This document shows positions 1 through 64,000 of a DNA stretch of 64,000 nt, piece by piece; the first letter of the stretch is position 1, and each line of letters starts with the position of its first letter. The stretch spans positions 124,001 to 188,000 of the forward strand of contig JACRPF010000005.1 of NCBI GenBank assembly GCA_016214035.1, written 5' to 3'. The DNA is from Spirochaetota bacterium. GTDB taxonomy: Bacteria; Spirochaetota; Brachyspiria; Brachyspirales; JACRPF01. The notes below the pieces were generated by a model. That model saw only the letters and a program-made list of their open reading frames with translations. It ran no database searches and was not told the DNA's origin. A program made the position numbers and the translations under genes.

Positions 1-123
1 TTTTTTCGAGCTGCTTGCTTGCATAGTGGCTGCTTAAAAAGAGTGCTGTCGCTCGTTCACCATACAGCAGAGTATAGTTCGGACGCGCCGTTACGTCAAG
101 AACGCGCCCGGCGGGATTATCTG

Positions 124-2439
124 TTACACATTCACCACTGGTGCGTGCCGGACCGCCCATCGAACCGCGCCGGCACTCGGGTCATCGATAACGGAAACGG
201 TCTTACCGCTGACCCGCGCGTATATGGCCTTCGCTTCGGGTGATTGCGGAGTATTCACCATGCCGGCAGCATCGCCGTCATCAACACGATAGACGACAAG
301 TTCGAGGTTCGTCCAGTCGATACCGCCTGTCGATTGTGCTATAGCCGCATGCGGCAGTACCGATCCGTTTCGTATGAGCAAGACGATGGGTATTGCACCC
401 GCGCTGATGTGATGCCATTGTCCGCCATCGAATCGCCTGTCGGTCTGATAATCGATCCATATTCCGGGCGGTATATATACATCACGTGCACTCGTCCCTT
501 CATCCATGAGCGGAGCGACGAGCATATCGGTACCGAAAAAATATTCATCCTCGATAAGCCACGATGTTCTGTCGTCGGGATATTCAAAAAACAACGTGCG
601 CACCATCGGATATCCTTCACGCGCACTTGCCGCGGCCTGCGCATAGACGTAAGGCATAAGCCGGTACTTAAGTTCCGCCGCGGCGCGGAACGCATCGGTA
701 AACGATTCGTTATAGAGCCACGGTTCTTTCGGCGGTTTGCCGTGACAGCGGCTATGGCTCGTGAGCATACCGAAGGGCAGCCACCGGCGATAGAGTTCTT
801 CAGGTGACACTTTCACAAATCCGCCGATGTCATGACTCCAGAACGTGAAGCCGCAGAGGCCGAGCGATAATCCGCCGCGCAATGACGCCGCCATGCCGCT
901 GTCGGTGTTCTCCGCGTCGCCGCCCCAGTGCAATGGATAACGCTGGCTGCCGGCCCAAGCCGAACGTCCCCAGATAATACCGGCGCCGGTTTTTTCATCA
1001 GTGATGCTGAATACCGTCTCGTTGTAGCGCAAGGGATACAGATTGTGTTCGAACCAGCCGGTCTTTCCCGACGCATACATCCCATGAAGCGGCGCTGCTT
1101 CGCCGAAGTCGGCTTTGATAGCCTCAACACCCATGTCAAAAAGTGATGCGAGATGGTTCCGGTACCACGCAACCGTCGATGGATTTGAAAAGTCGAGTAT
1201 CGCATCCTCGGTCGGTAGACCGCCTGCGGCATCGAGTACGGCAAGGCCGCGCGCGACGATCTCGCCGAACAGTCTGTTCTTCGGCGTAAAATACGGCAGC
1301 TGCCACAGACAGAAATGAAATCCGTCCTTCCGCAGGTCGGCGATCATCTTTGCCGGATCAGTAAAGCGTGCCGGCGAGAAACGGTAGTCGCATTGCCAAT
1401 CGGTCTCGAACCAGCCGGTGTCCAGATGTATCACGTCGCAGGGAATGCGGTGCGAGCGCAGCTCTTTCGCCACATCGCGCGTTTCCTCTTCCGACTTATA
1501 GGTTATCCTGCTCATCCAAAGCCCGAAACTCCAGAGCGGCGGCAGGGGACTTTTTCCCGTAAGTGTTGTGTATGCCGACAGTATCTCTTTCGGTTCTCCA
1601 ATAAAGATGAACAGATCAAGCATCTCGTCGCCGAGGTAGAGCGTTGCCGCTCCGTCATAACGCGCGCCGAAGTCGAATGTCATGGGCGTTGATGCATGGA
1701 CGAACATGCCGTACCCGCGGCTGCTCATGAAGAATGGCACGGGTTTATACATCGTTGATGACTGTACGCCGTGCGGGTCCACCGTGCAGAGCGGAATCGA
1801 CTGCCCGCGCTTGTCAAGCCGCGTGAAACTCTCGCCGCAGCCGAATATCTTTTCGTCATGCGCAAGCGAGAACGTCGCCGCAATGCGGTATGCAAAGTCC
1901 TCGTTGCAGCGCACCGCGCAGAACGGCAGCGGAAGACAGTTCTGCAGCGATCTCGTATCGCTGATATGCTGCGTCGCCGTGAGAAGTTTTCCGGACGCAT
2001 CGTAAATTTTCACCTTCCACGGTGAACGCTGTATCTCAACGCAGGCACGGGCGCTCTGATAACGTACTGTATCTGCGGTTTCCGTGCAGATCCACGAGCT
2101 GTCCGTCGGAACGGCTCCCGCAAGCATCAGCGATGGTTCTTCGGCGCGTACACCGGCCCGCGCGCGGATGCGGAGCCGCAGCGTATCGGAACGCGCGAAG
2201 GAAAGTTCGAACGGCAGTTCGGGATTTTCATCATACACCGGCGGGAATTCCCAGGAGCCCGCCTTTTCGAACGGCGCGCTGCTGTTGTTGAAGCCGGTGC
2301 GTACCTTACGTGCGTGGCGCGACCATGACAGTGTTCCTGCGCCGGTTGACGCGTTGAATGCGGCAAGACGGTCGGCGATGAAGTAGGTGTTTACTGTGTT
2401 GAAAAAATCTCCGCTGACATCTACCGGCTTGCCGAGCAT
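124..2439 (-). CDS. GH31 family alpha-glycosidase (alpha-xylosidase/alpha-glucosidase type)
   Basis: A 771-residue retaining alpha-glycosidase of family GH31, expected to cleave terminal alpha-linked xylose or glucose. The nucleophile Asp lies in KADFGE near residue 443 and the acid/base Asp in HWGGDAEN near residue 508. The N-terminal part is the usual beta-sandwich (HDEKIFGCGESFTRLDKRG), followed by the barrel and C-terminal beta domains. No signal peptide is visible, so the enzyme is probably cytoplasmic. The start is supported by AAGGAG seven bases upstream of ATG. A clear promoter lies at 2480-2508 and the gene diverges from an agarase-like gene. The HWGGD motif and KADFGE region resemble alpha-xylosidases, but substrate cannot be fixed from sequence. 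It is complete, and differs clearly from the second GH31 gene at 15824. Confidence 0.93.
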   Translation of the reverse strand: MLGKPVDVSGDFFNTVNTYFIADRLAAFNASTGAGTLSWSRHARKVRTGFNNSSAPFEKAGSWEFPPVYDENPELPFELSFARSDTLRLRIRARAGVRAEEPSLMLAGAVPTDSSWICTETADTVRYQSARACVEIQRSPWKVKIYDASGKLLTATQHISDTRSLQNCLPLPFCAVRCNEDFAYRIAATFSLAHDEKIFGCGESFTRLDKRGQSIPLCTVDPHGVQSSTMYKPVPFFMSSRGYGMFVHASTPMTFDFGARYDGAATLYLGDEMLDLFIFIGEPKEILSAYTTLTGKSPLPPLWSFGLWMSRITYKSEEETRDVAKELRSHRIPCDVIHLDTGWFETDWQCDYRFSPARFTDPAKMIADLRKDGFHFCLWQLPYFTPKNRLFGEIVARGLAVLDAAGGLPTEDAILDFSNPSTVAWYRNHLASLFDMGVEAIKADFGEAAPLHGMYASGKTGWFEHNLYPLRYNETVFSITDEKTGAGIIWGRSAWAGSQRYPLHWGGDAENTDSGMAASLRGGLSLGLCGFTFWSHDIGGFVKVSPEELYRRWLPFGMLTSHSRCHGKPPKEPWLYNESFTDAFRAAAELKYRLMPYVYAQAAASAREGYPMVRTLFFEYPDDRTSWLIEDEYFFGTDMLVAPLMDEGTSARDVYIPPGIWIDYQTDRRFDGGQWHHISAGAIPIVLLIRNGSVLPHAAIAQSTGGIDWTNLELVVYRVDDGDAAGMVNTPQSPEAKAIYARVSGKTVSVIDDPSAGAVRWAVRHAPVVNV

Positions 2440-2479
2440 AGTTTGTTCTCCTTTTCAGAAACGCGTACTACTACCGTAC

Positions 2480-2508
2480 AGTATAGACACGTACAGAGCC
2501 GCTGTCAA
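2480..2508 (-). promoter_or_regulatory. Sigma70-type promoter of the GH31 gene
   Basis: Read on the minus strand: TTGACA (2508-2503), a 17-base spacer and TATACT (2485-2480). The predicted start of transcription is near 2473, giving a leader of about 35 bases that carries AAGGAG before the ATG at 2439. Confidence 0.75.
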
Positions 2509-2634
2509 TGGATTTTCAAGAATAAGTATAGGCAACGGCGTTCCAGCCTGAATATCCATACATGTTCCGGTTTCTCTATTTTTATTTATCGTGCCGTTAT
2601 GTATACTGTAAAGAACGATAAGGGCAGGTATGCC

Positions 2635-4734
2635 ATGCATATGAAATTGTTGGTTATCGCTCTCGCAATCCTCACCTCGCTGCAGACACAGGGCGCTTTC
2701 ATGATCGCCGATTTCAGCAGCGGAAAGACGCTCGGTGCGATTACGACCGCCGGCGTAACGGTTTCGCTGTCATCCAATGAGAACGGTCCCGCACTTATCA
2801 TGGAGACCGCACCCGGCGTCGAATCCCCGGTGGTCACCGTTGCCGCATCGAACGGCTGGGACCTTTCCGCATATGGCGAAATCACATTCCCGATTATGAA
2901 CCCCGGCGATGAACAGCTCTCGGTTCGCTGCCGCATCGACAGTGCGCCGAAAGGAACCGGCGGCTCGAAACAGGAGATGAGACGCAATGAACTCACGATG
3001 AAGGTCGATCCGGGGAAGACACTCATGTTCCGCATAACACTGACACCCATGCCCGTCGGCGGCACCATGACCGACCCGAAGGAATTCATCGGCATACGCA
3101 GAGCGCCGTACAGCGGCAGATATTATCATGTTGATAACATACGCGCGATATCGCTCATCGTGAACAAATCGGCAAAGAAAAATACAGCGGCAGTCGGCAG
3201 TATTATCGCCGGCGGCACTCCGATTCCGCCGGAAAAAATGCCGGACAAAATGTTCCCGCTCATCGACGGATTCGGGCAGTTCAAACACAGGGACTGGCCG
3301 GGAAAAGTGCACTCGCTCGATGAATTACGGAGCAACAGTGTCGTTGAGGCGGCGGGGCTGAAAACCAACCCCCGGCCGGCGTCGTGGAATAAATTCGGCG
3401 GCTGGAAAGACGGCCCGGCGCTTAAGGCAACGGGCTTTTTCCGCACCGAAAAACATGACGGCAAGTGGCAGCTTGTCGACCCCGACGGGAAACTTTTTTT
3501 CTCGGTGGGTCTTGACAATGTGACCTTCGGCAATTTTACGCCGCTTGATGACCGCCGTCACTGGTTTCAAGCATTGCCGCCCGAGGATGAAACACATCGC
3601 CCGTTTTTCAACGACTTCACCGGGGCTATCTCACGGTACTACGGCGGAAAGAAAGTGCATGCATTCAATTACTTCCGTTATAATCTGTTTCGTAAATACG
3701 GCGAGAACTGGAAAGACCTCTTCACCGAAGTGTCGATGCAGCGCTTACCCGCGTGGGGTATGAATACCATCGGCAACTGGTCGGCACCGGAGATCTATTC
3801 ACGCGGCAGGCTGGCATACACGCCAACCGTTTATACGTCGGGACCCATCATCGCCGGGTCATCGGGACACTGGTCGAAGTTCAAGGATGTATTCCATCCC
3901 GATTTCAAATCAAATCTCATCACGACGATGACGGCGCTGTCGAACACGTTCAACGATCCGTGGTGCCTCGGGTATTATGTAGACAATGAAATAAGCTGGG
4001 ATGACGACACATCGCTCGCGCTCGCAACCATAGTGTCGCCGCCTTCGCAGGAAGCAAAGAAGGTATTTGTCGGCGTACTCAGGGAACGCTACGGTGATAT
4101 ACGCAGACTGAACGAAGTCTGGGGCACCGCGCATGATTCGTGGAACGCGCTGCTCGGCAGTACCAACGCGCCGTCGAAGGATAAAGCCCGCACTGACCTC
4201 ACCAATTTCACCGGCACCATCGCCGAGACGTATTTTAAAACGGTGCGCGATGTGCTGAAAACATATGCGCCGAACCATTTGTATCTCGGGTGCCGCTTTG
4301 CGTGGCTCAACTGGCTTGTCGTTGAGATCGGCGGTCGTTATTGCGATGTGGTAAGTTTCAATATCTATATGAAAAGCTGGAAAGAGAGCAGGACGATGTC
4401 GGCACGTGCTGCCGGCGATAAACCTTACATCATCGGCGAATTCCATTTCGGCGCGCTCGACCGGGGCCTCTTCGACCCGGGCAATGTACCGGTAAAAGAT
4501 CAGGCCGAGCGCGCGGCCGCGTACAAACGTTACCTCATCGACGCGCTCAACGACACGCAGTTGGTGGGCTGTCATTATTTCATGTACATCGATTCGCCGG
4601 TGACGGGGCGCTGGCTTGACGGCGAGAACCTTCAGGTAGGGTTCATCGATAATTGCGACACGCCGTACGCGGAGATTGTTTCAGCCGCGCGGGAAATCGG
4701 CGATACGATGTATTCGATCCGCTCGGGAAAATAA
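2635..4734 (+). CDS. Secreted agarase-like (GH50-like, clan GH-A) glycoside hydrolase
   Basis: The frame is open from 2443, but the signal peptide begins at MHMKLLVIALAILTS, so ATG 2635 (or 2641) is chosen; AGGGCAGG precedes it. The mature protein has an N-terminal beta-sandwich (FMIADFSSGKTLG onward) and then a barrel with the agarase-type run WQLVDPDGKLFFSVGLDN. The likely acid/base Glu is in YYVDNEISWD near residue 452 and the likely nucleophile in YIIGEFHFG near residue 602. It probably hydrolyses an algal or mucin-like galactan outside the inner membrane; the exact substrate is unknown. The protein ends shortly after the barrel, whereas its paralogue at 20317-24402 carries a long C-terminal extension. 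The two share ordered motifs throughout, which makes this the intact reference for the interrupted copy. Confidence 0.85.
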   Translation: MHMKLLVIALAILTSLQTQGAFMIADFSSGKTLGAITTAGVTVSLSSNENGPALIMETAPGVESPVVTVAASNGWDLSAYGEITFPIMNPGDEQLSVRCRIDSAPKGTGGSKQEMRRNELTMKVDPGKTLMFRITLTPMPVGGTMTDPKEFIGIRRAPYSGRYYHVDNIRAISLIVNKSAKKNTAAVGSIIAGGTPIPPEKMPDKMFPLIDGFGQFKHRDWPGKVHSLDELRSNSVVEAAGLKTNPRPASWNKFGGWKDGPALKATGFFRTEKHDGKWQLVDPDGKLFFSVGLDNVTFGNFTPLDDRRHWFQALPPEDETHRPFFNDFTGAISRYYGGKKVHAFNYFRYNLFRKYGENWKDLFTEVSMQRLPAWGMNTIGNWSAPEIYSRGRLAYTPTVYTSGPIIAGSSGHWSKFKDVFHPDFKSNLITTMTALSNTFNDPWCLGYYVDNEISWDDDTSLALATIVSPPSQEAKKVFVGVLRERYGDIRRLNEVWGTAHDSWNALLGSTNAPSKDKARTDLTNFTGTIAETYFKTVRDVLKTYAPNHLYLGCRFAWLNWLVVEIGGRYCDVVSFNIYMKSWKESRTMSARAAGDKPYIIGEFHFGALDRGLFDPGNVPVKDQAERAAAYKRYLIDALNDTQLVGCHYFMYIDSPVTGRWLDGENLQVGFIDNCDTPYAEIVSAAREIGDTMYSIRSGK

Positions 4735-4951
4735 TGATAACCATCAGGCTTTACACGCTCGTGTCCGTGGGTCGCGGTATGATATGGTGTTCAATTTCTT
4801 TACTCAGTCGATGACATGTTAATAATTTAAACACCCCTATGCAGTGCCGGACGGAGCATACGGCACCCGCATGTAGAAAACGGTAACAGTATTCGGAATG
4901 CATTCACACTTTCCGGTGAAATATATAATCTTATCGCCGTCATCGCGTTCA

Positions 4952-4979
4952 TTGGTACGTAATTTGCGATGATTATATT
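4952..4979 (+). promoter_or_regulatory. Probable promoter of the 171-aa orphan gene
   Basis: TTGGTA (4952-4957), a 16-base spacer and TATATT (4974-4979) lie just upstream of a GGAGGAATTCT-ATG start at 5007. The rest of 4735-4951 shows no gene and no convincing terminator. Confidence 0.5.
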
Positions 4980-5006
4980 GATAAGTCATTTCTGTGGAGG
5001 AATTCT

Positions 5007-5522
5007 ATGGCAGAGGTCAAAGGAAAATTTATCACCCTGGGTTGTCACTTGATGTCGGCGTATCCGGCGGCACAAGCCGGAGCGAATGACTATTTAAAAA
5101 AAGAAACGGGCACGGAATGGAACGGACTGGAACAGGAAGGCTGGTACAATACAAGGATTTTCAACACGGTCATGGAACTCTATGCGAAATCATCCATTGC
5201 CGGCGAGAGCGCTATCGTTACCCTGGGAAGAAAAGTGTATCCGACGATAAAAAAAACCGTCGGTATTCCGGAACATATAAAAACACCGCTCGATTTCATC
5301 CACTATGAAGCGGAAGGTTTTTTACAGAACCATCGGGGCGACGACGTCGTGCCGAGAAAGATCATCAAGGATGTTGATAGGGAAGTCATCGTTCATGCGC
5401 CGGCGCCCGGGTATAATGTGAGATTATACGAGGGTGTGTTCATCGGTATCCTTGAAATGTGCGGCATTAAATCGGGGAAGGTCGAGAACATCGGGAACAG
5501 CACGTTTGCCATAACATGGTGA
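5007..5522 (+). CDS. Uncharacterised 171-aa cytoplasmic protein
   Basis: A well-started gene (GGAGG six bases before ATG) for a soluble alpha/beta protein with no signal peptide or membrane segment. It begins MAEVKGKFITLGCHLMSAYP and contains two Cys (residues 13 and about 152), plus a mid-section (RIFNTVMELYAKSSIAGESA) that looks helical. The order of helical N-terminal half and beta-rich C-terminal half loosely recalls small ligand-binding or sensor domains such as V4R or DUF2378, but no diagnostic motif was found, so no function is assigned. It is monocistronic: its own promoter is upstream and a convergent gene follows within 10 bases. Confidence 0.75.
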   Translation: MAEVKGKFITLGCHLMSAYPAAQAGANDYLKKETGTEWNGLEQEGWYNTRIFNTVMELYAKSSIAGESAIVTLGRKVYPTIKKTVGIPEHIKTPLDFIHYEAEGFLQNHRGDDVVPRKIIKDVDREVIVHAPAPGYNVRLYEGVFIGILEMCGIKSGKVENIGNSTFAITW

Positions 5523-5528
5523 TATTTT

Positions 5529-6215
5529 TTACCGGTGCCCGTTACCCTTTATCAAAGCATACTTTTTCAATATATCGTAATTCCATGATTCCATCTCATA
5601 TTTCCCATTTTTGAAGCGATACATGAACTGTTTGCTTCCGCTGCTGTTGGGGGCTTCAGGTATGCTTTTTTCAAAGTCGATCAATTGATTATGAACGCCG
5701 ATATCCATAATTCCATCGCCGTCAAAGTCGGCGATCCACGCATTTTGTGTGCGTTCAAATGATGACGCCAGCAGTTGATAGACCGCGAGCTCACTTTCAA
5801 AGATCAATTTCATGCCGTCAGTCTGAAAGACAAGGATATAAACAGCAGACGGGCCGGATGTATCTCCCTCCATCTTTATCAAATAGGCATTATACTTCCG
5901 GTTTTTATCCATAGAGAACTTATGTACCGCAGAATAGTTCATACCTTTTTTATAGAAACTGAAATGCTCAAGATGTGCGGAGGGTATCATGTTCCGGCTT
6001 GAGCTCAATGCTTGAGTCATACCCGCATATACATGCAGTGTTTCAAATTGTATCTCGGTAAACAATGAATCTGTCTGCATGTGGATTTCCTGCGGTTTCA
6101 GTTTTCCTGAGCACGAACACATGATCATGACGGCAAGCATGTAAACGGATATGTTATTAGCACATTCAATTATATGATGCCGCATGAGGGGGCTATATCT
6201 CTTTTCATCTGACAT
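5529..6215 (-). CDS. Secreted or lipoprotein-like FG-GAP-type protein
   Basis: An envelope protein of about 228 residues. A hydrophobic segment (ISVYMLAVMIMCSCSG) ends in Cys residues that could be lipidated, although the lipobox is not canonical. The C-terminal half holds ADFDGDGIMDIGV, a DxDxDG calcium-binding loop as in FG-GAP/VCBS repeats. The frame is open to 6272. The ATG at 6215 is preferred because a strong -10 box ends exactly six bases before it; the ATG at 6185 is the alternative and has no good ribosome-binding site. The gene is more AT-rich than its surroundings. It is divergent from the AraC gene at 6375. Function unknown. Confidence 0.7.
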   Translation of the reverse strand: MSDEKRYSPLMRHHIIECANNISVYMLAVMIMCSCSGKLKPQEIHMQTDSLFTEIQFETLHVYAGMTQALSSSRNMIPSAHLEHFSFYKKGMNYSAVHKFSMDKNRKYNAYLIKMEGDTSGPSAVYILVFQTDGMKLIFESELAVYQLLASSFERTQNAWIADFDGDGIMDIGVHNQLIDFEKSIPEAPNSSGSKQFMYRFKNGKYEMESWNYDILKKYALIKGNGHR

Positions 6216-6221
6216 ATGGAT

Positions 6222-6250
6222 AGTATAGTTCCGGATAACCGTCACGTCAA
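6222..6250 (-). promoter_or_regulatory. Promoter giving a leaderless transcript
   Basis: Minus strand TTGACG (6250-6245), 17-base spacer, TATACT (6227-6222), then six bases to ATG 6215. Transcription would begin at or within a base of the start codon. Confidence 0.65.
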
Positions 6251-6340
6251 GACTGCAACAGACTGCGCGCAATTGCTAATCACTGGGAAATTAATATGGA
6301 ATACGGAATTTTTATGGATATTCCGGGAAAAACGGGTGTA

Positions 6341-6368
6341 TTGCATTCCGTCAACGTGTGTGTATAAT
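6341..6368 (+). promoter_or_regulatory. Promoter of AraC-type regulator, probably leaderless
   Basis: TTGCAT (6341-6346), 16-base spacer, TATAAT (6363-6368), then six bases to ATG 6375. No ribosome-binding site can fit between the box and the start codon. Confidence 0.65.
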
Positions 6369-6374
6369 CCCGTT

Positions 6375-7295
6375 ATGGCGTCAAAAATAAAATCTGCTGC
6401 GATTCCCGATGAAGTAAAACGTACCGCCATGCGCAATGCGGTAAAGAACATTCCGTTCATCAACTGCGGCGGTTTTTCGATAACCATCGTGAACGCCAAT
6501 TGCAATACCTATCAGAAACCGGCGTCCTCCGGCTGGCATACGCATCCGTTCTACGAATTCAGTCTTGTCCGCCGCGGCGTGGTGGGATACCGGACAAAAC
6601 AGAAAGACAACCGGCGCGGTCCCGGTGAAGTCCATTTCATGTATCCCGACTGCCAGCACTGCTGGGATATCGTCAAAACGCCGGTAGCTATCGACAACTT
6701 TGAGATAGAATTCCACGCCATCGACCCCGCATACGCGGCGTTCGTGAGGAATATGCCCGATCTCGTCCGGCGCAAGGGGTTTACGCTTACGCTTCCGAAC
6801 GACATACAGCGGTTATACTCCTCCATCGACGATGAACTTATCCGCAACGACGCCCTGACATCGCATCGCATACCGCTCATCATCTACGATATTTTTCACG
6901 GCATGATCCGGCAGAATTTTCCCGAGTGGATACGCGCCGAGGCGCACGTGAGCGGAAATTCGGACCGGGCATTCAGGCTGTTCCTTGTGGCGAAATCGAT
7001 AATCGACGAGAATATCCAGAACGACATCGCGCCGGGGGAGATTGCGAGGCGGTTGAGCATCACGCAGCGATACCTCAACGAGCTTTTTGGAAAGATCGTG
7101 CAGCAGCCGTGCGGGAGATACATCAAGGAGCACAAACTCAATCGCGCGTATTCCATGATAGTATCGGACCCGACAGGAAAGATACGCGAGGTGGCATACG
7201 CGCTCGGATACACCGACCCGCTGTATTTCACCCGCGTCTTCACGGAGCATTTCGGCATATCGCCCACCGCCGTCCGCGAACATCCGCAGGTGTGA
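6375..7295 (+). CDS. AraC family transcriptional regulator
   Basis: A 306-residue DNA-binding regulator. The N-terminal half is a cupin-like effector domain (GWHTHPFYEFSLVRRGVVGY, with paired His) and the C-terminal 100 residues contain two helix-turn-helix motifs; the second is recognisable as IREVAYALGYTDPLYFTRVF followed by GISPTAVREH. The frame is open from 6216, but the promoter -10 box at 6363-6368 makes upstream starts impossible; ATG 6375 lies at the predicted transcription start, and ATG 6429 is the alternative. It probably senses a sugar derivative and controls nearby glycan genes, possibly the agarase-like or GH31 genes. That link is inference from position only. Confidence 0.9.
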   Translation: MASKIKSAAIPDEVKRTAMRNAVKNIPFINCGGFSITIVNANCNTYQKPASSGWHTHPFYEFSLVRRGVVGYRTKQKDNRRGPGEVHFMYPDCQHCWDIVKTPVAIDNFEIEFHAIDPAYAAFVRNMPDLVRRKGFTLTLPNDIQRLYSSIDDELIRNDALTSHRIPLIIYDIFHGMIRQNFPEWIRAEAHVSGNSDRAFRLFLVAKSIIDENIQNDIAPGEIARRLSITQRYLNELFGKIVQQPCGRYIKEHKLNRAYSMIVSDPTGKIREVAYALGYTDPLYFTRVFTEHFGISPTAVREHPQV

Positions 7296-7481
7296 CGCGC
7301 CGCACGATACACAAAACCGCTCTGTACGTCAGCTCTTTTCCCGTCAGCGCGTAACTGCACGCTTTGCCGTCTACCCATGACTTAAAACACGCAGTAGTAT
7401 AATTCTGCATTCCCGTGACGTGCTAAAGACGTATGAAATGATAACCATTCAATATTATTCGGTAATAGGATTAACTCCGCG

Positions 7482-7847
7482 CTAGGGGAAAACCCTTTTA
7501 TGTTCTACCAATACGCCGCCGAAGTTGATGAGCAGTCCCACATGGAAGTCCGTACCATTGAGGTAATTCTTAAGTTGCATGATGTGCGGGAACGCGAGCC
7601 GCTCAACGCATTTTGTTTCCACTATGACAAGCCCATTAACGAACATGTCTGCGAAGTATTCCCCCACGATGACGTCTTTGTAATGAACCTTGATTGGTTT
7701 TTCTATTTCCACCGGCATGCCGGCGAGACTGATTTCATGAGCAAGGGCATTGCGGTACACCCTTTCAAGAAACCCCGTGCCGAGTGTTTTATGCACCTCA
7801 TACGCCGACGCGATGATTTTATCAGTAATTGATTGAAAGTGAAGCAT
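7482..7847 (-). CDS. GxxExxY family protein
   Basis: A 121-residue member of the small GxxExxY family. The diagnostic stretch is TLGTGFLERVYRNAL (G-x-x-E-x-x-Y), followed by a nuclease-fold-like core with D, ExK and Q positions (ADMFVNGLVIVETKCVERL). The family resembles PD-(D/E)XK nucleases and is scattered widely in environmental genomes; its role is not established. The gene stands alone between non-coding stretches. Length and both ends match the family. Confidence 0.87.
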   Translation of the reverse strand: MLHFQSITDKIIASAYEVHKTLGTGFLERVYRNALAHEISLAGMPVEIEKPIKVHYKDVIVGEYFADMFVNGLVIVETKCVERLAFPHIMQLKNYLNGTDFHVGLLINFGGVLVEHKRVFP

Positions 7848-8261
7848 GAAGACCTCCGTTTTTCGGTTGTCCTATGCACGAACGGGAGCGAAGTCAAGGG
7901 CGGACGTATTTCGTCCGCTTGCGCAGCCCTTGACGAGCTCACGTGAGTGCGTATCCTTTCCGAAAAGCGGAGGGATGAATGCTTCACGCGGTATTATTCA
8001 TATACGATAAGAGAAAGAGAATATGAGCCTCGGCATATACGTGTTGTTCCTGTTCTTCTGTTCCTGTCTTCATCCTGTTAAAAACAAACGGGCTTCAATA
8101 ATTCTTAAACAGATAGAAACAGAGTGAATGTAAATGCGGAAAGGGCCAACCCCAAAAACAATGCTTGAATATACGTGCGGCGTGGTTGTAACGGATGAAG
8201 CGTTACGGTATGATTTATGATTTAGTTTTCAAAGAACGTTATAAGGTTTATTAAGATACAT
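7848..8261. other. Gene-free stretch with one hairpin
   Basis: About 410 bases with no convincing coding frame or RNA gene. The only structure noted is the inverted repeat at 7894-7933. The stretch becomes AT-rich towards the AT-rich propeller gene that follows. Confidence 0.5.
7894..7933. repeat. Inverted repeat (hairpin)
   Basis: TCAAGGGC (7894-7901) pairs with GCCCTTGA (7926-7933). An inner pair, GGACG with CGTCC, shortens the loop. It lies just upstream of the GxxExxY gene start on the minus strand, so it may be a transcript leader structure or operator. No T-run follows, so it is not a typical terminator. Confidence 0.5.
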
Positions 8262-9221
8262 TTACTTTATAATCGGTGCCTTTATCACAAGTTTTGCCGG
8301 GTCGAGAATGACTTCATGAAGGTCAGTTCCATCAATATTCATTTCTAAAAGCCTTATTTTAGGTATATTCTTTTTTACCTTAAAATACTTCCATGCGTAA
8401 TTATAGCCATCCCCCATGTCTTGCATAAACATTAACTTCTTTTTATCAGGAGACACGGCAACGGAATAATAATTTCCTTTTGATACATTTGTAATGAACT
8501 TGTCTTTTGTATTCTGGTAGATGTCTTTTATGTAGAAATCTACATTTTCATATGTTTCAGGTTTAGTTCCCATATACACAATTTGTTTACTATCATGTGT
8601 TAGCGCGAAATGTTGGAATTCAAGATCATTCCCGGTCTTATAGCCCGTTAGCTCGGTTTTTATTTTTGTTTTCAAATCAATGCGAGAAATGCTTACCTGA
8701 CATGATAAAATCAGATATTTGTAATCAATAGTACAATACATTCTTGAGAGTCCAAATGTGGCGAATTCAAAACCAATGATGTTGTTTTCTTTCAAGTCCA
8801 CACCATATATTTGTGAACCTGCATTGAATAAACGGTAATAATAGACCATCTTCCTGTCAAAGGATAATGCCGGCATTCTACGGGTATACGAATAATTTGG
8901 CGCTATGCAGACATTGCTGTTGCCTGCAATGTCCATAAGCCAAATGTCAGTATAATTAGTATTGGTGTATTCTGTGATGTAGATAATGCTTTTACCGTCA
9001 GGCGAATATGATGCATCCTTGCCAAATGCAAGTAATGTAATTTTTCCACTTGTTCGATCGAGTGAGATTATAGAATCTCCATATCTTGTGATTGCGGAGA
9101 TCAATACGCTTTTCCCATTGCGATCATATTCTGGCGAACTATCATGTGAGAGCAAGATGTAAGACGTGTCTTGTGCAAAAATAAGAAAAGGTAAGAGAAG
9201 CACTGCTGCAACAAACTTCAT
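8262..9221 (-). CDS. Secreted TolB-like beta-propeller protein
   Basis: A 319-residue exported protein with a clear signal peptide (MKFVAAVLLLPFLIFAQ). It carries repeated PD40/TolB-like blades (KDASYSPDGKSIIYITE, TDIWLMDIAG, SYTRRMPALSFDRKMVYY, AVSPDKKKLMFMQ). Such propellers usually bind proteins or small ligands in the periplasm. No enzymatic residues are apparent. The gene is much more AT-rich than most of the window, which suggests recent acquisition or relaxed lineage-specific evolution. A promoter lies at 9290-9318. GGGG a few bases before ATG acts as a modest ribosome-binding site. Confidence 0.82.
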   Translation of the reverse strand: MKFVAAVLLLPFLIFAQDTSYILLSHDSSPEYDRNGKSVLISAITRYGDSIISLDRTSGKITLLAFGKDASYSPDGKSIIYITEYTNTNYTDIWLMDIAGNSNVCIAPNYSYTRRMPALSFDRKMVYYYRLFNAGSQIYGVDLKENNIIGFEFATFGLSRMYCTIDYKYLILSCQVSISRIDLKTKIKTELTGYKTGNDLEFQHFALTHDSKQIVYMGTKPETYENVDFYIKDIYQNTKDKFITNVSKGNYYSVAVSPDKKKLMFMQDMGDGYNYAWKYFKVKKNIPKIRLLEMNIDGTDLHEVILDPAKLVIKAPIIK

Positions 9222-9289
9222 TTAAAGCCCCGGTATTGAATCATACCTATGCGTAGGATTCTGTTTTTTCGCCGCATATCATTTCATAT

Positions 9290-9318
9290 AGTGTATTGCA
9301 ATCTATCCGCCGCGTCAA
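9290..9318 (-). promoter_or_regulatory. Promoter of the TolB-like gene
   Basis: Minus strand TTGACG (9318-9313), 17-base spacer, TACACT (9295-9290); leader about 60 bases. Confidence 0.6.
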
Positions 9319-9445
9319 GCAGCACATGCTGCATTCCTGTGACGTGCAATTGCAGTACGCTAACTATCACTAGTTATCGGAATGAGCCCAAAACAACAAA
9401 AATATTCCAGCATACGCTCAACGTACACCAGCTCACGCTGCCCGC

Positions 9446-9476
9446 AAGCCGGCTCGCATTCAACGTGAGCCGGCTT
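9446..9476. repeat. 10-bp perfect GC-rich hairpin
   Basis: AAGCCGGCTC (9446-9455) is perfectly complementary to GAGCCGGCTT (9467-9476), with an 11-base loop and a following TTTTGTT. It is part of the repeat cluster and could act as a rho-independent terminator for a transcript running rightward. Confidence 0.6.
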
Positions 9477-9720
9477 TTGTTGTCCGTACACCGGAATATG
9501 TTGAACGTATACGTGGCTCGAGTCGGCGGTAAACGCATATATTCAATAAATGCCGGCACACGTTCTACATATTCCAGCTCATGGTATGCGTAATCCGTCT
9601 CGACCTCAGCGTAAACCGGAATATGTTGAACATACACCAGCTTACGTTCAACGTACACAAGGCTCGAGTTACCGGTAAACGCATACAAGACCTGTACACT
9701 GGAATATGTTGAACGTACAC

Positions 9721-9764
9721 CGTCTTTTGTTGAACAAGCACCGGTATACGTTCAACAAAAGACG
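9721..9764. repeat. 15-bp perfect inverted repeat
   Basis: CGTCTTTTGTTGAAC (9721-9735) is exactly complementary to the arm at 9750-9764, with a 14-base loop. It is the longest perfect hairpin of the cluster. The loop itself contains an ACCGGT core. Confidence 0.7.
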
Positions 9765-10031
9765 TTGTATGTTGTCCATACACCGGCCCGCGCAGAACGT
9801 GAACATGCGCAAAATGCTTGTACATGGTATTTTTCATGTTATACACCGTTTTCAATACGTTATGCGCCTGACCGTGCGGCACGTGCACCGGTCTTCAGCT
9901 TTCGTGTTCCGACCGGCAATATCCATATGCCTGATTATTATGCGGTAACACCGGAGCATACACGTTATATCATACCGTGAAAACCTTATACGCCGGTGTA
10001 TCTTTATCCATACAATTTCCGTTTTTTCCGC

Positions 10032-10059
10032 TTGTTAAGCAGACTTTCATAAGTATATT
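10032..10059 (+). promoter_or_regulatory. Probable promoter of the LamG/beta-helix operon
   Basis: TTGTTA (10032-10037), 16-base spacer, TATATT (10054-10059). The start codon at 10117 follows with GGAGG in between. It would drive the overlapping genes to 18286. Confidence 0.5.
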
Positions 10060-10116
10060 ATAGCAGCGGACGAAAGTACGTCTGCAATGCTTTATCTATG
10101 CGCCGGAGGCATCATC

Positions 10117-13100
10117 ATGAAACTGCACATAATCTCCCTGGCCGCGGTGCTTATCTCCGGCGCAACAGCATACGGGCAGGACGATCCGCAGCATTATTTT
10201 TCCTTCAACGAGGCATCCGGCGGGACATCCCGGGATGCTGTCGGCGGCGCGTCTGCACCGGCAGTAAAATGGGATAAGAACGGGAAGTCCGGCGCGGCGC
10301 TTCTTCTTGACGGCACATTTGATACCGTGACGGCACTTTCGGGACTGAAAGATATCGGCATGTCCGATGTGACTATAGCGTTCTGGATGAAGCCTGCCGA
10401 TATCACGTTCGCGGAACTGAAGGATAAACGCCGCCGCATGATCAATGTTGTGGATAATTATCCCGACACCTGGTGCGCCATCGATGTGCGGGAAGGCGGG
10501 GTCATCGCCGTTGAGCTCGGTCAGAAGAAGAACGGCGGACCGAACGTCGGATCGGCATTATGGTCGAAACCGGCGGCCGCCGTGAACGGATGGACGCATG
10601 TAGCGTTCGTCTATGAACGCGGTACTAAGAAAATACGGATCTTCATCAACGGGAAACTTGATATTGAAAAAGAGATGAAAAGCGAATTCGATGCATCGCT
10701 TACATGCGCAAAACCGGTGACCATCGGCGCCGGTTTTCAGAACTTGAAAGGATCCATCGACGAGGTAAAGATATTTCAAAAAGCACTCGACGAGAACGGC
10801 GTACGTTCCGCCATGGGTGCATCATCCGCATCCGCGCAAAGTGAGCCAGCTCCTGCAGCACCTATTGCAGCAGCGGCGCCCACACCGGTCGCGGCAGCTC
10901 AAGGACAGGACGATCCGCAGCACTATTTCTCCTTCAACGAGGCGTCCGGCGCTACATCCCGGGATGCTTTCGGCAGCGCGAGCGCACCGGTCATAAAATG
11001 GGATAAGAACGGGAAGTCCGGCGCGGCGCTTCTTCTCGATGGGACATTGGAAACCGTTACGGCGCTTTCGGGAATAAAAGATATCGGCATGGCCGATGTG
11101 ACCATAGCGTTCTGGATGAAACCCGCCGACATCACGTTTGCTGAACTGAAGGATAAACGCCGACGCATGATCAATGTCGTGGACAATTACCCCGACACCT
11201 GGTGCGCCATCGATGTGCGGGAAAGCGGGATCATCTCCGTTGAGCTCGGGCAGAAAAAGAACGGCGGACCGAACTTAGGTTCGTCCATATGGTCACAGCC
11301 CGCGGCCGCGGTGAACGGATGGACACATGTCGCCTTCGTCTATGAACGCGGCGCGAAGAAAATACGGCTCTTCATCAATGGCAAACTTGATATAGAAAAA
11401 GAGATGAAAAGCGAATTCGATGCCTCGCTGACATGCGCGAAACCGGTTACCATCGGCGCCGGATTTCAGAACTTCAAAGGATCCATCGACGAGGTAAAAA
11501 TATTCAGGAAAGCCCTCGATGAGAACGGCGTACGTTCCGCCATGGCCGCATCATCCGCGCAAAGCGGCTCAACACCCGCTGCCGCTGTACCGCGCGAGGT
11601 GCGCACCGTGAATCTGAAGGCCTCAAAACAATATTATATCGCCGTTGACGGGAACGACGCATGGACGGGAACGCTTGCCGAACCCAACGCGGCGAATTCC
11701 GACGGGCCGTTAGCGTCGGTCAACGGAGCAAAAGCGGTATTGCGCGCATTGAAAGCGCAGGGCGGACTGACATCCCCGGTCATCGTGTACCTTCGCGGCG
11801 GCACGTACCGGGTCAAAGAGACTATCGTGTTCACAATGGATGACTCCGGGACGAAAGATGCCCCCATAACATATGCCGCGTATAAGGACGAGACACCGGT
11901 ACTTTCGGGCGGGAGCGAGATCAGAAAATGGCGGCAGAACGGCGCGGTGATTGAAGCAAATGTTCCGTCCGGCATCTATTTCCAGGAGCTCTATGTGAAC
12001 GGCCGGCGCGCCGTACGCTCGCGCCACCCCAATGTCGGTTTTTTCCGTATGCAGGGACCCGGCGATCCTTCCGAAGGACAGATCAAAGGCGAACCGTTCC
12101 GCTATGAGATAATCGTTAAGCCGGAGGATATCCGTGAGTGGGAAAATATCTCCGATGTGAATCTCACGGTCTTTCACGCATGGAACGCATCCGTACACTG
12201 GCTGAAAAGCGTCGACATACCCAATCATAAGATAGTGTTCCAGAATCCGTCGCGGTATATGGGCAAGTACGGCGAAAAGACATCCCGCTATTTTCTTGAG
12301 AATTGCGCCGAGGGTTTTGACGCACCGGGCGAATGGTATCTCAACCGCAGCACCGGCGTGCTGAAATATATGCTCCGCCCCGGAGAAAGCATCGACACGA
12401 TACACGCGGTGGCTCCCCGCATCAGCCGGCTCCTTGATTTCAAGGGAGACCCCAAAGCGGGAGCATTCGTCGAACATCTTTCGTTCGTCGGCATCGGTTT
12501 CATGCATACCGACTGGGGATTCGCCCCGCCGCTGCGCGATCGGAGCATGGATATGGCGGACGGACAGGCCGGCGTGGCGCTCAGGTATGCGTCTATTTTT
12601 GCCGTTGGTCTACGCAACACGACATTCGAGCGCTGCGAGATATCGCACGGCGGCGCACATGCGTTGTGGTTCGAGAAAGGCTGCTTCGACAACGTCGTGC
12701 GGCAATGCCACATCTTCGATCACGGCGGCGGCGGAGTCTACATCGGCGATGTCACCGTGCATGCTCAGGCCGAGCTTAACACGGCACGCATCACGGTGGA
12801 CAACTGCTTCATCCACTCGATCGACCATGTGATGTATGCGTCATGCGGTATCTGGATCGGGAGGAACGGGAACAACGTCATCACCCACAATGAGATCAGC
12901 GACCTTAATTATATTCCCATTCATGTGGGCTGGACGTGGCGCTATGAGATGCCGTCCGGCACGAAAAACAACCTCATCGAGAACAATCATCTGCACCATT
13001 TCGGGCTCGGTGTGCTTTCAGACCTTGCGGGAATCTATACGCTCGGCGATGCGCCGGGAACCGTCATCCGGCTCAACCATATCCATGACGCCAATGCCTA

Positions 13101-14271
13101 TTCCTACGGCGGTTGGGGGCTCTATAACGATGAGGGTTCGGTCGGACTGTTGATGGAAAAAAATCTGATCTACAGCACGAAATCCGGCGGCTATCACCAC
13201 CACTACGGGAGCAACAATATCCTCCGTAACAATATCTTCGCCTTCGCCGCTGAAGCGAACATCATCAGTAAACGCGGCGACAAATTGAACGTGTCATTTG
13301 ATTTTCAGAGGAACATCGTCCTCTCCACGAACGCGCAGATGCTGAACACCGGTTTCAGCTCCAAAGAGTTCATCCTCGACAAAAATGTCTACTGGGACCT
13401 GTCAACGCAGAACGAGGAGGAGATGAATTTCTCCGGCAAGCCCTTCCCGGGATGGAAATCGGCTATGGGGTATGACAGGAATTCCGTTGTGGCCGATCCG
13501 CTCTTTGTGGACGCGCGGAAGTATGATTTCCGTCTGAAGGAGAATTCCCCCGCTATCGCCCTGGGCTTTGTGCCGTTCTGGGATGAGATAATCAAGTCCG
13601 GTTTGTACGGCGACCAGGCATGGAAGGATCTTCCGAAAAAATTCACACTGCGTCCGATGAGCACTGATGTGGAACCGCCGGCAAAGATACAATCCATGAA
13701 CATTTTCAGCGAGGATATGGAAAATGTCGCGCTGGGTGTGCCGTCGCCGTTCGGTAAAGGTGACGACGGGATAATCACGAGCGGAGAACAGGCCTATAAA
13801 AGCAAACACAGCATCAAGTTCCTGGACGCGGATAATAATTCCGCCGATTACAAACCGCAGCTCAGATTGTACCACGGCTTCAAGCCGGGATTCATGAAAG
13901 GGTCGTTCGATGTTTATCTCGAAGACGGCGCCATCCTCTATCATGAATGGCGGCAGAAAACCGGTTCCGGTTACAACGCGGGCCCGAGCATCACCATAAC
14001 TGCTGACGGCGATTTCATGGCCGGTAAGGAAAAAGTGGCAACGGTGCCGCGTGACAAATGGATACACATCGAGATAAACGCCGTCATCGGCGAAAAATCG
14101 GACGTATGGGACCTCGCCGTCACGGTTGACGGACAGGCGCGCAATGAATTTAAAGGTCTCCGAGCTAAAACCAGTCTCGACGTACTCGATTGGCTCGCCT
14201 GGTGCAGCATGGCGACGAAAAAAACGGTGTTCTATATCGATAATGTAAAATATGAGGTTGTAAAAAAATGA
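10117..14271 (+). CDS. Secreted protein with two LamG domains and a right-handed beta-helix
   Basis: A protein of about 1384 residues. A signal peptide (MKLHIISLAAVLISGATAYG) starts at ATG 10117, which has CGGAGG nine bases upstream; the frame is open from 10087. Two near-identical concanavalin-like LamG domains (about residues 20-235 and 263-480) are joined by an Ala/Pro linker. Next comes a parallel beta-helix of the lyase/hydrolase type, beginning YYIAVDGNDAWTGTLAEPN and running to about residue 1170. A C-terminal beta-sandwich (ENVALGVPSPFGKGDDG onward) finishes the chain. It is likely to bind and cleave an extracellular polysaccharide. No catalytic set was proven, so a purely binding role remains possible. 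The next gene overlaps its stop by four bases. Confidence 0.88.
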   Translation: MKLHIISLAAVLISGATAYGQDDPQHYFSFNEASGGTSRDAVGGASAPAVKWDKNGKSGAALLLDGTFDTVTALSGLKDIGMSDVTIAFWMKPADITFAELKDKRRRMINVVDNYPDTWCAIDVREGGVIAVELGQKKNGGPNVGSALWSKPAAAVNGWTHVAFVYERGTKKIRIFINGKLDIEKEMKSEFDASLTCAKPVTIGAGFQNLKGSIDEVKIFQKALDENGVRSAMGASSASAQSEPAPAAPIAAAAPTPVAAAQGQDDPQHYFSFNEASGATSRDAFGSASAPVIKWDKNGKSGAALLLDGTLETVTALSGIKDIGMADVTIAFWMKPADITFAELKDKRRRMINVVDNYPDTWCAIDVRESGIISVELGQKKNGGPNLGSSIWSQPAAAVNGWTHVAFVYERGAKKIRLFINGKLDIEKEMKSEFDASLTCAKPVTIGAGFQNFKGSIDEVKIFRKALDENGVRSAMAASSAQSGSTPAAAVPREVRTVNLKASKQYYIAVDGNDAWTGTLAEPNAANSDGPLASVNGAKAVLRALKAQGGLTSPVIVYLRGGTYRVKETIVFTMDDSGTKDAPITYAAYKDETPVLSGGSEIRKWRQNGAVIEANVPSGIYFQELYVNGRRAVRSRHPNVGFFRMQGPGDPSEGQIKGEPFRYEIIVKPEDIREWENISDVNLTVFHAWNASVHWLKSVDIPNHKIVFQNPSRYMGKYGEKTSRYFLENCAEGFDAPGEWYLNRSTGVLKYMLRPGESIDTIHAVAPRISRLLDFKGDPKAGAFVEHLSFVGIGFMHTDWGFAPPLRDRSMDMADGQAGVALRYASIFAVGLRNTTFERCEISHGGAHALWFEKGCFDNVVRQCHIFDHGGGGVYIGDVTVHAQAELNTARITVDNCFIHSIDHVMYASCGIWIGRNGNNVITHNEISDLNYIPIHVGWTWRYEMPSGTKNNLIENNHLHHFGLGVLSDLAGIYTLGDAPGTVIRLNHIHDANAYSYGGWGLYNDEGSVGLLMEKNLIYSTKSGGYHHHYGSNNILRNNIFAFAAEANIISKRGDKLNVSFDFQRNIVLSTNAQMLNTGFSSKEFILDKNVYWDLSTQNEEEMNFSGKPFPGWKSAMGYDRNSVVADPLFVDARKYDFRLKENSPAIALGFVPFWDEIIKSGLYGDQAWKDLPKKFTLRPMSTDVEPPAKIQSMNIFSEDMENVALGVPSPFGKGDDGIITSGEQAYKSKHSIKFLDADNNSADYKPQLRLYHGFKPGFMKGSFDVYLEDGAILYHEWRQKTGSGYNAGPSITITADGDFMAGKEKVATVPRDKWIHIEINAVIGEKSDVWDLAVTVDGQARNEFKGLRAKTSLDVLDWLAWCSMATKKTVFYIDNVKYEVVKK
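10174..11544 (+). repeat. Tandem intragenic duplication of a LamG module
   Basis: Two copies, 10174-10815 and 10903-11544, are offset by exactly 729 bases (243 codons). Both begin GQDDPQHYFSFNEASG and end DENGVRSAM, and most intervening residues are identical. The unit includes the linker, which suggests a recent in-frame duplication. Confidence 0.85.
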
Positions 14272-15803
14272 GTGTTGCTCAAGCTCTCGATGCAGCGCCG
14301 CAGGTGAAGAATAAACTGCCGTATCGCCGCTACCGCTGTCTGTTCAATCATGAGTTCATGCTCTTCTGCGATACGGGTATCAGCCGTAAGATCATAGAGG
14401 CGTATATTGAGAAATTCAAGGATACCGATGTGGATGCCGTCATGTGCTGTCCGCTGGCGCATCGCACGAATTTATTTCCGTCAAAAGTCGACCCCGGCTG
14501 GAAAACATACGACACGATAACCGATCAGGCGTGGATGAAGCATTTCAAAAACGCCCTGAAATATATTTACGACGGCGGTGATCCGGTGGCCGAGACGCTC
14601 GCCGTCTGCCGCAGACTCGATAAGGGTTTTTTCATCTCCTACCGGATGAACGATCTGCACAGCGTTGAGTTCAAAAACTTTCCCACGCATAACGCCTTCT
14701 GGCGCGAACATCCGGAATACTGGCTTGCCGACACCGACATACATGCCGACTGCAGCAGGGACGATGTGCGCCTGTTCAACTGGATGATACCCGAAGTCCG
14801 TGAGCATTACTTCGCCGTTATCGAAGAACTGGCGACCAGCTACGACGTCGACGGCATTGAACTCGATTTTATGCGCTGCTGGCGTCTGTTCCGCGATAAT
14901 GAGACCGAAGCGGGAGTCCCGGTGCTGACCGCATTCGTACAACGCATCCGCGCCATGCTCGACCGTCTCGGTAAAGCACGCGGAAAATATCTGCAGCTCT
15001 GCGTACGCGTACTCAGCACGCCTGAGCGCGGCCGGAAATTCGGCATCGACGTCGGCGCATGGGACAGGCAGGGACTCATCGATATGGTGAATGTATCAAA
15101 CTGTCTCGTCAACAGCACCGAAGTGGGCATCGAATCGTACAAGGAAATTGCCCCGCAGTGCCGCATCTACGGCGAGATGAATTCCATCACCCGTCAGATA
15201 AGCGTTCCGGGCGGTTCAAAGTACCGGTACGTGCAGACAGCGCATTACCGCGCCACGGCGCTCAACTATCTTACCCGTGCCGACGGCATCAGCTTTTTCA
15301 ATACCGACTGGGTGTCATTTCCCCAGCGTGAAGCGCTGCTCCCGGTGTTCAAGGGAATCGCCACGGTGCCGTTCCTCCAGCGGCAGTCGAAAGCATATGG
15401 CATCTATTCCGTGCTGGAGTGGTGTCAGGTGGCATCAACACTTCCCGCAAAAGATACGGCACATCTGACGCTGATAACCGGAGAGGATACCGGTAAAAAT
15501 ACATTTGAACGCGCGGTGCTCCGGCTTGAGACCGATGAACAATGCACTGGAATGAACATCGAGGTACGGTTGAACGGCACGTTATTGAACGAATGCGAAC
15601 ACCATGACACCGAGCTTTTCCCGATACCCGATCAGGGATATGCCGCCCTCTATCCCGGGCGCGAGGTGCTCAAATTCTATTCGGTGCCGTTGACACTCAT
15701 CCGCTTCGGGAAAAATGAAGTGATTCTGAATAACAGCTCACGCGGGAAAGGATCGCTCACGTTTGCGGAGATACAACTGGCGCTGTATGCGCCGAAGGAA
15801 TGA
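14268..15803 (+). CDS. GH10-like (GHL) glycoside hydrolase family protein
   Basis: A 511-residue protein with no signal peptide. The centre reads YDVDGIELDFMRCWRLFRDN, the DGI-x-LD-F/Y-x-R signature of barrel proteins annotated as family-10-like glycosyl hydrolases. The C-terminal 130 residues form a beta-sandwich (LTLITGEDTGKNTFERAVLR). It starts at ATG 14268 within the ATGA overlap with the preceding stop and ends in an ATGA with the next frame, so it is translationally coupled in the operon. It probably hydrolyses an oligosaccharide; the substrate is unknown and true catalytic residues are not verified. Confidence 0.8.
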   Translation: MSVAQALDAAPQVKNKLPYRRYRCLFNHEFMLFCDTGISRKIIEAYIEKFKDTDVDAVMCCPLAHRTNLFPSKVDPGWKTYDTITDQAWMKHFKNALKYIYDGGDPVAETLAVCRRLDKGFFISYRMNDLHSVEFKNFPTHNAFWREHPEYWLADTDIHADCSRDDVRLFNWMIPEVREHYFAVIEELATSYDVDGIELDFMRCWRLFRDNETEAGVPVLTAFVQRIRAMLDRLGKARGKYLQLCVRVLSTPERGRKFGIDVGAWDRQGLIDMVNVSNCLVNSTEVGIESYKEIAPQCRIYGEMNSITRQISVPGGSKYRYVQTAHYRATALNYLTRADGISFFNTDWVSFPQREALLPVFKGIATVPFLQRQSKAYGIYSVLEWCQVASTLPAKDTAHLTLITGEDTGKNTFERAVLRLETDEQCTGMNIEVRLNGTLLNECEHHDTELFPIPDQGYAALYPGREVLKFYSVPLTLIRFGKNEVILNNSSRGKGSLTFAEIQLALYAPKE

Positions 15804-15823
15804 CTGCGGGACAGGAGAATGAC

Positions 15824-18286
15824 ATGTTTGCGCTTGAGAAAAGCAATGAATCAGTAGTCCTGCAAAACGGGAAACAATCTCTGCGGATATCATTCGTCAC
15901 CGGATCGACAGCCCGTATCACCTTCACTGAAGATAAACCATTCGGTGTTAAGCCGAGCTTCATCGTGACAACCAGTTCGACATACAATAATTATCGCATA
16001 ACGGAAAACGCCGGTTCAATTTCCATCGCCACAGAAGCCATGAAGATCGCCGTTGACAGACAAACCGGTGCGATGAGCTTTTTCGACAGCAGCGGTCGTC
16101 TTCTGATGCGTGAGCCGGAACGCGGCGGAAAATGGCTGACGCCGAAAGCGGTGTACAGAAATGTGTACCGGAAAGACGCGGCTGTCGCAGCCGGCATGAG
16201 CATCGACGGTGTCCGTGCCGTTGCCGGCGAGAGCGAACGTGTATTCGACCGCCATGCCTTCGAGGCCAAACTCGAATTCGTATTCAGTGAAAACGAAGCG
16301 CTTTTCGGATTAGGTTCGCATGAAGAAGGCTATGGCAATCTGCGCGGGAAGTCGCGGGATCTCTATCAGCAGAACATGAAGGCGGTGGTGCCGTATTTCG
16401 TTTCCACAAAAGGATACGGCATACTCGTGGACTGCTCTTCACTTATGACATTCCATGACGACGCATACGGCTCCTATATCTGGGCCGATGTTGTTGATGA
16501 ACTCGATTACTATTTCATCCAGGGCGACCGCTTCGACGATATCACCCGCGGGTATCATGAGCTTACCGGCGGGGCGCCGATGCTCCCGAAATGGGCGTTC
16601 GGTTATGTGCAGTCGAAAGAGCGTTACGTGAACGCGAGGGAGATGACGGACGTGGTGCGCGAGTACCGGCGTCGTGAAATACCGCTCGATCTTATCGTAC
16701 TCGATTGGAAATCATGGCCGGCGGGTGACGCCTGGGGACAGAAATCGTTCGACCCCGAACGCTTCCCCGATCCGAAAGGATTCACGCAGGAACTTCACGA
16801 CATGCATGCAAAACTGATGGTATCCATCTGGCCCATCATGACCGGCAACTGTCCGGACCAGCGCGAACTTCTTGACCGCGGTCTCATGCTCGGCAATCAG
16901 TCCACCTACAACGCGTTCGATGACGATGCGCGGCGTATCTACTGGGAGCAGGCGAATCGCGGACTTTTTTCAAACGGCGTCGACTCCTGGTGGTGCGACT
17001 GCAGCGAACCGTTCGAGGCGGACTGGACGGGCGCGGTAAAACCTGAGCCGCATGAACGGCTTACCATAAACACGCGGCAGTCGAAGCAGTATATAGACGA
17101 AGGCCTGATCAATGCGTATTCGCTTTTCCATGCACGCGGCATCTATGAAGGTCAGCGCAAGGTATCCGGAAAAAAGCGCGTGATCAATCTGACGCGTTCA
17201 TCCTACGCCGGTCAGCACCGGTACGCGACGGTTACCTGGTCGGGCGATATCTCTGCAACGTGGGAAACGCTCAGGCGTTCCATACCCGAAGGCGTCAACT
17301 TCTGCGCGGCGGGAGAACCGTATTGGAGTCTGGATATCGGCGGCTTTTTCATCAAGAACGATCCGAAGTTATGGTTCTGGCGCGGCGATTACGATAATGG
17401 ATGCCGCGGACTCACCGATGCGTCCATTACCGAACCGGACCCAAAAGACAACGGCTGTACGGATCTCGGTTATTGGGAACTGTATACGCGCTGGATGCAC
17501 TACGGTGTGTTCCTACCCATGTTCCGTTCGCACGGCACCGATGCTCCGCGTGAGATCTGGCGCTTCGGCGAGCCGGGGACGCCGTTCTATGACGCGATTG
17601 CCGCATCCATACGTCTTCGCTACCGGCTCATCCCGTACATCTATTCGCTTGCAGCGCAGGTGACACTGAGTAGTTACACGATGCTCCGCGCGGTGGCGCT
17701 GGATTTTCCCGATGACGCGACCACACATGACCTCATCGACCAGTTCTTATTCGGTCCGGCATTCATGGTCTGTCCCGTGTGCAGTCCGATGTACTATCTC
17801 AGGAATTCAGAACCGATACGCGATTCCGTCAAACGCCGTGACGTCTATCTGCCGCGCGGACGCCGGTGGTATGATTTCTGGACTGACGAAGTGTATGAGG
17901 GCGGACAGACAGTGAGCGCCGACGCCCCGCTTGAAAAAATCCCCGTGTTCGTGCCGGCGGGTTCCATCATTCCGATGTCGCCGGTAATGCAGTATGTAGA
18001 TGCAATCCCCGATGCTCCGTATGAGATCAGAGTCTATCGCGGTGCGGACGCCGAATTCAATCTGTATGAAGATGCAGGCGATTCCTACGGCTACGAAAAC
18101 GGCGAGTATGCCATGGTGAAGCTTTCGTGGCATGACGCCGCAGGTGAATTGGTGATCGCGGAACGTACCGGCGGTTTTTCCATGCTGGTGAAATCGCGGG
18201 AATATCAGATCGTGTTCATCTCAGCACAGGGGCGGAAAACCAGGACGGTCCGATACACCGGGCAGGAGTTTCGCACATGTGTATGA
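15824..18286 (+). CDS. GH31 family alpha-glycosidase with C-terminal DUF5110-like region
   Basis: An 820-residue GH31 enzyme. The nucleophile Asp is in SWWCDCSEPFEADW near residue 392 and the acid/base Asp in VTWSGDISATWE near residue 475. LDLIVLDWKSWPAGDAWG and LMVSIWPIMTGNC are typical of YicI/XylS-like alpha-xylosidases and related alpha-glucosidases. An N-terminal sandwich (NEALFGLGSHEEGYGNLRG) and a C-terminal DUF5110-like domain flank the barrel. The frame is open from ATG 15800, which overlaps the previous stop, but ATG 15824 has AGGAG six bases upstream and is preferred. No signal peptide, so cytoplasmic action on imported oligosaccharides is likely. Confidence 0.92.
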   Translation: MFALEKSNESVVLQNGKQSLRISFVTGSTARITFTEDKPFGVKPSFIVTTSSTYNNYRITENAGSISIATEAMKIAVDRQTGAMSFFDSSGRLLMREPERGGKWLTPKAVYRNVYRKDAAVAAGMSIDGVRAVAGESERVFDRHAFEAKLEFVFSENEALFGLGSHEEGYGNLRGKSRDLYQQNMKAVVPYFVSTKGYGILVDCSSLMTFHDDAYGSYIWADVVDELDYYFIQGDRFDDITRGYHELTGGAPMLPKWAFGYVQSKERYVNAREMTDVVREYRRREIPLDLIVLDWKSWPAGDAWGQKSFDPERFPDPKGFTQELHDMHAKLMVSIWPIMTGNCPDQRELLDRGLMLGNQSTYNAFDDDARRIYWEQANRGLFSNGVDSWWCDCSEPFEADWTGAVKPEPHERLTINTRQSKQYIDEGLINAYSLFHARGIYEGQRKVSGKKRVINLTRSSYAGQHRYATVTWSGDISATWETLRRSIPEGVNFCAAGEPYWSLDIGGFFIKNDPKLWFWRGDYDNGCRGLTDASITEPDPKDNGCTDLGYWELYTRWMHYGVFLPMFRSHGTDAPREIWRFGEPGTPFYDAIAASIRLRYRLIPYIYSLAAQVTLSSYTMLRAVALDFPDDATTHDLIDQFLFGPAFMVCPVCSPMYYLRNSEPIRDSVKRRDVYLPRGRRWYDFWTDEVYEGGQTVSADAPLEKIPVFVPAGSIIPMSPVMQYVDAIPDAPYEIRVYRGADAEFNLYEDAGDSYGYENGEYAMVKLSWHDAAGELVIAERTGGFSMLVKSREYQIVFISAQGRKTRTVRYTGQEFRTCV

Positions 18287-18327
18287 TATAATACATTGAG
18301 CATCACGAAAAAATTATGGAGAACTAT

Positions 18328-19329
18328 ATGTCGACTGCCAATATTGCGATTTTGTCCACCGGTCATGTCCACGCGAAGATGTTCATCGAGAATACCATGA
18401 AATCCGCCGACGGTCGCAAAGTCACCCATATCTGGGATGATGTCGCCGAACGCGGAAAAAAATATGCCGCTCTGTGCGGTGCCGCGTTTGAGCCGGATAT
18501 AGACAAGGTCATTGCCGATCCATCGATACACGGCTTTATCATCTGCAAGGAAAACACGCAGCATCTGCCGCTCTTGGAAAAAGCGATACGGACGGGAAAG
18601 CCGGTGATGCTCGAAAAACCGCTGGTCACCACGACTGCCGATCTGGCTGCGGTGAAAAAGCTGCACGCGCACTATCCCGCGCCTTTGTTTTGCGGCTACG
18701 TCCTGCCGTTCTCCGGAAGCATGAAGGCCGTAGCGGCGCTGGTGAACGCCGGGGCCTTCGGCGATATCCTTCGTGTGAAATTCAGAAATTCCCAGGCCGC
18801 AGCATATAACCGCATGTTCGATGAGCCGGAACGCGCATGGCTGCATGATCCGAAACTCGCGGGCGGCGGAGCGCTCCAAGACGGCGGACAGCAGGCAGTG
18901 CATCTCCTGCTCTCATTGTTCGGACCGGTCAAAGAGGTGTGGGCGTGTATCCGCAATGAAAGCGGTGTCTACCCCCGGGTTGAGGATTTCGGCATCGCGC
19001 ATCTGAAATTCGCATCGGGAGTGATGGGCACCATAGAAGTGGGCTGGACGCAGACCGGCGGTATCGGCGGTATCGAGATATCAGGCTCCAAAAGCACGCT
19101 CTGGAACGACGGCAGAAGATATGTCATGGGCACGACGGGTGGTGAAGCAAAAGCGGTGACCGATCTGGATGAAGACCCCGTTCGCGTGGACCGTCTGGCG
19201 GCCGCCATACGCGGCGAACTGACAGAAGAAGTCCTTGCAAAAGATTTTGAGGCTATCTGCGGCACCGTTGCTGTTCTTGAAGCGATGTATACGTCAGCAG
19301 CACAGGGAACCTGGGTCAAGGTGCGCTGA
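18328..19329 (+). CDS. Gfo/Idh/MocA family oxidoreductase
   Basis: A 333-residue NAD(P)-dependent sugar dehydrogenase-type protein. The Rossmann start is ANIAILSTGHVHAKMFI, less glycine-rich than usual. The family signature EKPLVTTTADL follows at about residue 97, and the substrate domain contains DGGQQAVHLLLSLFG with the conserved His. ATG 18328 is chosen because GGAG lies six bases upstream (frame open from 18316). A TATAAT box at 18287-18292 may provide a local promoter, although the gene follows the GH31 gene by about 40 bases. It probably oxidises or epimerises a sugar released by the upstream enzymes. Confidence 0.9.
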   Translation: MSTANIAILSTGHVHAKMFIENTMKSADGRKVTHIWDDVAERGKKYAALCGAAFEPDIDKVIADPSIHGFIICKENTQHLPLLEKAIRTGKPVMLEKPLVTTTADLAAVKKLHAHYPAPLFCGYVLPFSGSMKAVAALVNAGAFGDILRVKFRNSQAAAYNRMFDEPERAWLHDPKLAGGGALQDGGQQAVHLLLSLFGPVKEVWACIRNESGVYPRVEDFGIAHLKFASGVMGTIEVGWTQTGGIGGIEISGSKSTLWNDGRRYVMGTTGGEAKAVTDLDEDPVRVDRLAAAIRGELTEEVLAKDFEAICGTVAVLEAMYTSAAQGTWVKVR

Positions 19330-19382
19330 GCGATGACCAAAATAATTTACACGACTATAAAATAACACCATAAGGAGTTTTT

Positions 19383-20273
19383 ATGATCTACCGAACATTA
19401 GGAAAGTCAGGAATCAAAATCCCCGTTATCGGTCTCGGCACATGGCAATTCGGCGGCGAATGGGGAAAGGATTACACGGCGCAGGAAGTAGTGGAAATCA
19501 TGGCGGCCGCCAAAAGCGTCGGCATCAATTTCATCGATACCGCGGAGTGTTACGGCGATCACCTCTCCGAAAAACTGATCGGCGAGGCCATACACAACGA
19601 GCGGGATAAATGGATCATTGCGACCAAGTTCGGGCACAAGTACAATAAGTTCCAGGATCGCACGGTTGCAAGCAGCCCCGCCGACGTCACTGCGCAGCTT
19701 GAAGCATCACTGCGCGCCCTGCAGACCGATCATGTCGACCTGTATCTGTTTCATTCGCTGAACGATGAGGCATTTAATAATCAGGAAATGTGGACGGTTC
19801 TGCAGAATCATCAAAAGGCGGGAAAAATCCGCGTGCTCGGCATATCGGTCTCACACATGGACAATCCGGGTCAGGTCAAACGGGCAACCGAGGTGGGCGC
19901 TTCGGTTATTGAGATTGCCTATAACCGCATCTGGAAAATCGCTGAGAAAGAGTCGCTGCCGGAATGTCAGCGGCAGAACCTGGGCGTGCTCGCCCGCGTT
20001 CCGCTGGCCTCAGGATATTTGACGGGAAAGTTCAACCCGAACTCGACCTTTGCCGCCAATGACGTGCGGTCGCTGAACGGTCAAAAAGGCGTTGAGCAGC
20101 ATGTGAAACTGGTTGAAGAGATCAGGAATGAAGTACCCGCGGGCGTGCCGATGGCGCACTGGGCTATGGCATGGTGTCTGAAACATCCCGCCGTGCATGC
20201 CGTGCTGCCGGGCTGTAAAAATCCGGCGCAGGTGATCGATAATGCCAGGGCGGCGGAATTACTGGAGCGATAA
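19383..20273 (+). CDS. Aldo/keto reductase
   Basis: A 296-residue NADPH-dependent reductase of the AKR superfamily with the complete catalytic tetrad: Asp and Tyr in FIDTAECYG, Lys in IIATKFGHK and His in VDLYLFHSLND. The C-terminal half has the cofactor-binding pattern ending AVLPGCKNPAQVIDN. AAGGAG precedes the ATG by seven bases. It lies 53 bases after the Gfo/Idh/MocA gene on the same strand, so a shared carbohydrate-processing role is likely. The downstream gene is convergent. Confidence 0.93.
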   Translation: MIYRTLGKSGIKIPVIGLGTWQFGGEWGKDYTAQEVVEIMAAAKSVGINFIDTAECYGDHLSEKLIGEAIHNERDKWIIATKFGHKYNKFQDRTVASSPADVTAQLEASLRALQTDHVDLYLFHSLNDEAFNNQEMWTVLQNHQKAGKIRVLGISVSHMDNPGQVKRATEVGASVIEIAYNRIWKIAEKESLPECQRQNLGVLARVPLASGYLTGKFNPNSTFAANDVRSLNGQKGVEQHVKLVEEIRNEVPAGVPMAHWAMAWCLKHPAVHAVLPGCKNPAQVIDNARAAELLER

Positions 20274-20316
20274 TCGGTTCGCTATCGCCACGAGCTGTCA
20301 GCAGGAAGACATTTAT

Positions 20317-22437
20317 TTATCGTACGATAACCTTCACGGTCTTTTCACCCGTCGCTGATGTGATGCGGCATATATACACGCCGGGTGCCACCCGTCTGCC
20401 GTTATGTGCGGACAGATTCCAGCGTGCGGTGCCGTTGCTCTCGGCAAGAAGTGCCGCGACAGACCGTCCGGAAACACTGTATATCTGCACCGATGCATCA
20501 CGCGACAGATTGGCAAATACTATCGGCGTACTGCCCCGCGACGGATTGTTGACGGCGAATACGCGTTCAAGATCGCGCTGAACGGTGAACAGCCGCGACA
20601 GATCGATGTTGCTTACGATATGCGGAGCGCTTGACGTACCGGCTGTCTGTATCTCCGTGAAAAGATCATAGTGTACTGTTGTGTCGAGCCCTTCGGGAGG
20701 CGTCCACTCGTACGTGTACGTGCCGCCCGACGGTATCTGCATGAGCCCGCGCATGGTGCCGCCGAGCGACAGGAATGAATTGCTCCCGCTTGGTGATATT
20801 CTGAACAGAACAGCAACAGGTTCAATACAGTCCTTCGAAAGTGTGCAGGTGTACCGCATGATGTTGTTTGCCGGGACAAGTTCTATCGTTCCGCCGCTTA
20901 CGGCGAGACGGGGAACGGTGATCGCCGTTACCGGTCCGGTGAGCGATTCCCCATACGCATTGGTGGCGGCGATCCGGTAATAATATGTCATGCCGCATGC
21001 GAGGCCGTCGTTCGTATAGCGGGCGGCATTCGCGGGTGCGGTACCGATGAACGAGTATGTAAGCCCGTCGATGCTGCGGTATACACGATACGCAGACTCG
21101 TTGGTCGCCAGATCTACCCAGGAAAGGACAACAGCGTTGGCGCCTGCGTTGACCGTAAATGATCCGGGCGAATCCGGGATGCGTCCGTCAACGGTATAGG
21201 TCCGTGTGTTCGTGACGCCATTGTTGCCGATCGTATCGCGACCATAAAAGCGCAGTGTCGTGGTAGCCGCGACGGGAAATGAAGTCCCGCCGGTGGTGAA
21301 CTGCGTGAACGGTGAACCGTTGGTCGACCAATAACCATAGTTCTCGTTGACGGCAAGACTGACGGAGAAGGACTTATTTGTCGTGAAATTCGACGGTGCG
21401 CCGGTGATGAGCGGTGCTTCCATGTCCAGATAATTCGTACGATTATTATTTCCTTCGTCCGCTTCCTGTATCCGGTCGGCATCATCCGCCATCGCGCGAA
21501 TCGTATGCGTACCGGCAGTTGCAGTCCATACTGCGGAAGAAGCATCCACGACGATCTTCTGTCCGGGCAGAAGATTGGTCATCTTGACCCCGTACGAGAG
21601 ATAGACGCCGTCAACCCAGAATGTTACCGAGTGATTCGTGAGCGGTGAAGCATACAGACCCGCGTTCGAGAGAACACCGCTGAACGTCACCGTATCGCCC
21701 GGTTTCGGAGCAGACGGAGACCATGAGATACTGTCGACGACCAGGTCGCACTTGATGACGGTATATGTCTGTGTATTTGTCGTGCCATTGTTGCCGAGCA
21801 CATCACGGCCGTAACTGCGCAGTGCAGTTGTCCTGTCAATGAAAATGGATACACCGTTTGTCGTGAACGGCATAAAAGCCGAACCGTTTGTCGACCAGTA
21901 GCCGGTATTCTCATTCACATCGAGGTTGATAGTGAAAGACCGGTTTGTCGTCATTCCCGCGGGCATACCCGACACCGCCGGCGGAGCAGTATCGAACGTG
22001 TACACGAACGTGTCGGTCACGCTCGATACTGTATTGCTTGCGCCGTAGACGCGCAGCGTTGTGGTGCGGTCGATGACGATGGATGTGCCCGCCGTCGTGA
22101 ACTGCTGGAACGCCGATGCGTTCGTCGACCAGTAACCGAAATTCTTGTCGACGTCGAGGTTCACGGTGAAAGAATTATTGGTCAGTACACTGCCGGGGGC
22201 GCCGGTGACCTCGGGTGGTATCTGGTCGGGGGAAAGACCGGAGTTGTAGCGGAGTGTGTACATCGTTTTGCTTAAGCCCCTGCTCGCGACGACCATTTCG
22301 GGATACACGGTATCGCAATTGTCGATGAAGCCGCACTGCCGGTTCTCGCCGTCGTGCCAGCGTCCCGTCACCGGCTGGTCGATAAACTCGAACCAGTGGC
22401 AGCCCACGAGATTGTTGTTCGTAAGCGCGCCCACCAC
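20317..22437 (-). pseudogene. 3' part of a split agarase-like gene: end of barrel, adhesion and sorting domains
   Basis: This frame continues, in phase, the gene ending at 22516; only the TGA at 22516-22518 separates them. The missing bridge translates as LDRGLFSSGLVPSW, matching LDRGLFDPGNVPV in the paralogue at 2635. The first 65 residues complete the glycosidase barrel. Then follow two chitobiase-C-like repeats (each with YWSTN..F..FTT), a CARDB domain (GTHTIRAMADDADRIQEADE), a third such repeat, a fibronectin type III domain (YRVYRSIDGLTYSFIGTA) and a C-terminal FlgD/Por-type sorting domain (VQIYSVSGRSVAALL ... GVYICRI). ATG 22437 has no separate ribosome-binding site or promoter, so independent expression is unlikely. 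Confidence 0.8.
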
Positions 22438-22515
22438 GTAGTTGGAATAGGAAAGGGCACGTCCGGTCTGATTCCAGCTGGGGACGAGTCCCGATGAGAA
22501 CAGGCCGCGGTCGAG

Positions 22516-24402
22516 TCAGCCGAAATGGAATTCGCTGATGATGTAGGGTTTGTCGCCGGCCACCTGATAGGTGATCGACCCGCTGTTCGTCCAGAGCTTG
22601 GCATAGACATTGAAACTGACAACGTCGCAATATCGTCCGGCGGCCTGTGCAGCATGCCAGGTCAGCAGGGCGAAACGGCAGCCGAGATACAGCCGGTTCG
22701 GAGCGAGCGACTTAATGACGTTGCTGACGGTGCTGAAATATTTCGTCGCCGTTTTATCGTTAAAGGCGTAGAGATCGGCATACATCCCCGCGTTGTAGGC
22801 GGGCGGATTGAGATTCAATACGTCGTTCCATGATGCGTAGGAGGTGTTCCACTGGGCGTTGAGCGCCGAGACCAACATATATTTCGCCTGAAGGTCGCTC
22901 ACGAGTGCAATTTTTGCCGCCTGGGTTGCGGGACCACGAAGTGCATCGTACGCCTGCACTACTTCCGCAGCTGCGACATCGGCAGTGGTGGTCGATGTCT
23001 TCCACGGCATCTCGTTGTCCACGTAATAGCCGATGCACCAGGGATCGTTGAGCGATGTGTTTATGACTGCGGACTGCATCTTGGCAACAAGCTCGTTGGA
23101 GAAGCTGATATTGAAAACATCGGGGAACGATGCCGGTACCGCGCCCGATATATTCGTAAGCCGGATAGCTCCGGCGGTACTGATGGTGGCGATATACGGC
23201 ACCCTGCGCTGATTGTAGATGGATGGCTGCGACCAGTTGCCGATAGTATTGAACCCCCAGCTCGGAAGACGCTTGAGGCATGTATCGGCGTAATCAGTGC
23301 TGTAGTTCGAGCCGTACTTCTGCTTGATGACATAACGGAACAGGTTCAGGCCGCTAGAGTTGTAGAATTCGGCATCGTACGCCGGTTTTTCCTCGAACCA
23401 GGTGTCACGCCCCGTCAATGCTGTCCAGTTGCCGTCGTTGACGTTATTAAAACCGTGGGAAAAGAACAGTTTGCCGGCGGGATCGACGAAGTACCATTTG
23501 CCGTTCACTTTTTCCGTGCGGAACGCCCCGGTGGCAGCGCGCGTGGGGCCGTCCTGCCAACCGCCCCATGAATCCCACGATACGGGTTTGGGATTGGCGG
23601 CAAGGTCGTTGACTTCCTGCTCGCGGAACCACGCAAGTTCCTCGGTACAATGTGTTTTCTGCGGCCAGTCTTTGTTCATGAACTGACCGAAACGGTCGAT
23701 GAACGGGAACGCCGCCACGGGAAATGATCCGGGTGTGCCTGTTGCAACAATATTGCCTACATCATAGCGGGCGACCCTGCTTGGTGAGGATATCGTGTAG
23801 ATAATGATGTCGGTGATTCTGTCGAGTGCCGCCATGGTATCGCCGAACGCTGTACCCGGAGCCGTGTTGCCGACCGCGAGCGGTCCCGCACCCTGCATCC
23901 TCGGCGCGGGCATTCCGGCGAAGTACGCAGCATTGTAGAGATTTGAGAGCGGCGTCGGGGTGAGCGGGATGCGGAACGTGCCCGACCTGTTACTCTGAAG
24001 CGCAAGCGTATACGTTTTCGTTACGACAACGGGATATAATGGATGAGGTCCTTTGAGCTGACAAATGACGGTAAGAGGTACCGTATCAAGGTTGGTGACC
24101 TTGAACGTGAGTTCTCCGAACGCGCTGAGATCCCAGCCCGTATTACTCACGATCAACGCGGAAGGATGAACACCGCCTATTGATGAGACCACGCGCATGG
24201 CGGGACCTACCGAGCTCGTCACGGCCGAAAGTGTCGCATTGTTCGGCGTGAACCGTGAAACCTCACCGGCTCTGGAAAAATCGACAATCGTAATCGCTCC
24301 GGACAATTCTGCAGCCATATATATGCAAATGAAAAAAAATACATACCATGCGCGCTGCCGAAAGCGATTATCTATCGTATCATCAGTGTCGCCTTTAACC
24401 AT
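22516..24402 (-). CDS. 5' part of a split secreted agarase-like glycosidase, ended by an in-frame TGA
   Basis: The N-terminal 628 residues of a second agarase-like enzyme. ATG 24402 is used because AAGGAG lies six bases upstream (frame open to 24438). A signal-anchor stretch (YVFFFICIYMAAELSGA) precedes the beta-sandwich and barrel. Catalytic Glu candidates are in YYVDNEMPWK and YIISEFHFG. The frame stops at TGA 22516-22518, one residue after EFHFG, so the product lacks the last barrel unit and should not fold as an active enzyme. The intact paralogue at 2635 has Ala at this position. The possibilities are a nonsense mutation, sequencing error or readthrough. The whole reading frame would run 24402-20317 (about 1360 codons). 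Confidence 0.8.
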   Translation of the reverse strand: MVKGDTDDTIDNRFRQRAWYVFFFICIYMAAELSGAITIVDFSRAGEVSRFTPNNATLSAVTSSVGPAMRVVSSIGGVHPSALIVSNTGWDLSAFGELTFKVTNLDTVPLTVICQLKGPHPLYPVVVTKTYTLALQSNRSGTFRIPLTPTPLSNLYNAAYFAGMPAPRMQGAGPLAVGNTAPGTAFGDTMAALDRITDIIIYTISSPSRVARYDVGNIVATGTPGSFPVAAFPFIDRFGQFMNKDWPQKTHCTEELAWFREQEVNDLAANPKPVSWDSWGGWQDGPTRAATGAFRTEKVNGKWYFVDPAGKLFFSHGFNNVNDGNWTALTGRDTWFEEKPAYDAEFYNSSGLNLFRYVIKQKYGSNYSTDYADTCLKRLPSWGFNTIGNWSQPSIYNQRRVPYIATISTAGAIRLTNISGAVPASFPDVFNISFSNELVAKMQSAVINTSLNDPWCIGYYVDNEMPWKTSTTTADVAAAEVVQAYDALRGPATQAAKIALVSDLQAKYMLVSALNAQWNTSYASWNDVLNLNPPAYNAGMYADLYAFNDKTATKYFSTVSNVIKSLAPNRLYLGCRFALLTWHAAQAAGRYCDVVSFNVYAKLWTNSGSITYQVAGDKPYIISEFHFG

Positions 24403-24495
24403 GATCATCTCCTTACGCCGTTGAGCTGTTTTGATCATGAGTAAGCTTAAACCGGAATCACATGGATAAAACGGAGTTGTTATGGATATTCTTGT

Positions 24496-25416
24496 TTACT
24501 GCCGCAGTAGAGCTCTGAGCACCGCAATCTCATTAGTCATACGCAGAACTTCCGCTTCCGTTGCGTTGATGCAGTCCTCATGCACACGTGTTTCGCGCGT
24601 GTACCCGATTGAACGCTGCCAGCCCAGCGATCGCAGTTTTCTTCGCGCCGCAGCTTTCTGAAACAAAGGACGAGTGTTTGTTTCACCGAGCGGTGCATCG
24701 AGCGGGCTCTTGTCCACACCGAGATACGCGAGCAGTGCACGGGCCATAAAGACATGCCCGTCATCGGACGGATGAATGCCGTCGGGTGTGAACAGAAAAT
24801 GCGGATCATTCCGGTAACGCTGTTCACAGTATCCGGCAATCGCCCGGTGAAGATCGAACACAGCCGCACCCCGGGGCGTATCGTCCATGAGCCATGCGGC
24901 GTATCGCGCGAGTACGTCGTCATATCCGTCATACGGTTCGAGGTAACTGAAATTATTATACGATGCGGGACGCACTTTATTTGAAATGGACTTCGCTTCG
25001 AATGGCGGCGGTGTCATGATGAGCAGTTTCGAACCCGCGTTGCGGACTGCATCAGCAAGTTTCGTCATGCCGCTTTTGTACGCGGAAAACCGTTCCTCCG
25101 AGAACGGATGATAGATGCCGTCGTTCATGCCGTAGCATGCGATGGTGACATCGGGCCGCACGAGTGTAAGCGCACGAGACAGGCGCTCATGCACGCAGGG
25201 CCGCGGAAACGGATGCGCCGGTTCTGACAGACCACTTGCCGTTTCGCTGGAAAGTCCCGCGCTGATGATATCGGTAGTGCGGTCAGGATACAGCGACAGC
25301 AGCGCATAGTCGAGGAACGATACATACGCGCCGCTGTCGGTGATGCTGTCGCCGAGTATAAGTACACGGCATTCGGTAAGATCCAAAGCGGTCATAGGTT
25401 TTGCATTTTTGCTCAT
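24496..25416 (-). CDS. SGNH/GDSL family hydrolase
   Basis: A 306-residue lipase/esterase-like protein. Block I LILGDSITDSG carries the catalytic Ser, block III YGMNDG the Asn, and block V PDGIHPSDDGH the Asp-His pair. No signal peptide. The last 30 residues (EAEVLRMTNEIAVLRALLRQ) look coiled-coil. It probably deacylates a carbohydrate or lipid ester, like acetylxylan or rhamnogalacturonan acetyl esterases of this fold. It lies 26 bases after the cytochrome gene on the same strand and may share its transcript. Confidence 0.9.
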   Translation of the reverse strand: MSKNAKPMTALDLTECRVLILGDSITDSGAYVSFLDYALLSLYPDRTTDIISAGLSSETASGLSEPAHPFPRPCVHERLSRALTLVRPDVTIACYGMNDGIYHPFSEERFSAYKSGMTKLADAVRNAGSKLLIMTPPPFEAKSISNKVRPASYNNFSYLEPYDGYDDVLARYAAWLMDDTPRGAAVFDLHRAIAGYCEQRYRNDPHFLFTPDGIHPSDDGHVFMARALLAYLGVDKSPLDAPLGETNTRPLFQKAAARRKLRSLGWQRSIGYTRETRVHEDCINATEAEVLRMTNEIAVLRALLRQ

Positions 25417-25442
25417 GATTATCTTCGGTGACGACGATGGTG

Positions 25443-27224
25443 CTATAACGAAAGAATATATTCCACGAGCGCGTCGATATCCGCTTCGGGAAGCGATGCA
25501 GTGCTGCCCCGTTTACCTTCGGCATTTCCAACGGTGATGACTTCCTTTATGGACGTATATCGTCCGTCGTGCATATACGGTGCGGTGCGCCACACTTCCA
25601 CGAGCGTTGGCGTCACGAACTCGTTGTCGGTATCGCGCGGACTTTTCGTTCCCACATCATGCAGCTTAAGGTCGGTCGCCATCGGTCCCGTATGACAGGC
25701 GATGCAGCCGGCTTTGCCCGTGAAGAGTGTTTTGCCTTTCTGCGCGGCTGTGCTCAGCGCTCCATTTTTAAGATACGGGCTCGGTGCCGGCGTGAGCGAA
25801 CGCATATATGCGTCGATGGCTTCCGCGTCGCTTTCGGGACGTACGGTGAAAAGGATGAAACGTATGCCGGCGCGCACCGCGGCCTCGGCCGATGCGCGAA
25901 TACCGTGGCTCATCACCGGTGAGCGTTTATGCGCGTTGAGGAGACTGCGCACGTTTTTCGGGTTCCCGAGCCCGTCGTTGAGGAGGTCCCAGTTGAAACC
26001 GTCCACGCGCGCGTCCGGATGACAGCTCGCGCAGCTCTGCCACTGCTGAAAGCATATCGAAGCATCGTTGAAAAGCATCTCTCCTTTGCGCTCGATGCTC
26101 ATCGTGCGGTTTGATGCGAGCATGACCGTTGTCACGTCGTATTCTCCGGACGCAAGATCAACCACCGATATGCTGTCGCTGAAAAAACCGGGTACATATG
26201 CGTTGCCGCCGGAAACGGCGAGCGACCGGAAACCCTGACCGTTGAGCGGTATGCGTTTCCGTAATCCTCCTCCCGCGAGGAATGTCAAATCGTCGGCAAG
26301 CGATGCGGCATTCGTCGATGCGGCGATTTTCTTGTGCAGCGCCGCACGGTCGATGACCGACATCTCATGCGTTCCCTGATGGACGACGAGTATCGATGAT
26401 CCGTCGGGAGTTACGGCCACGCGTGACGGATTCGCCGCACCGCGGTAGGCGTCGTCGAGTACTATCGTCGCCGCGTGAGCGCGTTTCTGTACGTCGATGA
26501 CTGACAGTGCCGCGGTGTACATCCATCCGCGTTCTATCTGCGTGGTCGGCACCATGAAGCGCGCAATGGTGTGCACGGCGTATGCGGTGTTCCCGTCGGG
26601 CGAAAGCGCTATGTGCTCGATAGCGGTGCTGCCGTTGGGGAGCCGAATCTCACTCGCCACAGCGCCGGTTGCGATATCGACGACCGATATCACCGACGCC
26701 GTATACTGCGCATCGGCGCGTGTTGTCGGCAGGAGGTTTGCCACGAACAGCGTGTCGCCGGCCGGACTGAACACGGATGATACGGGTTCACGCGAAACGC
26801 GGACCACTTTTGCAGTTCCATCCGATGTGATGAGCGACACGGTACCGTCAAATCTGTTACAGACCGCAACCATGCCGCCGGGTCCTACTGCCGGATATGT
26901 AGCTCCGTTTCCCGCGGGAATATTCTTTACGATAGTCCCCGAAGCGGGATCGACGACCATGAGCGTTCCGGCGGGGTCTGCTCCCGTGACAAACAGATAT
27001 TTTTTACCGAGCGCAATGCCCGTCGGTGTCGCCGGCACGGCGATGGATTTTTCCATAGCGCACGCCGGCAGCGAAAGAACCAGAATTTTTTTCGTATCCC
27101 TGAGGATGACATAGCCTTTTGTCCCGTCAACGGCGATACCGCAGGGCGAAAGAGCTGTTGTGTCGGCGCTGAAAAGTGCATGTGAAAAAATAATCAGAAA
27201 TGCGGAAACGGTTATTTTTTGCAT
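25443..27224 (-). CDS. Secreted beta-propeller fused to a di-haem MauG/CcpA-like cytochrome
   Basis: A protein of about 593 residues with signal peptide MQKITVSAFLIIFSHALFSA. ATG 27224 is preceded by GGTGGG; the frame is open to 27275. Residues 20-365 form a YVTN-type seven-blade propeller (SLPACAMEKSIAVPATPTGI, YPAVGPGGMVAVCNRFDGTV, HIALSPDGNTAYAV). The C-terminal third has two c-type haem motifs, CASCH near residue 395 and CIACH near 506, with the MauG-like stretch TPTLVEVWRTAPYMHDGRY. It is a periplasmic redox protein, either peroxidase-like or oxidising a protein or organic substrate. The propeller may dock the partner. It lies in a run of secreted genes ending at 29219. Confidence 0.9.
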   Translation of the reverse strand: MQKITVSAFLIIFSHALFSADTTALSPCGIAVDGTKGYVILRDTKKILVLSLPACAMEKSIAVPATPTGIALGKKYLFVTGADPAGTLMVVDPASGTIVKNIPAGNGATYPAVGPGGMVAVCNRFDGTVSLITSDGTAKVVRVSREPVSSVFSPAGDTLFVANLLPTTRADAQYTASVISVVDIATGAVASEIRLPNGSTAIEHIALSPDGNTAYAVHTIARFMVPTTQIERGWMYTAALSVIDVQKRAHAATIVLDDAYRGAANPSRVAVTPDGSSILVVHQGTHEMSVIDRAALHKKIAASTNAASLADDLTFLAGGGLRKRIPLNGQGFRSLAVSGGNAYVPGFFSDSISVVDLASGEYDVTTVMLASNRTMSIERKGEMLFNDASICFQQWQSCASCHPDARVDGFNWDLLNDGLGNPKNVRSLLNAHKRSPVMSHGIRASAEAAVRAGIRFILFTVRPESDAEAIDAYMRSLTPAPSPYLKNGALSTAAQKGKTLFTGKAGCIACHTGPMATDLKLHDVGTKSPRDTDNEFVTPTLVEVWRTAPYMHDGRYTSIKEVITVGNAEGKRGSTASLPEADIDALVEYILSL

Positions 27225-27237
27225 AATCCCACCGTAT

Positions 27238-28290
27238 TCAATGAATTGCTGTGATTTTCTTTGATTTCTTTTCAATGTATACAGAAAAATCTGGATGAAT
27301 TGACAGGGTTGTCGGAGTTAAGCCGAATACTACTTGAACAATCTGAGCATTTGTGTCGTTGGCATAAAGGACTGCAATTGCATGCGATGCATCTATCAAT
27401 CGGTTACTCATTGCCTGCATATTCGAATATACATTAAACTCCGGTTTAATTTTTTTTACTATACTCGAATACGCATTTGTTAACGCATTGCGTGCAATAT
27501 CCACGTATTGTCGTTCATTCCCGGTATAGGCAAATTGAAGCATTCTGTTTTTATCCTCTGCATCGTACCGTTCCCAAATGGAATTTGTTTTCGGCAACAG
27601 CAGTTTGGTTTTTCTTCCATCGGTATATTCTAACGTGCCCCAAAAGGTGCCGTTGCTGATGATGCCATCTATTGTGCAATATGCACCATCGAGTCTGAAT
27701 AACGCGGATATGTGTCCACAATTGGTAACATCGTTATAACAATATGGCTTTGGAATCAATAGAAATGGGCTCAGTGACCCGCGAACAGCGCATTGAAACA
27801 GCCCGAATGAGCGTTGATCTTTTTCTACTATACGCAATTCACATCCCGAGTAAAAATTCTTATCATTATCATATCGCATGTCGGAATAGGAATGAAGAAA
27901 ATACGGGTAGCTTCTTTTAAGTATTTCAATCCTTCCGTAATTGCTGATGCTGACAGAATGATGGTCTATCTCGCTGTTGATTTTTCTGGCGTAACGCAAA
28001 TCTTCACTGCCGAATGTCGCCTCAATCTTTCCGTTATGTAGCTTCAGGTCGTTCAGTAAGAAGTATTCTTCGAATTTTTCCTGTGGATGAGCGATAACGG
28101 CGGTATAGCCATTGCTGGATAGTCCTATCAATAGCTCAAAACCGCTGACTCCAGCTTCTGAATATATTGGACGGATGGAAGAATAGCAGCCAACGTATTG
28201 ATCTCGCAAACTATTTGCACCTGTTAGTTCAAAGGCAGTCACAAGGAAAAGGGATAAAAGAAATGTACGTGTCGTGTGCTGAAACGCCAT
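27238..28290 (-). CDS. Secreted protein of unknown function
   Basis: A 350-residue exported protein (signal MAFQHTTRTFLLSLFLVTAFELTGA). ATG 28290 overlaps the TGA of the upstream gene by one base, so it is translationally coupled. The body is beta-rich with several Cys (CYSSIRPIY, YSGCELRI, FQCAVRG) and no recognised motif. It is noticeably AT-rich compared with both neighbours, a pattern shared with the other orphan secreted proteins in this window. The next gene on the strand starts 14 bases on. Function not assigned. Confidence 0.78.
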   Translation of the reverse strand: MAFQHTTRTFLLSLFLVTAFELTGANSLRDQYVGCYSSIRPIYSEAGVSGFELLIGLSSNGYTAVIAHPQEKFEEYFLLNDLKLHNGKIEATFGSEDLRYARKINSEIDHHSVSISNYGRIEILKRSYPYFLHSYSDMRYDNDKNFYSGCELRIVEKDQRSFGLFQCAVRGSLSPFLLIPKPYCYNDVTNCGHISALFRLDGAYCTIDGIISNGTFWGTLEYTDGRKTKLLLPKTNSIWERYDAEDKNRMLQFAYTGNERQYVDIARNALTNAYSSIVKKIKPEFNVYSNMQAMSNRLIDASHAIAVLYANDTNAQIVQVVFGLTPTTLSIHPDFSVYIEKKSKKITAIH

Positions 28291-29219
28291 CACTTCACCG
28301 CGCCGAGGATATAATTGATGTCGTCATTGAGAACTCCGGTGTCGACGCCGTCAAGGACGATGACGCCGTGAAGCGTTCCGGCCCGCACCGGATCATGCCA
28401 TTTCCAGACTACATTGCCGTCAGTATCAAACTCAATAAGCTGCGCACTCTTGCTGCTGTCCTCGGGCTTGTGACCAGTCCAGTTGCATACCACGATGTTT
28501 CCGTTGGCGAGTACCTGCATGCCGGCGAAGAAGTGATACGACAGTCCCTGCGGTTCCGGTTTGCCGCCGAACTTTTTCACTACCGTGCCGTCGGGCGCTA
28601 TTTCGGCCACGAACGATCCGTATCCCGTGGCTGAGAGAATGTTATCGTCCGGTTTCATGACGGCATGATAAATATGTTTTGCTGAGGCGATGACATTGGT
28701 GCGAAGGAGCGTTCCGTCAGCGAGCGATGCTTCGCAGAGGATGTTGTCAGCGCCGAAGAGCGCCGTGTTCTTCGGCGTCAGACGCATGATACGCACATTT
28801 TTGAGCTTGGGAAATGCGAACTGTTTTTCCACATCGCCGGTCTCATCGACCACGAAGATCGTGATGCCGTTCTGATTACACGCAATTACCGTGTCTCCGT
28901 CCGCGCGCCGGCGTACCGATGAGCAGCCGTTGAACATTGGGTCCGACACATCCTTCACCATGGTGCGTGTTGCAAGGTCGTACACGCGGTAGCCGCTGCT
29001 CGTCGAGAAAAGGACGGTATTGCTGCCGATGAGCTGTATGTCACGGTATTTTGCGGGGAGTACGAATGTCCAGTTTTTCGCGGGATCATTTTCATCTATA
29101 TAATGAAGCTGTGAACGGGACTCATCGACGGCGAGAAAGCGGTGCTTTATCGTTCCGGAAAAGAGTGCAGACGTAATTCCGACGGTGATGAGAAAAAAGA
29201 ATATCGGTCTCATTGACAC
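28290..29219 (-). CDS. Secreted PQQ-like beta-propeller protein
   Basis: A 309-residue exported protein, signal MSMRPIFFFLITVGITSALFSG. Propeller-type repeats run through the chain (IQLIGSNTVLFSTSSGYRVYDL, VLANGNIVVCNWTGHK, AQLIEFDTDGNVVWKWHDP). The last motif matches arylsulfotransferase-like and PQQ-type propellers, but the catalytic His set of arylsulfotransferases is not evident. It is the first gene of the run 29219-24496 and has its own promoter at 29253-29281. It probably binds a ligand or partner in the periplasm beside the cytochrome protein. Confidence 0.83.
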   Translation of the reverse strand: MSMRPIFFFLITVGITSALFSGTIKHRFLAVDESRSQLHYIDENDPAKNWTFVLPAKYRDIQLIGSNTVLFSTSSGYRVYDLATRTMVKDVSDPMFNGCSSVRRRADGDTVIACNQNGITIFVVDETGDVEKQFAFPKLKNVRIMRLTPKNTALFGADNILCEASLADGTLLRTNVIASAKHIYHAVMKPDDNILSATGYGSFVAEIAPDGTVVKKFGGKPEPQGLSYHFFAGMQVLANGNIVVCNWTGHKPEDSSKSAQLIEFDTDGNVVWKWHDPVRAGTLHGVIVLDGVDTGVLNDDINYILGAVK

Positions 29220-29252
29220 AACCTCCGCACGGCGTTATCGCCGCGTTATAAA

Positions 29253-29281
29253 ACGATACAAGTAAACGAAGGGAATGTCAA
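29253..29281 (-). promoter_or_regulatory. Promoter of the propeller/cytochrome gene run
   Basis: Minus strand TTGACA (29281-29276), 17-base spacer, TATCGT (29258-29253), with AGGTTG near the start at 29219. The -10 box is only moderate. Confidence 0.5.
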
Positions 29282-29313
29282 GCAAAACCGGAAATTTATG
29301 AAGAATATTCACC

Positions 29314-29342
29314 TTGACGGTTCAGGCGCAGGTGCATATACT
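29314..29342 (+). promoter_or_regulatory. Promoter of the HzsA-like cytochrome gene
   Basis: TTGACG (29314-29319), 17-base spacer, TATACT (29337-29342). GTGCA and TGCAC flank the -10 box as a short inverted repeat. The start codon is 42 bases further, behind GGAGG. Confidence 0.7.
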
Positions 29343-29383
29343 ATAGGTGCACTGCGTCCCGGCATTTTAGTCGGAGGTTTTCC

Positions 29384-32300
29384 ATGCATTCCGTCAATCG
29401 TCATATCCACGGCACATCACTTCCAGCTTCATTGATAGCGCTGATAGCTGTCATGTCGGTCTCTTCTATATTATTTGCGCAGTCGCCCGGCAAAGCGCCC
29501 GTTGAGGACGACGAAGGTTTTTTCAAGGCGATGATGACCGCGAAGGGCGGGCAGGGCGACGAGACGAGTGCCGCTTCACGCGTACGGCAGCTCTATGAAG
29601 GAGAGAACATCGTCAAAGGCACCGACCCGGCGGAACGGGTGACGATAGACCTCAACGGTGCGAAGAATATCTATCTGCTGGTGACGGCGCCCAACGGTAA
29701 CGGCAGCGCGCATGCCGTCTGGGGCGAACCGTACCTCATCGATGCTGACGGCAAACGCAAGGAACTTACCAAGCTCAAGCCGAAATCGTCAAAAGTGGGC
29801 TGGGCGAAACTTGAGTTCAATTCGTTCGAAGGTAAACCGCTCGCGGTGAAGGATAAAACATTTTCATTCGGTATCTATGCGCACGCGGACAGCTATGTCC
29901 ATTATGAACTTGATAAGGAATATGCACAGCTCATCGTCTACGTGGGCATCAATAACAGCTCCAAGGGCGGCGGCGCGGTAAAGTTCATGGTCATGCAGGA
30001 GCCGCCGGGAATGAGCAGACTCAATGCCGCCGAGAACATATATCCGCGCCACCTGAAAAAACTCAAGGAAGGATTCGGGAAGGATTTTGATAAATGGGTG
30101 ACTGCTAAAAAGCCCGATGTTGAAAAAAAAGCCATCGATGCTATTGTAAAAAATCTCGGCGAACGTGCCGGCGATATTCCGTCGCGGCTCGCGGCACTTT
30201 CTCAGGCGCAGGGGTATGATGCGGCCCAGTGGCTGTCGCTTTATTTTGCTGCGGTCGAACGCATGGAAACGGTTACCGGTGTACGTGACGGACTTGCGGT
30301 GACCAAACGTATCATACAGCATTTTGCCGCAAAGGACAAACGCGAATCGCTGTACACCGAACTCCGTGAGCTCGATACTGCGCAGACTGCCGCACTGAAA
30401 GAGGACACGGCCGCCTGCATCGCGTTCTCGCAGAAGGTCGATGCGCTCAGGCGAAAGGCGCTGTTCACGCATCCGGGTCTTCAATTCGACGATCTTCTCA
30501 TCAACAAGCGCCAGCCGCCGCTCTTCTCGCACAACTCGGACCAGTATCTTGCACGGCACAGCCGCATCAGCCCGGGTCTTGTCGTCCTCAAGAACTGGAA
30601 AAGCCTGTCGATGACATTGTCATTCCTCACGCGGGACAGACTGCCGCCGGGTTCCATTCTGCATCCCGATCTTTCGTTCGACGGCAAAAAAGTGCTCTTC
30701 TCGTTCGCCGATCACCGCGAGGCCGTACGCGACCGGCGCGCGTTCTTCATCTATGAGGCCGATGTCGACGGCTCATCGATACGGCAGGTCACCGGCACCA
30801 CGAACGACCGCATGGACCGCGTTGAGAACCGCACCACATTCGTCCTTGAGGATTTCGACCCGTGCTATCTGCCCGACGGCGGTTTCATCTTCACGTCAAC
30901 GCGCTCGCAGAACATCGCGCGCTGCCATGCGGGCCGTTACAATCCGGCGTCGCTCCTCTATCGCGGCGAACTCGACGGTACGGGCATCCGTCCGGTCACT
31001 TTCGGCGAAGCGAACGAGATAGACCCGTCCGTGATGAACGACGGACGCATCGTCTATAACCGCTGGGAATATGTGAACCGGCACGACTGCAAATTCCACG
31101 CGCTCTGGACGATATATCCCGACGGCGCGCGCACGGCGAATTTTTACAAAAATCTTTCCACGCAGCCGCTCTCTGTCACCGAACCGAAAGCGGTTCCCGG
31201 AAGCGACAAGGTGATGGCCATAGCAACTGCGCATCACTCGTTCAATGCGGGCACCGTGCTCCTCATCGACCCCAACAAAGGCGACGAAGGCGAAACGCCG
31301 CTCGTGCATCTCACGCCCGAGGTGCAGTATCCCGAATGTCAGGGATATCCGGAAAGCACGTATGCCGAACCGTATCCCATTACCGAAGATCTTTTCTTCG
31401 CGGCATATTCCGATGTGCGTCATATCGGCCAGGGTCAGGTGCAGTACGATAATGCGTACCGCATCTGCCTCGTCTACAACATCGACGGCAAGGCGTATCG
31501 CGAGGAGATATACCGCGACCCGGACATTTCCTGCTTCGAACCGATACCGCTTGCGCCGCGGAAAAAACCCGCCGTGATACCGTCGTCGATAAAAGCGGAG
31601 AACCCGCCCACCGGCACGATGTTCCTGCAGAACGTATATGAAAGCACGCAGCCCATCGACCGCGGCAGCATCGCATACTTACGCATCAACGAGATATTCA
31701 ATCAGCCCACGCCGAAAGTCCCGCACCGTAGCTGGGTGATGGACGAAGTGCCCAAGCAGGTGCTCGGCATCGTTCCTGTTGAGAAGGACGGTTCCGCGTT
31801 TTTCCGTGTTCCCTCGGGGAAGGCCTTCCAGATACAGGCGCTCGATTCTAAATCGATGGCGGTGATGACGATGCGTTCGTTCGTCTACTCGCATCCCGGC
31901 GAAAACCAGAGCTGCATCGGCTGTCACGAGTCGAGGACCGCCGCTCCGCCCACGGCCGTTATGCCGTCGGTGAAAGCCCCGCGCGATTTGCTGCCGCCGC
32001 CGGGACCGGCGCAGGACGAAGGCTTCAACTACGTATCGCAGGTGCAGCCGGTGCTCGACCGCTACTGCATTCGCTGTCACGGACTCGACAACAAAGCCGA
32101 CGGCAAGGTGAATCTTCTCGGCGACTACATCGTGAAGAATTCCGACCGCTATCCGAGCGGACCGCTCAGAATGCCCAGATCATACTGGACGTTCTTCTCG
32201 ATTCCCGGCATGATCAAGATGGCGGACCGCAATCTTGAGACGCCGTTCAGCAAGCCCAAGGATTATTTCTCGCATACAAGCAGACTTCCCGCGATCCTGT

Positions 32301-32752
32301 CGAACGGACACAACGGTGTTCATGTTGATGATGACAGCTGGAAACGTATCATCACCTGGCTCGACCTCAACGCGCAGCTCTACGGCAATTTCTCGTGGAA
32401 CCGCCGTGAAGACCGCGTGCCGTCGAAGGAAGGCGAGGAGAAGCTCAGAAGCCGCGTGAAGGAACTCTTCGGCGACGCAATGGCCGAAGCGCCGTTCAGC
32501 GCGCTCGTGAACAACGGCACGCTTACGGAGAGCAGAATACTCAAGGCGCCGCTCGCGGCGTCTGCCGGCGGCTGGGGTCAGCTCACACCCGCATGGGAAT
32601 CCACGAACGACGCGAGTTTTCTGGAAATGCAGTCGCTCGTTGAACGGTCGCTAACACCGCTTCCGTATCGCGATATTGCGGGTACGTGCGGGCGGGGGGC
32701 AGAGAAGTGCGTGTGCGGATCGTGCTGGGTGAGGAGTCTGGTGAAGCGTTAA
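29384..32752 (+). CDS. Secreted multidomain cytochrome, hydrazine-synthase-alpha-like, with NPCBM domain
   Basis: A 1122-residue exported protein. After the signal (ALIAVMSVSSILFAQ), residues about 60-205 match an NPCBM carbohydrate-binding domain (DKTFSFGIYAHADSYVHYEL). Residues about 370-820 form the HzsA-type middle region with propeller-like repeats (DPCYLPDGGFIFTSTR, RIVYNRWEYVNRHD). Two c-type haem sites follow: CIGCH near residue 843 and CIRCH near 894. The extreme C-terminus is Cys-rich (GTCGRGAEKCVCGSCW), perhaps a metal site. Such HzsA-related proteins are frequent in PVC bacteria that do not perform anammox; their reaction is unknown. The NPCBM domain suggests a carbohydrate substrate or surface. 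Likely periplasmic or outer-membrane associated. Confidence 0.87.
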   Translation: MHSVNRHIHGTSLPASLIALIAVMSVSSILFAQSPGKAPVEDDEGFFKAMMTAKGGQGDETSAASRVRQLYEGENIVKGTDPAERVTIDLNGAKNIYLLVTAPNGNGSAHAVWGEPYLIDADGKRKELTKLKPKSSKVGWAKLEFNSFEGKPLAVKDKTFSFGIYAHADSYVHYELDKEYAQLIVYVGINNSSKGGGAVKFMVMQEPPGMSRLNAAENIYPRHLKKLKEGFGKDFDKWVTAKKPDVEKKAIDAIVKNLGERAGDIPSRLAALSQAQGYDAAQWLSLYFAAVERMETVTGVRDGLAVTKRIIQHFAAKDKRESLYTELRELDTAQTAALKEDTAACIAFSQKVDALRRKALFTHPGLQFDDLLINKRQPPLFSHNSDQYLARHSRISPGLVVLKNWKSLSMTLSFLTRDRLPPGSILHPDLSFDGKKVLFSFADHREAVRDRRAFFIYEADVDGSSIRQVTGTTNDRMDRVENRTTFVLEDFDPCYLPDGGFIFTSTRSQNIARCHAGRYNPASLLYRGELDGTGIRPVTFGEANEIDPSVMNDGRIVYNRWEYVNRHDCKFHALWTIYPDGARTANFYKNLSTQPLSVTEPKAVPGSDKVMAIATAHHSFNAGTVLLIDPNKGDEGETPLVHLTPEVQYPECQGYPESTYAEPYPITEDLFFAAYSDVRHIGQGQVQYDNAYRICLVYNIDGKAYREEIYRDPDISCFEPIPLAPRKKPAVIPSSIKAENPPTGTMFLQNVYESTQPIDRGSIAYLRINEIFNQPTPKVPHRSWVMDEVPKQVLGIVPVEKDGSAFFRVPSGKAFQIQALDSKSMAVMTMRSFVYSHPGENQSCIGCHESRTAAPPTAVMPSVKAPRDLLPPPGPAQDEGFNYVSQVQPVLDRYCIRCHGLDNKADGKVNLLGDYIVKNSDRYPSGPLRMPRSYWTFFSIPGMIKMADRNLETPFSKPKDYFSHTSRLPAILSNGHNGVHVDDDSWKRIITWLDLNAQLYGNFSWNRREDRVPSKEGEEKLRSRVKELFGDAMAEAPFSALVNNGTLTESRILKAPLAASAGGWGQLTPAWESTNDASFLEMQSLVERSLTPLPYRDIAGTCGRGAEKCVCGSCWVRSLVKR

Positions 32753-32770
32753 GCTCGCGCGGTTCTATTC

Positions 32771-32940
32771 GGGAGAAATGTATTTCTTCGCATCGCTATG
32801 CGTCTCAGCCGTCCGTCCTTGGACGGATTCGACGCGTGCGCTCCCTCGTGGCGCGCGTGTCCTTTATAAACTATTTTCTGGATACTATTTACTTTGCATT
32901 ATGGCAAATTAAGCGCGATGCGAAGAAACACATTCCTCCC
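32771..32940. repeat. Long imperfect inverted repeat between convergent genes
   Basis: Arms 32771-32796 and 32915-32940 match at 24 of 26 positions. Read as minus-strand RNA, both differences become G-U pairs, giving an unbroken 26-bp stem. The 118-base interior holds a small perfect hairpin (TCCGTCC-TT-GGACGGA, 32812-32827). The element fills the gap between the convergent cytochrome and UroD-like genes. It could be a bidirectional terminator, a small non-coding RNA or a MITE-like insertion. No flanking duplication was identified. Confidence 0.6.
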
Positions 32941-33044
32941 TCACTGTCGCGCGGTGTGAAATATGAGAATGGGAAAAAAGAGTAAATAAAAAATTGGCGC
33001 TCTATTGCTGCTAAATTGCAGCGTACTTTTCCATCGCATCCATG

Positions 33045-34316
33045 TCAGCGTGCAGAATTGCATTCAATCTCTTCGCGGACTATCTTTATCCAGCGTGTGA
33101 TGCGCTCAGGCTCATGCATGACCGTGTGCGTGTCCTTCATGATGATCTCGAGATTGCACTCCGATGCTATCGACAGCGTTCGCCGTATGTCGGCGCGTAT
33201 CTCGTCCTCGTTGAACTGAGCGCATATCATCGCGGGATTGGGTTTTCGTGAGAACACATACCGGTTTCCCATCTGTTCGGCGCATGACTCCTGGTCAGAC
33301 CACGGCGATATCGAGATACGGCGCATGTTCTTTATCGGCAGGATGTATTTGAGGCGTTTGTCCACCGGCTCGCAGCAGCCGTAGCAGTTGAGGCCGAACT
33401 TTTCGAGGAGCGGCACCTGATACGGCAGTATGAATTCCGCGAACATCTCCGGCGATACGCCCACGGTCTCCTGCGATTCGGCGAAACCCCAGAGGTCCTT
33501 CATCCGCACGGGTGTTCCGCTCGGATTGTCCTTCTGCGGAAGTTCATGCGTGTAGGCAACGCCGCCGCTGCCGGTGTATCCGTTCTCGTTGTTGATGGTG
33601 AGGAGTTCCTCACGCTCTAAGTATGACAATGCATTGAGGCGGTCATCGCGGAGGAACGACATGAGTGCATGCAGTCCCCCGGGGTTGTCGTACATCGTGA
33701 GCATGAGACCCTCGATACCCACGAGCTGTATGGCGTCATTGGTAAGCCCGAGCGACCACCAGAATCCGCCCTGTATCCGCGGTGTGAGAATATCGCCGAA
33801 TATCGACTGCGCAAGGTCGAGGAGTGAAAACGTGCGTTCGCGGTCTACGGTGATCTCGCGGGTATGAAGCTTCTTCAGGTCATTGGAGAGGTCCTTCAGC
33901 GGCGGCTCCCAGGTGAAGCTTCCGCGGTTCTCGCCGTGCGTGCGTTTGATGTCAACACCGTAGCCGCCCTGCGAGACGCACCAGCCGATTTCGAATGTCG
34001 GCTCAATGGTGTTGTCGTCGTTGATGTGTTCGAACCAGTATATCTTTCTGCGGAGACTGAGTTCCCAGCCGCGGAGGAGCTTGTCCTCGCAGGTGCAGTC
34101 ACTGTCGGTGAGCATCTCTCCCCATGCGCCTTCGGGGAACGCGAGCACCATCGGGCGTTCGCTTTTACAGGCATTGTGCGCATACCAGAGCCGTTTGCGT
34201 TCAGCCATCACCGGAAGGTCGGCAATTGCGCGCACCCGGGATGCAAGCGCACGCAGCGTGTCCCTGTCCTTGATCGTGATATCGGCCGTGGCTTTTTTCA
34301 CTGCTTGCAGGTTCAT
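33045..34316 (-). CDS. Uroporphyrinogen decarboxylase-like (UroD family) protein
   Basis: A 423-residue soluble protein of the UroD/cobalamin-methyltransferase fold. ATG 34316 has AAGGAG eight bases upstream; the frame is open to 34358. Motifs include FAEFILPYQVPLLEKFGLNCYGCCEPVDKR and RISISPWSD, where Cys and Glu/Asp positions could bind zinc as in methyltransferases of this family. Genuine haem-pathway UroD motifs at the N-terminus are missing. Members of this long subgroup are abundant in Lentisphaerota and related bacteria and probably act on methylated substrates or are otherwise uncharacterised. An imperfect operator-like repeat, GATGAA-N6-TTCATC, lies upstream at 34346-34363. Confidence 0.85.
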   Translation of the reverse strand: MNLQAVKKATADITIKDRDTLRALASRVRAIADLPVMAERKRLWYAHNACKSERPMVLAFPEGAWGEMLTDSDCTCEDKLLRGWELSLRRKIYWFEHINDDNTIEPTFEIGWCVSQGGYGVDIKRTHGENRGSFTWEPPLKDLSNDLKKLHTREITVDRERTFSLLDLAQSIFGDILTPRIQGGFWWSLGLTNDAIQLVGIEGLMLTMYDNPGGLHALMSFLRDDRLNALSYLEREELLTINNENGYTGSGGVAYTHELPQKDNPSGTPVRMKDLWGFAESQETVGVSPEMFAEFILPYQVPLLEKFGLNCYGCCEPVDKRLKYILPIKNMRRISISPWSDQESCAEQMGNRYVFSRKPNPAMICAQFNEDEIRADIRRTLSIASECNLEIIMKDTHTVMHEPERITRWIKIVREEIECNSAR

Positions 34317-34443
34317 ATGTGCGCTCCTTGTGCTGCGGTCAAATGGATGAACAATCATTCATCAGTGCGCTTACAATATACCTGCGAAGCTGCTATGCGG
34401 CTTGCGCTATCTTACGGTGAGATATTCTGCACATGAGCGCCGT

Positions 34444-35259
34444 TCATTCAAGCGGTCTGAGTGTGATGACCACCGAAACGCCGATGTTGAATGAGCGGTG
34501 CGTCACCGAATATTCATCGGTGGTGGGTGCGCGTTTGTAGTCGGAAGACGTCACCCATGCGGTATTACGATACGCGATGAACGGCCCGGCGGCGATGTCG
34601 TCAGTAATCGTAAAGAGCGATCCCAGATACACGTACCACGCGTAGAACGGCTGCGGTTTAAAATTGATCGGGATGTACATATCCGCGTTGGCGTATACCA
34701 GCGCGAACGGCTCCCCGTCGAGGAACAGCTGTGTGGTGACGCCGGGTCTGAGACGTATGACGTGAAGATAAACGTCATGCTCGGTGAAGTACTGATAATC
34801 ATCATGATAATAGGTGAACTGATACTGGCTTTTCAGTTCGGCCATCCATGTGCCGGGGATGAACGGCAAGGTCTGGCGGAACGTAATGTCGCCGATGATC
34901 GTGTGCTCGGGACGCCTGGTCGTATCCTGCCAAAACCATTCCGGCACCGTCGGCCATATCCAGTCGTCACTGTGCGTCGCGCCGGACGCGATACGGTAAA
35001 AACCGCCCAGGTGCAGCTGCGGGAAGAGCCGCCAGTACGCGCCGACGGTGAGCGAACGGTAGCGGAACGAATCGTCCGGATCGATCGATTCGATGCGGCC
35101 TTTCGCCTCGGCCATGAGGCTTATCTGATCGAGATCGACGAACAGGCGCGCGTCGCCTTCGTATTCAAGCAGTGTATCCTGCTGCGGCGGTTTCTGCGGT
35201 GCGCCCCAGACGATGGATGCCGCGATGAGAAGGGCTGCAAAGCTAAGGTTTTTTATCAT
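34444..35259 (-). CDS. Outer-membrane beta-barrel-like protein
   Basis: A 271-residue exported protein (signal MIKNLSFAALLIAASIVWGA). Alternating aromatic and polar strands (YRSLTVGAYWRLFPQLHLGGFYRIAS, MAELKSQYQFTYYHDDYQYF, FNIGVSVVITLRPLE) are typical of outer-membrane barrels, though the chain ends in Glu rather than the usual aromatic residue. It sits 10 bases after the FecR-like gene and shares its promoter at 35960-35988. A structural or porin-like role is likely; the substrate is unknown. Confidence 0.75.
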   Translation of the reverse strand: MIKNLSFAALLIAASIVWGAPQKPPQQDTLLEYEGDARLFVDLDQISLMAEAKGRIESIDPDDSFRYRSLTVGAYWRLFPQLHLGGFYRIASGATHSDDWIWPTVPEWFWQDTTRRPEHTIIGDITFRQTLPFIPGTWMAELKSQYQFTYYHDDYQYFTEHDVYLHVIRLRPGVTTQLFLDGEPFALVYANADMYIPINFKPQPFYAWYVYLGSLFTITDDIAAGPFIAYRNTAWVTSSDYKRAPTTDEYSVTHRSFNIGVSVVITLRPLE

Positions 35260-35269
35260 AATCTGAACT

Positions 35270-35932
35270 TCAATCGTAGTGTTTTTTCAGAATATCATAT
35301 GCCGACTTAAGCGCGCCGCCGTCCTCTACGGTGCCCTGTGCCGCGTCCATGTTCCAGTTGAGCTTTTTTGTCCATGCATATGGTTTCGGTTTGGTGATTT
35401 TTTTTCCGTTCACGATGAAAATACCCTCACCCTGTTTTACCGTGACCGGAGCCGTGTCTTTCGTCGCGGCAGCATGTACCGCAACCGCGCCTTCGTTCAC
35501 ACACAGCCACTGGTCGGTGTCTATTCCCTTATCCGTGCCGTACCCGATGAAAAACTGCGTGCCGCGTACCGCAGCGGTGACGGTCGGCGTACTGACGGTG
35601 AACTCTTCAGCCACGCCGAGCTTTTTAACTTTTGCGAATATGCTGCCGAGTGTCAACAGAATGTTTTTCTTTCCCCCGGTCACGGCCGCGAGCGTTACTG
35701 TTGACCGTTCATTCACTTTGACCCTGGTGCCGTCGATAAGCGCGATGATGACGGTGGCGCCGTCCGCTGTGGTGATGCGGTCATTCTCCCGAAGCGCAGA
35801 TCCTGATACTGCGGTTGTCGTTGTGCCGGAACGGGTCACTGTTGCCGCGCCATGTATGTACGTGATGGCCGCGTCTTCACCGGCGGCGTAGACGGCCGCC
35901 GCGGCGATGATGATGGCGATAATCTTTTTCAT
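35270..35932 (-). CDS. Secreted FecR-domain protein
   Basis: A 220-residue exported protein (signal MKKIIAIIIAAAAVYAAG). The FecR domain is plain: ITYIHGAATVTRSG, LRENDRITTADGATVIIAL, VNERSTVTL, GSIFAKVKKLG, VSTPTVTAAVRGTQFFIGY. There is no membrane anchor or cytoplasmic segment, so this is a periplasmic or surface FecR-like protein rather than an anti-sigma regulator. ATG 35932 is used because GGAGG sits five bases upstream; a second ATG lies directly before it. It forms a two-gene operon with the barrel protein. Confidence 0.87.
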   Translation of the reverse strand: MKKIIAIIIAAAAVYAAGEDAAITYIHGAATVTRSGTTTTAVSGSALRENDRITTADGATVIIALIDGTRVKVNERSTVTLAAVTGGKKNILLTLGSIFAKVKKLGVAEEFTVSTPTVTAAVRGTQFFIGYGTDKGIDTDQWLCVNEGAVAVHAAATKDTAPVTVKQGEGIFIVNGKKITKPKPYAWTKKLNWNMDAAQGTVEDGGALKSAYDILKKHYD

Positions 35933-35959
35933 CATTTCCTCCCTATCGTTACTGATAGT

Positions 35960-35988
35960 AGTATAACAAATATATCACACCCTGACAA
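35960..35988 (-). promoter_or_regulatory. Promoter of the FecR/barrel operon
   Basis: Minus strand TTGTCA (35988-35983), 17-base spacer, TATACT (35965-35960). Confidence 0.65.
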
Positions 35989-36081
35989 GGAATACCGCCG
36001 TTTATTGTATACCGGAGCACGGGTAATAACGCGGTGCGAATGGGATGATGTTCGGTTGAAGCGAAATGCAAGCCGGATGAC

Positions 36082-36110
36082 TTGACGTCACGGAAGTGTT
36101 GCCATACACT
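36082..36110 (+). promoter_or_regulatory. Promoter of the flavin reductase gene
   Basis: TTGACG (36082-36087), 17-base spacer, TACACT (36105-36110), 37 bases before ATG 36147. Confidence 0.65.
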
Positions 36111-36146
36111 TTACCGCATGTAATCGATTGCCTCTGGAGAACCTGC

Positions 36147-36665
36147 ATGCACAATCTCGTTCAGATAACACCGGAAGATTTTTCAGGGAAGATCTTCCAT
36201 ATGATAGCGCACGAGCATATGCTGATAACGTCGGGTGACGAAACAGGTTTCAATACCATGACCGCGAGCCTCGGCATGTTCGGCATGGAATCATGGAAAT
36301 ACGCCGCAACCTGTTATGTCCGCAGGGCTACGCATACATTCTCATTCCTTGAAAAGAACGATCTTTTCACGCTGTCGTTCTTCGGCGGAAAGTATCAGCA
36401 TGAGGTCGACCGCATTCTCGGTGTGAAAAGCGGCCGTGACGGTGATAAGATAAAGGAGTCCGGGCTCACGCCGGTGTTTCTGAGCAGAACGGTTGCATTT
36501 GCCGAAGCGACCGTCGTGATGGTCTGCAGGAAGATGTATGTCCGCGATATGGATACGCAGTGTTATGTACATGCGGATGAGATACCGTCGATGTACCAAA
36601 AGGGTATACTGCACCGGGCGTATACGGGCGAGATCATCGCGATGTACGTGAAATCAGGCGGATAG
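36147..36665 (+). CDS. Flavin reductase family protein (FMN-binding split barrel)
   Basis: A 172-residue protein. ATG 36147 has TGGAG eight bases upstream; the frame is open from 36096. It has the split-barrel order of flavin reductase-like proteins: TASLGMFGMESWKYAATCYVR, FLEKNDLFTLSFFGGKY and AEATVVMVCRKMYVRDM. It probably binds FMN and either transfers electrons or acts as a small pyridoxamine-oxidase-like reductase. Monocistronic; the following gene has its own promoter. Confidence 0.87.
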   Translation: MHNLVQITPEDFSGKIFHMIAHEHMLITSGDETGFNTMTASLGMFGMESWKYAATCYVRRATHTFSFLEKNDLFTLSFFGGKYQHEVDRILGVKSGRDGDKIKESGLTPVFLSRTVAFAEATVVMVCRKMYVRDMDTQCYVHADEIPSMYQKGILHRAYTGEIIAMYVKSGG

Positions 36666-36756
36666 TGCAGGCGCAGGTCATTACTTATTACGCGCACATA
36701 AAAAACATCAATACTCGTCATCACTGCTGGAGTGTACGGTATTACGGTGACTGAAT

Positions 36757-36785
36757 TTGACATATCGGGAATAGTGTATTATACT
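36757..36785 (+). promoter_or_regulatory. Promoter of the LacI-GH-CBM operon
   Basis: TTGACA (36757-36762), 17-base spacer, TATACT (36780-36785): close to consensus. The operator at 36787-36801 begins two bases later. Confidence 0.8.
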
Positions 36786-36786
36786 A

Positions 36787-36801
36787 GTGTAAGACTTACA
36801 C
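36787..36801 (+). promoter_or_regulatory. Palindromic operator, probable LacI-type autoregulatory site
   Basis: GTGTAAGACTTACAC is a perfect 7-1-7 palindrome overlying the transcription start. A repressor bound here would block the promoter of its own operon. Confidence 0.65.
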
Positions 36802-36819
36802 GCTTGTATTGGATTTGAA

Positions 36820-37788
36820 ATGAAGAAAAAACAGATGAATTCAATCATGGACCTGGCCGCTGAGGCGGGGGTCTCATACGCCACGGTGAGCCGCGTGCTG
36901 AACGGCCGCGGCCGTGTATCGGAGGAAGCGAAGAAAAGCGTACTTGATGCGGCACGTAAACACCAGTTCCGGCCGCGCATGCAGGCGCGCCGTACCTCCA
37001 TCGCCGTCGTGTTCAATCTTTCGCTGAGCATGCAGTCGGACTATTTTGCGTTCATCTTCACCGCCGTCATGCGGCATCTCGCGCTCTATGATGTGGCGAT
37101 CGAACTTTTTTCCATGAACTCCATACAGACGCTTGCCTCGCAGATGCCCGACGGCATCATCGCCATGCCGTGGGATGAGCGCAGCAGACAGATCGTTGAG
37201 GAACTGTCACATCCGTCGGCGCGGGTGCTTATCAACAATACCGGTATTCGCGGTTTTTCGTCGGTAGCGAGCGATCACTATCAGGGAGGCGTTCTCGCGG
37301 CGGAACACCTGATCGCCCACGGACACAGCGTCTGCGGATTGATAGTGTACAACGCCGCCACCTGGGGCAACAGCGAACGCATCCGCGGTTTCCGTGAGAC
37401 GCTCGAGCGCGCGGGACATAAACTTGAAAGCCGTCTGATATGCGACATCGACGGATCTACGCTCGTGGATGCCGCCATCAGGATGAAAGAAGCGACGGGT
37501 GTATTTGTCGCTAATGAGGGTTCGGGCGCCGAGTTCTGCATGACCGCACGTTCGCTCGGTATATCTATTCCGGACAATCTTTCTGTCATCGCGATGGAAG
37601 CTCCGGGCGTGACAAAATTCACCGCGCCGCCGCTTACCGCCGTGGTGCAGCCGATAGATGCTGTCGCGGAGAAAGCGGTCAATCTCGTCATGGCGCAAAT
37701 CGCCGAACGGGATGCCGGAGAACCGCAAACGCTGCTCATCGCAAATACGCTTATCGAACGCGCATCAATAAAACATATCGGGAGATGA
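36820..37788 (+). CDS. LacI family transcriptional regulator
   Basis: A 322-residue sugar-responsive repressor. The N-terminal helix-turn-helix and hinge are typical (SIMDLAAEAGVSYATVSRVL, then NGRGRVSEEAKKSVLDAARK). The periplasmic-binding-protein-like effector domain follows (SVASDHYQGGVLAAEHLIAHGH, GVFVANEGSGAEF). GGAT before ATG is a weak ribosome-binding site. The stop overlaps the next start by four bases (ATGA), tying it to the downstream glycosidase. It most likely represses this operon in the absence of the released sugar. Confidence 0.94.
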   Translation: MKKKQMNSIMDLAAEAGVSYATVSRVLNGRGRVSEEAKKSVLDAARKHQFRPRMQARRTSIAVVFNLSLSMQSDYFAFIFTAVMRHLALYDVAIELFSMNSIQTLASQMPDGIIAMPWDERSRQIVEELSHPSARVLINNTGIRGFSSVASDHYQGGVLAAEHLIAHGHSVCGLIVYNAATWGNSERIRGFRETLERAGHKLESRLICDIDGSTLVDAAIRMKEATGVFVANEGSGAEFCMTARSLGISIPDNLSVIAMEAPGVTKFTAPPLTAVVQPIDAVAEKAVNLVMAQIAERDAGEPQTLLIANTLIERASIKHIGR

Positions 37789-40700
37789 CCGTGAAAACAC
37801 ATTGCCGCAACAGTCTGTTGAGCGCCGTTTTCGTCGTCGGTATCAGTATCGCCGCTATACATGCAGAGAATCTCGTGTACAACGGCGGCTTCGAACTCGG
37901 TATGGCCGGTTTCGAAATGCAGCGTATGATTCGATCGGATCAGAATAAGGAGATGAGATATATCGACGCGCGCATCGACCGCGAGGATGCCGAGAGCGGC
38001 GCATGCATACTGGTGCAGAACCAGTATTCGGAACGCAGCGAGGTCTGGGGGCGGGAGTTCGCGCTCAAGGCAAAGACTACATATACATTCTCGGTGTCAT
38101 GCAAAGCAAGTATCGATGAGTACCCCATCGAAGTGGCGATACTCAGCGTCGAAGCGCAGTGGATCAATCACGGGAAATCGTTCACGGCGGGAAAAATATG
38201 GAAGCGCTATTCGTTTTCGTTCACCACTGACGGCAGCGAACGGACGTTCAGTTATTTTCTGCGCTGTGCTCCCAAAGACGATACGCCGGCCGCAGATATC
38301 CGCTTTGACTCGATACAGGTGGAGACCGGCGCTTCGGCAACACCCTGGCAGCCGTCGACACTGCTTGAGATAGGCATCGTACCCGACCGGATGATATACG
38401 TCAACAGCAACCGGACGCAGTCAATAGCCTCACTTGAATGTATGAACTATGCGTCGGCACCATGGAACGGCAACGTTTCGATTGAGCTTGTCGATGATTT
38501 TTCCGACGGTAAACGTCTCCCGCTTACCAATCTTACGATAACGCTCGCGGCCGGTGAAAAACGATCCATACCGGTGCCGGTACTGCTTGAACGGTATGGT
38601 ACGTTCATCTTTGATGCTTTGCTGGACGGGAAAAAATCGCGCGCCGTGTTGCCGGGATATATAGCCGTGCTCGGTCCCTATACGCCAAAACCGGTGAACC
38701 TTGAACGCGATTTCGTTGTCGGGATAAACGGAAATATGGACATCTCCCGCGGCGGTAAAGGACAGAATGCATACGTGACGTACCGCGCGAATGGCATGGA
38801 CCACCGCGAGTATATGCGTATGATGTCGCTCATGGGGTGCCGTCTCCTGCGGATCTGGGACCCGGGTGAGGCGTTTGATCTTTCAGCCATCGAGTCCGAA
38901 CGGGGAGTAAAGGATTTTTCTCTTCCCGATATGACGGTGAACACCGCAGGCGAATTCAATATCTCGGTACTGCCGGTCGTCGGCGGTTCGGGATTCATTT
39001 GCACTAAAACAAAAGGATGGCCGGAATGGGTCCGCGAGTCGGCAACAAGGATCAAACCGCCTGAGTGGATGAAGAACGCCGATTATGTGGGAATTCCGGC
39101 AGACGACGTATGGAAACATTTTGTGCACGATCTTGCCGCCAGATATAAAGGGAAGATAACGCACTATGAAATAGGAAATGAACCGAATCTCTATCTGCCG
39201 GCGACGAACTATGTGCCGCTTTTGAAAAGCGCATATACGGAGATAAAGACGATTGATCCTGCGGCGCATGTGCTCGGGTTCTGCACCACGGGCGATCTCG
39301 GCGGTAATGTGGCGGAGTTTTTCAAACAGGCGTATGCGCTCGACAGTCTTTCGTTCGCGGATATCGTATCGTTCCATCCCTATGATGCGCCGGAACTCGG
39401 CTCGGTCTCGCCGGCGGATAAACAGATAGAAACGGTGCGCGCGCTCCAGAAGCAGTACGGCCACGACAAACCGCTCTGGAACACCGAGCTCTATTATGTG
39501 AAAAGCACCGATTTCAAACACTGGTACGACAAGGAGCACGTTCCCGGTGAATACAGCGCACGGCGCTTTCTCACCGACCTCGGTGAAGGGCTCAAGCAGT
39601 CCATATCGCTCAACCGGCATGCGCTGTTCCAAAGTCCGCTGCACAGCAAGCTCAGACATAATTTCGGGGTAACGCGCTGGCAGCCGTCGGACATCTTTGT
39701 CGTGCAGAACGCGTTGGCGCGCCATTTTGAAGGCGCAAAACCGGTGAAAAAAATACGCTGGGTGCCGGACTGCATCTGCTACGTGTACGAACGCAATGGA
39801 ACTTACAGCGCCGCATTCTGGCGCTACGGCACGGCTGACGGTGTGAGCGTGAAGCTGAACATGACCGATGCGAACGCCGAACTTTTCGACATGTTCGGCA
39901 ATAAGGTGGCGCTCTCGTCCATGCCGCTCATACTTGCGACCAAGCCGTATTACATCACCTGGAAAGGCGGCAGTTCTGACGCCTTCATTCAGGCGCTCGC
40001 ATCTGCGGAGGTGGGAACGGGTGTCCCGGTGGTGTTTGGCGCGGCGCATCTGGTTCCGTCGCTGGGTGGATGGGCTGTGGCCGCGGCATTCCAGAATAAT
40101 TTCAACAAAGAACTTCAGCTGCGCTGCGGTGTGCAGGGCGGCGTGGTAGCGGAAGATATTGCCGAAGCGGTGCTGGCGCCGGGTTCGTCATCCGGCATTG
40201 TCATACCGGTGTTGCTGAAAGGTCCCGGCGGCGGAAGCGCCGTCATCAGGGCGTATGCGAACAGAAAAATGTACGACTTCCCGGTGGATCTCGGTACGGC
40301 GAAGCGCATCGCTGCGGCATCACGGGAAAAGGGTCCGGCTGAGCAGATCGCCGTGAACAGCGCGAAGGCTTCTCACACGGCAGCGTTCCGCGCCTATAGG
40401 GATGATGATGCGCTGACAGTTTCCATCAAAGTTAACGACGCAACGCCGTCAGGCGAACCGGGAACGCGCCATCCCTGGGAACAGGACTGTGTGGAACTGT
40501 TCTTCGACGCCGATCCTGCTGCGGTGTCGATGAAGGGAGCCGGACTTTATCACGACCGTGTGGCTCGTTTGTTCGTCATGCCCTACGCGCCGAAAGAAAA
40601 ACAGATGACGCTTATGCCGAAAGGGCTGACGCGCTTCACTGCGGATGAAATCCGTTACACGGTCGACATACGGAACGACGGATATGTGGTCACGGTGCGC

Positions 40701-40871
40701 GTGCCGTTTGCGTCGCTCGGGGTAACTCCGGAATCGGGCAGCGGTATCGGTTTTGATGTCGCCGTCGATGACGCTGTTGGTGCATCTAAAGCGCAGGCGC
40801 AGATAATGTGGAATTCCGGCGGCGATGCGTATAAGAACCGGGCGAGTTTCGGATACATTCGCTTTGAATAA
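37785..40871 (+). CDS. Secreted clan GH-A glycoside hydrolase with N- and C-terminal carbohydrate-binding modules
   Basis: A 1028-residue exported enzyme. The signal peptide (LLSAVFVVGISIAAIHA) is followed by a CBM4/9-like domain (NLVYNGGFELGMAGFEM, residues about 27-190). The barrel has likely acid/base Glu in YEIGNEPNLYL near residue 466 and nucleophile Glu in PLWNTELYYV near 568, a GH39/GH5-type arrangement. The C-terminus is a CBM9-like domain (FRAYRDDDALTVSIKVND, WEQDCVELFFDAD). It probably attacks a beta-linked plant or algal polysaccharide; family assignment within clan GH-A is open. Coupled to the LacI gene by ATGA. Confidence 0.87.
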   Translation: MTVKTHCRNSLLSAVFVVGISIAAIHAENLVYNGGFELGMAGFEMQRMIRSDQNKEMRYIDARIDREDAESGACILVQNQYSERSEVWGREFALKAKTTYTFSVSCKASIDEYPIEVAILSVEAQWINHGKSFTAGKIWKRYSFSFTTDGSERTFSYFLRCAPKDDTPAADIRFDSIQVETGASATPWQPSTLLEIGIVPDRMIYVNSNRTQSIASLECMNYASAPWNGNVSIELVDDFSDGKRLPLTNLTITLAAGEKRSIPVPVLLERYGTFIFDALLDGKKSRAVLPGYIAVLGPYTPKPVNLERDFVVGINGNMDISRGGKGQNAYVTYRANGMDHREYMRMMSLMGCRLLRIWDPGEAFDLSAIESERGVKDFSLPDMTVNTAGEFNISVLPVVGGSGFICTKTKGWPEWVRESATRIKPPEWMKNADYVGIPADDVWKHFVHDLAARYKGKITHYEIGNEPNLYLPATNYVPLLKSAYTEIKTIDPAAHVLGFCTTGDLGGNVAEFFKQAYALDSLSFADIVSFHPYDAPELGSVSPADKQIETVRALQKQYGHDKPLWNTELYYVKSTDFKHWYDKEHVPGEYSARRFLTDLGEGLKQSISLNRHALFQSPLHSKLRHNFGVTRWQPSDIFVVQNALARHFEGAKPVKKIRWVPDCICYVYERNGTYSAAFWRYGTADGVSVKLNMTDANAELFDMFGNKVALSSMPLILATKPYYITWKGGSSDAFIQALASAEVGTGVPVVFGAAHLVPSLGGWAVAAAFQNNFNKELQLRCGVQGGVVAEDIAEAVLAPGSSSGIVIPVLLKGPGGGSAVIRAYANRKMYDFPVDLGTAKRIAAASREKGPAEQIAVNSAKASHTAAFRAYRDDDALTVSIKVNDATPSGEPGTRHPWEQDCVELFFDADPAAVSMKGAGLYHDRVARLFVMPYAPKEKQMTLMPKGLTRFTADEIRYTVDIRNDGYVVTVRVPFASLGVTPESGSGIGFDVAVDDAVGASKAQAQIMWNSGGDAYKNRASFGYIRFE

Positions 40872-40891
40872 GCGCATCGACGGTTGCAGCA

Positions 40892-40909
40892 TCGATTTTT
40901 AAAAATCGA
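40892..40909. repeat. 18-bp perfect palindrome before a ribosome-binding site
   Basis: TCGATTTTT and AAAAATCGA abut at 40900/40901, and CGGAGG of the next gene begins two bases later. It may be an mRNA hairpin or processing signal between the two genes. Confidence 0.4.
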
Positions 40910-40922
40910 ACGGAGGATATTT

Positions 40923-41843
40923 ATGAAGGCAATCCTATTTCTGGCATTTGCCGCGGCAGTCGCTGGAGAATCGCTGACGTTGACGCCGCAATCGCCGTGG
41001 AAGACATCGTCGGGCGCGTACAGCATCGAGTATGACGGCTCCACCTATGCGAACATTGGCGCAACACTGCCGGTTGAACCGGAAAGTCACTACATCGTCC
41101 GGTGGATGATGAAGTCGTCGGTGCGTGAGATGAAACCGGTGTTCCAGGCGTCCGTTGATGTGGGCGATTTCGGTAATGCGCTACGCGGCTTCGTGGTCGG
41201 TGATTCGTGGAATGAGTATGCGTTCTGTTTTTTTTCGGGCGGTGTCTCGAGTGTGCCGTTCAAAATATACTGTAACCCCTCGCCCGCCAAAACGATCGAA
41301 GTGAAGGACGTGACGATAGTAAAGATATCGGCGGAACAATTTTTCAAGAACCTCATGCCCGACGGCAATTTCATGGCGGCGAAGGACATTCCCGTACTCT
41401 GGCGGCCGAGTTACGGGATACCGGAACTTCCCGCGACGATAGTCCCCGTAAGCGATTTTTTAGCCGGCGAGCAGTGCATGCAGCTGAAAAGCGCCAATCC
41501 GGAAAAAGGGGCGTCCATCGAGTCCATCCATATCCCCATGCTGCCGGGTAAATCGTTCAAGCTGTCATTCTGGGCGAAGTGTACCGCCGATACTGTCCTT
41601 GCGGGCGGCGTCAACGGCTGGTCGATGTACAAACACACCGGCGGTCACTGGTACAAGCAGGAATCGTTCAAGGTCACAACATCGTGGAACGAATTCACGC
41701 TGCAATTCGATATACCTGCCGATTTCGCCGCCAATCCCGATCTTCGTTCACAGATGCTTCTGATCAATTTCGGTCAGAAGAAAAACGACGGCGCGGTGTA
41801 CATTTCCGGCATAAAATTCAGGCAGATCGATAAGTCGAAATAA
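40923..41843 (+). CDS. Secreted protein with two CBM4/9-like carbohydrate-binding domains
   Basis: A 306-residue exported protein. ATG 40923 has CGGAGG seven bases upstream; the frame is open from 40884. The signal is MKAILFLAFAAAVAG. Two beta-sandwich halves are seen: residues about 18-135 (SHYIVRWMMKSSVREMKPVF) and 145-300 (KLSFWAKCTADTVLAG, TTSWNEFTLQFDIPAD), both in CBM4/9 style. No catalytic residues are evident. It lies 51 bases after the glycosidase in the LacI operon and probably holds or presents the polysaccharide. Confidence 0.8.
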   Translation: MKAILFLAFAAAVAGESLTLTPQSPWKTSSGAYSIEYDGSTYANIGATLPVEPESHYIVRWMMKSSVREMKPVFQASVDVGDFGNALRGFVVGDSWNEYAFCFFSGGVSSVPFKIYCNPSPAKTIEVKDVTIVKISAEQFFKNLMPDGNFMAAKDIPVLWRPSYGIPELPATIVPVSDFLAGEQCMQLKSANPEKGASIESIHIPMLPGKSFKLSFWAKCTADTVLAGGVNGWSMYKHTGGHWYKQESFKVTTSWNEFTLQFDIPADFAANPDLRSQMLLINFGQKKNDGAVYISGIKFRQIDKSK

Positions 41844-41853
41844 CCGTGTACGC

Positions 41854-41881
41854 TTGACAATCGCCGGGTATTGTATACATT
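41854..41881 (+). promoter_or_regulatory. Promoter of the zur-znuCBA operon
   Basis: TTGACA (41854-41859), 16-base spacer, TACATT (41876-41881). Transcription would start inside the adjacent Zur-like box. Confidence 0.6.
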
Positions 41882-41888
41882 ATTTATA

Positions 41889-41903
41889 TGCGAATCATTC
41901 GCA
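41889..41903 (+). promoter_or_regulatory. Fur/Zur-type operator
   Basis: TGCGAATCATTCGCA is a perfect 7-1-7 palindrome placed over the expected transcription start, within AT-rich flanks. It is the natural binding site for the Fur-type regulator encoded next. Confidence 0.7.
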
Positions 41904-41932
41904 CATAAATATTTGTCAACACACGGCGGTTC

Positions 41933-42343
41933 ATGCGAACATCATCGAAAAACCCCCTCACCGCGCATCGGGCACGCGTGCTTGCAGCGGTGGACCATGT
42001 CACCGTACCAGTGAACGCTGAAGCGGTCTATTCGCTCGTCAAGCGCTCGATAAACAAGGCTACCGTGTATCGCGCGCTTCAGTTCCTGGCGAAGACGAAC
42101 CGGATAGCAGAATTCGTCTCCGACTGTCCCGAGACCGGGATGCTGAGATATTATTATCCGCTGCGCGAACCGCATACGCATTTTTTTCACTGCACCAACT
42201 GCCATACCTTTATCCCGTTCGACGGCTGCACGCTTTCCGGTGCGATACGCGATTTTGAGAAAAGCAACGGGCTTTCCGTTACCGCGCACACACTTGCACT
42301 GAGCGGCACCTGCGGCGCATGTACGTCGGTGAAACGAATATGA
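41933..42343 (+). CDS. zur: Fur family regulator, probably zinc-responsive (Zur)
   Basis: A 136-residue metalloregulator. The winged helix is at residues 10-65 (INKATVYRALQFLAKTNRI). The metal-binding part has HTHFFHCTNCHTF and the C-terminal CGAC, which together give the structural CxxC pair and His ligands. The stop overlaps the znuC start by four bases. A perfect palindrome lies upstream. The zinc role is inferred from the znuCBA linkage; family alternatives are Fur, Mur or PerR, but none of these usually leads a zinc uptake operon. No strong ribosome-binding site is visible. Confidence 0.88.
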   Translation: MRTSSKNPLTAHRARVLAAVDHVTVPVNAEAVYSLVKRSINKATVYRALQFLAKTNRIAEFVSDCPETGMLRYYYPLREPHTHFFHCTNCHTFIPFDGCTLSGAIRDFEKSNGLSVTAHTLALSGTCGACTSVKRI

Positions 42344-43092
42344 ACAGCGATTCAAAAACGACAGCTATATTCATAAAGGATGTGAGTGTATCCTATCGCG
42401 ATGTCACCGTGTTCTCGCATCTTTCGGCAACCGTGCCGCGGGGAAAGATAACCTCGATTATCGGGCCCAACGGCGCGGGAAAGACATCGCTCATTCTTGC
42501 CATACTCGATCTCATCAGATATGAAGGAATAATATCGTTTTATACCGATCGGCGGTCAGTGCGCTTTGCATATGCTCCGCAGAAACTCGATCTGCCCGGG
42601 GATGCGACAGTTACCGTGAAAGACCTTTTTGCGGTGCTTCTCCAGCGACGTCCCTTGATGTTCGGCTATGAACACGCGCTGCAGAAGGCGAAGGAGGAGC
42701 ATCTGGCCCTCGTGGGGCTCAACGCGTCGATGTTCCCGAGAAAGATCCGTTCGCTGTCGGGCGGTGAACGCCAGCGCGTCATGCTTGCCGCAAGTCTCGC
42801 GCAGTCGCCGGACATACTCATTCTCGACGAACCCGTTGCCGGCGTAGACGTCGCGGGAGAAAAACTCTTTGAAGAGATCATCACCGGTGTGCATCGGCGC
42901 TTCGGTCTGACCATCATCATGATATCGCACGACCTTTCCACGGTGCGCCGCAATTCCCATCATGTGCTCTGTCTCAATCACGGCATAGTCTGTGAAGGGC
43001 CGCCGGAACTGGCGCTTAATCCGGATACGATAGAACGTCTTTTCAATAAGCCCGCGCTCTACGTGCATCACCATGACGGAGATCACGAATGA
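42340..43092 (+). CDS. znuC: Zinc/manganese ABC transporter, ATP-binding subunit
   Basis: A 250-residue ATPase that energises metal uptake at the inner membrane. Walker A is GPNGAGKT near residue 42, the signature is LSGGERQRV, Walker B is ILILDEP, and the switch His is in MISHDL. The C-terminal tail is His-rich (YVHHHDGDHE), as often in zinc transporters. The start is within the ATGA overlap with zur; the frame is open from 42319. The stop overlaps znuB by four bases. Confidence 0.93.
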   Translation: MNSDSKTTAIFIKDVSVSYRDVTVFSHLSATVPRGKITSIIGPNGAGKTSLILAILDLIRYEGIISFYTDRRSVRFAYAPQKLDLPGDATVTVKDLFAVLLQRRPLMFGYEHALQKAKEEHLALVGLNASMFPRKIRSLSGGERQRVMLAASLAQSPDILILDEPVAGVDVAGEKLFEEIITGVHRRFGLTIIMISHDLSTVRRNSHHVLCLNHGIVCEGPPELALNPDTIERLFNKPALYVHHHDGDHE

Positions 43093-43958
43093 TTGATGTC
43101 GTATTTGCATTCCTGTACCGGCTGATCGACATTGTACCGTTCGCCTGGCTGCAGCCGGAATTCATGAAGAACGCGCTGGTTGCGGTGCTCCTGGTGGCCC
43201 CGGTGACCGCGCTCATCGGCGTTCATCTCACGGCATTCCGCATGGCGTTCTTCGCCGATGCCGTTTCGCATTCGGCGTTTACCGGAGTTGCGCTCGGTTT
43301 TCTTTTTGCCGTACAGCCGGTGCTTTCGATGGCCGTGTTCGCCGTCATCATCGCGATAGTCGTGGTGCGCGTTGAACGCACGTCGTCGCTTGCGCCGGAC
43401 AGCGTCATCAGCGTCATTATGAGCGCGGCCATCGCGGTGGGGCTTGCCATAGCAAGTTACCGGAAGACCTTCATGCGGGACCTTTCGCAGTATCTGTTCG
43501 GCGATATCCTTACGGTTACGCACACGGACATACTGCTTCTAATGGCGGCCGCCGTTGTCGTCGCCGTTTTCTTTGTAGTCACGTTCAACCGGCTTACGCT
43601 GCTGTCACTCAATGAACATATCGCGGTGAAGCGTTTTCCGCGCGTTGCATGGACAAAGCTCGCGTTCTCGCTCCTGACGGCGGTGATGGTGGCGCTCAGC
43701 ATCAAAATAATCGGCATGCTCCTCATCACGTCGATGCTCATCATCCCGGCGGCTTCGGCGCGTCTTATCGCGAGGAATATGCGTGACACCGTCTGGGTGA
43801 GCGTCATCGCTTCAGTGGTTGCCTCGGTAACAGGGCTTGTTGCGTCATACTATCTCGACATATCCACCGGTCCTGCAATCATAATTCTTCTCAGCGTGTT
43901 CTTTGCGGTATCCTATGTGGCGGCACTGGTGCTTGAACGGCGGGGCAATCATGCATGA
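43089..43958 (+). CDS. znuB: Zinc/manganese ABC transporter, permease subunit
   Basis: A 289-residue integral membrane protein of the ABC-3 metal permease family with about eight hydrophobic segments. Recognisable pieces are FADAVSHSAFTGVALGFL, LFGDILTVTHTDILLL and IKIIGMLLITSMLIIPAASA. It forms the translocation channel with ZnuC. Its start lies in the ATGA of znuC. Confidence 0.94.
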   Translation: MIDVVFAFLYRLIDIVPFAWLQPEFMKNALVAVLLVAPVTALIGVHLTAFRMAFFADAVSHSAFTGVALGFLFAVQPVLSMAVFAVIIAIVVVRVERTSSLAPDSVISVIMSAAIAVGLAIASYRKTFMRDLSQYLFGDILTVTHTDILLLMAAAVVVAVFFVVTFNRLTLLSLNEHIAVKRFPRVAWTKLAFSLLTAVMVALSIKIIGMLLITSMLIIPAASARLIARNMRDTVWVSVIASVVASVTGLVASYYLDISTGPAIIILLSVFFAVSYVAALVLERRGNHA

Positions 43959-43995
43959 CAAACATGTTGCGCGATAATCAATACGGAGTACATGA

Positions 43996-44877
43996 ATGAA
44001 AAGAGAACATGTTATTGCAACAGCCGCGTTCTGTCTGCTGCTTTCCGGATGCGGAACACAGGTAAAAGGTATTTCTCAGAAAGTGATCACTTCGTTCTTT
44101 CCGATGCAGGTATTTGCCTTCAATGTCTGCGAAGGAACTTCGATACAGCCGATGCTCCTGCTGCCGCCCGCGCTCGGTTGTCCGCATGACTATGCGCTCA
44201 CGCCGCGCGATGTGGAACGCCTGTCGCACGCCGACGCGTTGATCATCAGCGGCAGTATGGAGACATTTATCACCCCCGAGAAGATGCGGTCGATCAATCC
44301 GGGACTCCGTATCATTGACACATCGAAAGGGATTGCGCGTATCGGCGAGGCTGCTGATGGACACGCGGGATCGAATCCGCATCTCTGGGTGTCTCCCGTT
44401 GTTGCGGCACAGCAGGTGCGTACGATGGGGCGCGGACTTGCCGCGGTATATCCGGCCGAAGCAGTACGGCTTTCGGCGAATGCTGAAATGTATGCGAAAC
44501 GCCTCGAAACGCTGGCCGCCGCAATGAAAGCGGCATTAGCGGATTTGCCGTCGAAAAAGATAGTCACGTTCCATGATGCCTTCTCATACTTTGCGCGCGA
44601 TCTAGGCCTTGAAGTCGCCGGTGTCATAGAACTCGATCCGGGAATAGCACCCTCGGCAAAACATATCGCCGACGTTGCATCGCTCACGAAACGCCGCGGC
44701 ATCAAAGCGGTATTCGCCGAGGTGCAGTATCCGCAGGCGATAGCCCGTACGGTGGCGCAGGAAGCGAAGGTGCGCGTGTTCACTCTCGACCCGGCGGCGA
44801 ACGGCGTCGTTGCAAAAGATTATTATGAGGATACGATGAAAAAAAATCTGGCTGTGCTACTGGAAGCGCTGCGATAA
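43996..44877 (+). CDS. znuA: Zinc/manganese ABC transporter, substrate-binding lipoprotein
   Basis: A 293-residue cluster A-I metal-binding lipoprotein. The lipobox is LLSGC at the end of the signal. Metal ligands are visible in order: His in CPHDYALTP, His in SNPHLWVSP, His in TFHDAFSYF and Asp in TLDPAA. The usual His-rich loop of ZnuA proteins is absent (only DGHAGSNPH remains), so manganese or iron preference is possible, although the operon context favours zinc. ACGGAGT precedes the start. The 37-base gap from znuB is consistent with one transcript. Confidence 0.92.
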   Translation: MKREHVIATAAFCLLLSGCGTQVKGISQKVITSFFPMQVFAFNVCEGTSIQPMLLLPPALGCPHDYALTPRDVERLSHADALIISGSMETFITPEKMRSINPGLRIIDTSKGIARIGEAADGHAGSNPHLWVSPVVAAQQVRTMGRGLAAVYPAEAVRLSANAEMYAKRLETLAAAMKAALADLPSKKIVTFHDAFSYFARDLGLEVAGVIELDPGIAPSAKHIADVASLTKRRGIKAVFAEVQYPQAIARTVAQEAKVRVFTLDPAANGVVAKDYYEDTMKKNLAVLLEALR

Positions 44878-44894
44878 GTCTCAGCGATTGACCT

Positions 44895-46973
44895 TTATAC
44901 GGCCGACTTTTTTATCCGCCATCTGTTTTCCGTCTTTTCTCCGCTGATGATGCTTCCGTCACGCGTGCGCAGATTCTGAAAGCTCACGTTCCGCCATATA
45001 TCTGGACATGCCGCGCCGATAACGGTTTTCCCGAAATAATCGTGCACGAGCGCGTCGTTCATCGCCTGAAGATAGAGGCCGTGACTCGTCACATAGTAGT
45101 CCCACGGATTTTCAAGGAACTGCTCAGGCGCGTCAAACGAACCCGCTGGACGTGATGTCTCATAGATCTGCTGCCAGTTTGCGTCGACGTAATTGCCGAT
45201 ACGTGCGCGCGCGAGTCCGTCAAGGAGCCCGTCGGCATCGCCCATATGCGATGACGCAAGCCAGAACGTCGCGAGCGTCCAGCCGTAGAATGTATTTTCT
45301 TTTGCGTTCCGGCAGATGTCATAGCGCCGGCGGTATGCATTGGCGGTGTATGATGACGGTTTTCCGAGCGGCAGAAACACCAGCGGATTAAGCTGCACCG
45401 GATGTTTCTGTCTGCCGAATGTTCCGGCGAGCGGCGCCTGATAGATGGCCGCGATGTTCTCTTTCGGGTCGACAAGCGCATCATAATTGAGTCCCGCGGA
45501 AACGATCTTCCGCCAGAGTGAAGTGTCACCGTCATACTTGATCGCCTTTGCCATAATAAGCGCGGTGGTTATCGAGTACTCGGCGGCGAAGAGCGCGCAG
45601 AGATAATTCTTTTTGTTCTCACCCGCCATCTCGTCCTGCCCCATGGACGGGAACAGATCGATACTGTACCGGCCGTTCGTATCCTTCGCGACGACGCTGG
45701 CGAAGAACTCGGCGGTTGCCTTTACCACGGGCCATGCCGTTGAACGCGTCCATTTCGCGTCATTCAGATAGAGCGATGTCTCATACGCCATGCGGGCCAC
45801 ATACGCGGCGTTGTGTATCTCATACTGATACCAGTTCGGTTTGCCGTGGTCGTTTTCATCGAGCAGTTTTCCGCCGTGACCGATGGGAAATTCCCACGCC
45901 CACATGGTGCCGTCGGCTTTGTAGATGCGTTTTGTGTATGCGCGTATCTCATCGATGAATGAGTGAAAGAAATCCGTCCATGATCGCGCGATGTCGATAT
46001 GCCCGAGCCGCAGTAGCGCCGGATGTATGTATGAAAGGTCCTGTGGAAAGGCGTAGCGCCAGATATTTCCCGACCAGCCGCAGGGCGGAGCGGGGCAGGC
46101 CTTGTCGGGACCGTAGCTTGCGAGTGTGTAATAGAGCGAACGCGCCCAGAGCGCCTGATATTCCGGCACCGGAACCGATATCGCTGCGTTGCCGTACCGT
46201 GTATGCCATGCTTCAGATGCCTCTGCTGCATATTGTTCCGCATTTGTTATTGAGAGCATTTCCTTCACAAGTTCATCGCGCCGTTCCCATCCGGCGATAC
46301 CGATAAGGAGCATATGGCTTCCGCGCATTCCCGAAAAATCTGCACGTATGCCTTCAGCACATGTTGAGAACCCGGCAGTACCCGCGGTGCTGATGACGCG
46401 GAATGCAATGGCGCTGTCAGCGGTACCGACACGCAGATGTATTACGGCGGCAGTGCGCACGTCTCCATCTACTTCGAAAATGCCGGCAAGCGTATCGCCA
46501 TACGACCCGGGGAGCGTTATTTCAGGATAGAGCAGCAGCGATGGCATTACACCAGATGACGCGGCCTGATATGAAAGCTCCATCGCAAGGATGTCGCGCT
46601 TTTCAGGATTGAAACATGAGGCAAGCGTGTAGCTGAATCCGCTATAGCGAAGCGATGTCGTGAGACGGCCGTCATACAAGGACAGGTGCTGCCGGTAATT
46701 CTCCGGGGCGGACGGTTCGCCGTCGGCGAATACGACGCGAGCGGCATGCAGACGGCTTTCGATGCCGTATCCGCCGCGATGCCAGTGCTCCGCATGCATA
46801 AGCGATGTTTTTCCTTCACTTGCCGGCGGTTTTCTGAAACCGTTGCCCATGAGTCCGTACGCATCGAACGACGCGCCCATGCGTCCGCTGCCGAGATACA
46901 GGTTGATATTGTCCGACATTCTGATCGGCCAATGGTCACGCATGATATTTCCCGGTGTGATGAACTCGCGCAT
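44895..46973 (-). CDS. (alpha/alpha)6-barrel glycoside hydrolase-like protein
   Basis: A 692-residue protein with no signal peptide. The N-terminal beta-domain (MSDNINLYLGSGRMGASFDA) and following helical barrel (YQYEIHNAAYVARMAYETSLY, FASVVAKDTNGRYSIDLFPS) match the layout of GH65/GH95-like enzymes. Candidate acidic residues are in MWAWEFPIGHG and SMGQDEMAGENKK. The family number and substrate cannot be given. CTGGAGG before ATG supports the start. It is divergent from the AraC gene at 47090, which probably controls it. Confidence 0.78.
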   Translation of the reverse strand: MREFITPGNIMRDHWPIRMSDNINLYLGSGRMGASFDAYGLMGNGFRKPPASEGKTSLMHAEHWHRGGYGIESRLHAARVVFADGEPSAPENYRQHLSLYDGRLTTSLRYSGFSYTLASCFNPEKRDILAMELSYQAASSGVMPSLLLYPEITLPGSYGDTLAGIFEVDGDVRTAAVIHLRVGTADSAIAFRVISTAGTAGFSTCAEGIRADFSGMRGSHMLLIGIAGWERRDELVKEMLSITNAEQYAAEASEAWHTRYGNAAISVPVPEYQALWARSLYYTLASYGPDKACPAPPCGWSGNIWRYAFPQDLSYIHPALLRLGHIDIARSWTDFFHSFIDEIRAYTKRIYKADGTMWAWEFPIGHGGKLLDENDHGKPNWYQYEIHNAAYVARMAYETSLYLNDAKWTRSTAWPVVKATAEFFASVVAKDTNGRYSIDLFPSMGQDEMAGENKKNYLCALFAAEYSITTALIMAKAIKYDGDTSLWRKIVSAGLNYDALVDPKENIAAIYQAPLAGTFGRQKHPVQLNPLVFLPLGKPSSYTANAYRRRYDICRNAKENTFYGWTLATFWLASSHMGDADGLLDGLARARIGNYVDANWQQIYETSRPAGSFDAPEQFLENPWDYYVTSHGLYLQAMNDALVHDYFGKTVIGAACPDIWRNVSFQNLRTRDGSIISGEKTENRWRIKKSAV

Positions 46974-46996
46974 AAAGCCTCCAGAATCGATGCTTA

Positions 46997-47025
46997 AATG
47001 TACTTGCGAACGTGTAGTCCGTCTA
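46997..47025 (-). promoter_or_regulatory. Possible promoter of the (alpha/alpha)6 glycosidase gene
   Basis: Minus strand TAGACG (47025-47020), 17-base spacer, TACATT (47002-46997). Weaker than the other promoters listed. Confidence 0.4.
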
Positions 47026-47055
47026 TGTCTAAATCCGGTTTTTGATATAGCGCAG

Positions 47056-47083
47056 TTGTAGCGTATCGTCGAAGTGATATAAT
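47056..47083 (+). promoter_or_regulatory. Promoter of AraC-type regulator, probably leaderless
   Basis: TTGTAG (47056-47061), 16-base spacer, TATAAT (47078-47083), then six bases to ATG 47090. The arrangement is the same as at 6341-6375. Confidence 0.6.
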
Positions 47084-47089
47084 ACGCTC

Positions 47090-47944
47090 ATGTCTGCCAT
47101 AAGTAAACGCGAAGAATATCACGCCGAACAGAACATGCCGTCCGACGTGCGGCTTATGTTCGCAGGTATCGACCGCCGGCATTCAACCGGAACGATTCGT
47201 TTTGTGAGAAATTATTTTCTGTTTCATTATGTGCTCTCGGGGAAAGGGCATGTCGATGTGAACGGGAAACGGCATATGCTTACGAAGGGCGGCGGATTTT
47301 TCTTTTTTCCGGGACAGTATCACGAATACGGTGCCGACCCGTCGGACCCCTGGGGATATGCGTGGACGGCGTTCGACGGCAATGATGCTGCGCGACTGCT
47401 TGCGAATATAGATATTACGCGCGACCGGTCGGTGTTCTCAGCGCGTTATTCTAACGTCCTGGCGGATACTATGGAAGCTATTATTGCGGCATTTCGCGAG
47501 CACAAACGGGGCGCATCACTTACCGCGCATGCTCAGTTTTTTGCAATGCTCGGGAATATCGCCTCGGTGCGCGGCATTGAAACTCCGGTAAGCGGTACGC
47601 CGGCGCGTGCCGAAGTGAGCATGATGCTTGAGTACATCTCGAAGCACATCGCGTCGCCGTTGAGCGTTCGTGCGCTTGCCGAATATGTCAACATCGATCC
47701 GGATTACGCGTTTAAACTGTTCAAACAGGAGACGGGAAAAAGCATCAAGCGTTACATTATCGACCTGCGTATGGACAGCGCAAAAAATATGCTGCGGGTG
47801 AGCGACGAAGACGTGGGCGCTATTGCCGGCATCGTCGGGTATGAGAATTATTTCACGTTTACACGGCTTTTCAAAAAGATGACCGGGATGACGCCGAGTG
47901 AATTCAGGGCTGCAAAAGACCGCAAACCGGCGCATCGAAAATGA
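47090..47944 (+). CDS. AraC family transcriptional regulator
   Basis: A 284-residue regulator. The N-terminal cupin-like sensor (NYFLFHYVLSGKGHVDVNGK, GGGFFFFPGQYHEYG) is of the melibiose/rhamnose regulator type. The C-terminal AraC domain has the helices LSVRALAEYVNIDPDYAFKLF and VGAIAGIVGYENYFTFTRLF, then MTPSEFR. It probably senses a sugar and acts on the divergent glycosidase gene. The transcript seems to start at the ATG itself. Confidence 0.93.
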   Translation: MSAISKREEYHAEQNMPSDVRLMFAGIDRRHSTGTIRFVRNYFLFHYVLSGKGHVDVNGKRHMLTKGGGFFFFPGQYHEYGADPSDPWGYAWTAFDGNDAARLLANIDITRDRSVFSARYSNVLADTMEAIIAAFREHKRGASLTAHAQFFAMLGNIASVRGIETPVSGTPARAEVSMMLEYISKHIASPLSVRALAEYVNIDPDYAFKLFKQETGKSIKRYIIDLRMDSAKNMLRVSDEDVGAIAGIVGYENYFTFTRLFKKMTGMTPSEFRAAKDRKPAHRK

Positions 47945-47970
47945 AATGAAGATACAATGAAGGAGCGTAT

Positions 47971-48540
47971 ATGAAAAAGATAGTAATCGTGAATGGAAGT
48001 CCGCGGAGAAACGGTACCAGCGCACAGATGTGCCAATCGCTGGTGCGCGGTATCGCGAAAGCGAAGGGCGATGCGTCGCTCTTTTATCTGCACGGCATGA
48101 ATATACGTCCCTGCAGCGCGTGTGATAAATGCCGGAAGAAAAAGACCGGTGTGTGCGTGACCCATGCGGACGATATGCGGGAACTCTATCCGCTCCTGAG
48201 CAAGGCCGACGCGCTTGTAATCGCAAGTCCGATATACTGGTTTACCATGTCGGCGCAGACGAAACTTTTTGTCGACAGGCTCTATCCGCTCGGCGGCGTC
48301 ACGCCGGGCCTTTTAAAGGGGACCAAAATCGGACTCATGTTCGCGTTCGGCGGCGAGGATGCGTTCGACTCGGGCGCGGTGAACGCGATACGTGCATTCC
48401 AGGATGCGTTCTCATACATCGGCTGTCCTATTGTCGATATCATCAACACGAGCGATATCGGTGATGGCACCTCCAGAGAGGCCAAAGCCGCGCTCGCAAA
48501 GGCGTATGCGCTTGGTCAGGTGCTGGCCCGGGGGCGATAA
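47971..48540 (+). CDS. Flavodoxin-like NAD(P)H-dependent oxidoreductase
   Basis: A 189-residue FMN protein. The phosphate-binding loop is NGSPRRNGTSAQM. CSACDKCRKKKTGVC holds a CxxCxxC-type cluster like that of iron-sulphur flavoproteins, although here it may be only redox cysteines. The dimer/flavin segment is ASPIYWFTMSAQTKLFVDR. GAAGGAG precedes the start, 26 bases after the AraC gene, so co-transcription is likely. Probably a soluble quinone or iron reductase. Confidence 0.9.
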   Translation: MKKIVIVNGSPRRNGTSAQMCQSLVRGIAKAKGDASLFYLHGMNIRPCSACDKCRKKKTGVCVTHADDMRELYPLLSKADALVIASPIYWFTMSAQTKLFVDRLYPLGGVTPGLLKGTKIGLMFAFGGEDAFDSGAVNAIRAFQDAFSYIGCPIVDIINTSDIGDGTSREAKAALAKAYALGQVLARGR

Positions 48541-48558
48541 GCGCCGGTTGGAACCCAT

Positions 48559-48587
48559 TTGACAGACGTGTATATTTGAACTATATT
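48559..48587 (+). promoter_or_regulatory. Promoter of the IclR-lyase operon
   Basis: TTGACA (48559-48564), 17-base spacer, TATATT (48582-48587), directly abutting the operator. Confidence 0.75.
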
Positions 48588-48619
48588 GTAATTGAATAAT
48601 AAATATATTATTCAATTAC
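48588..48619 (+). promoter_or_regulatory. Large palindromic operator, probable IclR-type site
   Basis: GTAATTGAATAATA (48588-48601) is perfectly complementary to 48606-48619 with a 4-base centre. It begins right after the -10 box and covers the transcription start, so the IclR-type protein probably represses its own operon here. Confidence 0.65.
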
Positions 48620-48636
48620 GTTGAATACGGATAGCC

Positions 48637-49416
48637 ATGATACAAGTTATCGGCAAAATGCACGAACTGCTGCTCCTGCTGGCAAAGAGCAAAGTCCCGC
48701 TGTCGCTCCACGAACTAGCCTCCGGTATACATGAGCAGGATTCTACGGCGGCGAATATCGTGAAAACGATGAAGGACCTCGGGTATATCCGTCAGACGGC
48801 GGAGCGGAAGGGTTATGTGCTCGGCACTGCGCTTCATTATCTCGTCCGCAATCACAACCCCGGAGCCGCACTTGCTGACGCCGCCGGGGCTCATGTCGAA
48901 GCGCTGTCCCGCGAGATCAATGAGAGCTGTCATCTTGTCGTGGAATACATGCGCAAACGCGTTGTCATTCTCCGGGTAAAAAGTCCCGCCGGGATACATC
49001 TGACTGACGATCTTGATTCGCTTGAAGAACTGCATACCACCTGCACCGGGCTCATGCTGCTCGGCGCGAAAGACGATGACATCATACGCCGGTATTGCGA
49101 CAGTATCGGTGTGCGCGCATGCGCATGGGCGTTCAAAGGTGTCCGCTCGTCCGACGGATTTTGTGATGCGCTTCGTTCTGCAGCGCATGCCGGATTACTC
49201 ATCGTCACGCCGGCGCATGAGGATATCCATAACGGGGCTGCGCTGCTGGCGTTCGCGGTACGACGTCAGGGACGCATCATCGCCGCGCTCGGTATCAAGA
49301 TGCCGTCGTTCAGATTCCGCGGTGAAAACCGGAAAAAGGTACTGGCGGCTGCGATACGTACCGTTCAGTCGATAGAAACGATAATAAATGACCTGCCTGA
49401 GGAGTTCCCGCTATGA
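48637..49416 (+). CDS. IclR family transcriptional regulator
   Basis: A 259-residue regulator. The winged helix occupies residues 5-65 (VPLSLHELASGIHEQDSTAA, then TMKDLGYIRQTAERKGYVLG). The effector domain follows (SCHLVVEYMRKRVVILRVKS, TTCTGLMLLGA, AFAVRRQGRIIAALGIKMPS). Its stop overlaps the next gene start by four bases. IclR proteins often control pectin or aromatic catabolism; here the partner is a beta-helix lyase-like gene. A weak GGAT is the only ribosome-binding signal. Confidence 0.92.
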   Translation: MIQVIGKMHELLLLLAKSKVPLSLHELASGIHEQDSTAANIVKTMKDLGYIRQTAERKGYVLGTALHYLVRNHNPGAALADAAGAHVEALSREINESCHLVVEYMRKRVVILRVKSPAGIHLTDDLDSLEELHTTCTGLMLLGAKDDDIIRRYCDSIGVRACAWAFKGVRSSDGFCDALRSAAHAGLLIVTPAHEDIHNGAALLAFAVRRQGRIIAALGIKMPSFRFRGENRKKVLAAAIRTVQSIETIINDLPEEFPL

Positions 49417-51953
49417 GACATCACCATTTGATATGTATTTCACTGCTCGCGTTTCTTGTTCTGCCGATCATGCCCCTGAGCGCTGCGTTGATGAGTGCGG
49501 TCAGCCCTCCGGACGCACTCGTCGGTACGCTTTCTTTGAAATCGAAACGCTGCTCCGATCAGAGTTTTGTATTCACCGCATTTCCCGAACAGCTTGCCGG
49601 CAGAGATACGATGGCGTTCAAACGAGGGAGTGACGCGGCCGCATTCAGCGGAGCGGCCATATCGCTCGCTGAAGACGCCGTTGTCTATCTATTCGTACAG
49701 CGCCGGGGCAATGCAGGCATACCGGCGCCGTGGCAGAAGATTAAAGCCGCGGCGATGTGGAAAGCGGGGAGTACTGCGATATCAGATGATGTTTACCGGC
49801 TCAGCTGCCCGGCGGGAGAACTTACAATACCGGGCCATGCCGGTAAAGAAGGCGCAAAATACGGTGTGCCGCATCTCGTCGTCGCGGCGCGTGCTGCCGA
49901 CGATATCGAGTTCGGTGCTGCACCGGGAGCCGTGATAAAAACGCGCTGGGCGCCGCAGCGTGAACCGCAGCCCTCGCGAATCTGGGATGAATTTCGCACG
50001 GCGGTGAAACAGAAGACCGCGTCCGTGCTTCCCGATTTTTCATATGCCGGATACCGTCAGGGCGCTGAGACGATACAGGTGCGCGGCAGGCAGTACACCG
50101 TCACCGACTACGGTGCCGTTCCCGACGATACAACGGATGACGGCGCGGCGATACAGAAAACCATCGACGATTGCGCGGCACACGGCGGCGGCATCGTCTA
50201 TCTTCCGGCGGGGCGGTATGTGATGAATACCTCCATGGCGGCGAGAAATCCAATAGACATTACCAACAGTTCCATTGTCATCAAGGGCGCAGGTGCGATC
50301 AGCGGCGGAACCATCATTCATCAGATTCATCCGTTCGAGACCGGTGTGCCGCCGAGCGATCAGAAGCACTATCATTTGGGAAAATCGCTTTTCAATATCC
50401 GTTCGCGCGGTGAGGATAAACCGCAGCCGGATGTCGCGGATGTCACCGGGTTCATCCCTGATAATGCGTTCGTCATCACCGTGAACACACCCGCCGCTCT
50501 TGCGCCCGGCATGTATGTGCTGCTTCGTGTGACCAGCGCCGATCTGATGAAACGTCTGCTCGCGCCACGGCAGGCGGACGTGAAATGGGAAAATCTGGAA
50601 AAAAATCCCCAGGCTGCGGAGCTTCACATCATTGCGTCAGTCGACGGCAACCGGGTGACGTTCCGTGAGCCGATACGCTATCCTGCACGGGCCTCCGACG
50701 GATGGAAAATACGTCCCGTTTCGCCGATACATGACGTGGGTATTGAAGATATCTGTTTCATGGGCAATGCGTATGCAAAATATGTCCATCACCGCAACGA
50801 TATCGAAGACTCCGGCTGGGCGTCGATCAGTATGCGCGGCGTCACCGATGGATGGATACGGCGCTGCTCGTTCATCGATGTGAACCAGATGATCAATATA
50901 TCCCGTTCATCATATGTCTCGATGCTCAATCTATTTGTGCTCGGCAATCAGGGTCATCACATACCGCGTGTGGGTACGTTTTCATACGGCGTATTCGGCG
51001 GACTCATCGAGGATCGGGCGAATTTCACCCACGGACCGAGCGTGAGCCAGATGGCTGTCGGTACCGTCTACTGGCGTTGCAGCATATCGCCCGCACAGCC
51101 GATTGACAGTCACGCCGGGCGGCCGTTCGTGACGCTGTTCGACCGCATCGACGGCGGATCGCTGTTCGGTTCCACCGGCGGGCTGCGCGATTTTCCCCAG
51201 CATTTACGCAAGCTGGTGATATGGAATTTCAGACACGGTGTTGTCGCCAAGGATAATAAACCGTTCGTCTACGACTTCTGGCACAACGCGAATACCGGTA
51301 TATTCCTTGATCCGATCATCGTCGGCATACATGGGACACCGGCGGAATTCAATGAAGAAACCGTTGAGCGGCTTGAATCGATTGGTACTCCCGTGAACCC
51401 GGAATCGCTGTATGAAGCTCAGCTTGAACTTAGACTCGGGGCGGCTCCCGCGTGGATAGCCGAAGCGCGCCGTGAGAATGCCGCTCTGCGTTCCGCGAAG
51501 TTTCCCGCTCATTTTGACCGGCGTGATGCGGTCAGCATGCCGATCACTTGCATAGAGACGTTTCGGCTTGATGACGCACTCAAGTTTGTCACCGAACGGG
51601 CGATGCGCATGTTCGGCAAGGAGTTTTTTACATACACCATCGATGACCGGCCAGTCGAGGTCAGCGGCGATCAGGTGCTTCTCCGCCATGCGATATATAC
51701 CGCGATGGCAGCGGTGTATACATATTCGAAAGAAGGGAACAGTATTGCGGTGACGAAAATTAAGAGTGAAGGTGCGGATATGATACGTATGATCGTCTCG
51801 TCGGGCGATATACGAAGCGAGATAACGGAAGATGTTACGGTGAATGATGATTACCGTGATGTCGTTCGCTATGCAAAAATACTTCGCGGTACGGCGCAGT
51901 TTGTGAAGATCGGAAAAGGGATTCAGGTAGAGTTGACGGTGCCGGTGAAGTGA
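49413..51953 (+). CDS. Secreted pectate-lyase-like beta-helix protein with a GHKL-like C-terminal region
   Basis: An 846-residue exported protein (signal LICISLLAFLVLPIMPLSAA). Residues about 225-640 match the Pectate_lyase_3 right-handed beta-helix (YTVTDYGAVPDDTTDDGAAI, then GGGIVYLPAGRYV). The last 130 residues (about 716-846) are unexpected. VSGDQVLLRHAIYTAMAAVY, then YSKEGNSIAV, then IRMIVSSGD, then a final GIQVELTVPVK follow the order of a histidine-kinase ATPase (GHKL) domain, but the N-box Asn and G1 Asp are absent. ATGA coupling to the IclR gene implies regulated expression. Substrate probably pectin- or alginate-like; not proven. Confidence 0.85.
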   Translation: MRHHHLICISLLAFLVLPIMPLSAALMSAVSPPDALVGTLSLKSKRCSDQSFVFTAFPEQLAGRDTMAFKRGSDAAAFSGAAISLAEDAVVYLFVQRRGNAGIPAPWQKIKAAAMWKAGSTAISDDVYRLSCPAGELTIPGHAGKEGAKYGVPHLVVAARAADDIEFGAAPGAVIKTRWAPQREPQPSRIWDEFRTAVKQKTASVLPDFSYAGYRQGAETIQVRGRQYTVTDYGAVPDDTTDDGAAIQKTIDDCAAHGGGIVYLPAGRYVMNTSMAARNPIDITNSSIVIKGAGAISGGTIIHQIHPFETGVPPSDQKHYHLGKSLFNIRSRGEDKPQPDVADVTGFIPDNAFVITVNTPAALAPGMYVLLRVTSADLMKRLLAPRQADVKWENLEKNPQAAELHIIASVDGNRVTFREPIRYPARASDGWKIRPVSPIHDVGIEDICFMGNAYAKYVHHRNDIEDSGWASISMRGVTDGWIRRCSFIDVNQMINISRSSYVSMLNLFVLGNQGHHIPRVGTFSYGVFGGLIEDRANFTHGPSVSQMAVGTVYWRCSISPAQPIDSHAGRPFVTLFDRIDGGSLFGSTGGLRDFPQHLRKLVIWNFRHGVVAKDNKPFVYDFWHNANTGIFLDPIIVGIHGTPAEFNEETVERLESIGTPVNPESLYEAQLELRLGAAPAWIAEARRENAALRSAKFPAHFDRRDAVSMPITCIETFRLDDALKFVTERAMRMFGKEFFTYTIDDRPVEVSGDQVLLRHAIYTAMAAVYTYSKEGNSIAVTKIKSEGADMIRMIVSSGDIRSEITEDVTVNDDYRDVVRYAKILRGTAQFVKIGKGIQVELTVPVK

Positions 51954-51963
51954 AGCCGTCTAG

Positions 51964-52061
51964 TATTGTCGCTCTCGCGTAGTCGCCGAGTACGGCTCCG
52001 TAACGGCATCCGGCATCGTTCGCTAAGCGCCGATCTATAGTGAATTATTGTCGCTCTCGCG
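51964..52061. repeat. 16-bp direct repeat pair
   Basis: TATTGTCGCTCTCGCG occurs at 51964-51979 and again at 52046-52061, in the 228-base gap between convergent genes. The gap also holds short palindromes such as CGATGC...GCATCG. No gene or clear terminator was found. Confidence 0.5.
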
Positions 52062-52181
52062 ATGCTTCCTGCATCGCTGGCGCTAGCATAGCGCGGGAGT
52101 ATATTTTTCGACGCACGTCGTGTGCGAATAAATACTGAATGGCGGCATATATCCGTATATTGTAAGGTGAAAGGTCCCGCG

Positions 52182-53282
52182 CTAGGGATAATTCGCCCTT
52201 ACCGCCGCGAACCGGTCGGTGACCGTGCTGAATACATCGATCATGGTCGGGTCGAAGTGCGTGCCGCGCGAACGTTGAATCTCCGCGACGGCTTCATCGT
52301 GCGGCCACGCTTTTTTATAGGGGCGTATTGATGTCAGCGCATCGTACACGTCGGCGATGGCGACGATGCGTGCCGAGAGCGGTATCTCGCTGCGCGACAG
52401 TCCGGCGGTATAACCCGTGCCGTCCCATCGCTCATGATGGAACTTGGCGATCTGCGCGCCGAGATTGAAGTAGCATTTCATGTCGGGATATTTTTCGTGC
52501 CATTCAAGTAGGCATGAATCGAGGAATTCGCCGCCGGTGGAAACATGCTGTTTGATGACGGTGAACTCATCAGGCGTGAGTTTGCCCGGCTTCATGAGTA
52601 TCGCGTCGGGTACGGACGCCTTGCCGATATCGTGAAGAATGCTTCCGAGTTTCAGATCCTGTATATATTCCTTGGTGAGATATCCGGCGAAGGCGGGATG
52701 CACGCTCAGCGCGTCGGCGAGTATGCCCGAGTACTGCGCAATACGCACCATATGATTGCCGGTTTCCGTGTCTTTCTGTTCTATGAGTTTCGCCCATCCG
52801 CGTATGGTGAATTCCTGCAGATCATAGAACGCATCCGTCTGTTTGCCGCCGCCGGTCTGCACCAGCGCGCGATACAGGCTCTGCACCGATTCAAGTGATC
52901 TGCGTTCCTCGCGTTTGCGTACCGCCGTGCGGACGATCTCCACGAGCGTGTAAACGTTCTTAAGCGGTTTCTCGATGAACTCGGTAGCGCCGAGGCGGAT
53001 GGCTTCCTTCGCATATTCATAGGAGGTCATCCCGGTGAGGAATATGATCGGCACCGAATCATCCACCTTGCGTATCTCATCGGCGAATGCGATGCCGTTC
53101 TGTCCCGGCATATCGATATCCGATATGACGGCGGATGCCGGCGATGCTTTCAGTGATGCCAGTGCCGTGAGCGGGCTGTTGAATGCGCGCACCGAAAAAC
53201 CGGAATCCGTGAGCATCTCCTCGGTAAGTCTCAGTATCTGTTCGTCGTCGTCGACGAGTATGATATCAGCGTTTGTTGGCAC
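52182..53282 (-). CDS. Response regulator with HD-GYP-type output domain
   Basis: A 366-residue two-component effector. The receiver domain has the acidic pocket LVDDDEQIL, phospho-acceptor Asp55 in ISDIDMPGQNG and Lys in FIEKPLK. After a linker comes an HD-GYP domain: HMVRIAQYSG, ILHDIGKASVPDAILMKPG, TVIKQHVSTGGEFL, FHHERWDGTGYTAGL, IADVYDALTS. The canonical GYP reads GYT here. HD-GYP proteins hydrolyse cyclic di-GMP, and the metal ligands (HD, H, HH, D) are retained, so activity is plausible. It is last in a six-gene operon and overlaps the flavoprotein gene by 17 bases. The probable partner is the kinase at 54977. Confidence 0.93.
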   Translation of the reverse strand: MPTNADIILVDDDEQILRLTEEMLTDSGFSVRAFNSPLTALASLKASPASAVISDIDMPGQNGIAFADEIRKVDDSVPIIFLTGMTSYEYAKEAIRLGATEFIEKPLKNVYTLVEIVRTAVRKREERRSLESVQSLYRALVQTGGGKQTDAFYDLQEFTIRGWAKLIEQKDTETGNHMVRIAQYSGILADALSVHPAFAGYLTKEYIQDLKLGSILHDIGKASVPDAILMKPGKLTPDEFTVIKQHVSTGGEFLDSCLLEWHEKYPDMKCYFNLGAQIAKFHHERWDGTGYTAGLSRSEIPLSARIVAIADVYDALTSIRPYKKAWPHDEAVAEIQRSRGTHFDPTMIDVFSTVTDRFAAVRANYP

Positions 53283-54984
53283 GATTAGCTCCTTGCGCTC
53301 CGGATGTTTTTTGGTGAGGTTTGAATCCGGCCAGTATAGCCTGTACGCCGGGGTTGAATATGCATGAACCGATGATGCCGAAAAGCCGTTCCGGGAAACG
53401 CCGGAACAGGAACGAGCGCAGCGCCGATATCATGCGCGGAGCAGCGCTGCCGCACGGCGGCTGATTGTCGAACATGCTGCTGCCTTCCGGCACATAAAAA
53501 TGAAGCACCTGTGATATGAGACAATAGATGAATCGGGCGAGATCGCGTTTCAGTTCCGGCATGCGCCCCGGTGAAAGGCGTGACGGATGCAGCAGGTAGG
53601 GGTGTTTCAGAAACATGCGGGCGACGGCGGCAAGATCGCCCGTGGTAAGGTCGTTCGACAGCCGGCGCTGAATGATGTTGTCGGGCAATTCCGCGCATCG
53701 TGCGGCGAACTCGTGAAAATATTCGTCGCGCGTCACCGCAAAATGGAAGCCCTGAAGGAATTTGTTGAGCGCCATTTTCTGTTCGCATGACCGAAGCCAG
53801 GCGATATCGTAATTACGCAGCATACGAACCGAAGTGTCGCTGCGCCTGAGCGCTTCAGCGATGACGGGTGCCGCAAGTTCCGCCTCTTCAAGCGCCGGAG
53901 CGAATCCGAAACCGGTGTCCGGTATCTGGCGTGTTGCGCTTGCGCCGATGAAAAGCACGTTGTCGTACGCCGCCGGTTCCGTGAAGTCCGCCATCGGTAT
54001 GTATCCCTTGCGCTCACGGACGAATGTGCCGCTGAGCCGCCGGATATTAAGCCAGGTGCTCATGTAGCTTTCCATTTCCTGGGACGACGGCTGTGCTTCG
54101 GGACGGTCCGGCGTTGATTGCGTGAGCACCATAACGCCCACACCGGCGCTGCGGGGGCTTGAGACGTCCACCCAGAAATTCGCGTTCGTTGCTGTGGGTA
54201 TTGCCTGATCCCAGATGATTTCCGGCTGGGGTACCGGCATCCGGTCGAATTCATACACCAGGCATTTCCAGACGGCGCACGTGCGCTGGCGGTGGAATGA
54301 TCGGTTGAGGCAGGAATGAAAACCGCCGGCATCCACAAGAAGTGATGCGGTGAAGGCCGGGTTGGCGCGCGATTTATCCAGATTGTCAAGTTCATCCATC
54401 GCGTTGACGTACACGAACGGGTTATGCTTTTCAAAAAATCCTTCGTCAACATCGAGGCGCGATAATGCGCGAGGGAACCTGCGTAACGCCTCGCGATACC
54501 GTACGCAACGGTAATCATTGACTACGGTTTTTGCGCTGATGCCGCCGTGCGTGCGGCTGAATGCGGTCAGTTCGCAGTTCTCGATAATGGTGCAGTATGA
54601 TGCATCGATGCCATTGGCGATACGTGAGAGTGTTTTTTTCTGATCCATGATGCAGTAGTCGATGTCCGCCGGAAAGTTAAGCCCGAAATAACTGCGGAAA
54701 TACGTGTCATCGTGACATGCGTTGACCGCAGACTCAAGCCGGTAGCGCTCGACGATGTTTTTAGGCAGCGCGAATGTTTTTTCCGTCTCAAGGAAACGTC
54801 CCCGCTCGATGAGGAGCGTTTTAATCTTCCGCTGCGACAGTTGCGCGGCAAGATGCATGCCCGCGGGACCCGCGCCGACGACCACCGCGCCGTATGATTG
54901 CTGTGCGGCAGCGTCTATTCCGGCGGCAGCGGAGCGCTCGGCGGCATTCAGTGCCGTCGGATGCTGTTTTACCCGTTCAGCCAC
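53266..54984 (-). CDS. FAD-dependent oxidoreductase resembling carotenoid/lycopene-cyclase flavoproteins
   Basis: A 572-residue flavoprotein with dinucleotide motif YGAVVVGAGPAGMHLAAQLS (GxGxxG at residues 37-42) and LLIERGR after the second strand. The later FAD motif is DNVLFIGASATRQIPDTGFGF, followed by ALEEAELAAPVIAEAL. This pairing, with YCIMDQKKTLSRIANGI, resembles lycopene cyclase (CruA/CrtY) and geranylgeranyl-reductase-type proteins acting on isoprenoid lipids. It has a C-terminal extension of about 150 residues. It overlaps the kinase gene by 8 bases and the regulator gene by 17. The substrate is unknown; the carotenoid link is inference. Confidence 0.8.
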   Translation of the reverse strand: MAERVKQHPTALNAAERSAAAGIDAAAQQSYGAVVVGAGPAGMHLAAQLSQRKIKTLLIERGRFLETEKTFALPKNIVERYRLESAVNACHDDTYFRSYFGLNFPADIDYCIMDQKKTLSRIANGIDASYCTIIENCELTAFSRTHGGISAKTVVNDYRCVRYREALRRFPRALSRLDVDEGFFEKHNPFVYVNAMDELDNLDKSRANPAFTASLLVDAGGFHSCLNRSFHRQRTCAVWKCLVYEFDRMPVPQPEIIWDQAIPTATNANFWVDVSSPRSAGVGVMVLTQSTPDRPEAQPSSQEMESYMSTWLNIRRLSGTFVRERKGYIPMADFTEPAAYDNVLFIGASATRQIPDTGFGFAPALEEAELAAPVIAEALRRSDTSVRMLRNYDIAWLRSCEQKMALNKFLQGFHFAVTRDEYFHEFAARCAELPDNIIQRRLSNDLTTGDLAAVARMFLKHPYLLHPSRLSPGRMPELKRDLARFIYCLISQVLHFYVPEGSSMFDNQPPCGSAAPRMISALRSFLFRRFPERLFGIIGSCIFNPGVQAILAGFKPHQKTSGAQGANRANKR

Positions 54985-56299
54985 GGATGGCCCCGCGTTT
55001 CAGTTCAAGCGGTAAACGGACGGTGAAGACGGTGTGTTTCTCGGGAATGCTCTCAACGGCAATAGCGCCGCCGAGTGTCTCAGTGATGTAGGAATAGACA
55101 AAGTGGAGCCCGAGTCCGAGCCCCTCTTTTTTTGTGGTAAAGACCGTGAATATCTTTTCAAGGTTCTCCGGCTGTATGCCCGGGCCGTTGTCCCACACGG
55201 TCACCTGCGCATCGCCGCCGTCGCGTGTTATCGACACCGCGATCTTTTTGTCCACCGCGGTGCTCGTCCCGTGGCTCTGCACCGCATTGGTGATGAGGTT
55301 CAGGAACACCGACAATATGCGGTATTTCGACGCGGTCACGATGAGCGGTTCACCCTCCTTGCCGGTGCATTCGAACTGAAGCTGCACCGTTTTGCTTCTG
55401 CTGATGCGTACGAAATCGAGGGCTTCGCTTACCACGGTGCGTATATCCACCGGTTCCTCGCGCTGCGGATCGAGGCGTATGTAAGTGAGAAACTGGTTGA
55501 CGATGGTCTGAATATCCTCTACGCTCCGGTTGATGATCGAGAAGTATTTCTCGCTGCGTTCCGGTTTCGCCGCATGCATGCGCATGCCTTCGAGCGACAT
55601 GACGATGGTGTGCATCATGTTCTTGAGGTCGTGGAGCATCACGGAGAATATCTCGCCGCTCACGATGAATTTCATCGCGCCGATGAGCTTGTCATTCAGC
55701 ATTCGGTTCTCATCGTTCTGTTTCCTGATGGACGCGAGGAGTTCGGAGTAGAGCCGTACGATGAAGATCTGGACGATGAGAACCACGAATATCTTCATCA
55801 CCTCGTAGGCGAGATTGAAATTGCTGTAGTGCTGCGCGAGTATGACGTCGATCGCGGCAAGGACGACAAGGAAGTATATGGTGATGATCCAGGAGCCAAA
55901 ACGCATGCCCCGCTGGTCGAACGCCACTTGAAAGTAAAAATAAAGCATCTGCAGCGTCACCAGCGCGATGATGAATACGGGTGAGAATGTCGTGTTGAAA
56001 TGCAGGCGTGTCACCGCGTCGAGGATGAGCAGATACATGATGTCGATGTAGCCCGACACGATGATGAGCGCGGTCTCGTAATTGCGGCGCATGATCAGGT
56101 GCATGACGCCCTGCACGGCGGCGATGACACCCATACACACGAGTGCCGCGATGATATAGACGGTGAAAATGGGACGCTGTGCCGGAAGCAGAACGGCGAT
56201 GATGCTGATACCCGCCGTACTGCCGAGTCCTACCACGAAATACCGGAGGAGCAGATACCGTTTGTTAAGCTGCGACTGCTGCATGAAGATGTTATCCAT
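54977..56299 (-). CDS. Membrane sensor histidine kinase
   Basis: A 440-residue kinase. About six transmembrane segments fill residues 10-190 (YFVVGLGSTAGISIIAVLL, YIIAALVCMGVIAAV, IITIYFLVVLAAIDVIL, VVLIVQIFIVRLY). A short coiled coil leads to the phospho-acceptor His in SVMLHDLKNMMHTIV near residue 222. The ATPase has N-box LNLITNAVQS, G1 WDNGPGIQ, F-box and G2 KKEGLGLGL. No periplasmic sensor loop is visible, so it probably senses within the membrane. The response regulator at 52182 is the likely target. Overlaps both neighbours. Confidence 0.92.
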   Translation of the reverse strand: MDNIFMQQSQLNKRYLLLRYFVVGLGSTAGISIIAVLLPAQRPIFTVYIIAALVCMGVIAAVQGVMHLIMRRNYETALIIVSGYIDIMYLLILDAVTRLHFNTTFSPVFIIALVTLQMLYFYFQVAFDQRGMRFGSWIITIYFLVVLAAIDVILAQHYSNFNLAYEVMKIFVVLIVQIFIVRLYSELLASIRKQNDENRMLNDKLIGAMKFIVSGEIFSVMLHDLKNMMHTIVMSLEGMRMHAAKPERSEKYFSIINRSVEDIQTIVNQFLTYIRLDPQREEPVDIRTVVSEALDFVRISRSKTVQLQFECTGKEGEPLIVTASKYRILSVFLNLITNAVQSHGTSTAVDKKIAVSITRDGGDAQVTVWDNGPGIQPENLEKIFTVFTTKKEGLGLGLHFVYSYITETLGGAIAVESIPEKHTVFTVRLPLELKRGAIRG

Positions 56300-56867
56300 A
56301 GGTCACCGCCAGTAGGATTTTAAGCGCACTGAACGAGATCCCGCCCCAGAAATATGCGTAGCCGAGCGCCACCTGCAGCGGTACGTTCCACGGCAGCATG
56401 GTGCGCCCGAATCGTTTGAAAAAGTAATCGGTGTATCTGAAGTAGTCGATGGCGTGAAAGACGGCTTCCATGAAATTGCCGACAATGAAAGCGACCAGTG
56501 TTCCCGGGAATATGATGTAAATCACCGAGGGGAATATCCATATCGGCGCTGCGGTGAACCGAAAGACGCTCTCAAGATACAGCGTGAGCGCGAACGACAG
56601 CGTCATTAGGCCCGACCATGCGGTTGGCAGTGTGAAGCTGATATCCTCCTTTACGAACGGTATTCTGAAAAACAGATCGGGATATGTCCAGAGGTCTTTG
56701 GTCAGTATCTCGAACAGCATGCCGATGGCGAAAAAGAAACCGGCGATGATCCAGAACTGATGCGCATGCCCGCTGATCGTAAGAAGCGCCCACCCGCCCA
56801 AGAGAGCGCCGGTGCCGGGGACGAGCAGCGCGAACAGATCCTTGATCAACCCTTTCAGATTTTTCAT
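56292..56867 (-). CDS. Polytopic membrane protein of unknown function
   Basis: A 191-residue protein with about five transmembrane segments (LFALLVPGTGALLGGWALL, FWIIAGFFFAIGMLFEIL, WSGLMTLSFALTLYL, VIYIIFPGTLVAFIVGNFME, VALGYAYFWGGISF). Conserved-looking polar residues inside membrane segments include FEILTKDLWTYP and FMEAVFHAIDYF. Size and hydrophobicity are like heterodimeric lycopene cyclase or prenyltransferase-accessory subunits, but no decisive motif was found. It overlaps the kinase gene by 8 bases and the preceding gene by 4. Confidence 0.78.
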   Translation of the reverse strand: MKNLKGLIKDLFALLVPGTGALLGGWALLTISGHAHQFWIIAGFFFAIGMLFEILTKDLWTYPDLFFRIPFVKEDISFTLPTAWSGLMTLSFALTLYLESVFRFTAAPIWIFPSVIYIIFPGTLVAFIVGNFMEAVFHAIDYFRYTDYFFKRFGRTMLPWNVPLQVALGYAYFWGGISFSALKILLAVTYG

Positions 56868-57454
56868 TGTTCATTCCTTTGCGGTTCGGGCATTAGCACT
56901 GCGTATGATGCTATCGAGAACAGATTGCAGCCGATGTAATAGATGATCTCTTCGCCGGCAATGCCGTGAAATGGGATATTCGGCAGGAGCATGCGGGAGA
57001 AATTAAGTTCATACAGACGGAAATATACGCAGGAAAGATACTCGACGATCATCAGCAGTACGAACAGGAACAGATTGGTGACGGCGATCATGCACGCAAG
57101 CGACGGCCCTTTCCAGAAAAAACGGAAACACTCGAATATGATGATGGCGGAGATGATGGATGCCGGGTAGACAATGAGAACGTTTTCAATAGGAATGTTG
57201 CCGATAAGCTTCAGGTGGGTTCCGTGATAATCCCAGAGCCAGGTGTCGGCGGCGATCACAGCACCGCCCGGCGTTGATACGCGCGAGGCGAACCGTTCAA
57301 ACGCGGTGAGTATCAGTGAGAGTACGGCGGCGGATATGCCTGCCGCGGGCCATTTGACGAGTCGTATGATCTTTCCGCGGGTTATGATCAGAGAGACTAT
57401 CGCGATGATGACAAAGACGACGATGAAAAAGAACAGCCATTGGGCATTTCCCAT
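56864..57454 (-). CDS. Polytopic membrane protein, lycopene-cyclase-domain-like
   Basis: A 196-residue protein with about five transmembrane segments. NIPIENVLIVYPASII and a second FHGIAGEEIIYYIGCNL resemble the paired PxE(E/D) motifs of CrtYc/CrtYd-type lycopene cyclase domains, where acidic residues at the membrane face do the chemistry. The match is by eye and only partial (PIEN and AGEE). Its ATG overlaps the stop of the small gene upstream (TAATG). Together with the flavoprotein downstream, it suggests an isoprenoid theme for the operon. Confidence 0.75.
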   Translation of the reverse strand: MGNAQWLFFFIVVFVIIAIVSLIITRGKIIRLVKWPAAGISAAVLSLILTAFERFASRVSTPGGAVIAADTWLWDYHGTHLKLIGNIPIENVLIVYPASIISAIIIFECFRFFWKGPSLACMIAVTNLFLFVLLMIVEYLSCVYFRLYELNFSRMLLPNIPFHGIAGEEIIYYIGCNLFSIASYAVLMPEPQRNEQ

Positions 57455-57636
57455 TATGCCCTCTCAGTGCGCGACTCTGCGAGCAGTGTCAGCGCGATGC
57501 CGGAAAGTATCAGTTGTATGGTGAACCAGAAATAATAGTAACGCGCTCCGCCGGCGATGTCAGCGATATATATTATTGAAACCCACAGCGACAGAAGCAG
57601 CAGAATGATCCCTGAAAATCGCAGCGCACGCTTCAT
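57454..57636 (-). CDS. Small two-helix membrane protein, first gene of the operon
   Basis: A 60-residue protein with two hydrophobic helices (FSGIILLLLSLWVSIIYIA and YFWFTIQLILSGIALTLLA) and a charged C-terminus. ATG 57636 has AGGA six bases upstream; the frame is open to 57657. The TAA stop overlaps the next ATG. Its promoter is at 57678-57706. It may be a subunit or stabiliser of the membrane proteins that follow. Confidence 0.72.
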   Translation of the reverse strand: MKRALRFSGIILLLLSLWVSIIYIADIAGGARYYYFWFTIQLILSGIALTLLAESRTERA

Positions 57637-57677
57637 GACGGTTCCTGTAGAGCACAAGACTTGCGATCACTGTGGTA

Positions 57678-57706
57678 AGTATACCGCAAACGATACCTAC
57701 CGTCAA
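57678..57706 (-). promoter_or_regulatory. Promoter of the six-gene membrane/flavoprotein/two-component operon
   Basis: Minus strand TTGACG (57706-57701), 17-base spacer, TATACT (57683-57678). The leader is about 35 bases. Confidence 0.75.
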
Positions 57707-57712
57707 GCGCTG

Positions 57713-57727
57713 ATGTTATGATAACAT
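57713..57727. promoter_or_regulatory. Palindrome upstream of the operon promoter, possible regulator site
   Basis: ATGTTATGATAACAT is a perfect 7-1-7 palindrome immediately upstream of the -35 box, at an activator-like position near -50. Confidence 0.45.
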
Positions 57728-57808
57728 GAAGTGATGTGAAGAACCTCATTTATTGTGAAGATGCTTTAGGGTAACAGTGTTTCCCGTTGGTTCCGTTGCG
57801 GCTGCAGC

Positions 57809-57836
57809 TTGACGTGGAAGATAAACGGCGTATACT
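57809..57836 (+). promoter_or_regulatory. Promoter of the secreted orphan gene
   Basis: TTGACG (57809-57814), 16-base spacer, TATACT (57831-57836). Confidence 0.65.
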
Positions 57837-57891
57837 TTAATACTGTCCAACGAGAAGAGCAGCGTATTCTCGGCACGTAGAGGTGTCTTCG

Positions 57892-59118
57892 GTGTTGAAA
57901 ATAATTTGTATAACAGTTTTCGCGGCATTGGGTTGTTTTGCTGATGTTATGTTCTTAACCAACGGGACTTCATATGCCGGCACCATTTCATCAGTTGATA
58001 CCAATGTCATTACGTTTGTTACGACAAATGATACCGTATGGGTCATGCCGGAGGCAATAAAATATCTGAGTATCGGAAAGCAGACGCTGAAATCTGCAAA
58101 ACTGTATGCGACAAAAGAAATGCCGTTTTTCGAGCAATCTACAATATTCAATGACGGAATAGCATTGCGGTTTGAACGCCTGCAAAACTATCAGATACGC
58201 TATGATATTGAAAATCCGAACGGGTTGGTTTCACTGCTCTCATTTGTCAACCCTGAAACGGGGATCTATGGGCAACTGACGAGAGAACTGCTGTTCCTTT
58301 CCGTATCAAATCATGCATCGATCTATGACAGCATGAAACGTTCGGCTGTTCCGGGATTTCAGGTTGAAAACGAATCCAATAGTATGTACCTCGGATCCGA
58401 GGCTGTCTGTAAGGAGTTCACGTTTTTTAATTCGGATATTCAACTTGCGGGTATTGCAATCTTATTTTTCAGAAACAATTATAACTACACGCTCACGCTG
58501 ACGTGCCTTCGGGCCTCCTTTCCGTACCACCGCGCGAGAATGAATGCTGCTGCCGATTCACTGTATCTGCATGGACTTACGAAACAGGAAATCGATACGG
58601 TCATCCGCGACAACAGGGCGGTACGCAGTAAGAACGCGAGTAATGCTTCCGCCGCGTTCGTGTCTGCGCTATATGACAATTACGCCAAATCTACGGGTAT
58701 GAACAGCAACTATATATCGGATGATGTTAAAATAACCATGAATGAAACGCTTATGGAGGTGACCAATAAGTTTTCCGGAGAGCACTATGAAAAAAATGCC
58801 GATATTACGGTGCAGGGAACGACATCACGGATAAATGTATTCCAAACCTCATTATGCTATCCTAAACTCGGTTTTACCATCTACTTTTCATCCGGAAAAA
58901 TAAAAACGATCCGTTTTGAAAGCTCATTTAAGGGTGGAATTGACGGCATCAGGATCGGGGATACGCTCGAGGTCCTTTTGCAGAAAAAAGGACCGCCACT
59001 CGAGGCTCCACTGCCGACAATCGGCGGGAATGCATACCGATACACATTGCAGACAAAGAATATCCGGATCACGTACGTGGTTGACCAAGACGGTAGAATT
59101 GTACGCATGTTCCTGTAA
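57892..59118 (+). CDS. Secreted protein of unknown function
   Basis: A protein of about 408 residues with signal peptide LKIICITVFAALGCFA. GTG 57892 is chosen because GAGGTG lies six bases upstream; GTG 57883 and TTG 57895 are alternatives. The N-terminal LTNGTSYAGTISSVDTNVIT is like the small beta-barrel seen in secreted envelope proteins of this group. The C-terminal IDGIRIGDTLEVLLQKKGPP followed by IRITYVVDQDGRIVRM looks like a repeated SmpA/OmlA-like or DUF-type module that measures an input ('IRIGDT...'). The gene is AT-rich. Function unassigned. Confidence 0.78.
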   Translation: MLKIICITVFAALGCFADVMFLTNGTSYAGTISSVDTNVITFVTTNDTVWVMPEAIKYLSIGKQTLKSAKLYATKEMPFFEQSTIFNDGIALRFERLQNYQIRYDIENPNGLVSLLSFVNPETGIYGQLTRELLFLSVSNHASIYDSMKRSAVPGFQVENESNSMYLGSEAVCKEFTFFNSDIQLAGIAILFFRNNYNYTLTLTCLRASFPYHRARMNAAADSLYLHGLTKQEIDTVIRDNRAVRSKNASNASAAFVSALYDNYAKSTGMNSNYISDDVKITMNETLMEVTNKFSGEHYEKNADITVQGTTSRINVFQTSLCYPKLGFTIYFSSGKIKTIRFESSFKGGIDGIRIGDTLEVLLQKKGPPLEAPLPTIGGNAYRYTLQTKNIRITYVVDQDGRIVRMFL

Positions 59119-59190
59119 TGTGTATCACGTCGTCAATCGGGCCGTTCATTTTTCCCCGCGATGCGGGATTGTGTCGCCGCATCAATGCGA

Positions 59191-62097
59191 TCAGTGGATC
59201 GTCACCGTTTCGCCTTCGAGCAGGAATATCGTCAGCTGTCCGGTCGACCGCTGCAGTCCGCCGTGTTTTCCGCGCGCATTCATCCCGTAGCCGCCGAATT
59301 TCGACGGCGCGATGACCACCCGCGCGTCGGCGCTCGAGCACAAGCGTATGCCGTTCTCATCCCATGTCAGCATCATATTCGCGGGCTTCTCCGACGTAAA
59401 CGATAATCGCTCGGCAGAGTACGAGGTATTACCGATAAACAGCGCCTTCGGTGCGGTAAAGACATACGCTGTGCCGATGGCGTTATCAGCGGCGGTCATC
59501 TCAAGTGTTCCCGTATCGCCGCCGGATGCTGTGTATCCGTTGAGGAACGACAGGGTGTATACGATCGGTTTCGGGCGGCCCGTGTCCGTTCCGTCGTACA
59601 GAAACATCCCGAAGCGATGCTCGTATACGAGGTCCGGAGAGATCCACGGGACATTGTCGCGCACGAGTGCGGGCGTGAGATCGTTGAGCATCCATTTGAA
59701 TGCGCCGCTGTAGCCTTTCGTGTATGCGTACAGGTAATGCAGACACTCGCCGACGGCTGACGTATACCGGTCGAGGCGTCCGCGTTTGAGCATGAGCCCG
59801 TTGCTGTAGCCGAACTCGCCGAGTGTCACCGGTTTTTTAGGAAAAACTTTTTTCAAGCGGTCCATCGTCGTGATGTTCTTGACTACATTGGTGAACGATG
59901 TCGGTTTCTGATACACATGGTGATTGATGAAGTCGAGACGCTCATTGGCGGGAAGGCAGTCGAGCACCGTGTTATATCCGACGGTGATATAATGCGTGCG
60001 GTCTTCGGCGCGTATCGCCGCGCTCGCCCGTTCAATCCAGCGTCCAAGTGTTGCGTCCATGGCGCGTGCGGCATCCGCAAACGCTCCTTCAAAAACAAGC
60101 GGCGCACTCACGCCGGTAAACGTTGAGTAATCCGCTCCGCCGCCGATGTATCTGTCGAAATATTTTTTATACAGCTGTGTTGCCGTATATATCTCACGGG
60201 CGACGTGCTCATCGGTGTTTTTTATCCAGTTCGGCATGCCGTACCAGGTGGGCCGTTTTTTCACCGAGTCTTCAAGTTTCACCGTATCGAGCGCTGAGGC
60301 ATATTTTTCCGACGGTGCAAGCGCGATCCACGGACTTTCCTCACCGCCGATCTTCATGCCCGCAATCTGCTCGATGGACGGCTCGTTCGCCAGGTCGTAG
60401 CCGAGCACCATCGGTTCATCCTTCCACGCAGCCGCAACCGTGCCGATGAACTGCATCGATGCATCGCCGTCGCGTTCGCGTTTATCGGTGACGATGAGGA
60501 GGTATATGCCGTAATTCCGGGCGCAGTAGCGGATATGCTCCCGCTCTTCGGCCGTCGCGCCGGTGATTGACCAGATGCGCATCGCATTGATGCCCGCCGC
60601 GGCGGCTTTACGGAAGTCCTCTTCGATGAGACGCGGACTGCACGTTGCACCGAGCGGACGGCAGAACCGGTTCCACGGACCGAGATAATTCACGCCGATG
60701 AGGAACAGCGGTTTTCCCTTCTCGGTAAAACGGTCGCCGGTTATCAGCGCCGGACCGCGCAGCGCGATTGATGACAGCGCAGCGGCATCCCGCATCCGCT
60801 CCGGCGCAGGCGTTGCCGGTTCTTTCCCCATTGCGGTGATTGAGGCGGCAAAGAGATCTAAAAATGCTTTTGCGGTATAGAGCGATTGGTTGGTGATGCC
60901 GGCGATGAACCACTGCGAACCCTTATACGCGCCGCCGTAATTTACGACAAGACCCGCGGCCCAGCCGACCGTGCGGCCGAACTCATCGAGCGTCCGCGCA
61001 AGCGGCGTGAATTCGGATTTTGCAAGGAGCGACGGAGCAACGGCGGAAAGACCTCTGAATGAGCCGCTGACGGCGGGGAATTGAACCGGTGCAGCGGCCA
61101 GGGGTACTATGGAAACACCGTCGGTGATATGATACGGCACATCGTTTTCGAATAACGGAAGCTCCACGCGTTTGGTGAGATCGCGCACCACGGACGATGT
61201 GACACGAAGCGCGCCCGGCCGTTCAATGCTGATGCGGTGGTCGCCGTTGGGATGCGTGGTCAGTCCCGCGGCGAGCCCGAATGATATCCTGCCGACCGTA
61301 TTCCAGGCGATGCCGGTTTTTGCCGCATCGGTTCGTTTGCCGCCGCCGCGGAATTTAAAATCAGCCGCGGTGAGAACACATGTTCTCCATTCATCAGCCG
61401 TATCCACAACGGCTATCCAGCGTGTGCCGTCTTTCTCGTCGAGCTCAACGGCGATGTTCGGCGTTTCTTCCGTGGTCCTGACATGAAAGCCTATCGCGTT
61501 TTCTCCCTCGGCGAATCCGGGGATTTCCATAGCGAATGTGTCCCACTGCCATTCGCCGATGTCACAGATGTCAAGGCAGAGCGTTGTCCCCGTACGGCCC
61601 GGCTCGAACGATACGGCGGACGGATGCTCCGGTTTATTTGTACTTCGTTTCCATTTTTGTATATCGTTCGATGAGACGGCTATCAGTTCGCGGAATGTGC
61701 CGTTATCGTATAGTTTGAGCACATATTCGTCGCGGGGAAGCCACTCGCCGCCGAGTTCCGCCACGGGACGGGAGAACGCGTGTCCGCCGAGCAGCACCAG
61801 GTTGCCGCCCGCTTTCACGAACGCAAGCAGATTCTCCTTTGCCGCGCCCGGGAAATACGGGCTAGCCGTGAGCAGCAGACAGTCGAAACGTTCGCGGCTG
61901 AACAATGCCTGGTTTGAAAGATCGCCGCAGCGTACCTGCGTGACGGGAAAACCGGCATTGGAACAACGGGCGCTCAGCGCGGTGATGACGGCGGGGTCGA
62001 TAGCACTGATATTATCGTTGAGTACGGCGATGCGTGTCGCTGCGATGGATGCGGATGCAGTTGCCGCAAGTAAGAGTATGACGAGGCATTGTCTCAT
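59191..62097 (-). CDS. Secreted fusion of a GATase-like domain and a GH5-like glycoside hydrolase
   Basis: A 968-residue exported protein (signal MRQCLVILLLAATASASIAA). Residues about 22-115 form a class-I-glutamine-amidotransferase-like fold (FDCLLLTASPYFPGAAKENL, AGGNLVLLGGHAF) without a clear catalytic Cys. A beta-sandwich (residues about 150-300) follows. From about 465 a GH5-type barrel begins (FLIGVNYLGPWNRF, AAAGINAMRIWSI). Its likely acid/base Glu is in YDLANEPSIEQ near 570 and nucleophile Glu in VTLGEFGYSNG near 760. The C-terminus is a beta domain. It probably cleaves a beta-mannan- or glucan-like polymer. GGGAG precedes the start. Confidence 0.85.
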   Translation of the reverse strand: MRQCLVILLLAATASASIAATRIAVLNDNISAIDPAVITALSARCSNAGFPVTQVRCGDLSNQALFSRERFDCLLLTASPYFPGAAKENLLAFVKAGGNLVLLGGHAFSRPVAELGGEWLPRDEYVLKLYDNGTFRELIAVSSNDIQKWKRSTNKPEHPSAVSFEPGRTGTTLCLDICDIGEWQWDTFAMEIPGFAEGENAIGFHVRTTEETPNIAVELDEKDGTRWIAVVDTADEWRTCVLTAADFKFRGGGKRTDAAKTGIAWNTVGRISFGLAAGLTTHPNGDHRISIERPGALRVTSSVVRDLTKRVELPLFENDVPYHITDGVSIVPLAAAPVQFPAVSGSFRGLSAVAPSLLAKSEFTPLARTLDEFGRTVGWAAGLVVNYGGAYKGSQWFIAGITNQSLYTAKAFLDLFAASITAMGKEPATPAPERMRDAAALSSIALRGPALITGDRFTEKGKPLFLIGVNYLGPWNRFCRPLGATCSPRLIEEDFRKAAAAGINAMRIWSITGATAEEREHIRYCARNYGIYLLIVTDKRERDGDASMQFIGTVAAAWKDEPMVLGYDLANEPSIEQIAGMKIGGEESPWIALAPSEKYASALDTVKLEDSVKKRPTWYGMPNWIKNTDEHVAREIYTATQLYKKYFDRYIGGGADYSTFTGVSAPLVFEGAFADAARAMDATLGRWIERASAAIRAEDRTHYITVGYNTVLDCLPANERLDFINHHVYQKPTSFTNVVKNITTMDRLKKVFPKKPVTLGEFGYSNGLMLKRGRLDRYTSAVGECLHYLYAYTKGYSGAFKWMLNDLTPALVRDNVPWISPDLVYEHRFGMFLYDGTDTGRPKPIVYTLSFLNGYTASGGDTGTLEMTAADNAIGTAYVFTAPKALFIGNTSYSAERLSFTSEKPANMMLTWDENGIRLCSSADARVVIAPSKFGGYGMNARGKHGGLQRSTGQLTIFLLEGETVTIH

Positions 62098-62133
62098 ACG
62101 GGCGCTCCCATGATTTCTTGAAACAACTGATAG

Positions 62134-62153
62134 TATACGTAAAAAAACGTATA
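62134..62153. promoter_or_regulatory. Inverted repeat upstream of the GATase/GH5 gene
   Basis: TATACGT-AAAAAA-ACGTATA is a perfect 7-6-7 inverted repeat 37 bases before the start codon. It overlaps a TATACT-like box, so it may be an operator or promoter element. Confidence 0.4.
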
Positions 62154-62257
62154 AACGGGTAATTCTTTTTCTGCAAAAAAGATTGCCGTTTCTGCTGCGT
62201 CAGGAATATGGTGTGCGGGCTGATGACGATGCGGATATTCCGTACCGCGCGTGCAGG

Positions 62258-63964
62258 TTATGACGGTATATGTGTGCGCGGGAGACGTATGATGAACCGC
62301 GAACCGCTGCCGACACTGCTCTCGGCTGCTATCGTTCCGCCGTGCCGCTCAACAATCTTTTTGCAGATAGCGAGTCCCACACCGGTGCCGTCAAACTCGT
62401 CGCGTCCGTGCAGCCGCTGGAAGATGATGAAGATCTTATCCCGATAGGTTTCATCAAAACCGATGCCGTTGTCTTCAATGGCGATCTCGATGCACGCCTC
62501 GTCCGCAAGCCGGGCCGATATGCGAATATGCGGCGGAACGTCCGGCTTTCTGAACTTCACCGCATTCGCGATGATGTTCTGGAACAGCTGGCGCATCTGG
62601 CTCCGATCGGCATCTATCTCCGGCAGCGGGAGACGTTCGATGCGGGCATGTGCGGTCTCGATTGCCAGATCGAGCGTCTCAAGCGCATCATCGAGCGCAT
62701 CGTCAAGACGCATGTGCTCGAATATCCCGCCGCGTGTGCCCACGCGTGAATATGCGAGCAGATCCGTGATGAGTTTCTGCATGCGCGTCATCGATTGCTG
62801 CATACGGTTGATATAGCCGCGGCCTTCCTCCCCGACGGCGTCGCCTGATTTCTTGATGAGCAGATCGCCGAAGGTACGGACCTTACGCAGCGGTTCCTGC
62901 AGGTCATGCGATGCGATGTAGGCGAAATCCTGCAGATCGCGGTATGAGCGTTCGAGCTCGGCGGTGTACGCCGCGATACGCTCCTCCGACTGTTTTCGCG
63001 ACGTGATGTCGCGGACGACGACGAGCAGCCGCTCTGCGCCACCGATCACCGTGCACTGCATGCTCGCTTCTATCCAGAAATATCTGCCCGTGCGGTCTTT
63101 CGTCTGCCATTCGAATACCTGAGGGCCTTCGTGGACAGCACGTTGGAACCATCGGGCGGCCTCATCGGCGGTGAACGGGGGGATGTTGCTGGAAAAGTCG
63201 ATTATCGACAGTGTCTGCACATCTTCCGGTGTGCACCGGAACATCTCGCAGAGTTTCCGGTTCGCGTCGATGACTCTGCCCGTATCGATATCCTGGACGA
63301 TGATTGCGTCGTTGACCGACTCAAAGATGGTGCGGAATTTCTGTTCGTTCTCGCTGCTGGTGCGCCCTTTTTCACGGGCTACATCGATTGCCTTGCGGCT
63401 GTTATAGATGACCAGATATGCCATGATGCCGCTGAGGACGACAAAAAGAAAGGCGCCCACCGACACGGTATCATATACGGCGAGACGGTCCGGCGTAACC
63501 CCGGTGCGCATGAAAACGATATATCCTCCCGCCACCAGCACGGATGCGCACGCGATGCCGATGGTCTGCACGGCACGTTCCGCGATGACCGCCGTAAAAA
63601 ACATGACAATCATGAGATTACATGCGTTCTGGGTGATGTCGTAGACGGGGTCGGACGAGAACCTTCCGGTGCCGAGATACAGCGCAATGATGACGTCGAT
63701 GAACACAGCGATGCTTGCGAGGGTGCTGGCGGCGAGATAGCGGCCGCTCATCAGAAGCGCGATATCGATGAGCGCCAGGATGATGATGAAGATGTCGGAG
63801 AATATCGTCGGGGTGGGATGACCCATGAACAGCCAGGAGACGACGAGGTCGACCGCCGGCACCATGGAGCCGATAACGACGGCAATGAGCAGGGTCCGCG
63901 CCTTCTGTTTGACAAGCCAATCGGCGGCGGCATACGGTTTCAGAATCGCAGCGATGAAAGACAT
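62258..63964 (-). CDS. PAS-domain membrane histidine kinase
   Basis: A 568-residue sensor kinase. Residues 1-195 hold about six transmembrane segments (LIAVVIGSMVPAVDLVVSWL, IFIIILALIDIALLM, LFVVLSGIMAYLVIY). A PAS domain with PAC follows at about 210-330 (FRTIFESVNDAIIVQDIDTG, WQTKDRTGRYFWIEASMQCT, VVRDITSRKQSEE). HisKA has the His in YIASHDLQEPLRKV near residue 352. The ATPase has N-box LFQNIIANAVKF, G1 IEDNGIGF and G2 GTGVGLAICKKIV. All catalytic boxes are intact. It is an orphan kinase: no response regulator is adjacent. Related in style to bacteriophytochrome-like and circadian-type kinases. Confidence 0.94.
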   Translation of the reverse strand: MSFIAAILKPYAAADWLVKQKARTLLIAVVIGSMVPAVDLVVSWLFMGHPTPTIFSDIFIIILALIDIALLMSGRYLAASTLASIAVFIDVIIALYLGTGRFSSDPVYDITQNACNLMIVMFFTAVIAERAVQTIGIACASVLVAGGYIVFMRTGVTPDRLAVYDTVSVGAFLFVVLSGIMAYLVIYNSRKAIDVAREKGRTSSENEQKFRTIFESVNDAIIVQDIDTGRVIDANRKLCEMFRCTPEDVQTLSIIDFSSNIPPFTADEAARWFQRAVHEGPQVFEWQTKDRTGRYFWIEASMQCTVIGGAERLLVVVRDITSRKQSEERIAAYTAELERSYRDLQDFAYIASHDLQEPLRKVRTFGDLLIKKSGDAVGEEGRGYINRMQQSMTRMQKLITDLLAYSRVGTRGGIFEHMRLDDALDDALETLDLAIETAHARIERLPLPEIDADRSQMRQLFQNIIANAVKFRKPDVPPHIRISARLADEACIEIAIEDNGIGFDETYRDKIFIIFQRLHGRDEFDGTGVGLAICKKIVERHGGTIAAESSVGSGSRFIIRLPRTHIPS

Positions 63965-63970
63965 ACTCTC

Positions 63971-63999
63971 AGCTTATGCAACATTGCGTTTTTAGTCAA
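63971..63999 (-). promoter_or_regulatory. Possible promoter of the PAS histidine kinase
   Basis: Minus strand TTGACT (63999-63994), 17-base spacer, TAAGCT (63976-63971). If used, the transcript would start within about ten bases of the ATG at 63964. The -10 match is poor. Confidence 0.3.
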
Positions 64000-64000
64000 T

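Follow-up and report, generated by a model that had tools for sequence, protein, structure and literature searches.

A lone in-frame TGA in a GH50 glycosidase gene of a Spirochaetota bacterium is probably a recent nonsense mutation

Introduction

Why does a glycosidase gene that otherwise reads cleanly from end to end contain one stop codon in the middle of its catalytic domain? The question is raised by a minus-strand frame of 1374 codons (24438..20317, by translation) in the window, the 64,000-nucleotide stretch of a Spirochaetota genome analysed here, in which a TGA at 22518..22516 (C1:146516-146518 on the contig) forms codon 641 and every other codon is open. The original prediction left four options for this TGA: a very recent nonsense mutation, a sequencing error, phase variation and programmed readthrough. 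Our analysis favours the first two, while phase variation and programmed readthrough found no support. That a recent nonsense mutation disabled one of the GH50 paralogues, of which there are at least five, emerged as the best explanation, and a reasonably probable one.

Results and discussion

The codons around the stop read AGC GAA TTC CAT TTC GGC TGA CTC GAC CGC GGC CTG TTC, and the six directly after the TGA encode LDRGLF in phase. Sequence and translation thus bear out the claim that the two frames flanking 22516-22518 share a phase and are bridged by this motif. Since coding potential is high immediately on either side of the TGA, and residues 642–731 carry on the alignment with solved GH50 enzymes past the stop, a chance juxtaposition of two frames can be ruled out. 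The downstream part was also considered as a split gene translated by reinitiation. Past the TGA, an in-frame start codon is not met until 26 codons downstream, where a GTG lacks any visible ribosome-binding site, and the first ATG lies 73 codons downstream; on these grounds we rejected reinitiation and treat the downstream part as the rest of the same gene. At the 5′ end, the ATG at 24402 (codon 13) sits behind AAGGAG and is better placed than the ATG at 24438. It is likely the true start, judging from this context, and gives a gene of about 1360 codons, the length originally proposed.

Membership of the GH50 family was assigned from the whole (beta/alpha)8 barrel, which matches the solved enzymes AgWH50C (PDB 5z6p; E 1.9e-81) and Aga50D (PDB 4bq2; E 2.2e-78) and shares with them both predicted catalytic glutamates and the residues that surround these. 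The open part upstream of the TGA (22519..24438, minus strand; residues 1–640 in the open reading frame list) comprises an N-terminal domain and, from the matched GH50 structures, most of the TIM barrel. It includes E476, the predicted acid/base catalyst in the motif DNE (23011..23013, minus strand), and E636, the predicted nucleophile in the motif EFHFG (22531..22533, minus strand), which was aligned to the solved GH50 enzymes. These correspond to the two conserved catalytic glutamates of clan GH-A (PMC11079163) and are invariant in an alignment of seven sequences (A1), every invariant column of which is retained in the interrupted gene. The stop had been placed one residue past EFHFG; it does lie just C-terminal of the motif, but follows it directly, five residues past E636. 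The description "agarase-like" holds as far as the family is concerned, whereas agarase activity itself is a guess from family membership, since GH50 consists mostly of agarases but also contains beta-1,3-glucanases (PMC11079163).

Downstream of the TGA, the end of the barrel continues in the same phase (residues 642–735; 22234..22515, minus strand), with R693 and E698 conserved. As the stop removes this part of the barrel together with conserved active-site residues such as these two, the truncated product should be inactive. Unlike Aga50D and AgWH50C, the interrupted gene has an in-frame stop ahead of the last part of the barrel and encodes further domains beyond the barrel, all on the minus strand: a CARDB domain (21436..21747; PF07705, E 4e-11), an fn3-like domain just below the Pfam cut-off (20938..21171; PF00041, 23.4 bits against 25) and a T9SS type A sorting domain followed by the natural TAA stop (20317..20547; TIGR04183, 38.7 bits against a cut-off of 23). 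Of the sorting and adhesion domains predicted downstream, the sorting domain is real, and the others were found as CARDB and fn3-like domains. Elsewhere in the genome, which encodes many proteins with sorting tails, a 2255-aa open reading frame gives a weak SprA-like match (C22:128381-128917; 60 bits against a cut-off of 200) and is possibly a divergent T9SS translocon.

The genome contains at least five GH50 genes, and the four other than the interrupted one are intact. One of them lies in the window (2443..4734, plus strand; 763 aa) and is 43% identical over the catalytic part; it is uninterrupted and carries EFHFGALDRGLF, in agreement with the claim that an intact paralogue matches the LDRGLF bridge. 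The stop site is occupied by alanine in 86 of 88 homologues, by threonine in one and by valine in one, and cysteine and tryptophan are each found in none of the 88. All 88 therefore carry a sense codon where the interrupted copy has TGA, as is expected of a pseudogene made by a nonsense change. Because alanine codons are at least two changes away from TGA, either the immediate ancestor would have carried another residue, such as glycine or serine, as an unseen intermediate at a near-invariant site, or two changes occurred. This counts against a simple one-step mutation.

Also against the mutation reading, the phylum genomes and contigs searched contained no orthologue from the same species, and none above 50% identity, that might show the codon before the change. 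The nearest relatives of the interrupted gene are about 48–49% identical to it. A search of 393 genomes of the phylum at E 1e-60 returned only its own genome, G001 and G040, with nothing above 49% identity outside the locus, and the 80 GH50 proteins in a scan of the genome-contig collection were at most 44% identical. Viral contigs gave no GH50 match and plasmids only distant ones.

How long the gene has been interrupted was assessed from the state of the remaining frame. Conserved columns deviate at 3 of 36 positions after the stop and at 20 of 113 before it, so that conservation is no worse downstream. With no selection and 0.5% neutral divergence, the chance of no further nonsense codon in the frame is 53%, and that of an undamaged frame about 7% when indels are included at an assumed 0.1 per substitution; at 2% divergence these chances fall to 8% and practically zero. 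The lesion is recent, if real. The original prediction had called the undamaged downstream part unexpected for an old pseudogene; the rest of the gene is indeed intact, but at 0.5% divergence this is not in itself unexpected. In having one in-frame stop, no further damage and intact paralogues, the gene resembles single-nonsense bacterial pseudogenes, from which no difference was established.

On the reading that we prefer, the original gene would have been one of five or more GH50 genes, and its product a secreted glycosidase bearing both accessory and sorting domains. A nonsense change would recently have turned codon 641 into TGA, recently enough that no further lesion has accumulated. Translation would then break off inside the barrel, so that the last part of the barrel, the accessory domains and also the sorting tail would be missing, with no dedicated readthrough to rescue the product, and the cell would tolerate the loss because its GH50 paralogues remain.

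Coding potential was scanned across 2.36 Mb, or 45% of the genome. Two clear genes interrupted by a single stop were found: the GH50 gene, with TGA, and a gene for a MoxR-type AAA ATPase (C10:103403-104392), with an in-frame TAG at C10:103847-103849. The two parts of the latter match successive portions of a single Pfam domain, and a relative in genome G001, 83% identical, carries GAG in place of the stop, one base from TAG. As the scan recovered 51% of simulated stops, about four such interruptions are expected in the 2.36 Mb, or roughly 1.7 per Mb. The isolated TAG lesion alongside the TGA therefore indicates a low genome background of isolated nonsense lesions, and this background is ordinary and spans more than one stop codon. 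A corresponding scan for frameshifts found none and is uninformative, its simulated sensitivity being only 10%; a literature search yielded no papers on premature stops in genome assemblies.

This background bears on the main rival explanation, that the assembled sequence at 22516-22518 is wrong or represents a minority allele in a strain mixture, and that the living population carries an intact GH50 gene. About 3% of random substitutions are nonsense, and the estimated frequency of interruptions, if all were errors, would correspond to about 5–6 wrong bases per 100 kb, which is plausible for a consensus sequence. The assembly consists of 22 contigs and is 98.2% complete and 4.65% contaminated, only a single base separates the MoxR stop from the codon of its relative, and a consensus error in the GH50 gene would look identical to a mutation. 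Against this, reaching TGA from the consensus alanine codon would take errors at two neighbouring bases. Ordinary nonsense mutations could also give the same frequency of interruptions, which fits them and a consensus error rate equally well. We regard an error or minority allele as a possible but clearly less favoured explanation, and infer that the TGA is a real mutation, and a recent one.

We then considered whether the TGA could be decoded. Genome-wide reassignment was rejected from stop usage, as TGA terminates 414 of 1020 long coding frames in 2.36 Mb of the genome. Selenocysteine was likewise rejected. An Rfam search of the genome for tRNA-Sec gave nothing over the cut-off, the matches being Ser, Leu, Tyr, Arg and Phe tRNAs; SelB (TIGR00475) gave only matches below the cut-off, which is what other translation GTPases would produce; and window positions 20000-25000, scanned with Rfam, gave no SECIS match. 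The likeness to selenoproteins is thus limited to the in-frame UGA, at a site which is alanine rather than cysteine in homologues. A suppressor tRNA was also discarded: no stop-reading anticodon occurs among the tRNAs read, which are the 42 tRNA matches other than C3:118392 and C18:192806, and tRNA-Trp is normal, since its anticodon is CCA and its anticodon stem has five pairs, not the four that promote UGA reading (PMC13092985).

Programmed or functional readthrough, by which selenocysteine or a near-cognate tRNA would yield some full-length enzyme, would account for the clean open frame downstream, and UGA followed by C is a documented context of inefficient termination in bacteria (PMC5289835). 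This context is ordinary here, however, as C also follows 23% of the normal TGA terminators of the genome, and folding of the 120 bases that follow the stop was no stronger than for shuffled sequences (z −0.93), giving no sign of a stimulatory structure. The negative searches for decoding machinery, the lack of cysteine and tryptophan at the site among the homologues, and the use of TAG rather than TGA in the MoxR gene all argue against readthrough, as does the position of the stop within the catalytic barrel, which would not give two useful isoforms. We therefore consider programmed readthrough very unlikely. A variant in which tRNA-Trp or another near-cognate tRNA would read the leaky UGA-C at a low but useful frequency, tuning the amount of surface enzyme, seems to us less likely still.

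Phase or antigenic variation that toggles the gene at codon 641 might suit an enzyme that is secreted and carries adhesion-type domains. The stop site shows neither a slippery tract nor a tandem repeat, though, and no near-identical copy that could act as a donor in gene conversion was found, the best other copies being 68–69% identical. Such switching is the least credible of the explanations considered.

If the ordinary reading, mutation or error, is true, the stop codon is of little wider importance, as one of several redundant GH50 genes has been disabled or mis-assembled. The case carries a caution: an undamaged frame downstream of a single in-frame stop does not on its own argue for recoding, and before recoding is claimed one should examine the decoding machinery of the genome and how many comparable lesions it carries.

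The interrupted gene lies in a region for polysaccharide degradation (window 124-4734, 10087-18286 and 20317-25416) with two GH31 and two GH50 genes, which also encodes a beta-helix/laminin-G protein, a GHL10-like protein and an SGNH/GDSL hydrolase. Two genes away from the broken GH50 gene, a MauG/di-haem cytochrome c peroxidase domain is encoded (25443-27275). Further on, a 1122-aa protein (29384-32752) matches the middle domain of hydrazine synthase alpha (PF18582) together with NPCBM domains; the PF18582 match probably reflects a domain common to other proteins rather than hydrazine synthesis.
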